From NCBI GenBank assembly GCA_030374765.1, contig JARGXX010000003.1, positions 248,001 through 312,000 on the forward strand: DNA of 64,000 nt, given 5' to 3'. The number at the start of each line of letters is the position of its first letter. Position 1 is the first letter of the stretch. The translations under genes were made by a program, and so were the position numbers. A model generated the notes under the pieces. It did no database searches. It worked only from the letters and a program-made list of their open reading frames with translations, and had not been told where the DNA came from. Shown piece by piece: positions 1 to 64,000 of the stretch. This stretch comes from Agarophyton chilense. Taxonomy: Eukaryota; Rhodophyta; Florideophyceae; Gracilariales; Gracilariaceae.

Positions 1-2
1 GT

Positions 3-2288
3 TCAGCGGTACCGCAAGCAAGCGACTGTGATGTATGTAGAGAATCAGCCCCGCCAGAGCTTGATGATGCTGAAGAGATGTACAAATATCTACCAATCTT
101 GCCAAGAATTGAAAAAATGGTGCTTGACCCAGAAATGTGTGAGCAGCTATATCATTATCCTTGGGAATCTGCGCGTGATTCTTGTGAGGGAATCCTCAGT
201 GACTACATGCACGGGAGTCAGTACGCTCTCCTTCAGCAGAAATACGGCGGTGAGGAGGAAATGAAGTACGATATCTTCATCGGAGCGTCCACAGACGGGT
301 TTCAAATCTTTAAGAACAACCTCTGCGATGTTTGGATACTCTCAGCCTTAAACCTAAACCTCCCTCCCAACCGTCGTTATCGAATGCACAATGTGCTGCC
401 ACTGGCTTTCATTCCGGGACCTAAGCAGCCCAAAAACCTGCAGTCGTTTCTTATCCCGCTTTCGAATGAAATTCATCGCTCTCTAGCAGCTGAGGGTGGC
501 ATTCTACTTTTTCATGACGGCCTACAACGCAAAGTACGCATTCATCTTCTTTTCTTTTCAGGTGATCAACCAGCCATTTTAAAGGTCGCATGCCTTGCCG
601 GACCAAACGGTAAAATGCCGTGTCGTGAGTGTGAGATACGTGGGCATCATCAAGTACACACGTACTTTCCTTCGAAACTGAGAATTGCAGAGAGCAGTTC
701 GCGATTCAAGATTTTTTCCAACCCAAGAAGGTTAAATCTTCGAACTCCCACTTCTATAAGCGAAAGCATTGAAAGAGTTGAAGATTGTTCGACCGAGGCG
801 GCACGGGATCGTGTTCGTTTGGCATCAGGGATATCTGGGAGGACTCTGTTGTTCTCGTTACCATACGTGAATAACTATACTTGGTTCCCCCAGGACGTGA
901 TGCATACCTTTATGAACATTCAACGCAATCTCCTTCAAATCATGTTTGAGAGAAAGGATGATGAGTTTACGCTCTCCCCTCAAGACATTGCCGTGCTGGA
1001 TAAAGAGTTGGTAGGATGGGGGGCAACAATATCCGGTCAAATTGCAGCAAAACCGAGAGCACTCAGCAGGTACAGGAACTGGAAGGCATCTGAACTGAAG
1101 TGTTTCACATCTATGTACTCCACTGTGCTCTTCGATGGTGTAATTCCGCGAAAGTACTTGGATGGTCTCTCTAGTTTCGCTGAAATTGTGGATATTTGTT
1201 TTAGGACAAAGCTCACAAACTTCGATATAGATCGAACAGGACAACTTTGCATCGGTTTCTTTGAACATTTCGAGGAATGTTACTTTCGGTACAGTCCTTC
1301 TCGCGTTCGCTTCTGCAAATCTACGTTTCATGCGCTTTTGCATCTTGCCGAGGGAATGACACGATACGGCCCTCTGGGTGCCGTATCGCAGTACTGGCTG
1401 GAACGTAGTATCGGATGGGTTCAGAACCGCAACAATTCCCGATACCGAGCAACGGAGTCACTGATGAAAAGCGCTTGCTTTGGGGAAGCATACAAGCTAT
1501 TCTACAGGACACCCTTTGTCACTGAAGATGATTCGAAGAAACCAATCATCGAAGCTGGAGGCTTCCAGCGCTTGGGACCAAGCGCACAAGTGAGTCTGGC
1601 ACAATTTACCGACGGACTCCGCCTACGTCAGCTGATTCAGAAGTATTTGTTGAGAAAATACGTAGGAATGTCAGATGCAGACTCGAGAACACTTGCATCC
1701 AGATTACAGAAGTGCCATCTCTGGTCACGCGTAAAGTTCGTCAGCGGAGATACTGTACAAACATCAAGTGTGTATTGGGATATAAGGAGCAGGGAAAAGC
1801 GTCAACCAAACATGAGGGAGAATTGCTTCGTGGCGGTTGAAATGGACAAGACAGCCAACTCTGCTGATGTGTACTACGGGAGGTTAATGCGTTTGATTGA
1901 ATTTGACCTCTCCGCGATACTTAGTACTGGGGTGTCTGCACCACCAGATTGGCAATGTACACATTTCGTTGGGTGGTTTGATTGGGGTGAGAACATGAAG
2001 CAAGGACGACAAGGACAGGTATACAAGGAATGTGCCTCCACTCTGGCTTTCAAAAGAGCATCTTTAGAAGATGTTTCAATTATAAGTCGTCTCATTGGTC
2101 TGGGAGAGCATCAATTATGGAACCAGGAGAGAAATGAAGGATCCGAGAGGAGGGCTCTCGGTCGACGACGGACATACTTTTTAGACGACCTCTGCCGCAC
2201 GCACAGTCTTTTGAATCCCAGAGCGCCTTCCTGGGATGGTATCAACAGAGTACTTCGTGGAGTAGCTGGGAGGGAGACGGAACGCTAA
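3..2288 (+). CDS. CACTA (En/Spm-type) TNP2 transposase, 5' end outside window
   Basis: DNA transposase of the TNP2 family, which cuts and pastes CACTA elements in the nucleus. The frame is open from the first bases of the window; the first ATG is at 78 (736 aa from there), so the true start probably lies upstream. Numbering from that ATG, the TNP2 pattern is visible: a D-G-F-Q-I-F-K segment near residues 73-79, N-L-P-P near 94-97, I-P-G-P-K near 112-116, G-D-Q-P-A near 162-166 with an acidic residue expected in the catalytic core, and a C-x2-C pair (182-185). A second conserved block around residues 417-446 (HALLHLAEGM then an Y-W-x-E-R) matches the C-terminal part of these transposases. No stop or frameshift interrupts it, so this copy may be recent. 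The family assignment is from remembered motif patterns; an alignment would confirm it. Confidence 0.8.
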   Translation, partial: SAVPQASDCDVCRESAPPELDDAEEMYKYLPILPRIEKMVLDPEMCEQLYHYPWESARDSCEGILSDYMHGSQYALLQQKYGGEEEMKYDIFIGASTDGFQIFKNNLCDVWILSALNLNLPPNRRYRMHNVLPLAFIPGPKQPKNLQSFLIPLSNEIHRSLAAEGGILLFHDGLQRKVRIHLLFFSGDQPAILKVACLAGPNGKMPCRECEIRGHHQVHTYFPSKLRIAESSSRFKIFSNPRRLNLRTPTSISESIERVEDCSTEAARDRVRLASGISGRTLLFSLPYVNNYTWFPQDVMHTFMNIQRNLLQIMFERKDDEFTLSPQDIAVLDKELVGWGATISGQIAAKPRALSRYRNWKASELKCFTSMYSTVLFDGVIPRKYLDGLSSFAEIVDICFRTKLTNFDIDRTGQLCIGFFEHFEECYFRYSPSRVRFCKSTFHALLHLAEGMTRYGPLGAVSQYWLERSIGWVQNRNNSRYRATESLMKSACFGEAYKLFYRTPFVTEDDSKKPIIEAGGFQRLGPSAQVSLAQFTDGLRLRQLIQKYLLRKYVGMSDADSRTLASRLQKCHLWSRVKFVSGDTVQTSSVYWDIRSREKRQPNMRENCFVAVEMDKTANSADVYYGRLMRLIEFDLSAILSTGVSAPPDWQCTHFVGWFDWGENMKQGRQGQVYKECASTLAFKRASLEDVSIISRLIGLGEHQLWNQERNEGSERRALGRRRTYFLDDLCRTHSLLNPRAPSWDGINRVLRGVAGRETER

Positions 2289-2431
2289 TGACACCGGTTC
2301 TTACCAGGACGGAGTTTTTGCGCAAGCGAGAAGCATGGGAAAATCCGAGTCGAAAACGTTCAAGCTCTGTCATCGACGAATATGCAACCCCGCAACGTCG
2401 AGAAGCTGACAAGGAGGAATGGCAAATGTGA
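2288..2431 (+). CDS. short ORF overlapping the transposase stop (47 aa), function unknown
   Basis: The transposase ends in TAA and an ATG begins on the last A of that stop (TAATG). From it runs an open frame of 47 codons, basic and rich in R, E and K, ending TGA at 2429-2431. It is either a reading-frame shift of the transposase tail or a small downstream ORF reachable by termination-reinitiation. No homolog is recognised and the length is within chance, so confidence is low. Confidence 0.25.
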   Translation: MTPVLTRTEFLRKREAWENPSRKRSSSVIDEYATPQRREADKEEWQM

Positions 2432-2489
2432 ATCCAAGTAAAATGAAGGCAATAGATCTCACGGTACCATATTTCGTATCCAATGTTTA

Positions 2490-2495
2490 AATAAA
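2490..2495 (+). terminator. polyadenylation signal AATAAA
   Basis: A canonical AATAAA about 200 bp after the transposase stop and 60 bp after the short ORF, in an AT-rich stretch. It is plausibly the transposase mRNA 3' end signal; a single hexamer is weak evidence. Confidence 0.35.
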
Positions 2496-2505
2496 GCACC
2501 TGTTT

Positions 2506-2802
2506 CAATATTGGCCGTGACGTGACCAATATTGCTTCCACCGTACAATGTTGGCCTACGCTGTTGCCACATGGGCCAATGAATCTCGCATCCTGAGATT
2601 CTTTGTTCTTAGCATGCCCCATTTCTTCCAATGGGGACCGCTCATACGGCCTGTTAAAGAGTGTTTCATTTGAGTGTGAACACAGTTCACATGGAGTACA
2701 CATAGGTGAAATGTACACACTCGCTCTGCACTGCGTGCACCATACCATGAGGAGCTTACAGAGTGCCCGTTCGGGATGCATACAACACGTTGTATACACT
2801 CT
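2506..2802. repeat. cluster of perfect short inverted repeats (hairpins)
   Basis: At least five perfect inverted repeats lie within 300 bp: CAATATTGG/CCAATATTG (2506-2534), GAATCTC/GAGATTC (2581-2601), CCCCATT/AATGGGG (2617-2636), TGTGAAC/GTTCACA (2675-2691), and a compound structure at 2760-2802 in which outer arms AGAGTG/CACTCT enclose CCCG/CGGG (2766-2775) and ATACAAC/GTTGTAT (2780-2795), like a small cloverleaf. Position after a CACTA transposase suggests the subterminal repeat zone where CACTA transposases bind, but the sequence of each hairpin differs. It could also be the junction with TE-1, whose 5' end is missing here. Confidence 0.6.
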
Positions 2803-2936
2803 GTACGTCCCGTGTGGACCTACCCAATATTCTACAGGGGAAAGGAGCCCCATCGGCTCAACCGCTTCTGGAAAACCCCGAGGAGCTGCTCCAACACCCT
2901 CGGGACAAAACCGTAAAGGTACATGGTCCGCCTCCT

Positions 2937-4991
2937 ATGGCAACGGAACCTCAAAGGGAATTACCAATTGAGGTTGCAGCGGAGGAGCTATGGCCTCAGC
3001 TCGAAGAGCGAGCAAAAGCGCTCGTCACCCTCGCAGTCGAGGATGCATTCACCGTAAAGGAGAAGTCGGATACCCGGATGGTTCCGCCCTCAATGGACGT
3101 CGATGCATTGACCCGTATTGTGGTTGACCGAGCAGCACAAGAGCTATCGGACAGGATACCTGAAATGGTTAAACAGTATCTCTTTACAGCTGCTAGGGAG
3201 CATGTTTACCGCGCTGGGCAGGACCTTTGGGTTTCCGAGGGATTCGCAGAATCCCGACCTACACAGGTGAACATCGCAAAATGCATACCACAAGGGTTCC
3301 AAATGAATCATTTCACCCATTCCAAACACTTACCTACTGATAGTGAGTACCTACAAGGTCCAATGCAGAGTAAAAAGGTCCCGGGGAAGGTAGATCCTCA
3401 AGACATTTACCTGCCACCAATTACAGGTCTCGTTCAAAAGGATACCCATGAAGGTGGTCCCAAGGACGATTCTTTTGAATCGTTGGATGAGCGACAAAGA
3501 AACAGAAAAGGTGAGAAGCGGAGGACGAAGAAGGGAAAGAATCGAGAGGATGATTCAGACCCCGACTCGTCAGACTCCAGTTCCGATACGAGTTCATCGT
3601 CGGATGATGACCGTAAAGGTAAAGAGAAGAAGAAACCGAACAGGTCGACGAAGAAGTCGTCGAAAAAGAACCGAAAAGGTAAAAAGCGATACAATGAGTC
3701 GCCTGACTCTGAGTCGGACACCGAAATGGACCTGAAGGTGCACCAACCGTTGAACGATATGTTCACCAAAGCGGTTGATTACAGGACTTATCTGTTGATC
3801 AAAAAGTCCTCTGAATACACCCAAGGGGTGGCCCAGAAGATTACTAAGCACCACAAGAATCTCAGCTTCCAAATGAGTGACACAACCTTCACAGGTACGG
3901 ATCCTATAGCGATAATTGAGTTTCTACAGAAGTTCAAGCTTGCATGTGACCAAAATGGGTTTTCAGAGGTCACTGCGATGTGGCTATTTCAGTTTTACCT
4001 TGAAGGACAAGCATACTACTTGCTGCAGGGTAGGCTCCGCGGCAACACCTTAACGATGGATGAGGATGGCACAGAGATGTTGGAGTTATACCCAGAAGTG
4101 GTAAATTTCCTTTTGGAAACATACGCCACCGATGAGGTTATCCAAGAGGCTTACTCGGAAGTCCTCGCTTATCATCAAAGGTCTAGGAAAATCGGATCGG
4201 AGTTTTCGCTCGCGCTTTGGAATCTGGCAACCCGTTGTGGTAATGTGTTCACTACCTCTAGGTTAAAGTCGCTATTTGCCGACAATGTCGACAAAGCGAT
4301 CCGTTCCCTGGTACGCAATTACCTGGCCACTAACCGAAAGGTAGATTACAATGGGCTGGCTCGATACTCCCAGGGCCTTGGAGATACCCCTCGGCTGGGA
4401 AAGAGACCAGCCGTGCCTCCAACCACGAAGGGTAAATCAAAAACGTCGGTCTTGGAAATTGAAGACACCACAACCTCAGAGGGTAGCTCGCACATCGAAG
4501 TACCTACAGAAACCGCTATCCACTTGGTAGCGACCCAGGGGCGGTTCTCGAAACCTTCGACGGTAGGAAATTGGTCGTCAACGCGTACACCAAACTCGGT
4601 ACAATCGCCGCCAAGTGCGATGAGCTCGCAGAGGATGCAGGGAGCTAGCTCCCATAACTCGCCACCCACATCCTACGCCACTGCCCCTACCAACCAGGTT
4701 TCGAAGCCCCCCTCAATGGTAACGGGAGATCCCCAAACTGGAGGCCTCGTTTTCTGGTTCTGTCTCGGGACACACCATTTGGCAAATAATTGCGCTAACT
4801 AACCTCCAGGGATGAGAGACCAGTTGATTCAGGCTCACATGCAGAATCACCAACGCCTCTATAAGTCTTCAACGCCAGCACCAAATAGGTTCCAACCCCG
4901 TACACAGGTACAGGTCAATACCATCGAGGAAACACCAAACTTGAACTCAACCCCTCCGGTACTGGAGGAAAACACCGAATGGTTGACGTAA
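2937..4991 (+). pseudogene. TE-1 Gag, one in-frame stop
   Basis: Capsid/nucleocapsid precursor of the retrotransposon. The first in-frame ATG is at 2937; 621 codons follow to a TAA at 4800-4802, after which the same frame continues to about 4991, so the TAA looks like an interruption. N-terminal region mixed; residues about 180-265 form an extraordinary mixed-charge tract rich in K/R and S/D/E; the Gag core follows (to about residue 480); near the stop a degenerate CCHC zinc knuckle has lost its first paired cysteines. The mixed-charge tract and core recur in the Gags of TE-3, TE-4 and TE-5. A GTG-initiated frame extends upstream to 2763, but no ATG supports it. Confidence 0.65.
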
Positions 4992-5082
4992 TGGCCGAAC
5001 CCAACCTGCAAGTGGAAGGCCAATCGATACCTAGAACCTTGAAGGTGGAAGAGAAACGTCACAACCAGTTCCGGTTTGTCAT

Positions 5083-5742
5083 ATGAAGTACAATAACTAT
5101 AAAGTACGTGCTTCAATGTGTTTCTCCGATCGCCTTGCGGTTCCGGTCACCTGCGTGTTGGATACGGTGGCCGGCCCAAACGTCCTGAACTCTTACGTCA
5201 TACCTGAGACGGTACTTCGGAACTTGAGCCGACCTCCCGACAACAACCCGCTGGTGGATGCAAATGAGCGCCCATTAAACCTTCGAGGCATGCTCACCAC
5301 TGTGGTGCAACTCAGACACCTCAAGGTAAGAATGCAATTCTTTGTTGTGGACCGTTTACCGACAGATTGCCTACTAGGTACGAACTTCATTGACAGACAT
5401 GTGAAAGCAATCCTTCCTGGTTCCCATACAGTCGCCCTACGTCAGGGGGGACAAATTTCCATTTTAGGTAATACGGAAACCAAATGGGGATGGTTCGTCA
5501 AACCGAAGAAGGCGATATCCACCGAAACGGTCTCCAACAAATTGCGCATTACCAAACAGGTTTTTATCCCGCCAATGCACCAAATATTGGTACCGGTGTT
5601 GTGTGCGACCCCCGGGCTGGTCATATTACAAAACCATCCGAGGTTAGCACATCGACACCTCACCTTGATGGCTAATGGGATTGTCGACAACATCCCAAAT
5701 CAACCCTTTAAGGTGTGTCTCAGCAACCTTCAGCAGTCATGA
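5083..5742 (+). pseudogene. TE-1 retroviral-type aspartic protease, active site altered
   Basis: Pepsin-like protease domain that would process Gag-Pol. The frame opens at ATG 5083. The active-site triplet, normally D-T-G, reads D-T-V at about residue 24 (context LDTVAGPN), so the enzyme is probably inactive. The flap and second-half motif (L-L-G-T-N-F-I-D-R) is intact. It overlaps the following RT frame by about 70 bp; the two are joined by a one-base shift near 5731, which could be a mutation or a frameshift site. Confidence 0.6.
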
Positions 5743-7801
5743 CGTGAAGTTGCCGAAAAAAACCAATGTTGGCATAGCACTACCGGCACCACAAGGGGTC
5801 TTCACCGTAGCTCACACTGATCTCGGCGAGGTCGCCTTCGGTAAGGAAGGGGGGTGCGCAAATGCTTCCACAACCACAAAGGTATCGATTAATACCAACT
5901 TGGAAGCGAAGCTAACCGATAAGGCATCGGTATACAAAGAAAAGGAACCGGACCCCGAGAGGCAATGGCAATATACAGTTCAGATCGGTGAAGAAAATGG
6001 CCAACTGCGGGGCTTTATTATCCCCCTTCTGGAGGAGTTCGAAACCATGTGGTCAGGCCATCTGGGCCAAATTAAGGCCACACAGCATCGCATCGAGCTC
6101 CTCCCTGACTCGATGCCGATTTATCAGCAACCATACCGTGCAGATCCGAAGGCGAGAGAAGTAGAACTCAAAGAAGTGGATCGAATGCTCCAAGAAAATG
6201 TAATTGAACCAGCCAACTCGGATTGGGCTAGTCCCATGGGTCTGGTGCAGAAGAAAGGGGATAAACGTACGAGGTTCTGTGTGGACTACAGGAGGCTCAA
6301 TATTGTGACCGTCAATGATTCGTACCCGATACCTAGGATGGATGAGTGCATCGACTCCTTGGGAGATGCGCAGATATTTACCACGTTGGATGCCAATTGC
6401 GGTTATTGGCAGTTACCTGTAGGTGAGAAAGATCGAGATAAAACGACCTTCACGTGCCATGCAGGTTTGTTTCGCTTCACGCGGATACCTTTCGGGTTGC
6501 GCAATGCTCCAGCCACCTTTCAAAGGGCGCTGGACATCATCCTTTCGAAGGTTAAATTTACAACCGCCTTGGTATAGATCGATGATGTAATCATCTATTC
6601 TAGATCGGTAGAAGAGCATTTTACACACGTACGCACCGTACTAACCCTCCTAGCTGAGGCGGGGGTGACGCTGAAGCTACGCAAATGCGTCTTCTTTACC
6701 AGAACGGTTGAATACCTGGGCCACATCGTGGGCCCTGGTACCCTAGAGGTTGCGCCGAGCAACATTAGAGCCGTACAGGAGGTCAAAGTGCCACGATACC
6801 AGACAGACGCACGATCTTTTATAGGTTTATGAAACGTCTATCGTCGCTTCGTGAAGGGATTCGCGAAAAAAGCGGCTCCCCTCAACATGAAGCTCCAGAA
6901 AGATGAACCTGAACGGTTCGAGAATCTATCGAACGACGAAATGGATACCTTTGAGGAGTTGAAACGAGCGCTGTTGTCGCCGCCAATCTTAGCGTTACCG
7001 AAAACAGGTCTACATTACACGCTGGGTACAGATGCATCCCATGCCCAAATTGGTTGTTGTCTCATGCCAGAGCAGCGCAACGGAGACAAATTACCTATAG
7101 GGTACTGGAGCCGCGCTATGAATGAGGCAGAGCAGAACTACACCGTAACCGAGAAGGAATGTCTAGCAGTAGTGTGGAGCATGTTGATGCTCCGTCCATA
7201 CCTTTATGGTGAGCGCTTTACGTTAGGCACGGACCACGACGCCTTAACGTGGATCCTCAGACTCGCAAATGCGTCTGGTAGACTTGCCCGCTGGAGGTTG
7301 AGACTGTCGAAGTTTAAATACGACGTACAGTACCGTCCAGGTATCAAGCACAACATAGCGGACGCTACGTCACGCTTAAACACCTCAGGATTAGAGATAG
7401 AACCTGTGGACGATGACATCCCTTTCTTTTTGGTGTCATCAAACAAAAATGGTACCGGCGAACACCTAGAAGGATATTGGGACTTACCTGAAGAAGTTGC
7501 TTTGCGGAACACCGAAATGGCAACGCAGATACTGACCCTAGAGGAAACGAACGTCATGCCCGTAACCCGAGAGGAATTTCTACGAGAACAGGCCCAGGAT
7601 GTGCACTGCAGAAGCCTGGATGACCAAATTGGTTTTAAAGGATCACCGTTCGATGTGGATCACAATGGGTACATCGTGAGAAGTTCAACCTTGGATGGTA
7701 GCCTTCAAAAGGTGGTTCCGAAGGCACTGCGCCCTAGAGTCTTGTATCTCGGGCACTACCCGTGAATATCGGGACACCACGGTGCTATCAGGATGTATTA
7801 A
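5675..7801 (+). pseudogene. TE-1 reverse transcriptase-RNase H, in-frame stops
   Basis: RT blocks are clear: R-F-C-V-D-Y-R-R-L-N, Y-P-I-P-R-M, F-T-T-L-D-A-N, I-P-F-G-L-R-N-A-P-A-T-F-Q. The YIDD catalytic box has TAG in place of Tyr (6575-6577). A TGA (6830-6832) replaces Cys in the F-I-G-L-C-N-V-Y-R-R-F thumb segment. RNase H follows with L-G-T-D-A-S, T-V-T-E-K-E-C-L-A-V-V-W and G-T-D-H-D-A-L-T-W. Further stops are TGA 7763-7765 and TAA 7799-7801. All of these are in the same frame as the integrase that follows, so decay was by nonsense changes without indels. Confidence 0.75.
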
Positions 7802-9280
7802 ATCTTGAGGAAACGGTTCTATTGGCCTCATATGGCCCATGATGTCTATACCTTTGTAAGTCAATGTGAATCGTGTGTTCCTACCGGCGGTGGTATTCGA
7901 AAGCATCGAACGTACCTCAAGCTGTTTCCAACAGCGGGTCCGCTGGGCTTTGTTGCGATAGACCTTCTAAGACCACTTTTCAAGACCAAGAACGGGTATC
8001 AGCACATTCCAGTGATCACCGTCAGGTTCTTGAAGCTCACGAAAGCGATACCTTTAAAGGAGATGAAGTCAATAACGCTGTAAATCGCGTTCCTAAACAA
8101 TTGGGTCTATCCGTATGGTGCAACACTGTACTTACTTACCGATAATGGTTCAAACCTGTCATCGAAATGCTTCGAAGCAGTCTGTAACCTCTTGGGTATC
8201 AAGCACTATTTCACTACTGCCTACCCCTCGCAGACGAACGGACAGGTCGAGCGCTTTAACCACACATTGGTATCAAGGCTACGACAATATACGAAAGAGC
8301 ACCAAACTGGGTGGGATGAGCTGGTGCAACCGCTCAAATACTCTTATAACCTTCAGGTACACCGGTCAACGCAGACCACTCCCTTTGATTTGGTTCTTTC
8401 GCGACACCCCCCCGGTATTGTAGTGCAAGGAGATCATACCACCAGCACTGCAGCTGGCGCACGGACCCCTGCCCAGGTCAAGCGAAATACCCTTTTGAGG
8501 TTGAGGAGGGCTCTCAAACATGCAGACAGCCGCCTCACTGCAGCCCAGAAGCGGTACAAGGCCGACTACGACCGTAGGGAAACCAAAGTGGTCTCTGTAT
8601 CTTCGGGACAATATGTCTACATAGACAACCCACCTTCAGGTAAAAGACCACGACCGGGCGATGAAGCAGACCATGAAGCTATTGACAGAGATATCAATTC
8701 GAAGCTTCTACCCAAATTAGTGGGACCTTATAAGGTATTGAACGCACCAGACCACACTGTTACGGTTAAACAAGATGGAATACCGAATACGATATCAATT
8801 GACCGTATTACAGTAGCACCTGAAACGGTTCAACATCGAATTGAGGCAGGCGCCTCAGCCCGAGAGCCCAGAGCTGTAGGTCTGCGCACTCGACCCTCGG
8901 AGGACCCCACCCCAATTGAGGTGAACGATGATCTTCAACGTGATGATCCGAATTACAACCCTCTAACAGGGACGGAAATTGAACCTCCATCGGTAACAGC
9001 GGGAGCTCTCAACCCGGCTCCCACACACGAAGCTCCCTACTCGGAACATATGAACCCTCGAGGTAGCGTTCCCCCGAAAGATGAGGACCAAACCTCAGAG
9101 GAATTTCCCGTTGACAGTCTGATGGTCCACACGCGAACCTACAATGGTCTGACGTACACCGTCAGGTGGTGCGGCTGGGGCCCAGAAGGGGACACCCTCG
9201 AACCCCCAGCCGCAATACTCCCACAGTTCCGTATCAGGTATTGGCGCCGTCGCAAAGAGCCGATGACTGCAGACGGCTAA
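7802..9280 (+). pseudogene. TE-1 integrase with C-terminal chromodomain, one in-frame stop
   Basis: Continues the pol frame. Zinc-binding end C-E-S-C near 7868; catalytic core shows first Asp in F-V-A-I-D (about 7960), second Asp in L-T-D-N-G-S (about 8139) and Glu in G-Q-V-E-R-F-N (about 8248), so the D,D,E triad survives. TAA at 8081-8083 interrupts the core. The C-terminal tail ends in a chromodomain (Y-T-V-R-W-C-G-W-G-P-E-G-D-T-L-E, about 9150-9200), the module that steers chromoviruses to marked chromatin. The protein stops at 9278-9280, shortly before a polypurine tract at 9306-9320. Confidence 0.75.
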
Positions 9281-10529
9281 CCTTAGACCATCGTGGTACT
9301 CAGGCCTAAGGAAGGGGGAGAAAAGACGTCGTTTTCCGCAGAAGTTGGACGCATATGCGTGTCAGATTACCTACAAGGGAGGACACGAAAGAACAACCAA
9401 ATGTAACAGTAGAGGAGACAAGGAGAGACAACAATTTACTTTAAGAAGGACCTGTGGCAGAACACTCCCTTTGATTTGGTTCTTTCGCAAGACCCCCCAA
9501 TTATCATAGTGCAGGGAGATCATACCACCAGCACTGCAGCTGGCGCACTGACCCCTGCCCAAGTTAAGCGGAGTACCCTTGTGAGATTGAGGAGGGCTCT
9601 CAAACATGCAGAGAGCCGCCTCACTGCAGCCCAGAAGCGGTACAAGGCCGACTACGACCGTACGGTAACCAAAGTGGTATCTGTATCGTCGCGACAATAT
9701 GTCTACATAGACAACCCGCCTTCAGGTAAAAGACCACAACCCGGTGATGAAGCGGACGAAGAAGCTATTGATAGAGATATCAATTCGAAGCTTCTACCCA
9801 AATCATGGGGACCTCATAAGGTATTGAACGCATCAGACCACACCGTTACGGTTGACCATAACGGAATACCGAATACGATATCAATTGACCGAATTACGGT
9901 AGCACCTGAAACGGTTCAACATCGCATGGAGGTGGACACCTCAGCTCGGGAGCCCAGAGCTGTAGCCCTGCGTAGTCGACCCTCGGGGGACCCCACCCCA
10001 ATTGAGGGGAACGATGACCTACCAAGGGATGATCTGGATTACAAACCTCTAACAGGGACGGAAATTCAACCTCAAACGGTATCAGCGGGAGCTCACGACC
10101 CGATTCCCACACACGAAACTCCCAACTCGGAGCATATGAACCCTCAAGGTGGCGTTCCTCCGAAAGATCAGGACCAAACCTCCGAGGAATTTTCCAGTGA
10201 CTGTCTTTTGGGCCACACGAGAACCTACAATGGTCTGAAGTACACCGTCAGATGGTACGGCTGGGGCTCAAAAGGGGATCCCCTCGAAACCCCAGCCGCA
10301 ATACCCCCACACTTCCGTATCAGGTATTAGCGCCGTGGCAAGGAGCCGATGCCTGCAGACGGCTAACCTTAGAACTTCGTGGTACTCAGGCCTAAGGAAG
10401 GGGGAGAATATACGTCGTTTTCCGCTGAAGGTGGACGCATATGCGTCAGATTGCCTAAAAGGAAGGACACGAAAGAACAACCGGATGGAACAGTAGAAGA
10501 GACAAAAATTTACTTTAAGAAGGCCCTGT
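8372..10529. repeat. tandem duplication of integrase tail, chromodomain and polypurine tract (two copies of about 1.08 kb)
   Basis: 8372-9455 and 9458-10529 are direct copies: both start with the integrase segment T-P-F-D-L-V-L-S, run through the chromodomain and a CTAAGGAAGGGGGAG tract (9306-9320, 10392-10406), and end in the same ACTTTAAGAAGG sequence. Scattered base differences show the event is not very recent. Confidence 0.8.
9476..10330 (+). pseudogene. TE-1 second copy of integrase C-terminal domain and chromodomain
   Basis: 284-codon open frame from the downstream copy of the tandem duplication; it lacks an integrase catalytic core and cannot be an enzyme. The chromodomain (about 10,230-10,290) is preserved, but the terminal R-I-R-Y-W-R-R of the first copy is cut by TAG at the Trp codon. 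No start signal is evident; probably untranslated or a read-on product. Confidence 0.6.
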
Positions 10530-10832
10530 CGGTTTAGGAGCAATGGAATTAGGAATACACGGGTTATTGACTACCCACGGAGGAAAACCCGCGGAAATGC
10601 TAGGAGCCATCGACCTAAGAGGTAGCGGAGGAGCGGTAGCCCCGCCACTGGGCAGAGGAGTCGAAACCAAAGGAGGATGAACGAACGGAACCGCCGGAGC
10701 AGGTTGCAAAACCGCAGGGTTCAAGTTTGCACCTAGAAGGGGATCCGTCAAAGGATCAGATTGCGCCGCAGCAAACACGCTTGCCAGATTGGCAACCTGA
10801 CGGGTGGCCAATTGGTACATGTCCAACTGGAA

Positions 10833-12832
10833 CTAATTCCGGAACTCACCAAGTTGGTTCAGCGCCTTCATGTATTGCGCATGGCGCGGCAGCAAACCTT
10901 CAAGGAGCGTCAATGCAGCGACCACGGAGGTAGGCGCAGCCCTCTGAAAGTTGGTGACGCAACACTGGCGAATTCGAACCAGCAAACCGACCACGGCCGG
11001 AGAATCAACCATAGGTTTAGGCGGAGGCCGCGCAATACCCGCCAACAGAGGTCGAGCCGGACCAGCAACCCACGAGGAGCTCGGTTGAGTAGGAGTCCCA
11101 CCCGTAGGGATAGGCGACTTACGACCATGAGGTAATGGCTCGGACGGGAAGGGACCAGCATAAAGACCAACTGGTGTCTTTACAGTACCGTGATAAGGTT
11201 CGGGGCTCGCGGGAGCTCCATAAACAGGAGGCTCCCCGGGAAAATATTGGGTGTGGAGAGGCACAATCTCCCAAGTTGCGGGAACGAAAGCCTCCCAAAC
11301 TTTATGGGAATCCCAATGGTAATTCTTGCTTTGCTCGAGATACGAGTCCAAATCTTTCACGGTATAATCGGTCCCCTCAACGATGTTCTCGTAGCCAAAT
11401 CGGAAAATATCCTGGGCAACTCTCGGAGGTATGAAGAAGATGCGACCTACAGGTTGAACACCATCTCGGTATATGTCAGAGTCGGGATTGCGACAATCCC
11501 AATCGATACCGTAACGGGCGGCCTCCAGAGCCAGGATGGCAACCAACACGGTCCACTCCGAGAGGGCAATCGACCAAATGAGGTAATACCGCTTTAGGTT
11601 CCGGGAAATCTGACTCCCGAAGTACGCCGAAACCGGCGGATTGGGCACGCTCAGCGATAACGGAACCTCATAGGATTCCCACCACTCTGGTCGAAGCACG
11701 TGCCACTCGCGTCTGCCCTTTGTAGGTTGTGAGAAGTACTCGACGTTATGAAACATATGCAAAGCGCGAGTGTAAAAGTTGCGAGTGCGAACGCGACTCT
11801 CCGTCGCTGCATCCTCGCCCCACCTACTACGGTCAGCCCAAATGATAGTGGTGAAAGGCCGATTCAGGGAAACGAAGTCAGGTGAAACCGGAAGGTAAGT
11901 CTCCGAAATAGACGGGTACTGGCACACTTGCACCACCAATCGACGGTAATAATCCAGCTCCGGTTCGATGCGCACATACGGCAAGTCGCTCGGATATATC
12001 GGCGGGATGAAATACCTCAAGGTGTATGACGCTGCCGACTCTGGTAACATTCTAGTTGACCCTGACGAGGTTGAGACTCTTTGTCCCGTTTCTTCAAAAG
12101 CAAGGGAACGGAGCGAAGGCGCTCGCAGTCCCAACGGGACAAACCCAAGTAGGTATCCAATTGTAGACTGGTAAGAGCTGCCGGCAATGACGAATTCACC
12201 ACCGCCACAGGCCAATCGTGCTTCAACAGGTCATTGTTTGTCACCTGGTCGAAGGTAATACCAAAAGGTCCATACTGACTCCTCGTCCGGTTCGCCGCAC
12301 CGAACGCGAGATTGTGAGCCCAATTGGTTTGTGTTGTCGGAGAAAGTCCACCACTGCGTTGGTATGGGTCAGCCGGAGTCCCAGGAAATAACTTTGTCGC
12401 AGGGATAGGCACGCTGCGAAAACCAATGTTGGTAGGCGTTCGAGAGGTCGAGCGAGTCACCCTCTTGGTTATACCACTGCGTCCACGGCCACGCGATGGG
12501 CCGCTACCTGAAATGGTTGGGAAGGCCGTAGCTCGACCCGACGAACGAGGTGATGACTCGACCTCCACCGCCGCAGTGAACACCAGCGGGTATTTATCCT
12601 TCTGAAGTGACGCCTCCTCGGTCCGTTCTGAGGAGACGACCAACGTATCCAACCTTTCCGGTAGTACCGGCACCGACCTTTCAGGTGCAATAGGGGCCGG
12701 CGTACGGTCACGAGCGGTTCCAGACCTTTGAGGTATCGTGGAACGGGACCAATCCGACCTTAAAGGCATAACTGCAGCGGTATCAATCCCCTCGGAATCG
12801 CCGACTTCTTCAACCTCAATGGTCCCCGGCAT
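10833..12832 (-). pseudogene. TE-1 antisense accessory ORF (same family as the TE-3 antisense ORF), frameshifted
   Basis: Encoded opposite to gag-pol between the chromodomain and the 3' end. An ATG at 12,832 opens a Ser/Pro/Arg-rich frame that ends at 12,017; a second frame open from 12,215 continues to 10,833. The overlap (12,017-12,215) marks a frameshift. The second part (460 codons) contains a W/Y-rich domain: EWWESYEV, PPVSAYFGS, then IWSIALSEWTV at about 11,510-11,690. This aligns position by position with the TE-3 antisense protein (GWWSSVEV, PPVVSYLGS, LWSVVLTEWAV), roughly one residue in three identical over about 58. The C-terminal 100 residues are Pro/Gly-rich. No known domain is recognised. 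Confidence 0.65.
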
Positions 12833-12904
12833 CTCACGTCTCTCGAGCACTGGTGCTGCTTGTGGGGACGATCCACCCCTTCGAGGTATCGGTGACGAAT
12901 CCAC

Positions 12905-13680
12905 TATGCGGCGCGAGGTTCATCGACGTGGCACCGAATGGGTTTGAACGCGTGCGCGGAGGCGGCACGATCTTTTCATCGCCTTGAGGGTAAACCGTAA
13001 TGCAAAACCGGAAAAAGGTCGCGTAATTACCGACGGGGCTGCTCAACACCAATAAGGTCTCACAACCGGAAGCTTCCACCACGGACCCAGGCCAACACCT
13101 CAATGGTTGTATCGACGCAGTCTCAGGCCCCACCGGCGCCACGAGTCAATCCTTACCAAGTAGACGAAACCTGAAAGGTCGAGAAGCCAGGAAACCTTCA
13201 GGGAAAGCCAAACAGCACGGTTACGGTCGCGACGCCGCCAATTAAGGGCAGCAATACCTGAAGGGTTGTAGAGCCGTGGGAACGACCAGGCGGGACGGTG
13301 TGCGCAGGGACCGAGGAGGAAACTGAAGATTGAGTAACCGGGAAGGGTGACATACCAACTTGGTAAGACAGGGGGCTATGCGGAAGCAGAATCGCAAGCA
13401 AGCAGGGCCACAACCGAAAAGGTGTCCACGAGGGCGCTAGTTACACTGCGTTGCTCTCATGACAGTTGCTACCTGAATGGTTGTCGCTCAATTCGTGCGC
13501 CGACCTCGTCGCGCGCCCTCCCCAACCGATAGTGGAACCGAGTTCTGAACCTCAAGGGATCGCGCGTTGCGCACAGACACCACTCCAATGCCCGCGCCGC
13601 TGTTGCCCGCTACAACTCTATGGTTTGATGGAAGGAGACACGGGGCGTGCCTCACGGGTAGGAAGGGGATCTATCGTATA
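12905..13680. other. TE-1 non-coding segment dense in ACC-N4-6-GGT sites
   Basis: Only short overlapping frames here. The stretch upstream of the antisense ORF start would hold its promoter and leader if it is transcribed. It carries motif copies spaced about 45-80 bp. A purine-rich GGGTAGGAAGGGGATC at about 13,657-13,672 could be the 3' polypurine tract, but no LTR pair confirms this. Confidence 0.4.
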
Positions 13681-14240
13681 GTGGCGGAAGGGCTGACCGT
13701 TGAGGTTGTCAATATACTACACTTACCTTGTAGGTGATGGATGCGAGGGATCATCGGCCATGCAGCTCCGGGCGAGCTACCATCTAGGTGTTCTCAGCCA
13801 CGTGTAGTGTTGACATGTACCTTCTGGTTGAGTTATTGTTAGTAGTTGTAATTGTAATTATATTTATTCTAGTACAGTAGTGGAGTGGCCACCTGGCACT
13901 GTAACCAGTGCTGGCCAGGTCTCTGACAGTAGGTCAGAGACCGTGCCTTGCTGGCACCTCCCGGGTGATCTGGAGAGTGCAGTCCACTGCATATAGGGAA
14001 CTGCACCTCCCCCATCCTAATCTAATAAAGACAGGCACTACTTGGGTCACGACTATACCTTTTGGTTCATTGGTTTTCAACTACCACACAGGCTTTCCCG
14101 CGCGTGGACGCCTACCATCGTTCACCTACACGGTATAGGCTAGTTGCCCCACCGTTTGCCCCTGCGGGTTTTCACTGTGCCCTGTTACCATCGAGGTTTA
14201 CTACGTCTACCTTCTAAGGTTGAGCGTCACCACGCTCCCT
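13680..14240 (+). other. putative TE-1 3' terminal region (LTR-like, unpaired)
   Basis: Holds an AT-rich TATTTATTCTAG segment (about 13,861), a polyadenylation-like AATAAAG (about 14,024), and two perfect hairpins: GCACTG/CAGTGC (13,896-13,911) and GGTCTCTGAC/GTCAGAGACC (13,918-13,942). Ends near a short direct repeat TTGAGCGTCACCAC (14,220-14,233 and 14,245-14,258). These are LTR-like, but I find no partner copy at the 5' side, so the limits are guesses. Confidence 0.35.
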
Positions 14241-14259
14241 ACAATTGAGCGTCACCACA

Positions 14260-15635
14260 CTCCCGAGACAAGACAGTAGCATACCCCAGAGGTGATTGTA
14301 CGACATCATCGTAATTGAGGATCCCAAAATGCCAACAGTGTTCCAGAATTGCTGAAACACACGCTTATGGAGTGTTAGCAGATTCCACACTCTGTATTTC
14401 ACCGCTGGCGTCAAAAGCCATGATGATGCATTAAAGAAAATAATCTAGCTGTGATATATTTTTGATGGTTGGGAAGCTGTTTTCAACTAATCTGGAGGCG
14501 ATACGAATAACTCAGAAGCACAAAGTAGTAACTATCTAGTAGTAATGCGTTTCAGTTTCCTTTTTGAAGCGTACAGATTCGTATGAAAGAGGCATAGATG
14601 TCTCCAAGGTCTCTCTCAGACGATCACAACTAGCAAAAGACACCCTAAAATATTAGTTGGTCTTGGTTTTGAGCCATTCAAATTTATGAAAAGGTGAGAA
14701 GTTTGCCATTTGGTGTCCAGTGAGACAACTGCCGCAGGAAAAGAAACCCCATACATTGTAAATGTGTTTGAAACGTTTGCCGCATTCCAGAGATCTAGTG
14801 AGGTGTTCGGCGCTCCGTAAAGCCCTCTTTGTCAGCCCAATGTATCGGTTGAAGCGGGTTTGGTGTTCTCAGGAGGCGAGTTGTGCGAAAGCACTGTTTT
14901 GGATATGCCTAGAAAGCTTCCACAGATTTAAAAGTTTGCGACAGTCGTCAAGAATTGGTGGCGATCTAAAATGGAGTACTAAATGGAAAGCTGCCGCAAG
15001 CTGTGTCGCTTAATATTCTTTTCAAAAGACCAGCTTCAGATATAAAGTAAAAATATCTTTTTGTTGCTTTTTTTCGTCGGGAATCTTTGTAAGGGTTTTT
15101 TTAATGTCCAGTTCTGGTTATCGCAGAATCAGGAAGGCTATAGAATTCGTTACACATGTGGAATGTAGGACCGGAAGCCAGGGCGTTTGACCCCTAGTGA
15201 ATATTGACATGTCTTTGGTTTCGTCGGTTTTAGAAGATTAAGAAGTTTATACCGGAATACTTAAATCTCATGTTTTGTTTCTGTTTTCTTGAACGAAGCT
15301 GTACAAAAAGGTTGTTACCCTTTGTAAGTATGTGAGCTTCCTATGTTTGTATGTTCCTTCAGGAGCTCTATGCCACATGAAGGTGCCTTAAAAAGTTGCC
15401 ATGTTGCAGCACTTGCTTGAGAGCATGAACTGACACGTATCTGGCTGTCCCAACAAGGAATCACGAGCCGAAAATAGAAGGACAGTGGTTCTACGAAGGT
15501 ACATATTACACCGTTGGCCCCGTACAGTAATGATCAGTCTAACATTTCAGATGTTATCATATCCTCAAGCTATCCATATATCTTCCGATAATAATATGAA
15601 ATGGTAGAATGGATGTTGTGCTTGTTAGAATTTAG
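14260..15635. other. spacer between TE-1 and pullulanase gene, nothing recognised
   Basis: Only short open frames (longest about 83 codons at 14,762-15,013) without recognisable motifs. The last part is the 3' flank of the pullulanase gene. Confidence 0.5.
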
Positions 15636-18600
15636 TTAGAGTTTCCTCTGCTGTTCATACTCCTTTCGCTTTCGATAGACTTCTTCGACCCTTTGATGAT
15701 CCATTGACTCCGCTTTTTTCTTAAACTGTATTCTTTGAAAGATTGATTGGTTCTTGAAAGCCTGTTCTTCTGAAGTTGGCATTGGTTCTAGCCCAACAGC
15801 GTATCGTGATAATGGATCATCACCATGAAATGAACAATGTACGTCAGCGATGGACGCGAGACGCATTTCAAACTGGGAAACATAACATTCCGAAGACGAG
15901 GCACGGCGTAATACGGCCGCAGAGCGTCCACTGACTTCTACTGACCCGATAAACGGGCCGCTTAAAGTACGCGTTCCAGCAGCTGAAGCGCTCACTATCT
16001 GCATCCACATGACGTCCGCCTCCTTCCCAGGTAACTCAAACAAAACCTTGAGAGGAGTTGCGTTGAAAAGAATTACTACTTCGGACCAGCGCTGTGGTTC
16101 TTCCTCGAGATCCTGTTCTCCAGGAACATCTTCGGAACGCTCTTCCTGGAGCCGCCGTAGAAGCTTTTCTGGGTTTCCTTTGATTCGGTAACCAATGCAT
16201 TGATCAGGAACGTGGAGACCGCAATCCTCATAGAAGACTATCTTCTCATGGATCTCGTCTGCGTTTTCCATGCAGAAGATCTCAGGGTGAGCCCTGCGCA
16301 AGAGAATGAGTCCTCGGTAATACTGAACAGTGGACCACTCTTCCACTTTGGTGCTCCAACGAATCATATTAATCTCATCTGGCGACTCGTATGAATTTTC
16401 ATCCCCAAACTTTGTTCTACACATTTCCTGCCCGGCTTGGATGAAAGGTATGCCTTGAGATGTGAGCACAAGAACAGCCGCCAACTTGTGCATTCGTCTG
16501 ACGTCTTCGTCGCTGAATTTGATGGTATCGGTTCTTGACCGAATGTAATGGTTCAAATGATCCCATAGTGTTCTATTGTCATGACACTCGACATAATTGA
16601 TGCTTTCAAGAGGGGAATCCGCAAACGTATCTACGGAGCCGATAATTCCGCCTTTGACTTCCATGAGCCTTCCGCCGTCCATAATAAAAGTCTCTTCGGT
16701 ATCAAACGGAGACCCCCTGATCGCATTTCGGAAGGTATCGTTGAAGACTGCGAAACCCTTAGAGCGCTGTGAACCTTTGTCAGTTGTCTTCATTGGAGAT
16801 AGACCACCGATCCAAGGCTCTCCATAGACCACGATATCCGGGTCAATGGCTTTCAGTTCTTCAACAGCTTGCTGAATTGTTTCCACGTCAATCAAGCCAA
16901 GCAGGTCAAATCTAAAGCCGTCAACTCCATACTCTGAGGCCCAGAACTTCAATGAGTCGACGATAAACTTTCGCCCCATGGGGGATTCGCTCCGAAATTC
17001 ATTTCCGCAACCCGATCCATTCGAGTAACACTCACCACATCGAGGCTCATGAGGTGCCCTCCTACCGCATGTACTCTCGCCATTGTGCGCAACTGGAGTA
17101 TTAGCACAGGTGCGGTAGTAATATCGCGGAGCCAGTCCGTTGAAAGAAAACCGAGCTTCCAAATTTAACTCATTGCTGTCCTCAGCAGTGTGATTATACA
17201 CGACATCCATGATCACCCTCAGCCCAGCTTTGTGCGCAGCACTGACGAGCTTTTTGAATTCCTTCACGCGAGCGGCAGTATGGGTTGACGACGCATACCA
17301 TCCATCAGGCGAGTTGAAATGGACGGGCATATATCCCCACCTGTATGCAAATTCGTCATCTTCGTTGTTGTCAAAGTCCTGAATGGGCATGATTTGGATG
17401 GCGGTCACACCCATTTGGGCGATATGATCCAATCCAGAAGAGAATTTTTCAAGCACGAAGAAGTCTTTCTGTACTCCAGGCATGATTTCCTGTTCCCAGG
17501 GAGTTAAAGGCTTTCTCTGTGGATGCTTCGTTGTCGTTGGCACCATCTTTGTGCCTCTTTCGGCAAGCCCGAGAAACTTACCGCCGTTCCGAATACCTGA
17601 ACTATTTTCAATCGTCATATCACGAATATGAAGTTCATATATAATAATCTCAGCAGCACGAAGGCTTGGTCGGTCATGCACCGGTGTGGTCTCAGTGCCA
17701 TATATAAGCCCTCGACCAGCGTGAGCAGTGTTACATCTAGAGTACGGATCAATAACCTCTAAGCCTGGGAATAGACGTTTGCACTTACCTTCGGCAAGGA
17801 GTTTATAGTACGCGCCTTTCAGATCTTTTGACACAATCGCTTTCCAACAGCCTTGTGGGATTCGACGCATAGGCACGACAACCCGTCCTTCGGCACCTGT
17901 TGCCTTTGCATAAATAACAACGCTAACCTTATCAGCCGCGGGCGCAAAGCATCGAAATACGCATTGTCGCGCAGAATATGACCACCCAAGAGAACCCTCG
18001 TAGAAATACCTATCCTCATTCTGATGACGTTCCCAATGTAGACCAACAGCGTGAAAAGGATGGACACATACTATCACATTCTCAACAAGGAAATCTTCAT
18101 CGAAATGCACGACGCTAGTTTCAAACATTAAGCGCGTTTTTGTGGTGGAAAGTTGTTCGCTCTTTTTATGGCGCAAACTCTTACCAGTCACCTGATTGTA
18201 TGATAAATTTCCTTCCTTGCATATCAATTGTACAGGATGCCCGCAAAGTTTGATACACACATTTTGACCCAATTGCTTCGCCGCCTTCTTGGTCGGACAA
18301 ATCCATCCCAACGGAACGGGCGTCGACACGACCACAGAATGTTCACTATCGACGTAGGCGTCCAGCATACATTTGACCTCATCAAGAGACCGTAGGACAA
18401 AAGTAGTGTCCTGTGTAATGGTAAACGTCGGAAACTCATCATAATTATGGGTATCGGTGGATATGAAGTCAGACTCAGTTCCTTTAGCCTCCATGCCATG
18501 TGCATCTTCGAGTAAAGAAGCATTCCATACCCGTTCAACACCGTCTCTCTCAAGCCAAGCCTTACCACCTCGCCTAGGGAGTAAACAAATATTCTTTGCG

Positions 18601-20213
18601 CTTCCGTAGGAAGCACGGTCTACGATAAAGTCAGTCCAATCTTTCGTCACAGAGACTGGTGCAAGTGCGACGCGATGGGAAGCAGGGTCTGTAGGATCCC
18701 AAGTCCAAAGATCCCATCCATTGTAATCCGACGGCGAAAAACGACGATACCTGACTCTAAACCATCTCTTAGCCATAAACTGATGCGGCTCGGGTGGTCG
18801 TACACGTATTTTAGGATCTCCTTGAACGAAATGAAGAATCTGAGCAGGGGCTTCTGCGCTTGTCCATTCTCTGACCACATCCCTGCGACAGGCGTCGCGA
18901 TGCGGCTCTGTCATAACAGTGTGTCCAAATTGATCAATTGTTGCTTGTGCGGGGTGCAACTGCATTCGTACAGGTTCGGCATAGACCTGAGTTTTGAACG
19001 GAAATATGTGGCCGATCAAATGAAAGACAATTTGACCCGGGACGGCAGGTCTGCGAGGCGTGAGCTTTGTAGATAAAGCGGGGTATTTTTCAGTAGCGTT
19101 TGTCCATATATTAAGCTCCCAATCGGTCCAGCGAGGGTCATAACGATGGTAAACAATAGAAATGTCCACATCAGATGGCGTTAGTAGGCGGGGATAAGAC
19201 TGGGCATATATTATTCGAAGACCTAAAGAAGGTTTCCATGTGAGGGGAGGTTCTTGAATGGTGGATGAAACAGAAGTTCGGATAGGTACGATAGAAAGTT
19301 GAGAAGACTTTGATTTAGAGTTTTTGAGTTGTAGTAGTTGGGTTATATCTATTGAAAAAGCTCGAGCAGTGTGGTACGGTGATGGGAGCGATACTGATTG
19401 TAAATTGGTTGCGGCGGTAAGCATTATTGACACGATTGGAGTTGATCGATCAAGTCTGTAGTAAAACAAAATGAGATGCTTTGATGGGGCGATAACTGGA
19501 GATGGGTTTGGCCTGGTGACAGGAGCCATGGTAGACACGATTAGTGAGAGATATGCGGATCGAGAGGTCTGTTCGACCAGAACGGAGAGTGGATCGAAGG
19601 GTGTTCGAAACGGCGTTGAAGAAAGAGGTATATGATGAGGGAAGGGTGCCTCGAACGATGGAAAGGAGGGCTGCGAATGAGACGGAGCAGTGTATGTGTG
19701 AGTTTTCTGCAGCGTGAAGGAGATTTCTTTGGGAAGAGCTGAGGTATCAAGCACGAACAGGGACGGGTGAGCGGGCACTCGGTAGTGGCAAGTGGCCGGG
19801 AAAAGGTCTCGCTTGGTGTTACCAGCATACAAAACAAGCCATTCTTCACCCCAGTCAGCAGTGACAAAGACGAATCGAGAAAATTGGCCAGTGAGAAACA
19901 AAAGTGGAGAGGAAACAGCGTGAGGGTGATCACAGAGAAGAAAGACATGTTTGTCGCGACCGGTAGAATGAAGCGACGAAAGATCTACGCGGCGCGGGGT
20001 AGAATCGATGAGAGCGGGATGCGTTGGTTGCAGAAGCAACTGGCTTTGAGAAGGCAACGAAATGCGAAAGAGCGCTCCATAGGCGGTGAACGCGTCGGGA
20101 ATGCACTGGGCATAGACGTTGTCACCAAGCGTGAGACACCAGTTGTAGTAGTCATGATAGGGGCGGTGGTAATGCACAACAAGATGGGCGGGAGCGGGGC
20201 GTAGCATCGGCAT
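15636..20213 (-). CDS. type I pullulanase-like starch debranching enzyme (GH13) with CBM41-like and CBM48 modules
   Basis: Hydrolyses alpha-1,6 branch points of starch-type glucans. 1525 aa, intronless. Start chosen at ATG 20,213; another Met lies two codons on, and the frame stays open upstream to 20,390 without an ATG. N-terminus: four repeats resembling CBM41 starch-binding modules, starting near residues 10 (HLVVHYHRPYHDYYNW), 245, 355 and 488 (YNGWDLWTW); the second and third are divergent. A CBM48-type domain begins near 755. The GH13 barrel has all four signatures: DVVYNH (1003-1008), GFRFDLLG with nucleophile D1103, YGEPW with acid/base E1132, and HDN with D1212. The 29- and 80-residue spacings fit pullulanases. 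The protein is longer than most because of the repeated N-terminal modules. No clear secretion signal is visible; in a red alga, floridean starch is cytosolic, which would fit. Confidence 0.9.
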   Translation of the reverse strand: MPMLRPAPAHLVVHYHRPYHDYYNWCLTLGDNVYAQCIPDAFTAYGALFRISLPSQSQLLLQPTHPALIDSTPRRVDLSSLHSTGRDKHVFLLCDHPHAVSSPLLFLTGQFSRFVFVTADWGEEWLVLYAGNTKRDLFPATCHYRVPAHPSLFVLDTSALPKEISFTLQKTHTYTAPSHSQPSFPSFEAPFPHHIPLSSTPFRTPFDPLSVLVEQTSRSAYLSLIVSTMAPVTRPNPSPVIAPSKHLILFYYRLDRSTPIVSIMLTAATNLQSVSLPSPYHTARAFSIDITQLLQLKNSKSKSSQLSIVPIRTSVSSTIQEPPLTWKPSLGLRIIYAQSYPRLLTPSDVDISIVYHRYDPRWTDWELNIWTNATEKYPALSTKLTPRRPAVPGQIVFHLIGHIFPFKTQVYAEPVRMQLHPAQATIDQFGHTVMTEPHRDACRRDVVREWTSAEAPAQILHFVQGDPKIRVRPPEPHQFMAKRWFRVRYRRFSPSDYNGWDLWTWDPTDPASHRVALAPVSVTKDWTDFIVDRASYGSAKNICLLPRRGGKAWLERDGVERVWNASLLEDAHGMEAKGTESDFISTDTHNYDEFPTFTITQDTTFVLRSLDEVKCMLDAYVDSEHSVVVSTPVPLGWICPTKKAAKQLGQNVCIKLCGHPVQLICKEGNLSYNQVTGKSLRHKKSEQLSTTKTRLMFETSVVHFDEDFLVENVIVCVHPFHAVGLHWERHQNEDRYFYEGSLGWSYSARQCVFRCFAPAADKVSVVIYAKATGAEGRVVVPMRRIPQGCWKAIVSKDLKGAYYKLLAEGKCKRLFPGLEVIDPYSRCNTAHAGRGLIYGTETTPVHDRPSLRAAEIIIYELHIRDMTIENSSGIRNGGKFLGLAERGTKMVPTTTKHPQRKPLTPWEQEIMPGVQKDFFVLEKFSSGLDHIAQMGVTAIQIMPIQDFDNNEDDEFAYRWGYMPVHFNSPDGWYASSTHTAARVKEFKKLVSAAHKAGLRVIMDVVYNHTAEDSNELNLEARFSFNGLAPRYYYRTCANTPVAHNGESTCGRRAPHEPRCGECYSNGSGCGNEFRSESPMGRKFIVDSLKFWASEYGVDGFRFDLLGLIDVETIQQAVEELKAIDPDIVVYGEPWIGGLSPMKTTDKGSQRSKGFAVFNDTFRNAIRGSPFDTEETFIMDGGRLMEVKGGIIGSVDTFADSPLESINYVECHDNRTLWDHLNHYIRSRTDTIKFSDEDVRRMHKLAAVLVLTSQGIPFIQAGQEMCRTKFGDENSYESPDEINMIRWSTKVEEWSTVQYYRGLILLRRAHPEIFCMENADEIHEKIVFYEDCGLHVPDQCIGYRIKGNPEKLLRRLQEERSEDVPGEQDLEEEPQRWSEVVILFNATPLKVLFELPGKEADVMWMQIVSASAAGTRTLSGPFIGSVEVSGRSAAVLRRASSSECYVSQFEMRLASIADVHCSFHGDDPLSRYAVGLEPMPTSEEQAFKNQSIFQRIQFKKKAESMDHQRVEEVYRKRKEYEQQRKL

Positions 20214-20708
20214 GAAGAAGGAGCGCCAGATGCTGTGCGGGATGGGGAAGAGGCTTGTAGGCGGCGACGAGTGGAATTCATCATCGGCGCGTTGGGACAA
20301 AGAGGGCTTGCTGGTGACAAACACACGTAGGGATGAGCACGAGATCTGAGATCTGTCGAAGCGAATCGTGCCTCCTTCCAGACGCGTCACAAAGCGCCTC
20401 CGTACGACGATGCGCGCTGATTGGGCTCCGCATCCCTAGCTGAAAAAATCCCCTACGTGTGAGTCTCCCATTGGCGCTGGTTCGGGCGCGACGCGCGCTG
20501 ATTGGCGCCTGCTGCAGCGCTGCAACAGCCCACCCGGGGCCATGCGAAAGCAGCCTGCTTTCGAGTCATCTGCCTGCAATGCGCAATCTTCATGTCTACA
20601 AATACCTGCCGTCCGCACCGCCGGACACTCCATTCGTCGCATCACCACCATCCACCGTCAGCCTCCCCTCGCCTACCAACCTCAACTTCATTGACTCACT
20701 CAATAACC
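20214..20708. promoter_or_regulatory. divergent promoter region with repeated GCGCGCTGATTGG boxes
   Basis: About 500 bp between the divergent start codons of the pullulanase (minus) and the small Ser/Pro-rich protein (plus). GCGCGCTGATTGG occurs twice (20,412-20,424 and 20,493-20,505) and CCATTGG once (20,469-20,475). ATTGG is the reverse complement of a CCAAT box, the usual NF-Y site. Shared boxes suggest co-regulation, unproven. Confidence 0.4.
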
Positions 20709-21023
20709 ATGTCTTCCTCCTCATCCAAGCCTGTCTCTGACGCCGAACAGCCGCTGTCGCCGCTGTCCACCTTCCGTGTGCCATTCCTATCACTCAACCC
20801 CGCCCTTTCCTCGCCGCCGGCCATGTCGCTCTCACGCACCCGTTCGCTTCCCATCACCCCTGTGTCGGATTTCCCGTCGCCTGTGCTCCGCGCTCCGTCC
20901 GAGCTGCAGAGCCCCTCGGCCAGCCTTTCCGACCTCGACTTGGCCGTCGAACCACTCACCCACACGCAACGCGTCGCAAGGGCCACCCGCGAGTTTCGGG
21001 ACGCCTGGATTGTCATGGAGTGA
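20709..21023 (+). CDS. small Ser/Pro-rich protein, unknown function (104 aa)
   Basis: ATG 20,709 sits in a favourable context (ACC before ATG) and opens 104 codons; an alternative in-frame ATG at 20,592 would give 143 aa. The first 75 residues are low complexity (S, P, L) with several S-P or T-P pairs, possible phosphosites; the end (THTQRVARATREFRDAWIVME region) is charged and probably helical. The frame is open beyond chance for its GC content, and it lies in a dense gene block. No homolog recognised. Confidence 0.45.
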   Translation: MSSSSSKPVSDAEQPLSPLSTFRVPFLSLNPALSSPPAMSLSRTRSLPITPVSDFPSPVLRAPSELQSPSASLSDLDLAVEPLTHTQRVARATREFRDAWIVME

Positions 21024-21270
21024 AGCTGACTTGCCTCTTGTTGCGAACTGAGTGTGCCGCTGCGTTAATGAAGCTTTGCATCGGAAACCAGAGGGGGATC
21101 GTTGTTGCTGTGCATGTTGGCAACACTCTGCCATGCGCCTTACCATTTATTTCATTTTTATTGTAAACTAATTTGTATCGACACCGATTTTGTCCTCTCC
21201 TTGCCTTGAAGCTGTCCGCCCCATTTTCCCTTGGTTTACAACACGAAGCTCACTCTAGTCCGCGTACTCG

Positions 21271-22887
21271 ATGTCCGACCAACTCTCCCCTCAACCATTT
21301 CCTGCTTCACGCCTACGCACACCTCTGCCCTCCTTGCCGCAGCACATTTGGGCCCATATCCTCTCGTTCCTCAACACTCCTACCGCTCTCTCGAGCGCCG
21401 CCCAAACTAGCCCAGTATGGCACACCGAGATCACCTCACCCCAATTCAACAACGTATGGCGCCGAGTTTGGGATCTTCAGTCTAATCTTTCCTCCACCTC
21501 ACTGCTCAACACCCCGTGGAACTTACTTTCCTCGTCGTGGAGACAACAAGTTTCAGCTTCGTATCATCTTGAATGCTTTGCCACGCCGCATTCACTCGCT
21601 CATCGTGCTCGCCTTGTTTTTGTTCCGCCCAGATATCAAAGTGATGGCACGCTGTTCGAAGAGGATCGCTTGGCTGGTGTAACTTGTTCCTTTGACGTGC
21701 TCGATGTTTTCGGACGTGCTATCGTTGTACAAGCGTTTGCCGAATCGGTGCTCATTGCTTTTGAATGTGGTATTGCTTTGATTCGTCGAAATCGTCAAAC
21801 CAATCGCTCCGGACGGAAAACAGCCACTTCATCTTTATCACACCCTTCCTTGTACTACGATGTCAGTTCGAGTGTACAAGGAATCATTCGCTTTTCTGAA
21901 CCTCTAAAATCGACTCCGTCGCTACTTGCCATCACTTCTTCTACCATTCTGTGTATCAATATTCATCCAAACAAGTACAAGGCCATCTCATACGCCGTTC
22001 TTGACACCTTTCTATTGCAACACGGCCTTCCGACAACGGTATCATCCTCAACGGATGACAAGTATGCCTTGGTTGGATTTGATAGGGGTATCATCAAAAT
22101 TATTGAGATTGAACAACCCTCCCACACACAAACTCTGTCCATGAGAGAAAGCGTTGACATTCTAGTGGCCAATCAAAAATATGTCATAGCAAGCAGTTCC
22201 ATTCAACCGATCTCTCTATCTATATGGACAATATCAAATGGTACATGTATTCACACTTTCACAGAAACCTCAGATGGCTGGCAGAGTATCAATACAATTG
22301 CTGCGATACAGCCTCTAACAAATGTCAACCGCGTTCTTGTTTGGAATGGACTCAACAAAATCTTTGTTCTTAATGTGACCATGGGAGTTTTGTTGTTTGG
22401 CATCGATGTCGACACAAGGGTTGGACGGGAGGTGGGAGGTGTGGTTGAAGAAGTACAGTACGGAGTTGGAATTGGAACTGGAAGTCCTCAAACAGGAACT
22501 TGTAATCTGGCTTTGCTTGCAGATGAAAATTCTGTAGCACTTGCCACATCAGATGGAGTATGTATCGTGTCGATTTCCATGCGGTGCAGAAAGGCACCAA
22601 AACAATTTCATAGCGCAAGACGAGCCCTTTTGGCCTTGAGCACGGATGATAGAGTTCTCGTCACCGCTGAGGGAAAAGTCTTTGGAAGCTTGGGCATGCA
22701 GGTTAGTTGCAGAGCTTTACTTGCTACGTCTCCACGGTTGCAGGTTTGGAATGTTGACAAGGAAAAGTTGAGTAGTGAAATTGAACTGCCGAGCGCTGCT
22801 ACGTCGCTTTCCGTCTGTGCAGATGTTGTGGCTGTGGTTTGCGGAGCCGTTGGAAAGGCTTTGATTGTGTTCGCTGGCGGACTGTAG
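21271..22887 (+). CDS. F-box protein with beta-propeller-like C-terminus
   Basis: 538 aa from ATG 21,271, intronless. Residues about 18-65 form an F-box: L-P-S-L-P-Q-H-I-W-A-H-I-L-S-F-L followed by S-x-V-W and W-R-R-V-W-D. F-box domains bind Skp1 and bring substrates to SCF ubiquitin ligases. The remainder is a series of short hydrophobic strands with G/D turns typical of a beta-propeller, without crisp WD repeats, and would be the substrate-binding part. Its stop is 44 bp from the stop of the converging IF-2 gene, so their 3' UTRs must be very short or overlap. The substrate cannot be inferred. Confidence 0.75.
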   Translation: MSDQLSPQPFPASRLRTPLPSLPQHIWAHILSFLNTPTALSSAAQTSPVWHTEITSPQFNNVWRRVWDLQSNLSSTSLLNTPWNLLSSSWRQQVSASYHLECFATPHSLAHRARLVFVPPRYQSDGTLFEEDRLAGVTCSFDVLDVFGRAIVVQAFAESVLIAFECGIALIRRNRQTNRSGRKTATSSLSHPSLYYDVSSSVQGIIRFSEPLKSTPSLLAITSSTILCINIHPNKYKAISYAVLDTFLLQHGLPTTVSSSTDDKYALVGFDRGIIKIIEIEQPSHTQTLSMRESVDILVANQKYVIASSSIQPISLSIWTISNGTCIHTFTETSDGWQSINTIAAIQPLTNVNRVLVWNGLNKIFVLNVTMGVLLFGIDVDTRVGREVGGVVEEVQYGVGIGTGSPQTGTCNLALLADENSVALATSDGVCIVSISMRCRKAPKQFHSARRALLALSTDDRVLVTAEGKVFGSLGMQVSCRALLATSPRLQVWNVDKEKLSSEIELPSAATSLSVCADVVAVVCGAVGKALIVFAGGL

Positions 22888-22931
22888 AGTTTTTTTTTAC
22901 TTTCCGGATCCTGAATTGTTCTAGTTCTGTT

Positions 22932-25130
22932 TCACGCCTTTTCCGTTATCACTTCTATGATGTCCCCCTCTTCGAAACTAGACCACCCTTTTAGACTTAC
23001 CCCACATTCGGAGCCCTTCTCGACTGATCGAACTGTCTTAGCGAACCGTTTGATAGACGCAACAGGTCCTGTGAATACCTCGCTCCGCATACGTTGTTCA
23101 GAGTAGATTGATGGAAGTCGCATCACTCTAACATTATCATTATGGGCAAGTGAGCCGTCGTCCATGCTGCAACCAGCTATGGAACCGTCTTCGAACACAC
23201 GTACCACGGAAGCAGTTCCCGTGATTTCGACCACAGTTTGGAATGCGGACAAAAGTTTGTGAATTTGATCCTTGACGTCATCTTCAAGGTGGTAAATCAA
23301 CGAATGAGACAATATTGGGATCGCGTATCGTTTCGCTGTTTTCACAGCAGAGTCTTTGGCTTTCACATTAAACGCTACGATTATTGGCTCTTCTGCGCTT
23401 TCCTTCACATGCTTGCTGGCCGATATGATTTTGAGATCCATATCATTGATCTCTCCGACACCGACGCTAAGAATGCGAACGTCCAGATGAGCTGTTTCTA
23501 ACGATTGGATGCATTGTGCTACGGCGTCCGCACTACCCTGTACATCGCCCTTTACAAGCACGAGAAGTGTCCGTTTCACACCTTCATCTGCAATTTGCCC
23601 CTCTTCTTCTAGAACTTGTGTCGGCGATTCACTTTCCACTCTCGTGGTCATCTCTGCCTCACGTTTCAGCAGTAGCGAATTGGCCAGCTCTATCGTTGAA
23701 GCAGCCGCCAGATTTCTGAGAATCATTTCACGCGACTTTGATTTCGCAATCTTCTCACTAGCCACAGCCCTTACTTCGGCCCCCGGAGGAATATTTGTCT
23801 TTATGCCGACGATACCGACGGTCATACCAGGCACTGCCTCCTTAAGAGATGTGGAATCGCTCGCGATGATGCTGCGAATACGACCGAACAAATCTCCCCG
23901 AAGCATTTTGGGCGATTGGAAAACAACATGGTTGCCAACGCGCAACGTCCCACTACGCACCACAACTGTTGCTACTGAGCCCAGTGAGCGGTCTAGACGT
24001 GACTCTAAGCATATTCCGGCGCCGGGTGCATGTGGACTCGCGCGGAGATCTGACATGTCGGCTTGTAATAAGATAGCGTCGAGCAATTGCGGCAGGTTTG
24101 CTCCTGTCTTTGCGGAGATGTCCACGCACTGTATGTCGCCACCGAGTTGTTCAGTGTTGAGCCCAAGTCGGTCTAAAAGTTGATATCTAACACGCTCTGG
24201 GTCTGCGCCAGGCATATCGCATTTGTTGATAGCGACGATGATTGGAACATTCGCTTGGCGAGCTAAATTTGCAGCCTCTACGGTTTGAGGCATGACACCG
24301 TCGTCTGCCGCAACAACTAGTACGACAATGTCCGTCACTACTGCTCCGCTTGCACGCATTGCTTTAAAAGCTGCGTGTCCGGGTGTGTCAATGAAGGTGG
24401 CAAACGTCTTCTTCGAACTACCATCTTCTTTCGATAGTGGTACCTGAAAAGCGGCGACACTTTGGGTGATGCCTCCAGCTTCCCGTTTCGCAACGTCGCT
24501 ATGTCTCAGAGCATCAAGAAGAGAGGTTTTTCCATGATCAACGTGACCCATAACAGTTATGATTGGTGCTCTCCAGTCGATCTCACCACTGCTCACAATC
24601 GCTGTTTCTTCCGGAGCAACCAAGCGTTCGGTCTGTGGTTTTAACGACAATCTTAGATGTAGTTCCTCCGTAACTAGCTCTACAAGCGCCGGAGCGAGCA
24701 CAGATCTTGGCGTGAATACGGCATCATCCAAATCCTTTGCCACTTTGAAAACATCTTCTTCCAAACATTCAGCTAATGCGGCTAGCTGCTGTGATGAAAG
24801 CCCTATGTCGGGAAGCACGACTTCGCGAATAGGAAGAACTTGTGGTCTTCGTTTGGACGGTGATGGTCTCCTCCCTGCATACTGTTGTTTTCTCCAAGTA
24901 GGATCGCGCTGACGAGGAGGTCGTGCTTGTTTCCTCGATTTCGTATCACCTCTAGCTCGTCTATCCGATCCTTCATTCGCCTCCCTCGTGGCGGCCATCG
25001 CCATACTTCTTGACCACTCTCGCTTTCCAAAATTGTTGGCCCGCAGGCATCCACCTGGGATGAGAACTTGTGAATTGGTCCACGCCCGAGCAATGAAATT
25101 CAATATCCCTATCCGAGATATTTGCGCCAT
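22932..25130 (-). CDS. MTIF2: translation initiation factor IF-2, probably mitochondrial
   Basis: GTPase that delivers formyl-Met initiator tRNA to the small subunit of bacterial-type ribosomes. 732 aa from ATG 25,130. The first 50 residues are rich in R, A, S with almost no acidic residues, a mitochondrial presequence pattern. G-domain: GHVDHGKT (195-202), GGITQ (219-223), DTPGH (248-252), NKCD (302-305), SAKTG after that; domains II-IV follow with the IF-2 signature near the C-terminus. Length matches mitochondrial IF-2 (about 730 aa) and is shorter than most bacterial forms. Red algal plastids usually encode their own infB, which favours mitochondria if this is a red alga; plastid targeting is not excluded. 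Confidence 0.92.
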
Positions 25131-25574
25131 TGCTCAGTTATTCACTGGGTAAAGATAAGTTCGTCGTGTTTCAGTTCTCGATAGGTTGTGATAGAATGAG
25201 GAATTTGGTTTCTTCAATTGCTTGATTGGCTCAACGGTTAATCAGGTCTGAAACCAGTTTGAATCACCAGAGGATGATGCGCGACATTCCAGAATCAAAA
25301 CACAAAGGTTGTTACAACTGAAATAGATACGTGAGAAAGATTGCTTGAACCCAATATGCTTTCCGCAATTAAACAAAACAAGGGCTAACTACCGTGTATA
25401 TAGTGGAGCCGCGAAAGAAAACGGGATCAACCAACCCTCGTAGCAAAAGGGATCAGTTTCAGAATTCGAAGGCACCAGCCTTTGAAAATAGTCTCCGAAA
25501 AACGAAAAGCAACAAACAATGAATTGCAGCCAACCACAATAAACGTTCGCTAATCACATACAATGCGTTTCAAG
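25131..25574. other. upstream region of IF-2 gene, interrupted by TE-2
   Basis: About 440 bp, AT-rich, with the IF-2 promoter and leader presumably inside. TE-2 is inserted only about 450 bp from the IF-2 start codon. No RNA gene is seen. Confidence 0.4.
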
Positions 25575-25579
25575 ATTAT

Positions 25580-25742
25580 TGTCGGCCTCTGTTTGGGGCT
25601 GTGTCCACGTGTGACGCGGACGCAGCCCCTCGCGAGCTGAAATATCAAAACCTTCCTGCGAGCGGTGGAATTGGTGGGGGGAGGGGGAAAAAAGAAAACG
25701 AAAAGAAAACAGAGGGTACGCTTGCCCGTAACAAGCCTTCCA
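25580..25742 (+). repeat. TE-2 5' LTR (163 bp)
   Basis: TG...CA ends, identical to 32,492-32,654. Unusually short. It includes an A/G-rich stretch (25,675-25,712). The gag-pol frame is open through it from 25,601 without an ATG. Confidence 0.95.
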
Positions 25743-28700
25743 TGGTACCGCATCCAAGGTCTTCAAATACGAAGATGTCTGAAGCTAACACTACTCGCGT
25801 TATGTTCGATGGTTCCGAAGGAGCGGAGGTCGAGCGTTTCTTCTTTGCGTACGAAAATGTCGCCATGCGCGGAAAGACGGACGAAGAGAAGGCAGTAGAG
25901 CTTCTCTGTCACTTAGAGGGCTCTGCGTTTGACTTCTATTATAGGACATTCGCAGAGTCAGGTTCTTTGACCAAGGAAGCAATGGACTACACCGCTGTAA
26001 AGAAGAAGATTATGGCTGAATTCATCCAGAAGAGCCAGCCAGAAGACGATGTCTATGAGGCAGTCTCTGGCCGCTTAGACCCTGAGAATCTGTTATCCTC
26101 TTTGGCCGAATTGGACGCGCTTTACAAGCGTGTAGGCTTTAACGATACCGCTTCCTTCGGGTTGCTTAGGAACGCGGTGGCCTCTATTCCTTACATGGCT
26201 CAGTTTGTCATGTACAGGGCGCCTTCTGACTATCAGTCATTGAAGAAGGCCATTGTGGAGTATCACGTTGGTCGAAAGGCTTACTTTTCTGGAGTCGGTT
26301 CCTCATCCTCCGCGGCGCTTGGTGTGAAGAATATTTTACCAAGGCCGGATGCTCGTTCCGGGACTACTCAGCAGCTCCAAAGCCAGGTCGAGCAGTTGAC
26401 CAAAAACTTTTCCGAGCTGCACCTGCTGGTGAAGAAGAAGTTTGACAGCGGAACTCCGGCAACGGCGGACAAGGACTGGACTTGTAGTTATTGTAAGAAG
26501 ACGGGACACGGTGCAAACCGTTGTCCTTCGAATCCGCATCGTGACACGAAGTGTTCGCGTTGCGGCAAGATGGGCCATTCGGAGTCTACTTGTTGGTCTA
26601 AACCTAGAAGGAGTGATTCTCGCTCTGTTGGGTTCGATGGAGCGAGGTCAGAGTCGCGGGAAGAGATGAAACTCAAGTCCGATGGCGACTCTAATCATGT
26701 TGCAGTTGTGCCAGTTGTGCAAGAGTCTGCTTTGGTTGATGTCGTGGCTGCAGCGAAGAGAAACGCCGAGGGCCAAGCTCTTCCGAAGCAACCTCGCACG
26801 AATGTCATGGATATTGACGTTCTGGTGAACAAGAATCCGGGCGAGCCCCGAGCGGCTGCAAGGCCGAAATCGAGGGGTAAGCGTAGGAAGTCCCGCAAGG
26901 TGAAGAAGCCTTCACAGGGCCTTCAGGAGCACGTCGGGAAGTATAATGTGGTAGCCGAGCTGGCTGCCGCATCGTGCGGGCTCACGTTTGGGCAGCTACT
27001 CCGTGGTGACGCTGAAGAGGCCAAGAAGCTTCTGAAGCGCCTACTGGCTGGGAGTGTGCCTAAGAGCCATGTGTCTGTCTTGAGCGCCTCTGGCCTCCCC
27101 CGTCGTTTGAAAGTCGTGTCTGTGAAGCTTTATGGCACGAGAACACACGCCCTACTCGACACTGGAGCTGTTCCGAATCTACTCTCGCTGGAGCTATGCG
27201 AACAGTTGACTTTATCGCCCCTGGCCACGTCAAGGAAGGTCACAGTCGCCGATGGGACTGTCGCCCAGGTGTTAGGCTGTGTCAAAGATGTGCCAGTCTC
27301 GTTTGGGACGATGAGCATCCCCTTAGACTTCCTTGTCGTCCAGAATACTCCGTTTGATGTCATTGTTGGTAGCCCGACGCTGGATGCCTTGCAGGCGCGA
27401 CTGGATTTTAGTCGCCAGCAAGTTACTCTTGCAGTCGGAGCAGAAGAGGTTCTGTTACCATTCTATAACGAACCCCCTGTTATCGATGGAGCTCGCACAG
27501 ATAGCGAGGACTTCACATCTCCTGAAGAATCTGATGCTGAGCGGTCTATTAACGCGTCATCGTCATCACCATCGAGCTCCGGGGATGAATCTGACGGTGA
27601 GCCGGACTTGGTATTGGCAATAGTGAACAAGGAGCCGTATGAACCGGATTTACAGGACTTCGATTGCAACGTGGATATCTCCGATGTTGATGAAGAGGGT
27701 GATCATTCAGCTCTACTAGCGTCAAAGATGAGGCATCTTCCTCGGGAAGCACAAGAGGACTTGACGAATGCCTTGAGGGAGACCAATATTACCGCCTGGG
27801 ACATTAGTGACCTCCAGCCGGCTGACGTTCCTGTGGTGCACTCTTTTGAGTTGACGGACGACAATCCGATTCATTCGAGAGTGCGCAGGATGCCCCCGAA
27901 GCACAACGCAATTGTGCGTAAAGAAGTTGATGAGCTGCTTGAGGCTGGAGTAATCACGCCTTCAAGTTCAGCTTGGTCCTTTCCAGTAGTCATAGCTACC
28001 AAAAAGGACGGTAGACCACGATTCTGTGTTGATTACCGTCAATTGAACAGGGTAATGAAGCCAACCAGGTGGCCGTTACCGAAGATCGAGGAGATCTTCG
28101 ACGACTTAGCTGGGTCGAAGATATTCACAACTCTAGACTTGTACACTGGGTACTGGCAAGTCCGCATGTCGGAGACTTGCAAGGAGATGACGACGTTTGC
28201 ATGCCGCTATGGAACGTACAAGTTCGAGGTGATGCCGTTCGGATTGATGAACGCCCCCTCGACGTTTCAGAGAATGATGGATGGAGTCCTACAGGATCTT
28301 CCATTCGCAATGGTCTATGTGGATGATGTGGTTATCTTCTCGAAGACGACCGAAGAGCACCTCCGTCATTGTAGGGCAGTGTTCGAACGAATTCTGGAAG
28401 CCAACTTGAAAGTTAAGGTCACCAAGTGCAGTTTTGCACAATCAGAGATAAAGTTATTGGGACACGTCATTAATGTTGACGGAATTCAGGTGGACACGGA
28501 CAAGATCAAGGACATTGTTGATGCTGCCGTGCCTACCAACGTCACGGAGTTGAGGAGTTTCCTTGGGCTGGCGGGATACTATCGCCGCTTTATCAAGAAC
28601 TTCGCAAGGAGCTCGGCGGTGTTGCACGCCGCCACCTCTGGCAAGAAAAAGTTTGAATGGACGAGGGAAATGCAGATTGCGTTTGAGCATCTGAAGGATA

Positions 28701-30415
28701 AACTTACGACGCCCCCCGTGCTGGCCTTCCCTGACTTTGACGCTCCGTTCATAGTGGAGACCGATGCGTCGTCGGTCGCGTTGGGAATTGTCCTCTCTCA
28801 GAAGAAGAAGGATGGGAAAGTACATCCCATACAGTACGCTTCGCGTACGATGACGGAAGTAGAGAGACGCTACTCTACGAGTGAACGGGAAGCGCTCGCA
28901 GTCGTGTTCGCTTTGAAGAAGTTCAGAGTGTATCTCCTCTCTGATATTCCCTTCACTGTGCTGACAGACCATCAGGCTCTGCAGTACGCGTTTAAGAAGA
29001 AGGATGTGCATGGGAGGTTGGCCCGATGGATGGACTTGATGGCCGAATACGACTTCGAGATTAAGTATCGCCCGGGGATAGTAAATGGTGCGGCGGATTA
29101 CCTGTCCCGCATGACTGGTCTTTCACGGGAGCCAGAGACTGTTGAAGGAGACTTACAATCAGAGGTAGTCGCCACAATTTCGTGGGCAGACCCTAGGCTG
29201 TCGGGACTTGAGCCGTACTTGCTTAATGTCGCCAGGTTCCTGGCCGGAGTTCAAGTCCAGGATGAGGACCCGAAAAGAAAGAAGTCGATCAAGAGGAACG
29301 CGAAGAGATTCATGCTCTGGAACGATACGCTTTTCCGGAGAGAGGCCGCTGGGCTGCGCGCCGTCCCACCTGTCGATGATCGCAGAGAGATCATAAGAAT
29401 GTTCCATGACGAGATCGGACATTGGGATGCCACGACGACGAGGAACTTTGTTCGGGACAGGTTCTGGTGGCCCGGTGTCTGCAGAGATGTCACGGATTAT
29501 GTCCGAGGTTGTGATGGGTGCCAGCACGCGCAGAGGATCCCGACCTACTACACGAACCTTCGAGCTCCTATAACGGGACTGTTCGAAACGTTCTCGATAG
29601 ACTTCGCAGGTCCCCTCGGCGCATCGAAGAATGGTAAGAGATTCGCTATCATTGCAGTGGAGCATCTCACAGGATGGCCTATTGCAGGGGCCACGGAGAA
29701 CTCCACTGCGAGCACGGTGATAGAATTCGTTTGGAAGGAGATCATACTGCCATTTGGACCACCGAAGAAGATCGTTTCGGATAACGCCAACGCCTTTACC
29801 GCTGGAGCAGTCAGGAACTTCATGACGAAGCATGGGATCGTGTGGAAAACCGTACTCCCGTACGCGCCTATGGAGAATGGGAGAGCTGAACGTATGGTGG
29901 CTACGATCAAATTGGCCATCAAGAGGACAGTAGTGCGTACTGACTTGGACTGGGCAGACTCTCTACCGCAGGTTTTGTATGGCTACCGTCGTCGCGATAG
30001 GGGAACAGTTCCGTCCCCGTTTCAGTTGATGTACGGAATCAAACCAAGGATGATGGCGAATGACACGGTGGCCCTCTTGCAGGGTGGCACGCCGCATCAC
30101 CGAGCGTTAGAATTAATGGGCGAGTCTGGAACCCGCGCGATGCAAATCGAAAGAGCGTGCATTCCTCGTGTGCCCAAGGGGAAAGTCAAATACTATGATG
30201 TCGGAGACGAAGTGTTAGTTGCACATGGACCCGCCTTTAATAAGTCGCGCAAGTGGCCGGCGTTCGAGTCATACTACTATGGCCCATGCCGCGTCACGAA
30301 GGCGACCCACCCTCGCTACGAACTTTTGTCCTCGACAGGACGTATAACGCGCACAGCCGTCCATGCGAGAAGGTTGGTTCTTTACAAAAGGAAACCTGTT
30401 CACCTACGCAGTTAA
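25742..30415 (+). CDS. TE-2 Gag-Pol polyprotein (1557 aa), intact
   Basis: One frame encodes the whole polyprotein, without a separate Gag stop. First ATG at 25,742; a second at 25,775 is an equally plausible start. Domains from 25,742: Gag; two CCHC zinc knuckles (residues 248-284, both C-x2-C-x4-H-x4-C); protease with D-T-G-A at D473; RT with R-F-C-V-D-Y and catalytic Y859-V-D-D862; RNase H starting with E-T-D-A (D1008); integrase with H/C zinc region and catalytic D1287, D1347 and E1383 (the D-x59-D-x35-E spacing). It ends in a basic tail without a chromodomain, so it is not of the same group as TE-1, TE-3 and TE-4. Making Gag and Pol from one frame implies protein-level processing or decay to set the Gag:Pol ratio. 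Confidence 0.95.
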   Translation: MVPHPRSSNTKMSEANTTRVMFDGSEGAEVERFFFAYENVAMRGKTDEEKAVELLCHLEGSAFDFYYRTFAESGSLTKEAMDYTAVKKKIMAEFIQKSQPEDDVYEAVSGRLDPENLLSSLAELDALYKRVGFNDTASFGLLRNAVASIPYMAQFVMYRAPSDYQSLKKAIVEYHVGRKAYFSGVGSSSSAALGVKNILPRPDARSGTTQQLQSQVEQLTKNFSELHLLVKKKFDSGTPATADKDWTCSYCKKTGHGANRCPSNPHRDTKCSRCGKMGHSESTCWSKPRRSDSRSVGFDGARSESREEMKLKSDGDSNHVAVVPVVQESALVDVVAAAKRNAEGQALPKQPRTNVMDIDVLVNKNPGEPRAAARPKSRGKRRKSRKVKKPSQGLQEHVGKYNVVAELAAASCGLTFGQLLRGDAEEAKKLLKRLLAGSVPKSHVSVLSASGLPRRLKVVSVKLYGTRTHALLDTGAVPNLLSLELCEQLTLSPLATSRKVTVADGTVAQVLGCVKDVPVSFGTMSIPLDFLVVQNTPFDVIVGSPTLDALQARLDFSRQQVTLAVGAEEVLLPFYNEPPVIDGARTDSEDFTSPEESDAERSINASSSSPSSSGDESDGEPDLVLAIVNKEPYEPDLQDFDCNVDISDVDEEGDHSALLASKMRHLPREAQEDLTNALRETNITAWDISDLQPADVPVVHSFELTDDNPIHSRVRRMPPKHNAIVRKEVDELLEAGVITPSSSAWSFPVVIATKKDGRPRFCVDYRQLNRVMKPTRWPLPKIEEIFDDLAGSKIFTTLDLYTGYWQVRMSETCKEMTTFACRYGTYKFEVMPFGLMNAPSTFQRMMDGVLQDLPFAMVYVDDVVIFSKTTEEHLRHCRAVFERILEANLKVKVTKCSFAQSEIKLLGHVINVDGIQVDTDKIKDIVDAAVPTNVTELRSFLGLAGYYRRFIKNFARSSAVLHAATSGKKKFEWTREMQIAFEHLKDKLTTPPVLAFPDFDAPFIVETDASSVALGIVLSQKKKDGKVHPIQYASRTMTEVERRYSTSEREALAVVFALKKFRVYLLSDIPFTVLTDHQALQYAFKKKDVHGRLARWMDLMAEYDFEIKYRPGIVNGAADYLSRMTGLSREPETVEGDLQSEVVATISWADPRLSGLEPYLLNVARFLAGVQVQDEDPKRKKSIKRNAKRFMLWNDTLFRREAAGLRAVPPVDDRREIIRMFHDEIGHWDATTTRNFVRDRFWWPGVCRDVTDYVRGCDGCQHAQRIPTYYTNLRAPITGLFETFSIDFAGPLGASKNGKRFAIIAVEHLTGWPIAGATENSTASTVIEFVWKEIILPFGPPKKIVSDNANAFTAGAVRNFMTKHGIVWKTVLPYAPMENGRAERMVATIKLAIKRTVVRTDLDWADSLPQVLYGYRRRDRGTVPSPFQLMYGIKPRMMANDTVALLQGGTPHHRALELMGESGTRAMQIERACIPRVPKGKVKYYDVGDEVLVAHGPAFNKSRKWPAFESYYYGPCRVTKATHPRYELLSSTGRITRTAVHARRLVLYKRKPVHLRS
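25743..25761 (+). promoter_or_regulatory. TE-2 candidate primer binding site
   Basis: TGGTACCGCATCCAAGG starts immediately after the LTR; TGG pairs with the CCA end of a tRNA. The matching tRNA is not identified. The first ATG of gag-pol uses the last LTR base and the first two bases of this site. Confidence 0.5.
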
Positions 30416-30637
30416 AGGATGAGCAGACAGGTGAGTAAACGGAAGAAGGGACGAAAGAAGACCTAGTATATTGAGAAGTTGCTCTCATCGAGCGGGTTCA
30501 GAGCCATAAAGCTTGAGCTGATGTCTGTGGGCAAGCGGGCTTTGCGAAGGGGACATGTGGAACATCTAATTGTAGCATTGCATGACGCCGATGTACAGCG
30601 ATGCCTTAGCATATGGATTCTACATCTATCAATGAAG

Positions 30638-31306
30638 CTACGCTGCACGAGTCTCCTTAGCCCTCTCGCGCTCGATTGCGAGCTTGCGACGCTTCTTCTT
30701 ATTGTTCGTTCCATTACGATGACGAGGCTTCTTAGAGCGTCCTTCAGTATCGGGGACATGGACCATCCGCACTTCTCGGATGCCGGTGAAAGTCGAAGTA
30801 TCGCCAACGCAACCCTCGAGGGCCCTTTCGCATAAAGTCAACGGAAACTCCTCAACACAATCGAGGATGATTCGACGGCCGGTGTCGATTACCAGACTGT
30901 GGATAACGCCGTTGGTTCCGTCGATAGTGAGAACATACACACCGGACGGGAGAGCAAGAACATCTCGAACACTCGGACAGTTACCACGAGTGACGTGGCG
31001 GAGAGTCACGTTCCATTGTTGCAGATGCTTCTGAGCATCACGGAAGTCGCGGATGCGCGGCGGAAGCTCGTTTTCGGTTTCGAAGAAGCGCGCAATCCGG
31101 CAGAAGTACTTCCAGTACTTCTCAGAATCATTTGAACCAAGAAGATCGAGGCCGTTGCATATGGCGGCCTGGATGCAAAGGTCGAAACGATCCTGAAAAG
31201 GAACGCACCGATAAGACAATTCGCGATACCTCGGCGTAATGGAACTCTTCCTTCGAGAACGGGAATGAGCCATGAGTAAGTGGCGTCCTTGGTTCCCTGT
31301 CTTCAT
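30638..31306 (-). CDS. TE-2 antisense ORF A (222 aa), possible papain-like fold
   Basis: Starts at ATG 31,306 (a second ATG 11 codons in) and runs without interruption opposite to gag-pol. Order of features: C44 and C50 in a predicted helix (DLCIQAAICNGLDLLG), a middle helical part, then strand-like G-V-Y-V-L-T-I-D, H136 (GVIHSLVID) and D149 (IILDCVEEF), 13 residues apart, and a very basic C-terminus (K/R-rich, residues about 185-215), a likely nuclear or nucleic-acid signal. Cys-helix, His-strand and Asp in that order is the layout of papain-like cysteine peptidases, but similarity is only at this level. It begins 15 bp after ORF B ends, so both could share an antisense transcript. Confidence 0.6.
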   Translation of the reverse strand: MKTGNQGRHLLMAHSRSRRKSSITPRYRELSYRCVPFQDRFDLCIQAAICNGLDLLGSNDSEKYWKYFCRIARFFETENELPPRIRDFRDAQKHLQQWNVTLRHVTRGNCPSVRDVLALPSGVYVLTIDGTNGVIHSLVIDTGRRIILDCVEEFPLTLCERALEGCVGDTSTFTGIREVRMVHVPDTEGRSKKPRHRNGTNNKKKRRKLAIERERAKETRAA

Positions 31307-31321
31307 ACACCAAGTGTGAAT

Positions 31322-31912
31322 TTAGAGTATGGCAAGTTCTCGGCTTTGACTTCCATGAATGAAGCGCCCTTGTTTGCTCTCCACGCGGTGTGGACTTCCT
31401 TCTTCGGCACCTTCGAAGAACAGGGTGTAGAGAAGGATCGAGTGATGGTCGTCAGTAGCTTGATCGATCCCAACAAATCCGAAATGAGTATTGTCCCAAT
31501 AGATGGTTGTAATGTTCCAATCCGCACCGGAACGCTGAGACGAATAGTTGTTCGAATCATGAACGGACTCAGTCAACCCAAGTTCTCGCAACATGATATC
31601 CGACAGCACGTAGTCAGGGGTGGCCTCAAGAAACAATAAGATTTGTTTCCCCACGATCTTGACGAGCTCTTCGCGGTAGAGTCGAACGATCTCCTCCGGA
31701 TTGGAAAGGAAAAGGTTGTACGCAGGATGCCGATGGGTCCGATGGGAATCAAGGGAGATGGCTACGATGTCTTCCCTATCGTGGAGAAGAGCCATGAGGT
31801 CCCGGCGTTCGTTACGAAGTCGCTGCGACACGCGCATCGCCAGCCCCCGCACATGTGAGCGAGGAACCCGGCGCGTCCGCTGGGCTCTCACTCGCTGCCT
31901 GGTAACAGCCAT
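31322..31912 (-). CDS. TE-2 antisense ORF B (196 aa), unknown
   Basis: ATG at 31,912; the frame is open upstream to 32,035 without another ATG. The first 40 residues are Arg-rich (RQRVRAQRTRRVPRSHVRG), followed by a predicted helical region and a strand-rich part (IYWDNTHFGFVGID). No family recognised, and no visible similarity to the TE-1/TE-3 antisense proteins. Located in an otherwise intact, recent element, so it may be expressed. A promoter would lie in the 32.0-32.4 kb GC-rich repeats. Confidence 0.55.
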   Translation of the reverse strand: MAVTRQRVRAQRTRRVPRSHVRGLAMRVSQRLRNERRDLMALLHDREDIVAISLDSHRTHRHPAYNLFLSNPEEIVRLYREELVKIVGKQILLFLEATPDYVLSDIMLRELGLTESVHDSNNYSSQRSGADWNITTIYWDNTHFGFVGIDQATDDHHSILLYTLFFEGAEEGSPHRVESKQGRFIHGSQSRELAIL

Positions 31913-32190
31913 GGTCGTACCACGCCTACCACTGGCTCCGCCGAAGAGCGATGTCCGACAACCGTATGCACTGGCACTAAAACAGCAACCTGTGCACGTC
32001 AGTCGTCGGAGAGAGCGCGTAGGATGGCGAAGCACAGCGGAAGATGGGACGGTTCAAGCGACGCAGCGCAGGAGGAGCGCAGCGCAGACGTGAGCAACCG
32101 GGCGCGGACAAACCGCAACACGGGAGCGAGCGAACGAGCGCGATGCGCGGACCAGGCAAGGAAAACGAGAGGACGCGATGCGCGGAGAAG

Positions 32191-32240
32191 GCGCGGAAAA
32201 CCGACAAAGCGCGGAAAACCGACAAAGCGCGGACAAAGCG
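32191..32240. repeat. TE-2 tandem repeat, 18-bp unit GCGCGGAAAACCGACAAA
   Basis: Two full units (32,191-32,208 and 32,209-32,226) and a partial third. It sits just upstream of the antisense ORFs on their strand and could be part of their promoter. Confidence 0.8.
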
Positions 32241-32395
32241 CGAGAGAGGCGTGAGCAGGAGCGCGAGCAGTGCGCAGGCTACGATGTGTGAAGGACAAGG
32301 CGAGGGAGAGGCGACGGCGCAAGTGTCAAGCAAGCGTTGCGCTATTTACAACTATAGCACGCGATCGCAGAACGCTTGGCGCGTATAATTGCCCC

Positions 32396-32475
32396 CCAGC
32401 AATTCTGAGACATTGCTGGAGGGATTGCACCGTGACAGACCTCGACCCCACTCGCTACGCCACCGTGTGGCGTAG
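32396..32475. repeat. TE-2 two hairpins in front of the 3' LTR
   Basis: CCAGCAAT/ATTGCTGG (32,396-32,403 and 32,412-32,419) and CTACGCCAC/GTGGCGTAG with a 3-base loop (32,455-32,475), the latter 16 bp before the LTR. No long polypurine tract is present; the sequence between hairpin and LTR is GT/G-rich. Confidence 0.7.
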
Positions 32476-32491
32476 TTTGAGTTGTGGGGCG

Positions 32492-32654
32492 TGTCGGCCT
32501 CTGTTTGGGGCTGTGTCCACGTGTGACGCGGACGCAGCCCCTCGCGAGCTGAAATATCAAAACCTTCCTGCGAGCGGTGGAATTGGTGGGGGGAGGGGGA
32601 AAAAAGAAAACGAAAAGAAAACAGAGGGTACGCTTGCCCGTAACAAGCCTTCCA
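32492..32654 (+). repeat. TE-2 3' LTR (163 bp)
   Basis: Identical to 25,580-25,742; followed directly by the target duplication ATTAT. Confidence 0.95.
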
Positions 32655-32774
32655 ATTATATCCCTTGCCCAAAAACCGCGCCAAAACGTTTCGTGTACAA
32701 TAGATCACATTGTTTGCCAAATAAAACGTTTTAGTCCAAAACACGATATCCTTTATAACATATAGAACCCTATT

Positions 32775-34771
32775 ATGGCTCGTGGACCCACTCTATCACG
32801 CCATGAACAGGTGCAAATCATTCGCTTAGACCAAGAAGGAATGATTCCAGCAGAAATTGTTCGAAAACTAAAACGCAGCACAAAAAGCTTTAAGCGACTT
32901 CTTCAAAAACCCTACTTTCTTGAGATTTAGCGTTCATCAGGCGTTTTGTAGACACTAGAACTATAAATGTTGAAGGTGCATATGATTAAAACCGTTAAAG
33001 CCACACAAACAAAAAATAATCCTGGCAAGTACAAAACTAATCAGGAGCCACAGAATAAAGTAGAACGGTATTCTGTAGAAAAAAAAATCGCATAAAATCC
33101 CACGTCAATATACCAAAATATCCTAACTAAAAAAAAGCACACTAAAAAAACTGGCAACACCACACAATATCAAAAAAGCGTAGAAAGAACAAAACAGATG
33201 ATATTAACCAAACGAATGTTAAAACCGCTAATTTTAGTGCATTTGAAAAGGCTTCACAACAAGTCAGAGCACGCACCAGCCGAATAAAAGAACAGTACGC
33301 ACGAAAGTCTCTCAAAAAGGCAGAATATCTGACAGCCTAGAAAAGACAAATATGAATTCAGTAGGTTTAGATGATGAGAAAAAGCAAAGCTGAGCTTTCA
33401 AGTGAAGATTAGGGTGGTTCGTGGCTTCAAAAGTGTTTTTTTGCAGCAACTGACACTAAGATAGATCTGTAGATTTATACAGACCCTAAAACTCTAGTTC
33501 GTAAAACTTGAGAGTTTGAACTATATATGTAAAATTTTCTCTAGTACTACGCTATGAGCGATATCATTGTGGAAATAAGAGACTCTTTTCAATGCTTTTG
33601 TCAATTGCATCTTACAAAAAAACGCTCTGCTATATCGTTTATGTGGGCGCTTACTACTATTACAGCTGTCCACGTTTATCTGGTGTCTGGCCGGACACTT
33701 CTATATCCTAGTGGTTGTCACAGGTTATGGGCCTTCGTCGCAGCTGCTGTGGTACAGAGTTTCAGTCTCACCAGTCTCACTCGCTACCTTCCACTTTCTC
33801 CATCTTTCAGAGTCACACCGATCACCTGAATATCACACGCCGATACGTCGACACTTCTACGCATCTACGCATCGTAGAAACTTAAACACATCATATTCTC
33901 TGCGTTCGGCTCCACCGAGTTTGACCGGGGACTGTGGGAGCTCACCACCTCTGTTTGCATTTCAAACTCGATTCCGCCCACGCTCGTGGGAGCTCACTAT
34001 TAGTACAACTTTTCACGTCCCTCTGGTGTCTGGCCGGAAACTTTTATAGCCTAGTAGTTGTCACAGATTACAGGAGCTATAGCGAATTATTGAACTTCAG
34101 ACTCGCCAATATTTTAGATTTCATTTCAAATGAGAACGTTTTCCAATTTTCTCTACATATGTTTCTTTTTCTTCTCAAAATGCTATAAAACGTAGAACCA
34201 AATACCAGCTATGCCAAAATACCACTTTTCGCTAACAAATGTCAACAATCCTTTTTTTCAGCGATTTACGATATACAATAGTTTTGAAAAATAAAGCGTC
34301 AAAAAATATTCAAGTATTCGAAAATGAACGAAAACGTTTTTTCTGATAGAAAATCATATAAAAATCGAGTACAATGGATTTGTGGGAAACATTTTTGAAA
34401 ACTCATTAAGAAAAACGTCAACGGCCACGATTGCCTTAAAACATATTTTCATGATCTTAACAAAGAAGAAAAACATTTTACCGACGCACTCTGGGGGGGC
34501 CTCAGTTATGTTCTGGACTGGACTATCTAAGAGAAAGAAGCCTGAAATTGTATTTGTTGAGAGGAAACTGGTGATATAACTGTATTTTCAAGCATTTGCC
34601 CATAATTTAATTCCTTTTTAGTGCTGCACGTATGGCAAAGATTTGGTTTCAGGAAGATAATGCACAGGTACACAAGTCAAGTGCTATGAAACACTTATTT
34701 AAATAGTTTAATGTTAACAGTAATAGAATTACCAGCATGATTTTCTGATCTGAATCTTATCCAAAGTATCT
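32775..34771 (+). pseudogene. Tc1/mariner transposase, decayed, first part
   Basis: ATG 32,775 opens 51 codons of a Tc1/mariner helix-turn-helix N-terminus (MARGPTLSRHEQVQIIRLDQ), stopped at 32,928-32,930. Further down, broken by stops and frame changes, come N-V-F-S-D (about 34,335), G-G-A-S-V-M-F-W (about 34,494; Tc1 has S-V-M-V-W-G) and W-F-Q-E-D-N-A-Q-V-H (about 34,645), then a L-P-A-x-F-S-D-L-N-L-I piece (about 34,728; Tc1 has S-P-D-L-N-P-I). TE-3 cuts it at 34,771; the rest is at 45,885 on. The whole is AT-rich, unlike its neighbours. Confidence 0.7.
33649..34071. repeat. direct repeat of about 80 bp inside the mariner remnant
   Basis: 33,649-33,728 and 33,992-34,071 are imperfect copies sharing CTGGTGTCTGGCCGGA and GTTGTCACAG. 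The sequence between and around them does not read as transposase, so this may be another small insertion (solo repeat ends) in the mariner copy. Confidence 0.5.
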
Positions 34772-35659
34772 TGTAGGACAACGCTTGGAGCGGAGACACC
34801 AAGAAGATTTTCGGGATCTTCCTCTCTTTAGAGACACGTCTCAGGCGGAGGAGACGCGTCCCAGTGGAGCACAGAAACAGAGCCACTCTGGAAAGGCACG
34901 ACGGAGTCTGGTGTAAGACCGAGGCCAATTCGGCGGGATATACCTAGAGTGTTTAGGTGAGCACGGCACAGTCCGGGGTGTGTCCAATCCTAGGCGGAGC
35001 GGTTTCACGGCGATTGTCAGAAAAGGAGCGAGGAAAAACTCGTATGAAGGGGACGAGTGGGGTGAGTGAGCCGGCCACTCACGAGAGCCAAAAAGGAGAA
35101 CAAGAGGAAAACGGGGGCGAAACCCTATACGGGGGCGAGACTACGACAAGTGTCGGCGATTAAATATGAACCCACGGTGGTGGTAGCACTCTGGTCGACA
35201 GAGGGGTGGATGAACTAACGTGTAACGGTCGTTCACGCAGTATGCGGTGAAGACGCGCCGAAGGCGAAAAGTTCAGAGCCAAGACTCCCTCCTTGGGATC
35301 TCCCAAGAGGGTGTTTCCTGGGGAGCAGTGCTCAACCTCCTAAGTAGTGTGGCGCGCGGCCCTTCACAGTGGGCGCGCGCCCGAAAAAGATACATCAAAT
35401 AGCGATAGCGTAGCTAAATAAATACAGAAAATTACTAAATAATACTAACAATTAGGTAGAATCCGGGCCACGTGTGGCACGCCTCGCACTCGAGCGTCGG
35501 CATCCGTGTAGTCCACGTGTTCCACCAGTGTGCACTTCCGGTCCTAACCGGCCGTCGGCACGCAATAGCGGTATAGCTTGTCATAGACCAAGCTAGTTCT
35601 CAAGCCAGCGAAATCTCTAAGTCCTGCTAAGAAACCCCCTTGAAGGGCATTCTCCTTCA
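34772..35659 (-). repeat. TE-3 3' LTR (888 bp)
   Basis: Pairs with 44,992-45,879, same length, with scattered substitutions, many of them transitions. Confidence 0.92.
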
Positions 35660-35676
35660 TATCCCCCTCCTTAGGT
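35660..35676 (-). promoter_or_regulatory. TE-3 3' polypurine tract
   Basis: On the element strand the bases just before the LTR read CCTAAGGAGGGGGATA, the plus-strand DNA primer. The core CTAAGGAGGGG recurs twice inside the element (38,665-38,675 and 41,806-41,816). Confidence 0.75.
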
Positions 35677-35897
35677 GACGAACACGCCCTCGATATGGCG
35701 GGGGGCAACGGTCCGACCGGCATAAGAGCGAGCCGCGTACCGCGTCCAGCGACCACTCGACTGTCGAAGGCAGAGCTGCGCAACCGAACGACAAGCGCGC
35801 CAACGCGGTAACCACTCGTCGAACTTCGAGCGCTCTTCCGCATCGTACGCCAACTTCCAGCGACCACATCCCGATACCTCGGCGACCAGTACTCCCG

Positions 35898-37561
35898 ATG
35901 AACAGTGGTAACAATCCCCGCCGAGGTTACTTCTCCGGTTTCCATTCGGCCCCCCTTCCACGGGGGAGTGCCTCCTCAACCGCGCCGAGCCAACCCCGGG
36001 GTCCCGTTGAAGCTTCAAGCCACATCACTCCTGCGGAGGACACCTGGCCCACTTACGACGAGCTCGTCGGGTTAAACCCGCGGCAACATGCGGCGATTCT
36101 CCGGAGAGCTCCGTGGTTCCATCCGACAGCGGTCTTCGACGAAGAACTCGTGGCGTCGTATGCTGATGGCAATGCGCGTCTCCCGGGCGAGCTGCCGGCA
36201 TTGATCATCACTTCGTGGGACTGGCGACGCCGTGTGGCGGTTCCCGTTCACGCGATTCTACGGCGAAGGCGCGAGTCGGCGGAAGAGGCGCATTGTATAT
36301 TCGTCCGCATCGGCTACTCACGGATCAACCGGGCGAACTATCAATACCCCATCTCCGACGAATTCGGCTTCGACCTACGGATGTACCGGACGCAGGGTGA
36401 GATCGGCTAATGTGACCGCCTTGCGGCGTTGGAAACTTACGCATGGCGCGGTCAACTGCGAGCGTGTCAAGAAGCGATCTGCTGGGTCCGTCCGATCATT
36501 CGTGCCGAGTTCCGTCACCTTCGTCGTGAGGCCCGATATCGGTGGTTACAGAACTTCACCGCGAGGAGCGTCGGGGCAGATCCCGCTTTGGGTTCTTCGT
36601 CCCTTATGAGAACACGGAGATAAACCGGATTAGTCCCTTCTATCAGTTCGGGCGATACGTTCCCCTGCCTGGGTGGTGGTCCTCCGTCGAGGTGTGCCGG
36701 GGATGTTACGCGGAGTTCCCTCCAGTCGTCTCCTATCTGGGATCGTACCTCATCGAGGATCCGCACTCCGGCTTATGGTCCGTGGTCCTAACCGAATGGG
36801 CAGTCCGCGCCGCGGCGTACGTCTTGTGGGAAGCCTACGACCAGTATCGACTGTGGTATCTTCCTCCGCGTTTGCGTGGTTACATCCGGCAGCTGGACCT
36901 TCAACTTCCTCTTGGAGGTATCAATAAAGCGGATGAAGCTCAGGAGCTCATCGACATCATTGGGCGTGTCGACTGGGCTGTCGTGCCTGTCCGGCAGAGC
37001 GGCCGTGGTCGAGAAGCCGGTGGGGCTGATCGGTCTCCGGGGCGTCGCACGCCGTTGGCGGGAGATTTCATCTTCTTTAACCCATGGGAGCAGCAAGACA
37101 TATCCGAGGCGGAGGCGTCGGCACTCCGGATGGCTCCGCGAGGCATACCATACAGGTACCCCGTGGGGTTTGTCAACTCGGATGACTTCTACTACGCCTA
37201 TGGCGGTGATGATCTCCCGGAGGAGGAGGGCGAATACCGTGGCGACGAGGTCATGGAAGACGTTGGAGATCCCGATGGTGCCGATACTACGGCGCAGCCG
37301 GCGCAGGGAGCGACTCACGCAGGTGCGGTCATCGATCCAGTGGCGGCGGCGTTGCCGGACGACCCGGAAGTTATCGAGGTTCCCATACGCCCAGAGGCGG
37401 TCGTGATCTCCCAGTTCCTTCGGGGTGTTGGACTGAACGCGCAAGCGGCGAGCGGCGACATCGGTGCGATGAGAGACGCCCTCGTGGCACGCCTGACCGG
37501 CGGGAGTACCTCCGCTAGCGATTTGGTTGGCGCGCACGGCCATCCGGGTTCTTCCAACTAA
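35898..37561 (+). pseudogene. TE-3 antisense accessory ORF, one stop and one frameshift
   Basis: Opposite to gag-pol, between its end and the 3' LTR. ATG 35,898 opens 170 codons to a TAA at 36,408-36,410; the same frame then continues to about 36,580, and the reading moves by one frame to the long 36,542-37,561 frame. Homology to the TE-1 antisense protein continues across the shift, which shows it is a mutation: GWWSSVEV, PPVVSYLGS, LWSVVLTEWAV (36,680-36,830). Intact length would be about 550 aa. The C-terminal third is acidic and low in complexity (G, D, E, A). No known domain. Converges on pol with a 213-bp gap. Confidence 0.65.
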
Positions 37562-37773
37562 TCCCTTGTGATCTTGGTTAGTATATCCCGCTGTGCGGTA
37601 GTGTGTGCAGCAACTTCGAAAATAGTAAACTGCTTCCGTCTATGACGTATTTGTTTTCTTTCTTCTCTTCCACTTCTTCTGAGTGTCCTTCTCCAGGTCT
37701 TCTGTGCATCTTCTCCTTCTTCCAAGGGTCCTTATCCAGATCTTCTGTTCCTTTATCCCCATCGGGTGTCTTC

Positions 37774-40700
37774 TTATCCCACTTGGGCTCGGTCTATGGT
37801 AGCCGGCAAAGCCGTGATAGTACGACGATGATACTGTACCACCTTTGACCGAGGTAGGTGCACTATCGGTTCGTCTGAATCCCATTCGGGGCCGTACCCG
37901 TACCAACGGACCAAGTATTGGAGATACCCCTTTCGGTGGTAGGAGTGCTCCAGAATGCTTCCGACCACGAACTCTTGTCGGGACACTTCCTGGCCATCCC
38001 GTATGACGGTGTCGCTATTTCCGGGTGGTACCCGTCCTGAGCCAGGGGGTACCGAATTGATCACGCGTTGGGCGGCTTCGCTCCGGTCGGACCGTGTAGC
38101 GCGCAAGGCAGTCCTCAGCTGAGTAGAATGTCGACCCGACTTCGGCGGTTCATTTTCTCCAAGTGCCGGAGTTGTTTCGGCGCTTCCCACTCCGGTTGGA
38201 GGGCCCACACCAGCGGGTAACCCGGGTGGTCGTTCCACTAATCGGCGTGGTGAAGCTCGCTTCGGCGGTGAGATTCGCTGGGGCGGTGGCGCATTGTCGC
38301 ACATCTCTGTCCCACGGCGAGGTTCCGTGTAGGCACGTGAGCGTTCCAATGGCTGGCTGTCCGGCGTCGGCGCCGTGGATGTATCCGCCTCCCTGTGCGG
38401 GGTACTTGGCGGTGCTTCGTCCACTCGTACTGTATCAGGCTGCGGTGCGTCGAGCGCATTTGCATTCCCTGTGGCACGTGTGGTGACACCTCGGCGAGTG
38501 TTGGTGGCGTTATCCGCAGCTGCGTTCTGAGGCTTGGATAGCGACTGCGTTGAGTCGTGCAGGACGTCGGTATCAGGCACCCCTGATGGGCGAAGAATGT
38601 CACGCGACAGTGCGGCGTTTCAAGAGACGGTATCGACCGGATTACGACGGCTGTCGGGCGCCTCCCCCTCCTTAGACGATGCACCGGAGTTGGTATCCGT
38701 CTGGTGGACTGGGGAGGAGCAACGAATGCGCGACACGATTCCTTGCGGGTTGGGCGCCGCGGGTAGTGAAAGGTCAGACAAACCCCTAGATGGGTGTGGT
38801 AACGCGTAGGGACGCTAGTGGACCTGGGGTAAGGGGGTCGATGAATCCGTTTCAACGGGAGCAGTCACACCAGTAGGTTGGGATGTTAACGGCGGAGGAG
38901 CCAATGCCACGCAATCGCGGGAGATGCGTTCGTGATTACCCGTGAGGTCAACAACGACAGTGTCGGAAGCCACCGAAATAACCCGAAAGGGGCCGTCGGC
39001 AACGGGTGAAAGCTTGTGGCGTTTCTCCTTCTCTGGGTTCCAATACTCCTTGCAGATGAATACATAACCTTCGGGGGCGAGACGTGGCGGCGAGCGAGGG
39101 GCTTTGATATCAAAGTCACGCTCGAAAGCAGCCTGGGCTCGGCCCATTGAACGCCGTGCGGCGGGAACGAGCTTCGTGAGCCAAGTTTTCCACGCTTCGC
39201 GATAAGCAGTCGGTGAGGGAAAGGTATCCAGCGTGGGCTGTGGTTCCAGCGCCACGGGCGGTGGGGTACGGGACAGTACCAGCTCGAAGGGCGTTAATTC
39301 AGTTGTCCTGTGCACCTGCGTATTGTACCCAAAGGTGAGCGCATCAGTGAACAAGTCCCAATCTTTGGGGTGGTCTGCGACGTTTGAACGGAGCGTCGCA
39401 AGTAATGTCCGGTTGAACCGTTCGGCCTGCCCATTAGTTTGGGGGTGATAAGTGGTCACAAACAGGTTCTTAATGTCCAAGATGCGACATACATCCTCGA
39501 AGAAACGAGAGCCGAACCGTCTCCTGTTATCGGAGAGGAGGTTGACCGGTGGACCGTAGACGAAGACCCAGTGTAGGACGAAGGGTTGAGCCACGCTCAT
39601 AGCGGAGATCTTCCGTAACGGTACGGTCCGGACCAGCTTGGAGAAGTGATACATAATCACGAGTAAGAACTTGTAATTCCGCTCAGTGGTAAGGAAGGGA
39701 CCGAGTATATCGATGGCCAAAAACTCCAATGGAGCGCGAGCTGGAAACAGCTTCAACTTCGTCGCATGACGGCGGAGTTTGACACAGTTCCGAGCGCAAT
39801 CGGTACAAAACCGCACCGTTGCGTAGCAGTCAACTGCGATGGCAGGCCAGTAGAAGCTACGGCGTAGGGTGAGGTAAAGTTTCCGTCCCCCGACTTGGCC
39901 ACTCAGTTTGGAGTAGTGCGACAACCGCAATACTCTGGACTGGAGGTTATGTGGTACCACGATTTGTCGGTGCGATCCGACGGTCCGTACAAGGTATTCG
40001 GCGGCTTCATTCACCTGAAAGGGGAGAGTACCTCCTCCATTGAGTTGAGCGCGGACCTTCGCGCAGAACGGGTCAGCGAATTGCTCCCGTATCATCTCCT
40101 CTGGAGTAATAGGCACGAAGTTCCCTGGTAAGGGTTTCTCGGAATCTTCCGAGAGAAAAAAGTCGTCCAATTCAGAACCTGAATCTGAAGAGTCCGTGTC
40201 TCTTTCCTTGTCCTCGATGGTAGCGTCGTCGCCATTCACTGCAAAGCAGGGTATTTCACCGTCTTTGACAGGTAGTGCTTCGCCAGTAGTGATCAGGCGG
40301 GAGGGAGCATCGGCTTGGGTGTTGTACGATCCTTTTCGGTACTGCACGTCAAATTCAAATTCCGGTAGACCGAGACGCCAACGCATCAAGCAGCCTGAAG
40401 GCTTCCTGATGGAGAGAAGCCATCGAAGTGATGCGTGATCCGTAAAAACGGTGAAATGATTACCCATGAGATAGGGGCGCAACGTTTGTAATGCCCACAC
40501 CACGGCAAGGAATTCGTTCTCCGAGACGGAGTAATTCTTCTCGTGGACGTTGAGTGATCGGGACCAGTACCCTACGGGGCGTCTTTCCCCCTTGGGTGTA
40601 GTTTGAAACAGTGCACAACCTACTTGGTAGTCGCTGGCGTCCGTATCTACGGTGAAGGGCCTTCCAGGCTTGGGCAACGAGAAGATCGGGGCGGAGACGA

Positions 40701-42237
40701 CAGAGTCCTTAAGAGATTTGAAAGATTCCGTTTGAACGGGGGTTAAGGGGTCCAGTTTTGGTGTTTGGCCTTTCCGCAAAAGCGCGTTTAACGGTGCAGC
40801 TTTTTCCGCAAAGTGCGGGATGAATCGTCGGTAGACGTTCGCGAGTCCCAGAAAGGAACGAAGCTCGGTTTGCGTCCGCGATTCTTTAGCCTCTTTGAGT
40901 GACTTAACACGAGTCTCCTCGATTGTAACACTTCCTGGACGGATAACATGGCCGAGATACTTCACGGTGTCCGTGAAGAAGTCACATTTCTTCAACTTAA
41001 GAGTGACACCCGCATCTCGAAGCGTGGTCATGATATCCCTCACATGAGTGAGATGTTTTTCCAGATTATCTGAGAAGACGATTACGTCATCCAGGTAGAC
41101 CAGGCAGGTACGCCATTTGAAGCGGGCCAATAGGATGTCGATGGCTCGCTGGAAAGTAGCGGGGGCGTTGGTAAGACCAAAAGGCATCCGTTTGAAACGG
41201 TAGAGACCGGAGTGACACGCGAAAGCGGTTTTATCCTGGTCTTGCTTCCTTACCGGAACTTTCCAGTATCCCCAATTGGCGTTCAGGGTTGTAAAGACGG
41301 TGGCGGTGTCTAGCAAGTCAACGTACTCGTCCATTCTTGGGATTGGATACACGTCCTTGACAGTGACGGCATTCAACCGACGGTAGTCGACTCAAAACCT
41401 CCAGGAACCATCCTGCTTTGGAGCCAGTACTACTGGAGAAGCCCACGGCGACTGAGCCGGTTCAATGACTCGTGCTCAAAGCATTTTATCCACTTGTGCC
41501 TTTTCCTCCGCGCGTGCGGCGGGTCCGGCAGGGTATGGGTGCTGAGAGATGGGTCGGGTGTCCGGTAGCAAATCAATCCGGTGTTCCGTAGTGGCAATCT
41601 CACCAAGGGAGCCGTCCCACGTAGTGGTGAAGTCTCTTAAAAGTTCTCGCAATCGATGGCGGTATGACTCCGGGACGTGGCTGAGATCCAGGTCCTCGAG
41701 CTCTTGGACTGGATCGGGGGGGTCACCACTCGTTGAAACGGGCTGCATCCCTGATGTTACAGGTTGAACCCCGGGTACCGGCGATGAAACGGGTTCCGGG
41801 CTGTTCCCCTCCTTAGAGTGAACGAGTCGGAGAACCTCAGCTGTGGTCAGCTTTGTCGGCACCATAGCGATGGGGTGCGGCATGACGGACCCTATCACTT
41901 GGTTCTTCACCAGATACTAGGGTACTGTCCCTAGATTGGCGATCAGCACGTGAAACGGTTGGTTTGGCTCCACACGGACGATTCCATTCGCAATTGCGAG
42001 GCTGTGCCTGTCATACAGTGACGACAATTGTTGTAAGACCCGGAGTCCGTGTTGACGGGAGGTTACTTTCACCATCTTTTGGGACTCAGGCGGTACGCAC
42101 AACGACGCTGCGACGCGGAGCTTATTAGATTCACGGTTATCCGGTCCAGGTTCCTGTGCTGCCGGTAGCGGGACATGCTTCATCGTGGCATGCCTAAGCG
42201 GACGACGAACGATCGGCGTGGACGATCCATCCTCCAT
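37774..42237 (-). pseudogene. TE-3 Pol: RT, RNase H, integrase and chromodomain, in-frame stops only
   Basis: A single frame across 4.4 kb. RT: V-D-Y-R-R-L-N, Y-P-I-P-R-M, F-T-T-L-N (catalytic Asp of the usual L-D is Asn), M-P-F-G-L-T-N-A-P, Y-L-D-D kept. RNase H: T-V-D-T-D-A-S and F-T-D-H-A-S-L-R-W. Integrase: C-x2-C end, Asp in F-L-A-I-D, Asp in L-S-D-N, Glu in Q-A-E-R-F-N. Chromodomain about 37,800-37,960 (Y-L-V-R-W-Y-G-Y-G-P-E-W-D-S). Stops at about 41,917, 41,476, 41,392, 38,815 and 38,610. No indel is needed to read through. Confidence 0.8.
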
Positions 42238-42249
42238 CTCGACACGCCG

Positions 42250-42669
42250 TTAGCGAGGGAAGATCGCTTCGACGAAGCGGTCGCAAACGTCGCGACCCAA
42301 GATGACTGGGGCGGCTAATTTCCGACATACGACGAAGTCGAGTGTCACCACGCGAGCGCCAACGCGGACTACCAGTTCTATGAACCCCACCTTCTCCAAC
42401 GGTTTGTTGTTCGCGTCAGCGACCCACGGGACGTGGTCGAGGCGGAACCTATACTGCAAATGAGGCGGTAACACTTCCTCCACGACAAAGTTCGCACCGG
42501 CATCGGTGTCTAAGACGGTAAGGTGTCGCACCATAAACTGGGGTGAAAGGCCAAGGTCAGTATAGACCTTGTAGTGTCTCTTGGCCATCACCAGAACTCT
42601 ATCCGGGAACCGGTTATGGGAAACACGTTTCCACGGACGACGCAGAACACTAAAGTGTTCCGAGTTCAC
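42250..42669 (-). pseudogene. TE-3 aspartic protease, active site altered
   Basis: Same frame as Pol, ended by TAA at 42,250-42,252. The active-site triplet D-T-G is D-T-D (context LDTDAGANF). I-L-G-R-D-V-C-D-R-F-V-E near the end matches the protease second half. Without Gly in the triplet it is expected to be inactive. Confidence 0.65.
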
Positions 42670-42785
42670 GTCATTGACGGCCTCTTTCCTTGCAAGGATT
42701 TTGACCGGGGAGCGAGGCTTAGACGCCTCGGGCGCCGTCGACCTCGACTCTGAGGGCGCTCTTACTTGAGAGGAGACTCACACAT

Positions 42786-44825
42786 TTAGTTTTTCTGCGC
42801 CTGCTCCGCTGGAGCCGGCTGCTCAGGACGTTGAGCAGGCAACGCCGGGGCATCAGGTCCAGAAGGTACCGCAGAAGCGGTGGGGTGACCGACCACGTTG
42901 GTGACACGGAAATACGGTGCACGTACGACCCTAGCTCGGAGAAGCGACACGTGACGTGGAACATCCGTTCGAGCACGGATAACGATGCAATCGGGACAGC
43001 TGTTTTGTCCTCCGAGGAGAGGGCCTCGTAATTGACTACGACTTGTGCCCATTCTTGGAGAAGTATGGCCTGGTTTGTAGCAGAGATGACAAATCAGGCC
43101 ACAAGCCGGTGTTGGATGGCGAGGCTCGGCGAACTTTACCGCGGGGCGGGTATCTCTCCAACCAGGACACGAAAAGCGGACATTACCACTCTCGTGTGGG
43201 ACGCGTGAGGCACCAACGCGACCATTATCCGCACAGAGTAGCGTGTCATCCTCAATCATGTATTGTGACTCGTCCAAGGTTGAGGGTAACTCCGTTGTCG
43301 GGATGGAATGAGCGTCCCTATAGGCTAGCTGCACGTTAGCATAATCCCTTCGAGAGTCCTGTTCGTCGATCATCGAAGCTGACGGGGTACCCGGTTGTAA
43401 CATTAACGCTTTTGCGGACCTAACCCTGGAGCCAGGAGTGCGTGCGCGCAGGGGTTCACCTTCTGCACGAGCGAACTGCACTAGTTCCAAGTACGTGGCT
43501 TTAGGTCTATCTTCTTGACGTCGAGCACCAAGAGCCCGGATCGCCGGGTCCAAACCATCGACAAACATGATACAACGCTCTTCAGCGGGGTAAACATTGC
43601 CACAGCGGTGGAAGCCCTTGTTAAGGCGCGACGAATAATCGGTTTCCGACTCGCCTGACCGTTGGCGAGTGTTCCGCAGGGCTCGTATAGCCTGCTGAAT
43701 GGCGGAGTTAGTAGCATACGACCTCAGGAGGTACTGAACTGCTTCAGGCCAGCATGTGACCCCTCCTTCGGAGGCGCGTGATGAAAATCTGACAGAGTGA
43801 TACTGGTCTTCAGCAAGCCCACGTAAGAAGTACGGTAGGGCATTGTAGGCCTGTCCCTCGTTCATTTCAAGGATGTCAGCTTCCGCGACAAAGCGTGCCA
43901 AGAAATCCCACACCAGTATTTGGTCTTCTCCAGTAAACAACTGGTTGCGAAGTGAGATCTGCATTCGCTTAATGCAGTCCTTCACTCTTCCCGTACCACG
44001 GGGTGTACGATCCAAAGAGGAGTCCTACAAACGGTAGTACCAGTATGATAAGAGTTTCTTAAAGAGAGAATTGGTCGGTTTCAGCTCCTTCAAACCTGTG
44101 TGCTTCCTTCCCTTCATGCGGGCGCGGATCACATCATGGGTGGCTGTTGACCGCTTAGAGCGTGAGGAACGCTCACGGCGAGCTACTTCCACCGATGATT
44201 CGGAAGAGTCAGACTCCGAGGATGAGGAATCTGACGGTTCGGTATCCGTATTTCTTCGCTTCCTTCGAGCCTGGAGGTTTTCTTCCTTACTTCTCTTGTG
44301 GGATACTGCAACCGGCTCGGCCGGATCATCCCCCGACATCAGGGTTTGTTCCAACGTCTCGAGAGGGCTTCGGACGTGCGAGAACTTGTCCGCGACGTCC
44401 TTGACAAAGGCCGAGGGTCCACTAAGGGGCTCTAGAATCGAGTTCACATCCGCACGGATGACACGGAGGTCCTCAGAAAAATCCTGCGTAGCAGTGTCAT
44501 CCACCTTCTTGCCAAGGGAATCAAACTCCTCTGCAAGGATGACTTGAGCTTCTCGCATAGAGCGGAGTTGCTCTTCCACAGCTGCAAAGCTGGGATGGAG
44601 AGTGACATCCCTAACAGGGGAGAGCATCTGGGTGGCGGCAGACGCCGGTCCTGCTCCACTTGCTGGGGGTGTCGAATCAGAGACAGGAGGTCTCGAGGTC
44701 CTTCCACCTGGCTCGGCAGTCGATCCACCGGTATGAGACCGTGAACGGATCGGGATACGGGATGGTTGCGATGGTTCCGGTGCACCGGTTTGACTCTGCG
44801 TCCTCGGACGGTCTTTGGACGACAT
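42786..44825 (-). pseudogene. TE-3 Gag, one in-frame stop
   Basis: ATG 44,825; TAG at 44,025-44,027 breaks a frame that otherwise runs to 42,786 (about 680 codons). N-terminal Ser/Pro-rich part, then the mixed-charge K/R and S/D/E tract (about 44,160-44,290), then the Gag core (I-S-L-R-N-Q-L-F-T-G onward). The CCHC knuckle C-H-L-C-x4-H-x4 ends in Arg instead of Cys. It uses another frame than protease-Pol, so Pol would need a frameshift or separate start. Confidence 0.7.
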
Positions 44826-44969
44826 GAGATCAGAATCCGTTACAACGTGATTATCCAAACCCGATCAGCTAGTGGGGCCAAGAAACTTCCTCGACGAGGG
44901 CAACTGAGATCAACCTCAATTTATGAGTCCTCTTTCCGATTAATCGTGACTGCGTGTGCCCGACTCAAA

Positions 44970-44988
44970 TTTCTAAGTCGGGAGACCA
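44970..44988 (-). promoter_or_regulatory. TE-3 primer binding site
   Basis: On the element strand TGGTCTCCCGACTTAGAAA, three bases after the 5' LTR. The same 19-mer lies three bases after the TE-4 LTR, and a near-identical one in TE-5. The primer tRNA is not identified. Confidence 0.7.
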
Positions 44989-44991
44989 GTT

Positions 44992-45879
44992 TGTAGGACA
45001 ACGCTTGGAGCAGAGACACAACGAAGATGTTCAGGATCTTCCTCTCTTGAGAGACACGTCTTAGGCGGAAGAAACGCGTCCCAGCGGAGCACAGAAACAG
45101 AGCCACTCTGGAGAGGCACGACGGAGTCGGGTGTAAGGCCGAGGCCAATTCGGCGGGATATACCTAGATTGTTTAGGTGAGCACGGCACAGCCCGGGGTG
45201 TGACCAATCCTAGGAGGAGCGGTTTCACGGCGATTGTCAGAAAAGGAGCGAGGAAACACTCGTATGAGGGGGACGAGCGGGGTGAGTGAGCCGGCCACTC
45301 ACGAGAGCCAAAAAGAAGAACAAGAAAAAAACGGGGGCGAAACCCTATACAGGGGCGAGACTTCGACAAGTGTCGGCGATTAAATATGAACCCACGGTGG
45401 TGGTAGCACTCTGGTTGACAGAGGGGTAGATGAACTAACGCGCGACGGGCGCTCACGCAGTATGCGGTGAAGACGCGCCGAAGGCGAAAAGTTCAGAGCC
45501 AAGACTCCCTCCTTGGGATCTCCCAAGAGGGTGTTTACTGGGGAGCAGTGCTCAACCTCCTAAGTAGTGTGGCGCGCGGCCCTTCACAGTGGGCGCGCGC
45601 CCGAAAAAGAGACACTAAATAGTGATAGCGTAGCTAAATAAATACTGAAAATTACTAAATAATACTAACCATTAAGTAGAATCCGGGCCACGTGTGGCAC
45701 GCCTCGCACTCGAGCGTCGGCATCCGTGCAGTCCACGTGTTCTACCAGTGTGCACTTCCGGTCCTAACCGGCCGTCGGCACGCAATAGCGGTATAGCTTG
45801 TCATAGACCAAGGTAGTCCTCAAGCGAGCGAAATCTTCAAGTCCTGGGAAGGAACCCCCTTGAAGGGCATTGTCCTTCA
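44992..45879 (-). repeat. TE-3 5' LTR (888 bp)
   Basis: Partner of 34,772-35,659; followed by the target duplication TATCT. Confidence 0.92.
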
Positions 45880-45884
45880 TATCT

Positions 45885-46130
45885 GATAAATAATTGTCAG
45901 GATAGTTTATGCGCTGGAAAAATTCAGTACATTTTTTTCAATGAAAACTTGTATAAAGGATTGTTGGCAAAAACTGATCTCCATTGATTTTGATGCTTTT
46001 ACTGGATACATTTTGAGATGTTTTGTAGGTATTATTGAGGCCAAAGTGGCGAACAAAAACTACTAGATCTCCCAAACTAAACCTTAATTGCTACATTGCT
46101 TCACTTTTTTTGTACAAGTGTCGACAATAT
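45885..46130 (+). pseudogene. Tc1/mariner transposase, decayed, C-terminal part
   Basis: Reads straight on from 34,771 once TE-3 is removed: I-V-R-I-V-Y-A, then I-K-D-C-W-Q-K-L, then a degenerate C-terminal helix corresponding to the Tc1 end (W-R-x-V-K...A-W...I-x-S-M-P-x-R). Several stops. The terminal inverted repeats are not resolved. Confidence 0.6.
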
Positions 46131-47639
46131 GCGAAGAACTAGAACTATAACCTTATATACTCAAACACATCATCATAATATCTAAAAGGTAACCGATCTC
46201 AAATTGCAAAAAAAGCATTTTTTCACAAAGGTCGAGTTATAAAACTAAACATAATAAATTGTTCGGATTAATAGTATGGTCATCAGAACCATTTTCATTA
46301 TATTTGGCTGCCATACGTCTCTGACGTTTTTCTATGTACTTTAGATTCGCCATTTTTCGCTTTCTCCTAACTTCCTCACCAATTGCATATAAACGATTTT
46401 TGCTTCGATTAAAATCGGCACCATCTTAAGCCCGAAGTGGATGCTACCCAACATGTGCGTTTGTCATGGCAACAAAAAACAAAAGAAGTTCGTTATAAAA
46501 CTTCTCACTCCATCGGTACTTTGACCCTATAACATTCAATAACTGTGATAATCGACCGAAGTTTTTTCCCCGATAATTTTATCCGAAAAATTCTTACTAT
46601 TATAATTAACTTTTGATTGGGATGGTATTCCCCTCATCGAGTTTTTCTTCGAATAAAATGCACGAACATGCTCTGAAGCATATTGGTATCCATTATCCAT
46701 TAAAACCCTCTATTGATCGGGATATTTTTCTAATAAATCTTCAGTTTTCATTGTATAATTATTATTTTTCATTTTTTCTCTTCTGGAACATATTTTTATG
46801 ATTATGTAAATTTGATATATATAAATCAATGTCTGTTTCTAAGCCAGGGGCATGTGGAGAAATATTAATTTACATTTTATTTGAGGATACAGAGACTTCC
46901 GTTTTCAGATCATGAAGCTTATATTTGCGGCTAAACTATATTTTGACTTCGGCCATGTCACCAATTGGACTAAAATATTGTGGGAATATAATGTAGAGAA
47001 ATCCCAAAATGGAGCAAACCTCTCGAGGTGTCCGGTACCCCGATCTTTTGAGAGGGGTAGCATTGCAGACAAGCTCTTCGCACTACCCTTTTGTGGGTGT
47101 AAGACGACGATGGTAACTGGAGAAACCTGCGATTGTGAATACCAAAAAAGAAAAAGAGATAATAGAAGAATCCAAGAATGAAGCATCGGTAGAGAAACGA
47201 GAAAAAGGAAAGGGAATAAGGAGGAAAAGAAAGAGAGGAACAGAACGCACGAGAAGGGGTACAAAACCGCGAAAGGTGTGAATAACACTGGACGAATGGC
47301 GTACCAAATGGCAGGAAAGAATCCTATACAGGAGCGGTGTACTGTTCTACACAAAAAAACGCATACTCCAAAGAAAAAAACCAAATATGAGTCATACAGG
47401 GACTCCTGTGCTTACCCGACGGGTAGAATGGACAAACCGGACGCGGTTCTTCTCCTTCGAGTGATAAGCATCGCGTAGGCGACCTTAATTAAAGCTGAAC
47501 ACTCGGGGTTCCCTTCATTTCGTGATGGTGATCGCCGTGCTTCCATAACCTAAATATGAAGTATCATATAATAAACTAAAACAGTAAACGAAAATAGCGC
47601 AAACCATCAACGGTCTATACACGTTTCATATGTGCCCCT
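46131..47639. other. AT-rich region, nothing recognised
   Basis: No gene with recognisable motifs. A purine-rich run (47,130-47,280) makes long but low-complexity frames on the other strand. Probably more transposon debris. Confidence 0.4.
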
Positions 47640-48400
47640 TCTCATATTGGAGGCCATGCAATGGTTTCGACTCAAGGAGAAATACTCCTGTAAACATACC
47701 CAAATGTAGCGCGTAATCAAGGCATACATCCAGCATCAACCGGTCCAAAACATACCTTTCATACCAGAAAAAAACTCATAAAAGAGTAGTGAATCCTCCG
47801 ATACATCTGGTAACTTATGAAATACAACACAAGTCATCGTACGCATTCGCGTTGCTCTACAGATAACATCTGTTGCGTATCTACAGAACTGAAAACTTCT
47901 GAATCCCAAAGAGCGGCGCAAAATACGCTTTACTGGCCAAAGCCCACCAATTTAATCAACGTAGTTATTGTATAATAAAAAGCAAACAGAGCGGACAATT
48001 TTCAGAATCGACCTCTCCAATGTCGCTCCGTTGATGTTAAAGAGTTGGCCAAGAAACTTCCATTTTCCTCCATGAGGCATGGTTCTTAACGTCAACAAAA
48101 ATCCTTACACCCAAACGAATATCGACGCCCTTTTTCACTATTTCAACTTCCTTCGATAATTGTCGACACCCTGTAACACAGTACGTCTCATTCATTTGCA
48201 GAGAAATTAGTCATTTCCATGATTGTATGTGATCGATTTTGGAAATAAAACGAGGCATAAATGGAACTTTCTGAATGGGTTTCATCGTCTGAATCACGGT
48301 TTTTTTTTAAAAAATACTGTTGTACTTTGTTCTTCTGTTCAAGCGCATTTTCGGTAAGGAGATCTACCGCTTGAGCTGCATGCTCGATGGTACTAGGGCT
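47640..48400 (-). pseudogene. decayed DDE transposase (DDE superfamily endonuclease type)
   Basis: On minus, in pieces: M-E-M-T-N-F-S-A-N-E (about 48,190), W-N-S-E-K-G-R-R (about 48,150), then H-G-G-K-W-K-F-L-G-Q-L-F-N-I-N-G-A-T (about 48,060) and Y-A-T-D-V (about 47,860). This order (N-F, W-N-x-G-R-G-R, L-K-H-G-G-x-W-D-F-L, Y-A-x-D-V) fits the DDE endonuclease family common in oomycete and algal genomes. Frames change several times; not functional. Confidence 0.5.
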
Positions 48401-50738
48401 CATGTTGAACAGGAGGGGAGTGGAATTGGTAGAGCTAAGACTTTACGTGATGGTAGTTGAGAGACGATCAACTTCTTGAATGAATACTGCTTTATTGAGT
48501 AGTAACTAGGTAATTGTATATGAGACTGACGTGTTATCTATATGAAGAGTTAATACATTGTTACTGTATCTTTTCTAGCGAGACGAAATTACAACGCAAA
48601 ATAACAATCTCGTCGTTATCGTTGCTTTTCTTACGCAAATACTCATGTGTACATGGAGACTACTGTGATACTGTGGAGAGATTTTATTTACGTCAACATG
48701 TTGCATTTTTTTGAAATATCTAATAGATATCTGGGTTGTGGTTTCGATATCCGTTGGCAAATACAAAATTGGAGTCTATGTGGACGATTTTTTTGGTTTG
48801 GAACAAGCAAAGAGATGTCGTGAAAAAATCTGCAAGCCTTCCTAAAAGAGTCCGATGGTAATCTTTTCCTTCGCAGGCGACAAAAATTTCAAAGCCTGCT
48901 GAGAAGGGATTTACCAAAGTTTCGGGAATTGAAGTCCTGGAAAATGGCACACTGGTGCCAAAACGAGAGAAGATCAGAACCCTGATAACAATCACACAAA
49001 GGCTGTTGAAGAAAAAGTTATGGAAGATGAAAAGAATATAAAACGTAGTGAAGAAATGGGCGTGATTTATGCTCTTAAGGTGACAGCTATTTTCGGTATT
49101 TGAAATGATGTATACCGTTTCATCCTTGATAAGAAAGTATGCTAGTGGCAATGTAGTTCGCGAAGTGAAGCTGGAATTATTTTCAAAACTAGCACCATTG
49201 ATCTCGATAAATATAAAAAAGCGGTTGAAAAGAACTGTTTTCTGTACAAAGTCACGTTTAAGTGGTGAAGGAGTAGTATTTTCCGAATGTTAAAATCCCT
49301 TGCAAATCTGTGAGGGACCAAATCGGATTGATTCGATCACAGAACAGAATTGCAAAACTGCAATGCGACATCGATGGAACAAAAACCAGCCAATAAACCT
49401 GTTGGAAGACATAGCAGTCAGTCTTTGACTGCGGTGGCTTCTTAGAAATCGGAATAATTATCGAACACGATAAACTATATTCATTGATAATCGATCGCTT
49501 CTTGGAGCTCTTCTGATGGGAATTAGCAAAATGCGCAGCTTTAATCGGATTTGCAGACCGTGACCGCCTTATTTCTCGTCTGTGCTCTAACAATGGATTA
49601 TTTTTATGCCGGTAGTGGACACAATCCAACCGATGAACCATTACGGGCTTTTTGATCTAGCTGAACGGCGGGTGAAAGTGGTGGCGGAGGAGGAATACGG
49701 TTAGAAAGCTTTGGTGTTTTTGGAGTGGCTTGTGCAAGAACAAGTTCCTTGCTATCGATTTTAAGACGGAGAAGTAGTCGAGAATTTGTTCAGAAGGTAT
49801 TGAGTCGAACTATTTCATAATAATTGACAATTAAAAGCAGGTGATGTCGCTCGAGGAGCAACATCAGTGTAAGATTTTTTTCCCCACGAGCTCAGTAGAG
49901 AATTGGTAGCAGCGAATCAAAGCATATAAAAATGGACAGCATCGCGCTCTAAACAATATTTTAGTGTATGTCCAGAGATATTCGTTTACGGCTTAGCACT
50001 GGATCTTTTCAGACATGGCGATCTGGATCTTGGGATTGAGTTGTAGCTCTTGTTTAACGGGTAGCTCAGCCTAAGGGATTTATTGCAGCTAAAGGTATTG
50101 GATGTAGCTATGTTGCCGCTAACCAAAAAGCGGCCGCATTCTGGAATGCTCAAGATTGCAATACGAAAAAATTGCTCAACGAATCAGTCACCGTAAAGCC
50201 GTATTTTCTTACACTGTTGATTAGAAAACTAGTTAGAAGAAGGAAATTGGCTGGAGCAGAGTTGCATTTCTAATATCAACCATCCCCGGTTTCGGGCTGG
50301 TCTTCGAAGATCCGTCGAGCGTTGAGGAATGCCGTTCGCTGCAACCCCATACATACCATGATTATATCGCAGAAAACCAATGATCTCACTGCTCGTCTCA
50401 CCAATAAGTAAATTAAATTCCGAGGAAGTTGGAAAAGCGATAAAACATTTAGGGATACATTCAACCACTTAATTTTTATCAAGCACTAAACTAATTATCC
50501 CCGACGCTACTTCATGAATTCGAAGACTGTTTCAATAGTTCATTTCCATCTTTTAGCGTACCGCTGGCAGATGGGGCTCGGGGTAGTAGTCATCAAGTGC
50601 AACCTAAGCCGAAAGTCGTTAAAGTAAGTTCGTCAAAATTCTGGAACCGGCGCGTAGAACTCTGATACTCGGAATCGGTTTTCTGAAAAAATCGTCAAGA
50701 CAGAAAACTGCCTCCCAAAATATCAATTTTGAGCTTGA
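48401..50738. other. AT-rich region, nothing recognised
   Basis: Only short frames (up to 143 codons) without motifs. Base composition resembles the mariner/DDE debris to its left and contrasts with TE-4. Confidence 0.4.
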
Positions 50739-50743
50739 AATCT

Positions 50744-51192
50744 TGTAACACAATAAAAGGCAGGTGGGTCAGCGTACGGGTCTCGACCGGTGGTAGCGTG
50801 GTAGAGCGTGTTCTAAGGTTCGAATCCTTGACGGCAGCACTCCCAGAGTACTTGGTGCAATGGGCTGGCGTTTACTGCGGAATCCTACAGGTTGGAGCTA
50901 CAGAAACGATGGCTTGAAGACCAAAGGGTGGAACTAATATACCAAAGAGGTTTATTTAGTATCCTAACGGTGCCTACCGTATTCTAAGGGAGAAGCGTCA
51001 CTCGAGCCAAGTAAATAGTACTGGCGAGGCGCTGAGATCTCCCTGGCACTGTAGTGTTAATGTATTACACTATTAAAATAAATTAATAATCTACATAAGT
51101 CCACCTAAGGTCGACCTGTCCACGTGTCGCCTGTAAGATACCTCAAGGCCCGGCGGCTTACAGGGCTCAACCGTTATCATCGCTCCTTCACA
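50744..51192 (-). repeat. TE-4 3' LTR (449 bp)
   Basis: Partner of 58,265-58,710. Contains a tRNA-like stretch near its 3' end on the opposite strand. Confidence 0.92.
50791..50835 (+). other. tRNA-like segment with perfect B box in the TE-4 LTR
   Basis: TGGTAGCGTGGTAGAGCG (D-arm/A-box-like, 50,791-50,808) is followed by GGTTCGAATCC (50,817-50,827), an exact Pol III B box within a T-arm-like AAGG-loop-CCTT. The anticodon arm is missing, so it is not a tRNA gene. The other LTR has the same at 58,310-58,350. Orientation is antisense to the element. Confidence 0.5.
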
Positions 51193-51208
51193 TATCTCCC
51201 CCCTCAGG
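51193..51208 (-). promoter_or_regulatory. TE-4 3' polypurine tract
   Basis: On the element strand CCTGAGGGGGGAGATA directly before the LTR; resembles the TE-3 tract. Confidence 0.7.
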
Positions 51209-51600
51209 ATTTGGCCGTCACGGCGAAGTCCAGATGGCCTCATGATTGACCCCGGGGACTGGAACACTTCCTCAGGTGTATCTCCGCCGAAGAATCGTGC
51301 TCGGCTCGCGGGGGCCGGTTCAGGTGGTCTAGTCGGCTCCTCGGGTGACCCTAGTCCCGGTTTCGCTCCTGCAAATTGTTTCGAGGACGATGGAGTTACT
51401 TCTGCACCGCCCCTATGAGTCCTGTTGGTTTTCAGAGCGCTTCTGCGAACTTTGAGGTCATACCGAGGGTTGTTAGGCCTCTGTTAGTTTCTCGAATATG
51501 TTAAAGAAAGTAGTGCTTGTGCTTTCCCAAGGTGTGTCTTGTATCTTAAATGTGCGTGCCCCGGGACGGCATCCAACCTTGAGATCGTCTTGGGTCTTCC

Positions 51601-53997
51601 TCAGGTGTCTGCGAAGGACTGAATTTGTTCCCTGATTCGGGAGCTACGACGAACCGTCGTTCTGCGGCGAACGGTCGTGTCGGGAGGCGGTTTGGAAGGA
51701 GTTTGGGGATTAAACGGACCAATGGTTGAATTATTCGGACCAATGGATGCCCCTTCCTGAAGGCTGCGCTCAGAGTGGCAGATTCTGCGCCAATAGTGGG
51801 AGATAAAATTAGCCGGAATGGTTTCAGGATCTTTCCAATTATCTTCCTCAGGTGTGTAGCCGAACCAACGGACGCGATAGCGCATAGTTCCATCTTTTCC
51901 CCGACCAGCGGAGATGATGCGCTCCATTACATATTCCGGTTGATGTTCATCCTCCGTGAGAAGAGTGTAGTCCAGAGAGGCGAATCCATCGGAGTGGGTT
52001 GGGAGCGATGGGTCATAGTAGTTGGCATTGACCATCGTGTCCGTGGGGCTAGTCGAGTCCTCCGGAACTTCCTTAGGGGGTTTGGAGACTTGATCGTCGA
52101 CCTGAGGTCGTGGTGCTTCCATTGGGCGAGGGGGCTGGGACTTTGGTGGTCCGGAGGAGCTGGGAGCTCGTGTCTCGCGTTCAATGGATATTGTGTCTTG
52201 TAGGCCGTCAATGAGTAATGAGATGGTGTGTTATCGTCTCGTAGAGCGGGGTAAGAGCTTCGGTGTAGTGTCCTCGAGTTCATCACCGTCCTATAGTGGC
52301 CAGTCCAGGTAAACCAGGTCTCCTATCTCAAAGATCTGTGTGTTCCAAACGGCTTTGTCGAAATTGATCTTGTAGCGCCGTCGGGCTTTGGTTAGTACAG
52401 TTCTATCCGATTGGAGAATGAGGTCATTGAGTCGGCGCGAGTAGCGCTTCGCCTAGGTAGGAGTCATCTCTTCGGTTATTTCCTGGGGTATGATAGACTC
52501 CTGAAGGTCAACAGGTATCGCCGGCGGCGCTCTCGTCAGCGATAAGTCAAAAGGTGTTGTCCCCGTGGAAGCGTGCACCTGCGAGTTGTAGGCATAACCC
52601 AGTGGCTCAACGTAGTCGTCCCAGTCCAATTGGTGCTCCGAAACGTAGTGCGCTAATCGGTCCAGAAGGGTGCGATTGAAGCGTTCGGCTTCGCCATTGG
52701 TTTGCAGGTGGTACGCCGTGATGGTCACATGTTTGATACCTACTGTAGCACAGACATGCGAGAAGAATTTGGATACAAACTGGCCGCCGTTATCCGTAAT
52801 GAAGTGAAGTGGCATGCCATATGTAAATACCCCGTGGGACAGGAAGGCCTTGCCTACATCCGTGGCTGTTGTATTTTTTAGGGGTAAGGCTCGGGTAAGT
52901 TTGGTAAACCTATCGGTTATAACCAAAACAAATCGTTTCCCGTTGGATGACTTAGGCAAAGGACCAATTATATCCATTGCCACAAATGCCATTGGACCTG
53001 CGGCGGGGAAGAGCTTCAATTTGGCCTGATTCTTGGCACGAAACCCTCGGATCTGTGGGCACGATGCACAGTTCCGTGCGGTTTGCCATAGGTCCTGCGC
53101 CATTAGTGGCACGTAGAAGAACTTCCTTCGGGTTTGGTACATCAGTCGGCCTCCAGGATGACCAGCCAAGCGGGGGAAATAGGCGAGGTATAAGAATCGC
53201 GCCCTTAGCGAAGTTGGTATTACCCCTTGGAGTGCGCCATCCAGCGGTGAGCGGCGACATATTATTCCAAATCGGTCATAGTCGAACAGGCATTGTGGGT
53301 TTTCTACCAATTGGGCTGTTTTCTTACAGTACTCGTCCTCGACCTGCGCCTGTAGGGGTTCCTCAATAGTGATAGGGAAGAGTTCTTTTTCCTCCGGGTC
53401 TATCGCATCGACCTGAGGTGGTGCCGAATTGGGTGGTACTGCATCCCAGTACAATAGGTATACTTCTTTCTTATTTACCTCAGAATCCTCCGATTGCACG
53501 TTACCCAATAGGTCATCTGTTTCTGTATAGTCCTGAGGGCCATCATCTGTAAAGGGGGTGGGAATTAGGTCATCCAATGGAGTGTCATCAGTTCTGTCGG
53601 TAATGATTTTCAACAGGGCATCTGCTGCCAGGTGCTTGATTCCAGGCCTATAGTTTATCTCGTAGTCATATTCTGACAGCCTGAAGCGCCACCTAGCGAG
53701 GCGACTCGATGCATCGGTCATATTGAGTAACCAGCGGAGTGAATCATGGTCTGCCCTAATGGTAAACCCGGTTCCCTCGAGGTACCAACGGAATGTAAAT
53801 TCTGAAAATACGAAGGCTAGGCATTCCTTCTCGGTAGTACTGTAGTTTCGCTTCGCGCTGGTGAGCGTTCTGCTCCAGTAGCCAGTAAGTCGATAGTCCT
53901 TCGGTGAATCCTGTTCCTGTAGCGGGGCATAATCCTCTTGGACATCAGAGGAATCTGTGTCCAGGACGAAAGGCCTATTGGGCTTTGGTAAAGCCAA
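51601..53997 (-). pseudogene. TE-4 RNase H, integrase and chromodomain
   Basis: RNase H: V-L-D-T-D-S-S, T-T-E-K-E-C-L-A, R-A-D-H-D-S-L-R-W. Integrase: Asp in V-A-M-D-I-I-G-P, Asp in I-T-D-N-G-G, Glu in G-E-A-E-R-F-N-R, so the triad is kept. A TAG at 52,453 and later stops separate the chromodomain (Y-R-V-R-W-F-G-Y-T-P-E-E-D-N-W, about 51,830-51,880), which is in the same frame. Not translatable as one protein. Confidence 0.75.
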
Positions 53998-55801
53998 ATA
54001 TGGGTGGGTTCAGCAAGTTCACTTTTAGGGGCTGAAATGCCTGGTACTGGTCGTCCGTAAGGGTTTCGAACTTCGAAGGTGTTCCCTTCTTCAGCATCGC
54101 GTTGAGAGGGGCCTAAATCTTGGCACACCCTTGGACGAACCGTCGGTAAACGTTGCACAAGCCCACGAAGGATCGTAGTTCCGTGTGGGTCCTAGGAGGC
54201 TTAGCCTGGCGAATCGCATTTGTGGTCCTTGTGGCCCCCTTTAGCTTTGTAGGAGAACGAAGTGACAGAGATAGTCCACTGAGACCTGGAGGAAAGCGCA
54301 TTGGCGAAGTTTCAGTGTTACTCCAGCGTCCTGTAGGATTGTTAGCACCTTCTTCACGTGATGAAAGTGTTCCTTTCCGGTCCGTGAAAAGATTATAACT
54401 TCATCCAAATAGACCAGGACGAACTTCCCTTTGACTCTGTACAGTATAATTCCGTTACCCTTTGGAAAGTGGCTAGTGCATTCTTCAAACCAAACGGCAT
54501 GCGGGTAAATCTGAACAAACCTTCATGGGTGGTAAAGGTTGTCAGCGCCCTCGCATCTTCGGCAAAAGGAATTTGCCAATATCACGAGTTAGCGTCCAGT
54601 GTGGAAACTACGACAGCTTCGCCTAAGGAATCCAGACGGTCGTCCATGCGGCGTCCCGGGTATGAGTTCCTCTTGGTTGCTGCGTTCAGCTTGCTGTAGT
54701 CGACACAGAACCTGACGGAACCATCTTTCTTCGCCAAGAAGACAAGGGGATATCCATTCGGATTGGTTTGGAGGCGCCGGCTCTAAGACTCGAGCTTTGA
54801 ACATCTTGTTCATCTGGTCAGCGACAATTACCCTGCCTTTAAGGTCAGTACGGTATCGGTTATGGAACTGTGGTCTAACATCATCCTGAAGGTCAATGCG
54901 GTGGGTAATGGCTCTGATTGGGGCCAATCTCCCTGACCACATGGCCTGGTATTCCCTGAGGACACCAATTACCTGGGGCCTATAGGATTTGAATTCTTCG
55001 CCGATGGCGACCGTCCCCTCCCAAGAGTCGACGTCCCCGTTGGGAGTTGGCGTCGCAAGGTTATCCATTTGGGCCTCCATAATGGCCACGGGTGCGGGTA
55101 GAGTGATACCAATCACTGCACCTTTAGCTAACCGCACGGGTGTATCTCGGAAGTTGCTGATTGTGACCAAAAAGGACCTGTTGGGGTGGATGTCCATTAA
55201 TTCATTGGCCATCAAGTTAAGGTGCTTCAGAACCGTTTTTGGGTGGTTCTGAATCGTTACGAGACCTGAGGACTGGGAATGGACCGATACAGGGATTTGG
55301 GTCATCGGCGGTATCGTTTTGGCCTTTGACAGGCGAACCTTATTGGACTTCGTGTTTTCGGAGACAACCGCCCGTTTGCGGTTAGCTTCTGGCCCTGGGG
55401 CGGAACCAGTTATGGAGATGGAAGGTGCGCGGTAGACCTGGATAAAAGGCCTCAATGTATCGATCGACAAGAGAGGTCCCTAGGATTGCCTCAGCGCCCA
55501 AGTTAGGACATACAAGGAACCAAGTGTGGATTTTGAATTGTCCTACCTGGAGGTGAAGTGGTACTATCCCTTTAATGTCCATTGGTCTTCGTGATGCATC
55601 GGTAATCCTTGGGGTTTTCCTTGCCTGAACAAAATCTTGCCAGCCCAGTGGGAGCAGCTTAGGATGGACCAAGTTGGGACCAGCGCCTGTCTCCAATACA
55701 GCTGTAGTCACTCGAGAGTTGTTGGAACGAAGTTCTACGGTTATTCGAACATTATAGTTCTCTTTCCTGAGGATCCAGACGGGGTCGTTACTGTGTTCCA
55801 A
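53998..55801 (-). pseudogene. TE-4 protease and reverse transcriptase, frameshifted
   Basis: Protease 55,382-55,801 with the active-site Asp changed to Glu (L-E-T-G-A-G-P-N); second-half motif I-L-G-T-S-L-V-D-R present. RT is broken by several frameshifts; its catalytic box reads Y-L-D-E (about 54,405), another disabling change. Confidence 0.65.
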
Positions 55802-55929
55802 TTTTGGTTCATCCTGAATGGTCTATGGTGGGTGGTTCGTATTGGGAGATGAGGAGCTCTTTGGCTCATGACCGTCCAATTGGTTTAGGCCGGGGCTTAA
55901 AGAGGGAGGATTTGCCTCAAGTCGGTCCT

Positions 55930-58140
55930 CTAGGAGTTTTCCGATGGGGTTCCCGTTTCTTCCTGAGGATAGGGTTCTTCCACGGGGTCGTCCGTAGGAT
56001 CTACAATGGTGTGGACCTGTGGGGATTTGATCGGAGTATCCGGAGGCGGGGCATAGCGTGAGATTCCAGGCTTCCCTGTGGTTCGTTGCTGTGCCCTGTT
56101 ATACATTCCTTCGGATCTCCGCACCCGGTAATTCTCTTCCCTTAGGGCTAGGAGGTTTTTACTTGCGTCCTCAGACAGATACCTCGTACAGTCATAAGGT
56201 TGGGTCACTGAAAGGCAGAGGAAGAAAGCCCTTTGGGAACGAACAAAAACGTCTTTGCAGGGCGGGAAGGGAGAATACTTGAGTGTGTGTGGTCCAGTGG
56301 TCGCTTTCGTTCCCTGGGAGGTATATGATGGGGGCCCGGACGGAGAAGCACTGAAATCGACCGCTAGTATATCTCCCGAATCGGCGTAATGGAGTGATGC
56401 ATCCATGTCCGACACCGTGGAGCTAACCAAATGGGCTTGGTTCGGTTTACGCAATGGAGTTGCGTGTCCTCTGGTTGTATCGGCGTTGCGCCTGGAGGTC
56501 CTGTAGGTTTTCCCAAACCCTTGGCGTAAGTAACGAGCCTTCGGAAGGAGTATTGCGGGTTCTCCGTGTGGTCATTGCGCACATGTGCTCGAATGGCAGG
56601 GAGCAATCCCGTGATGAAGTGACGTTTAAGCCGTTCTTTGGAGAACACGTTTACACATCGGTAAGCCTTCTTCCATAGGTCGTCTGCGAAAGCCGATTCG
56701 GTCATGTTGGAGCTCTGCCTAAAGGATATAACTACCTGGTGGGCATCCATTATAACTTCATCCGTGACGTAAGTTTTCAAGAGGTAATGAACAACCTGAG
56801 GGTATGACATGAAAAGCTCACGGTCTTCAGCATCCACGTGGTCGGTTGTGCGAGATATCTTCGAAACCACTCCGTCACGCGCCTGTCCAGTAAGGAAGAA
56901 TTGGAAAAGGTACAGAGCGGGGCTCTCGTGGACACCGTTCTGATTGCAGGCCGTACGGAACTAACTGAGAAACCTAAGGAAATCAATGGGATTGGAACCC
57001 GAGAACTTGTCCGTAATGGTTAGTTGCATCCGTTAGGCCCATTTGGCGACTCTGCGAGCCACCAAACCAGAATTTTTCGGGCACCTGTCGGCCAGCTGGT
57101 AATTACGGTATTCTACAACATTAAGGAAAAGTGTGTTTGTGGTTGTCAGTGGCCTGAGGTCTCGACCGGCAGCCTCATCGACTTCCGAGTCGGTCGTTTC
57201 GGTCGACGCCGATTCAGAATCACTCGTGTCAGAATGGTCACTTCTTCTGCTACTTCTTTTCATCTTTCTCCTACGGTTGCTTCTTTTCTTTCCAGCGGAG
57301 TAGGGACCTAAAGGATCGATCTCTCTATCAGATCCGATGGAGCCCTGAGGTCGCTGTATCTCATATAATCCGTCGGGTGGGGCAAACGGTCTCTCTTCTA
57401 GACGCGGAGCTTGTCTTCTGCTCCTCGCTTGTCCATCCCTTAGATTCTCCTGGTGGGCAACCCGTCTCTCATCTAGACGAGAAGTTTCTCTTCTGCTCCT
57501 AGATTGTCCCACAATGGGGTTTTCCTGATGGTATTCCCGGCGAGGGGCGGATAACGCCGCCGCTCCTGGGGGGTCTCGTCGGGGGTTGCCTTATGGAAGC
57601 CGGATGGTTGACTTGTGGAGTGGCCCTAGGGACCGTGTGGCCTGACAGGCTGGTGACTGCTCCTTGAACGGCCTGAATGAGGGAGTCTAAGAATAGCTCA
57701 GACTCCATGACCTTGGGGGCGATTCGCATAACGAAGAAATCCGTATGGTCAGCTATTGCCGTGGCGAGTCGCATGTCCACAATAGAATCCACATGGACTG
57801 AGCAGAGCTCACGGAGACGAGGCCAGAGAAGGTCGGCAAGTCCGGCGGGAATATTTTCTCTAATTCTTTCAGTCTTACGGGGTTCTCCTTATGGTGTTCC
57901 TGGCCTAGAGGTGGCCCTGTTGAGGCGTTCTCGTAAACGTGCTGCTACCGTGGGTCCTCGGCGAACCCTTTCAGGATTGTCCTTGGGAGTTAGTACTCCT
58001 TGCAGCTGGCTTCTCGTGCTTCTGCGGTCCCTAACATTATCAACTTGAGGTTCAGGCGAAGTCGTCGGCGTTGCAATGGCAGCTGTTCCTTCCATGGGAG
58101 TCTTATGGTCGGGTCGGTTGGGTGTGTTTCCTGCATCCAT
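55930..58140 (-). pseudogene. TE-4 Gag, several stops and frameshifts
   Basis: ATG 58,140 begins M-D-A-G-N; the first frame ends at 57,889. Remaining frames cover 57,499-57,792, 57,033-57,512 (with the K/R and S/D/E mixed-charge tract), 56,364-56,870 (Gag core, H-Y-L-L-K-T-Y-V-T-D-E) and 55,930-56,454. No intact zinc knuckle seen. Confidence 0.6.
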
Positions 58141-58242
58141 AATGGCGGTTGCTTCTGTACTTCTGGTCCGTTGGGGAATTAAACCAAAGGTTAGAATCCG
58201 GATAATTCTTCGTTCCAGTGGTCCATTCAATTATTCCAAGGG

Positions 58243-58261
58243 TTTCTAAGTCGGGAGACCA
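58243..58261 (-). promoter_or_regulatory. TE-4 primer binding site
   Basis: Element-strand TGGTCTCCCGACTTAGAAA, three bases after the 5' LTR, identical to that of TE-3. Confidence 0.7.
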
Positions 58262-58264
58262 AAT

Positions 58265-58710
58265 TGTAACGCAATGACGGGGGGGTCAGCGTACGGGTCT
58301 CGACCGGTGGTAGCGTGGTAGAGCGGGTCTTAAGGTTCGAATCCTTGACGGCGGCACTCCCAGAGTACTTGTTGCAATGGGCTGGGGTTTACTGCGTAGT
58401 CCTACAGGTTGAAGCTACGGAAACGATGGCTTGAAGACCAAAGGGTGGAAGTAATATACAAAAGGGGGTTATTTAGTATCCTAACGGTGCCTACCGTAGT
58501 CTAAGGGAGAAGCGTCACTCGAGCCAAGTAAATAGTCCTGGCGAGGGGCTGGGATCTCCCTGGCACTGTCATGCTAATGTCTTACACTAATTAAAATAAA
58601 TTAATAATCTACATGAGTCCACCTGAGGTCAACCCGTCCATGTGTCGCCTGTAAGACAACTCAAGGCCCGGTGGCTTACAGAGCTCAACCGTTATCACTT
58701 CTCCTTCACA
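58265..58710 (-). repeat. TE-4 5' LTR (446 bp)
   Basis: Partner of 50,744-51,192; followed by AATCT. Confidence 0.92.
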
Positions 58711-58715
58711 AATCT

Positions 58716-59640
58716 ATATCAGAAGTATGAATATTTTTTTGGAATATGATATTTAGCCTTGTTGTTGCAATTTAAATGGGTTTTTGGTCTAGAATTGGGG
58801 TTTTGTGGAGTGGGGGTGAGATGGATGGGACTGAATTGTTTTTGAATGAGTCGCTTGGATGCCATTGCGTGGCAGTTTAGAAAACTACAGCTTCGTAAAA
58901 AAAATTGTCAAAAATTGTTGTTTAATCTACCAATGTTAGTTAGTTAAAATGCAAAGCGTTATAGTATGAGCGTGGCAAGCTGTCCCTGTAATCAATGGGA
59001 GGAAATGAGAGAGTGGATCGGTTGGGACAATCTGAAAAAAAGCGTTTTAACGAGCGGCTGTACTGGGTACCATGCATCAACGGATGCTAACACACGGCGA
59101 TTTGGTCTCACAGACTTGAACTGAAGCACGAACGAATGCACGGCGCCAGGGTTGTCCTACAAACGTGCGTAGTCGGTATTCTTTCAGTTTGTCTTGATCA
59201 CGGCCGTCGGCATCGCTCCTGTTTAGATAAATGCCAGAAATAACGTCACTTACGGCAATCCGGAAAAATCAATGATTATCTCTAACGTGCAAAGTCTTGA
59301 GATCATTAGTTTAGCGATCTACATTTGGTGGGAGTTAGAAAAGAAGTTTCTGCCTGTAGTATTCTGGACTGTCGGAATGCCGATGGAAGATTTTTTTGGC
59401 TAAGCATGATGATACTCATGAGTGAGTGCAACGTCTAGGATGAAAGCTATGAAGCGGCACTCTGCAGATGGTCCGTGAGGTGGTATGTTACACGTGGAAT
59501 CTCGGTCTGCAACGGCGCATCTGGTTCGACCCTTGGTAGGGAAATACAGGATTGGCAACGGCGCATATAGTGGGTATCCACGTGGCATTCAGGCCTAACT
59601 TTCGTAGGTGGAAGCCCATTTAGAGCTAGTTATCCCGTAC
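58716..59640. other. spacer between TE-4 and TE-5, nothing recognised
   Basis: AT-rich, only short frames (longest about 62 codons), no motifs. Confidence 0.4.
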
Positions 59641-60008
59641 TGTAGAGGGGTTGATTGGCTAACCAAGTTTTTATCTAGATATTATTATGTGCGGTGCGCC
59701 CCCCTGTGCACAGTACATAAGGCGCAGAGGGGAGCGCCCACTCCAAAGTAAAGGAGACAACAAACGGTTTTACCAACTGTCTTGTTCCTCGTTCAGGATT
59801 CCTTAACCGGAGATCCGGACAAGCTACAACAAGTAGTTGTCCGTTTCAATAGTACCGACCACCCTCATTGTCGAGTGGGGCCTTGCAACCCCCATTCTAG
59901 CTCGATAGTGTTGTGCTCTACCACATCTTCCCTTAACCGCAAGCACCCATTCGGCAGTCCCGAACACTGTCGCAGGTGTCTGCTTTCTCCGTTATAGTGG
60001 ATACTACA
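59641..60008 (+). repeat. TE-5 putative 5' LTR
   Basis: End is set by ...ACTACA two bases before the primer site. A TGTAGAGG at 59,641 is the best start candidate. AT-rich promoter-like stretch near 59,670. No partner copy is available here. Confidence 0.5.
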
Positions 60009-60010
60009 GG

Positions 60011-60029
60011 TGGTCTCCCGACTCAGAAA
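60011..60029 (+). promoter_or_regulatory. TE-5 primer binding site
   Basis: TGGTCTCCCGACTCAGAAA, one base different from the site in TE-3 and TE-4. Confidence 0.7.
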
Positions 60030-60206
60030 CACTGTACTTGGCTACTGGAACGTGGAATCGATACTGATATTGAATTCAAGTGGAACACGGTCTTGTAAAC
60101 TATTTCAAATCACCTCCAGCTGTTATGGAGTCCCGCAGGTAACTACGCTGTCATATTCAATTGAAGACCTCAATTATTTCGTCTCCGAACATTGGATTTG
60201 TTCGGA

Positions 60207-62295
60207 ATGCCGAAAAAGAAGACCCAGTCTAGTACTGGTGCCCCGGGTCCTTCAGACCCACGTCCGCGACCGAGGCTCGCCTCATCTACAGAAGGCGGAG
60301 AGGGATTATACCGTTCGGCGAAGACAAGCTCTCATTTGGTAACTGATAGACGAGATCTCTCGGATGTACCCACGCCTGTGGAGTTGGCTATTGAACCAAC
60401 CACGGAGCCCAATGGTTCCCAAAATGAACCCAGAGACCAATAAGTTGTAATCCCTGCTGTAAAAAAATGATTTACGCGCTCAAGTGCTTAGTCTCAAATT
60501 AGAATCAAACGCCTATCGTGAGCGAATCATTGGATTGGAATGGTAGGCTCCGGTCATTACCAATGATATTGAGCGCTCGCCCCGAGAACAAGGCGTATTC
60601 GCTCGTCGCGAAGAAACAAACCCGATGTCCGCGGTTAGGAGAACCCTGCGAGAGGATTTGAACCAAGTAATGAAAAGGGATAGTAATGCTCCGGAGGCTT
60701 TACCGGGCCTGACCGTTGACCTTGAGGAAATCCTCATTCGAGTTAACCCTCGCCAGGAACGCCTGGAGGCAGTAGTGAATGAGCAGACTACTGCTACCCA
60801 AGTCGTGAGAGACGAAAATGAAATCCCCTTGAGGGAAGAGCTTTCGAAGAAAACGAAGTCGAGACGTCGAAAAAAGAGAAAGTCCAAACCGGACACTAGT
60901 GATGAGTCATCAGGATTGGAGGGTGAGGGGAGCAGTGCTGACGAATCTGACTCGTCGAACACGTCCACTGAAAATGCCAGTGATGATGATCATCTTAGTT
61001 CCCGTTCTAGGAACAGGAACGAGTCTTCTAGGCTATTAAGGAAGAAAGGTCCTAAGTACAAGCGTCTCAGGCCACTTCGTTGTAAGCATCCGTTGTATCG
61101 GAAAATCCTGGACTACAGGTATTATCGCTTAAAGAAAGGAGGAAAGAAGCGATCGGGTCGCGAAACCCCAAAGGTTAAGGACCACATTAGACGTTTGAAG
61201 ATTGGACTGAATGATCTAGTCTTTGATGGAAAAAAGCCTATTCTCGTTATTGAGTTCCTAACTCGTTTTGTTGCAGAGGCGGACACCTTAGAAATGAGTC
61301 AACCTCAAGCTTGGGTTTCATTACCACATTTCTTGACGGGTTTTGCGTCCGAGAAATATCGTTCCGTTTGCCGATTCCTAACCGCTGACGAAGGAGGCCT
61401 GACATCCTGGCCGGAGGCAGTACAGTACTTACTTCGCAGCTATGCGTCATCGAACGCAATCCGACAGGCTATCCTGGATCTTCGTGATGTGACGCAGAAA
61501 CCCGGTGAGGGAGAAGCACAGTACAGTTCGAGGCTTAACAGGATGACCACGCACTGTGGAAAAGTTCACTCAACGGAGGACCAGATTACCTTATTCATCG
61601 ATAGAATCGATCCCAACACCAAATCTCTGGTGGCTAGATTTCAAGAAAAGCATGAAGGAACCCCATTTCTGGAGTTGGTTCAGTTTGCCCAAGGTGAAGA
61701 TGACGCGGTAAGAGCTCGAAAAGTTACGCAGAACATTACAACGCTTGGCGCCTCCAAAGCAGAAGAAAGACACAAACAAGCCGCGAAGTCCACTCGAAAG
61801 ATGTTCCACCTGGAATCTCCAGCTGGCTCTCGAGAGTCGTCGTTCGCTACCCCCGATAACCAATCACAACACGATGCTATTCACCTTATGGAGTTTTGGC
61901 ACTCATTGGTGCCCACAGAAGATCTACCTCACTCAGATTCCCGAGAGGAAGAAGCTCTAATGGCTATGGAGAGCACACGCCCAGTATCCCGTGCATACAT
62001 GAAACCCCCGGAAGGATGATTCAAGAATGGAAAACCTGGATGGGTGGACCTGCGAATAGCGTTTCGATCACAACCGAGTTTGGCATCAAGCCGTGAAGCG
62101 TTAATATGCTATCTGTTCTATGGCCTTCATCATCTCTCTTCAGAATGTACCCTTCCTGCAAAGGATTTAGTTCTCGTCCTCACGAATTACGAGACTCTCT
62201 CAGAGGAGGAAAGAACCCGAATGCCGGCTGGTACATACTGGAAGGTCAAAGGATGGCCTAACTACCATCCTGGACGTCAATCTGGAGCTCCATAA
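60207..62295 (+). pseudogene. TE-5 Gag, interrupted
   Basis: ATG 60,207 (M-P-K-K-K-T) runs to TAA at 60,441. After a broken stretch, a 464-codon frame (60,625-62,019) holds the mixed-charge tract (60,840-61,060) and the Gag core (V-I-E-F-L-T-R-F-V-A-E-A-D, about 61,240), close to TE-3 Gag. A zinc-knuckle remnant C-Y-L-F-x4-H-x4-C (about 62,107) has lost its second Cys. Confidence 0.65.
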
Positions 62296-62479
62296 CTCAG
62301 AAAAAGGAAGCAACACAGGCTAATTCGCAAGTTGGAAGCAACGCCCCAAGGGCGAACGACCCGCCTTACTCAGGAAACTAAGTGAGAGAACCCCTAGGAG
62401 GTCGGCCCTATTCCATCGCGTAGAGCCGACCAGGGAGTACTCGCCTCCTTGTCCCCGCGCTTGTAAACCCAAGGTCCTG

Positions 62480-64000
62480 ATGAGGACTCATCATATTCCG
62501 TTGAGCGGATTGGATCCGTCCGTTGAAAAGCGAGTACACTTTAAGTGTGAGCTTAAACGTCCTTGGAGACATTATACTTGTCCGTCGAAACGGGAAAACT
62601 TTACTATGATAATGCAGAAAAGGAACTATAAAGTTTATGCCGACATCGGCTCGGACAAGGATTTATTGACCTGCCGCCTGACAGTTCTTGGTACAGGCGC
62701 CGTACCGAACTTTATTCGGAGATCCCAACTAGGACCCATCGATCAGGAACAAATTCGTTACGGTCCATTGCCGGATATCCAAGATGCTAATAGGAATGCA
62801 GTGAGAACGCTTGGAACAGTGAGGTGGCTCGTTCGACTCGGACACTTTTTGGTGAAAGTGTATTTAATGTCTGCAAATCACTGGCCGCACCAGTTGTTCT
62901 GGGATGTGATTATTCTGACAGATTTCTCGAAGCAATCCGCCCTCGGAGTCGACTAATTACGTTAGACGATGGCTTGACAGTGCCAATGGTGAGAAGACCA
63001 CTACAAAGAGTCCCTACAGCTGCTCCACTTCCACCCTCAATGAAATACGAGTTGGCTCGTGGTCGTACATCACCAAAGATTCGAGTGTCGAAACGTAGAG
63101 TTTTAAAGGCTCGATCCCAAACCTGGGTACAAGTGAGAACACAACGACCCGGTCTGGTGATAATTAAGCCTCATGCAGCTATGTACTAGCATCGAGTACT
63201 TCTCAAAGTCAATGGAATTGCCCAAGATGAGCCGCACAAACCCTTTCGAATACTCATCAGTATCTTTACCAATAACGATTATCGTTTACCGAAGAATGAG
63301 ATCGTTACAGCTGCTCTGCTGCACCCTATAGCAGCGGTTCCGACTCATGCCTCTACCGCAGAAGTGCTAGGGATTGCTGATGTGTCAGACGAATCAACTG
63401 GGGCACGTGAAGGTCCCAGAGGGCAGTTGCAAACAACAGAAGAAAAGAAGGACCAAGACCAGCTGGTAGAAGAACTAGTCCTCGAGAATGTTCCCGAAGG
63501 ATATAAGAAAAGAATCAAACAAGTGTTAAAAAAGTATGCCTCTATGTGAACTGGAAAACGAGGAGAGATCTCCGCCACCGAACATCATATTGATGTTATT
63601 CCGGGATCTCGTCCCATTTCTCAGCCACCTTACAGAGCAGGACTGCAAACTCGTCAGATCGAGGAGTAAAATGTTGCCATGATGCTCGAAGCAGGAGTAC
63701 CAGAAGCAGCACAATCTTCATGGGCTTCACCTGTGTTGTAAGTCCCAAAACCTGATGGTTCTTTACGAATCTGCGTCGACTACTGGAAACTCAACGCAGC
63801 TACGATACGAGATAAGTATTTACTGCCTCGCATGAAAGAGTGTATAGAAAGCTTAGGCGGTGCGAACGTGTTCACCACGCTTGACGCCCACACTGGCTAT
63901 TAGCAGGTTCCTGTAGCCGAAAAAGATCAGGATATGACTGCATTTGTGTCACACGCTGGACTATACCGTTTCAAACTGATGCCATTTGGACATACCAATG
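62480..64000 (+). pseudogene. TE-5 protease and start of reverse transcriptase, partial
   Basis: Protease active site reads L-G-T-G-A (Asp replaced by Gly, about 62,690). One frameshift near 62,880, stops at 63,187, 63,547, 63,667, 63,739 and 63,901. RT blocks I-C-V-D-Y, L-L-P-R-M, F-T-T-L-D-A-H-T-G-Y and L-M-P-F-G are readable to the window edge. Confidence 0.65.

Follow-up and report, generated by a model that had tools for sequence, protein, structure and literature searches.

The 64,000-nucleotide stretch of the red alga Agarophyton chilense considered here (the window) carries a series of elements, TE-0 to TE-4, whose positions and parts are collected in Table 1. TE-1 is a Ty3/gypsy LTR retrotransposon, with LTRs around gag-pol and the domain order reverse transcriptase, RNase H, then integrase. 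The copy in the window is without its 5' LTR and about 207 bp of its inside, but of the 10 further copies sampled, 7 have the LTR stretch at their 5' end as well (partial in one of the seven). A weak match to the chromodomain (PF00385; E 0.058, 13.8 bits against a cut-off of 25.1) appeared in only one of five proteins scanned, that of copy L021. Neither the TE-1 RNase H nor the TE-2 pol query had a relative among viral contigs.

Table 1. Elements in the window and their parts (positions counted from the first nucleotide of the window)
Feature	Position	Strand	Remarks
TE-1, Ty3/gypsy LTR retrotransposon	2841..14306	+	139 ACC-N4..7-GGT sites along full length
TE-1 gag-like ORF	2841..4802	+	open frame 2751-4802; 29 sites
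First TE-1 motif site	2910..2920	no strand	ACC-N5-GGT
TE-1 reverse transcriptase part	5669..6577	+	RVT_1 E 1.2e-14
TE-1 RNase H	6833..7765	+	PF17917 E 6.1e-32
TE-1 integrase part	8084..9280	+	homology to sister copies with PF17921/PF00665; end weakly chromodomain-like
TE-1 tandem duplication	8371..10529	+	8371-9455 and 9457-10529, 88%; single in other copies aligned
TE-1 antisense protein gene (ASP)	10521..13099	-	broken here: open pieces 10833-12230 and 12017-12919
TE-1 3' LTR	13674..14306	+	10 sites
Last TE-1 motif site	14283..14293	no strand	ACC-N5-GGT
TE-0, young gypsy element, control	25580..32654	+	163-bp LTRs 100% identical
TE-2, gypsy element	34771..45883	-	LTRs 34771-35663 and 44991-45883 (94.3%); 85 sites
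TE-2 antisense protein gene	35590..37558	+	broken here: open pieces 35679-36407 and 36530-37558
TE-3, gypsy element	50743..58715	-	LTRs 50743-51197 and 58264-58715 (90.4%); no antisense protein found
TE-4	58900..64000, runs beyond window	+	excess of short complementary arms, any sequence

An evenly spaced, strand-neutral and conserved site array in TE-1

The first-pass annotation had described TE-1 as studded with ACC-N4..6-GGT at about tenfold or more above expectation, and the counts bear this out. There are 120 copies in the interval it gave (2910-14220) and 122 in the somewhat wider interval that the element occupies (2841-14306), where 200 dinucleotide shuffles, the comparison it had proposed, yield 11.3 +/- 3.4 (maximum 21). 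The excess is 5.2-fold when the expectation is drawn from TE-1's own counts of ACC and GGT (23.3, a figure itself raised by the motif's own triplets). Among spaced trimer pairs scanned with gaps of 0 to 15, ACC-N5-GGT ranks first (62 against 7.8), and the control patterns GGT-N4..6-ACC and CCA-N4..6-TGG occur 16 times each. The gaps of 4 to 6 are indeed enriched, but the range extends to 7 (N3 2, N4 24, N5 61, N6 36, N7 17, N8 8); with N7 included, the element has 139 sites where shuffles give 15.4 (maximum 25). The impression that many copies lie close to one fixed sequence did not hold: the exact form ACCTNNAAGGT occurs just three times, and the spacer is AT-rich (65%, against 48% in the element) with no fixed word.

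The sites recur roughly every 80 bp, whether in the LTR, in genes or in non-coding DNA, and stop at the edges of the element (none in 2284-2840 or 14307-15600, flanks that had been said to lack them). They are indifferent to reading frame, as claimed, with 13/8/8 sites in the three frames of gag, 6/9/7 in pol and 7/4/6 in the antisense ORF. Densities per kb are 14.8 in gag, 11.0 in protease/RT, 7.8 in 6578-6832, 10.2 in RNase H-integrase, 13.2 in the antisense region and 15.8 in the LTR, so the reported thinning in the RT region is present but modest. The sites also keep apart: relative to a model in which sites may not overlap, centres 12-20 bp apart are scarce (5 vs 14.6 expected) and those 60-80 bp apart are in excess (29 vs 17.0). 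There is no periodicity at 9.5-12 bp; values of 0.18-0.23 were seen at 165-200 bp.

The preferred unit is asymmetric. When the outer bases are considered, AACC..GGTA (23 vs 3.0) and its mirror TACC..GGTT (21 vs 2.2) are in large excess, and the symmetric AACC..GGTT (4 vs 2.6) and TACC..GGTA (6 vs 2.5) much less so. AACC-N4..7-GGTA occurs as often in one orientation as in the other, a sign that it is read on double-stranded DNA and not on RNA. Genome-wide, it occurs 10,369 and 10,318 times on the two strands, compared with 3,728 and 3,679 at N14..17, while for the two symmetric forms the rise is 1.6-fold and 1.15-fold. Relative to the search tool's reversed-pattern control, the excess of AACC-N4..7-GGTA is just 1.56-fold.

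The motif is specific to the family and is kept within it. All 10 other TE-1 copies sampled carry it, and with the excess over shuffles this means that neither outcome named by the first-pass annotation as refuting its claim came about. These copies share about 90% identity with the one in the window, so that counts across them are not independent. In contrast, none of the 30 other gypsy RNase H loci, from four groups, rises above background for it. Within the element, the difference between copies is 4.9% for ACC and GGT triplets that are paired and 7.7% for those that are not (5.9% and 11.0% if non-element flanks are let in).

Codes of the neighbouring elements and the antisense protein

Adjacent gypsy families carry different codes. 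That of TE-2 is AC-nnn-gap2..6-n'n'n'-GG (85 vs 8.9 expected), in which the arms are complementary each time and comprise 37 different words, a variety that disfavours the idea that layers of old specificities have accumulated in this element. Its spacing is unlike TE-1's (11 sites 20-30 bp apart vs 6.3), and in comparisons of TE-2 copies for compensatory changes, 6 of 579 changed pairs still pair, a number too small to weigh, several of these being one event that recurs across comparisons. TE-3 has a dispersed CC-N3..4-GG (216 vs 90.3). None of the three codes is found in TE-0, and host genes have neither the TE-2 nor the TE-3 type. Arbitrary 4-bp arms, without regard to word, exceed expectation in TE-4 (209 vs 120.5), and they do so in TE-1 even with all ACC and GGT masked (140 vs 94.5); two other gypsy groups stand at 1.3- to 1.4-fold; the controls show little (host genes 178 vs 163.6, TE-0 135 vs 125.8).

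ASP is a real and conserved protein under moderate constraint. Its dN/dS is 0.40-0.86 in 15 TE-1 pairs, homologues are present in Gracilariaceae, and the antisense proteins of TE-1 and TE-2, found at no fewer than 91 and 118 places, respectively (many with stops), are related to each other. No known domain or anything else usable came from comparing ASP with PDB, Pfam and PHROGs; there was no Pfam match, including to TRP28 (PF04195), for P0001, the L064 ORF, P0003 or P0004, and the predicted structure of the TE-2 protein (mean pLDDT 28.2) gave no usable fold. TE-3 has no match to ASP at E 1. In TE-1 and TE-2, ASP is the foremost candidate for the binder of the family motif, but since TE-3 carries a motif and no ASP match, the role stays putative. 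Gag and integrase, which every family has, are candidates too.

What might read the sites

Our preferred reading, to which we give somewhat better than even odds (roughly 0.55), is that TE-1 carries some 140 sites in an array, to be bound by a two-headed factor that recognises DNA by sequence, is particular to the family and marks the element's DNA as self. The unit would offer a pair of ACC contacts, inverted and variably spaced, whose outer bases differ and which can be read from either strand, and a protein dimer or a two-domain protein would bind it on double-stranded DNA. Since neighbouring families carry different codes, the factor may be encoded by, or matched to, each family. By coating the whole element it could mark self DNA, most likely so that the element's chromatin escapes silencing or so that its own factors for integration or packaging are guided. 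Several observations run counter to this reading: besides TE-3's motif without ASP, the want of a known domain in ASP, the unlike spacing in TE-2 and the 1.56-fold genome-wide excess, the arms of TE-2 vary freely and yet pair, which ordinary recognition of half-sites does not predict. Also, GCC..GGT, compatible with G.U pairing, is in excess over nine (non-independent) TE-1 copies (162 vs 95) and its reverse complement is not (117 vs 114), as a hairpin in the sense RNA would predict, though two other wobble comparisons in these copies lack that pattern.

That wobble result and the very shape of the sites, inverted arms with loops of 4-7, are what one would expect if the signal were a set of hairpins in genomic RNA, perhaps a distributed packaging or gag-binding signal. 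We reject this reading as highly improbable: the pair adjoining the arms is avoided (16 vs 36.9 in TE-1, 7 vs 16.0 in TE-2), sites are no more common than their reverse complements, nor less, and the arms of TE-2 show no preference for G.T pairs. The perfect but arbitrary arms of TE-2, TE-4 and others might instead be a mutational by-product, short inverted repeats left when template switching, by reverse transcriptase or in repair, makes one arm a copy of the other. Such a process would not be expected to respect exact outer-base rules (A-C...G-G in TE-2, AACC...GGTA in TE-1) or to make sites change more slowly, and TE-0, which replicates in the same way, is without such arms, so we consider it very unlikely.

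Rather less far-fetched, if still improbable, is a structural signal, in which the DNA or one of its strands forms a tiny hairpin or cruciform recognised by a structure-reading protein, the ACC/GGT of TE-1 being a special case. Arms that are arbitrary yet complementary in TE-2, and the excess of such arms in TE-4, masked TE-1 and the two other gypsy groups but hardly in host genes and TE-0, speak for it. However, the energetics of DNA make arms of 3-4 bp far too short to extrude unaided, and CC is the arm in 44 of the 61 TE-1 sites with A..A or T..T outer bases, so that in TE-1 the word matters. Perhaps the sites bind a DNA-binding protein of the host that the element exploits, as Drosophila gypsy does with the Su(Hw) sites of its insulator. 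A host protein would account for a motif in TE-3 without ASP and for the many ACC-N-GGT pairs in host DNA, but because the code changes from one family to the next, several such proteins would be needed, and we know of no insulator with comparable tiling through coding DNA. We regard a host protein as unlikely.

Tentatively, and with the odds against it, we suggest that each gypsy family of the alga has a two-sided code of its own tiled along all of its DNA, and that in at least one of them, TE-2, the code is not a word but a pairing rule (fixed A-C...G-G around complementary 3-base arms of almost any sequence), whose recogniser would read the self-complementarity of double-stranded DNA, with ACC/GGT in TE-1 as one specialised outcome. 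The recogniser might extrude the two arms or compare them. To our knowledge, recognition of this kind has no precedent. If the rule holds, it defines a class of sites that would escape motif finders built on words or weight matrices and that could be searched for in other genomes. That families mark their own DNA is, for its part, open to direct test by binding assays, since two coded families have related antisense proteins.

Comparison with known systems

Among the titles of open-licence papers listed for dispersed or palindromic retrotransposon motifs and for red-algal LTR elements, none describes such tiling. New here are the asymmetric site used in both orientations, the conservation of paired triplets together with the avoidance of distances below 20 bp, and the separate codes of neighbouring gypsy elements. 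Inverted half-sites with short, flexible spacers are familiar from the dimer sites of AP-2, STAT and NFI, but those are isolated regulatory sites and the sites of TE-1 are tiled along an element. CACTA elements resemble TE-1 in having repeated sites, there bound by the element-encoded TnpA, but these are subterminal, near the element's ends, rather than throughout. The antisense aORF-3R of the plant elements Grande, RIRE2 and Retand is of the TRP28 type, which ASP, having no Pfam match, is not; the portions of the source available on these elements mention tandem repeats but not a dispersed inverted motif.

Closer in form are the RM boxes of Sireviruses, which, according to the available part of the description, are palindromic motifs with dyad symmetry around a short spacer, present in 8-32 copies per element in 13 elements and differing between families (PMC2829016). 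Like the sites of TE-1, they are many copies of a family-specific palindrome. They differ, so far as that part goes, in gathering in two places, the LTR and the region that precedes the env-like gene, where TE-1 sites span gag-pol and the full length, and in having one longer consensus per element, where TE-1 has about 140 minimal sites with flexible spacers and unlike outer bases. Also, Sireviruses are copia elements of plants and TE-1, by its RT-RNase H-integrase order, is gypsy.

The wider question is how selfish elements distinguish their DNA from the rest of the nucleus, and the Arabidopsis anti-silencing system VANDAL/VANC provides one worked case. In the excerpts at hand, a short motif is dense in one VANDAL transposon family and relatives carry other motifs (PMC5735166, PMC10398659), a likeness to TE-1 and its neighbours; the motifs all point the same way and belong to tandem repeats in non-coding DNA (PMC5735166). 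The first-pass annotation had proposed a self-recognition system of this kind for TE-1. Such a system needs a family-specific, dispersed and conserved motif, which TE-1 has at the level of DNA, and to that extent the proposal finds support; the likeness to VANC in detail, at least as those excerpts present it, is not supported. The sites of TE-1 are inverted and in both orientations, there are no tandem arrays in 2841-14306, and coding and non-coding DNA are equally dense in sites (7.8-15.8 per kb), so that we reject membership in the VANC group. TE-1 is, moreover, an LTR retrotransposon, with RT, RNase H, integrase and LTRs, and not a Mutator-like DNA transposon. In contrast to VANC, the putative mark extends into the coding sequence itself and differs between adjacent families.

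Boundaries and coding content of TE-1

Reverse transcriptase and RNase H domains are present in TE-1 itself; its sister copies add an integrase and a sub-threshold chromodomain. Its extent comes from alignment to ten other copies in the surrounding genome (79.8 Mb, 135 contigs). The stretch ending at 14306 recurs at the 5' end of seven of these ten (386 bp only in one of them) and is therefore the TE-1 LTR; the two LTRs of these seven copies are 86-98% identical. The window's own copy has lost its 5' LTR, and its tandem duplication is single in the copies aligned. Among the other copies, L025, L027, and L023 are truncated or rearranged. At L023 and L024, the TE-1 LTRs read TGTCGTA...TACGACA, with a 5-bp target duplication, ggcac. 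Two copies in opposite orientation, L013 and L015, lie at most 15 kb apart (G000:C3:48378-63030), sharing about 5 kb of overlap, and hence cannot be counted as independent full copies. Left of TE-1 (window 1-2290), there is no plus-strand open frame of at least 120 aa before 2597. A nearby host gene encodes pullulanase (first species-named match Chondrus crispus, 66%). Judged by this match and by the antisense-protein relatives named below, the host is a red alga that probably belongs to Gracilariaceae.

TE-1 and TE-2 carry an antisense protein (ASP), whose frame is uninterrupted over 861 aa in copy L005. Pieces of it match at least 91 places in the genome (TE-1) and at least 118 (TE-2), and species-named relatives come from Agarophyton chilense and Gracilariopsis chorda. 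The TE-1 protein is related to that of TE-2 (E 2e-7, 59 residues) and to the G. chorda relative (E 1e-12, 247 residues). Its dN/dS ranges from 0.40 to 0.86 among 15 pairs from TE-1 and from 0.54 to 0.91 among six from TE-2. For integrase, five pairs give 0.42-0.58, and a further one, of 56 codons, gives 0.17. Given these copies, relatives, and ratios, ASP is a real, moderately constrained protein. TE-3 has no match to either ASP at E 1, and the part of TE-4 beyond the window matches at best at E 0.037; ASP is therefore not tied to the motif.

TE-1, its parts, and the four other gypsy elements of the window, with counts (observed vs expected) of two pairing patterns; host genes are included for comparison
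Feature	Window coordinates	4-bp complementary arms, any sequence	TE-2 rule
TE-1	2841-14306		10 vs 8.6
TE-1 tandem duplication	8371-10529		
TE-1 LTR	13674-14306		
TE-0	25580-32654	135 vs 125.8	2 vs 4.4
TE-2	34771-45883		85 vs 8.9 (distant pairs)
TE-3	50743-58715	140 vs 122.7 (little excess)	4 vs 5.5
TE-4	58900-64000 onward	209 vs 120.5	
Host genes		178 vs 163.6	3 vs 5.0

The dispersed sites of TE-1

The first-pass annotation held that TE-1 is studded with ACC-N4..6-GGT far beyond expectation, regardless of reading frame, while its flanks lack the motif. All of this stood. TE-1 contains 122 sites, compared to 11.3 after shuffling (highest of 200 shuffles, 21); among the trimer pairs scanned at gaps of 0-15, the motif ranks first. 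Both flanks contain 0 sites. Within TE-1 the sites are indifferent to frame, and their density is the same in genes as outside them. About 139 of the 333 ACC are paired, and the remainder amount to about 17 per kb (12-14 per kb in other large parts of the window). Conservation in other copies, on which the proposal depended, was also borne out: ten copies have 83-111 sites per 9.9 kb stretch or 5-26 per 2.9-3.0 kb, ending where the element ends. At 30 other gypsy RNase H loci, representing only four groups by sequence, there are 0-5 sites per 3.3 kb (reversed control, 2-5).

Within the element, copies differ at 4.9% of bases in paired triplets vs 7.7% in unpaired ones, the surrounding bases differing at 8.0% and 9.5%. 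In the uncut alignment, site triplets differ at 5.9% vs 8.0% for ACC..GGT pairs at distances of 20-79. Site centres avoid separations of 12-20 bp (5 vs 14.6 expected) and favour 60-80 bp (29 vs 17.0), where the expectation already accounts for non-overlap. Such spacing, not seen among TE-2 sites, is what might be expected of an array of bound protein with a footprint.

The gap ranges from 4 to 7, peaking at 5, and the spacer is 65% AT (48% for the whole of TE-1). Immediately outside the triplets, A..A and T..T are enriched and A..T and T..A depleted. In terms of half-sites, a site thus reads as AACC opposite TACC, in two orientations that are interspersed and equally used (23 and 21). Genome-wide, AACC-N4..7-GGTA occurs 10,369 and 10,318 times on the two strands, vs 3,728 and 3,679 at the control distance N14..17; the reversed-pattern control exceeds the latter (6,647 and 6,678), leaving an excess over it of only 1.56-fold. 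The two symmetric forms show smaller excesses (7,673 vs 4,823 and 4,814 vs 4,171).

Pairing codes in other gypsy elements

In TE-2, CGC-N4..6-GCG (61 vs 14.0 shuffled) belongs to a broader rule: A-C-nnn, a gap of 2-6, then n'n'n'-G-G, in either orientation. Against 200 shuffles, the rule's sites stand at 85 vs 9.0 (maximum 20), or 78 vs 8.5 with a single LTR counted, and they use 37 distinct arm words. Eight copies, the window's included, have 28-38 sites per ~4 kb each, and the count per distance is 7 times that at control distances (270 over 5 vs 455 over 60). Between copies, outer flanking bases differ at 2.3% (controls, 5.7%) and arm bases at 4.1% (controls, 5.5%). One-mismatch forms are up 1.7-fold (125 vs 73.4). 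G.T pairs overall are not favoured in the arms (16 vs 11.8), though one order of them is (12 vs 5.0). The rule is arguably stranger than the TE-1 finding itself.

TE-3 is rich in CC-N3..4-GG: 216 occurrences vs 90.3 expected, with no more than 131 in any of 200 shuffles. The arm excess of TE-4 (58900-64000 plus L067:1-2900) is strongest where the arms are flanked directly by A..A or T..T (41 vs 16). TE-0 is a young element: its 163-bp LTRs are 100% identical. It has a 1630-aa open frame and none of these codes. In other gypsy groups, complementary arms occur at 1.4-fold (L029 and L050), 0.8-fold (L051/L052), and 1.0-fold (L053, the family of TE-0). From these counts, the codes are specific to their families, and several families favour complementarity as such. 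Some gypsy matches are periodic, as in tandem element arrays, at 6,523 bp (C44, C49) and 9,734 bp (C5, C78).

Possible readers and known systems

The favoured reading, given a probability of 0.55, is that the sites mark double-stranded DNA for a two-headed factor that matches the family in question. Bound by such a protein, perhaps ASP, the element would mark itself, possibly in the service of anti-silencing or integration. What a two-headed factor chiefly leaves unexplained is the TE-2 pairing rule. A rival, structural reading, in which short hairpins or cruciforms in the DNA are what is recognised, seems improbable. Widened to include a protein that reads the pairing, it becomes less doubtful, though still unlikely. 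As for RNA hairpins, these should neither shun an additional base pair nor occur in either orientation; one of three wobble comparisons, summed over nine non-independent copies, does favour RNA.

Among the open-licence titles listed for dispersed or palindromic retrotransposon motifs and for red-algal LTR elements, none describes such an array. Each of the three systems nearest to TE-1 has one or more defining features that TE-1 lacks, and TE-1 is therefore classed only as a Ty3/gypsy LTR retrotransposon. The nearest known pattern to its array is the RM boxes of Sireviruses (PMC2829016), the nearest known function to that proposed is that of VANC sites (PMC5735166, PMC10398659), and the nearest known antisense genes to ASP are the aORFs of Retand/Grande (PMC7264820, PMC11963269).
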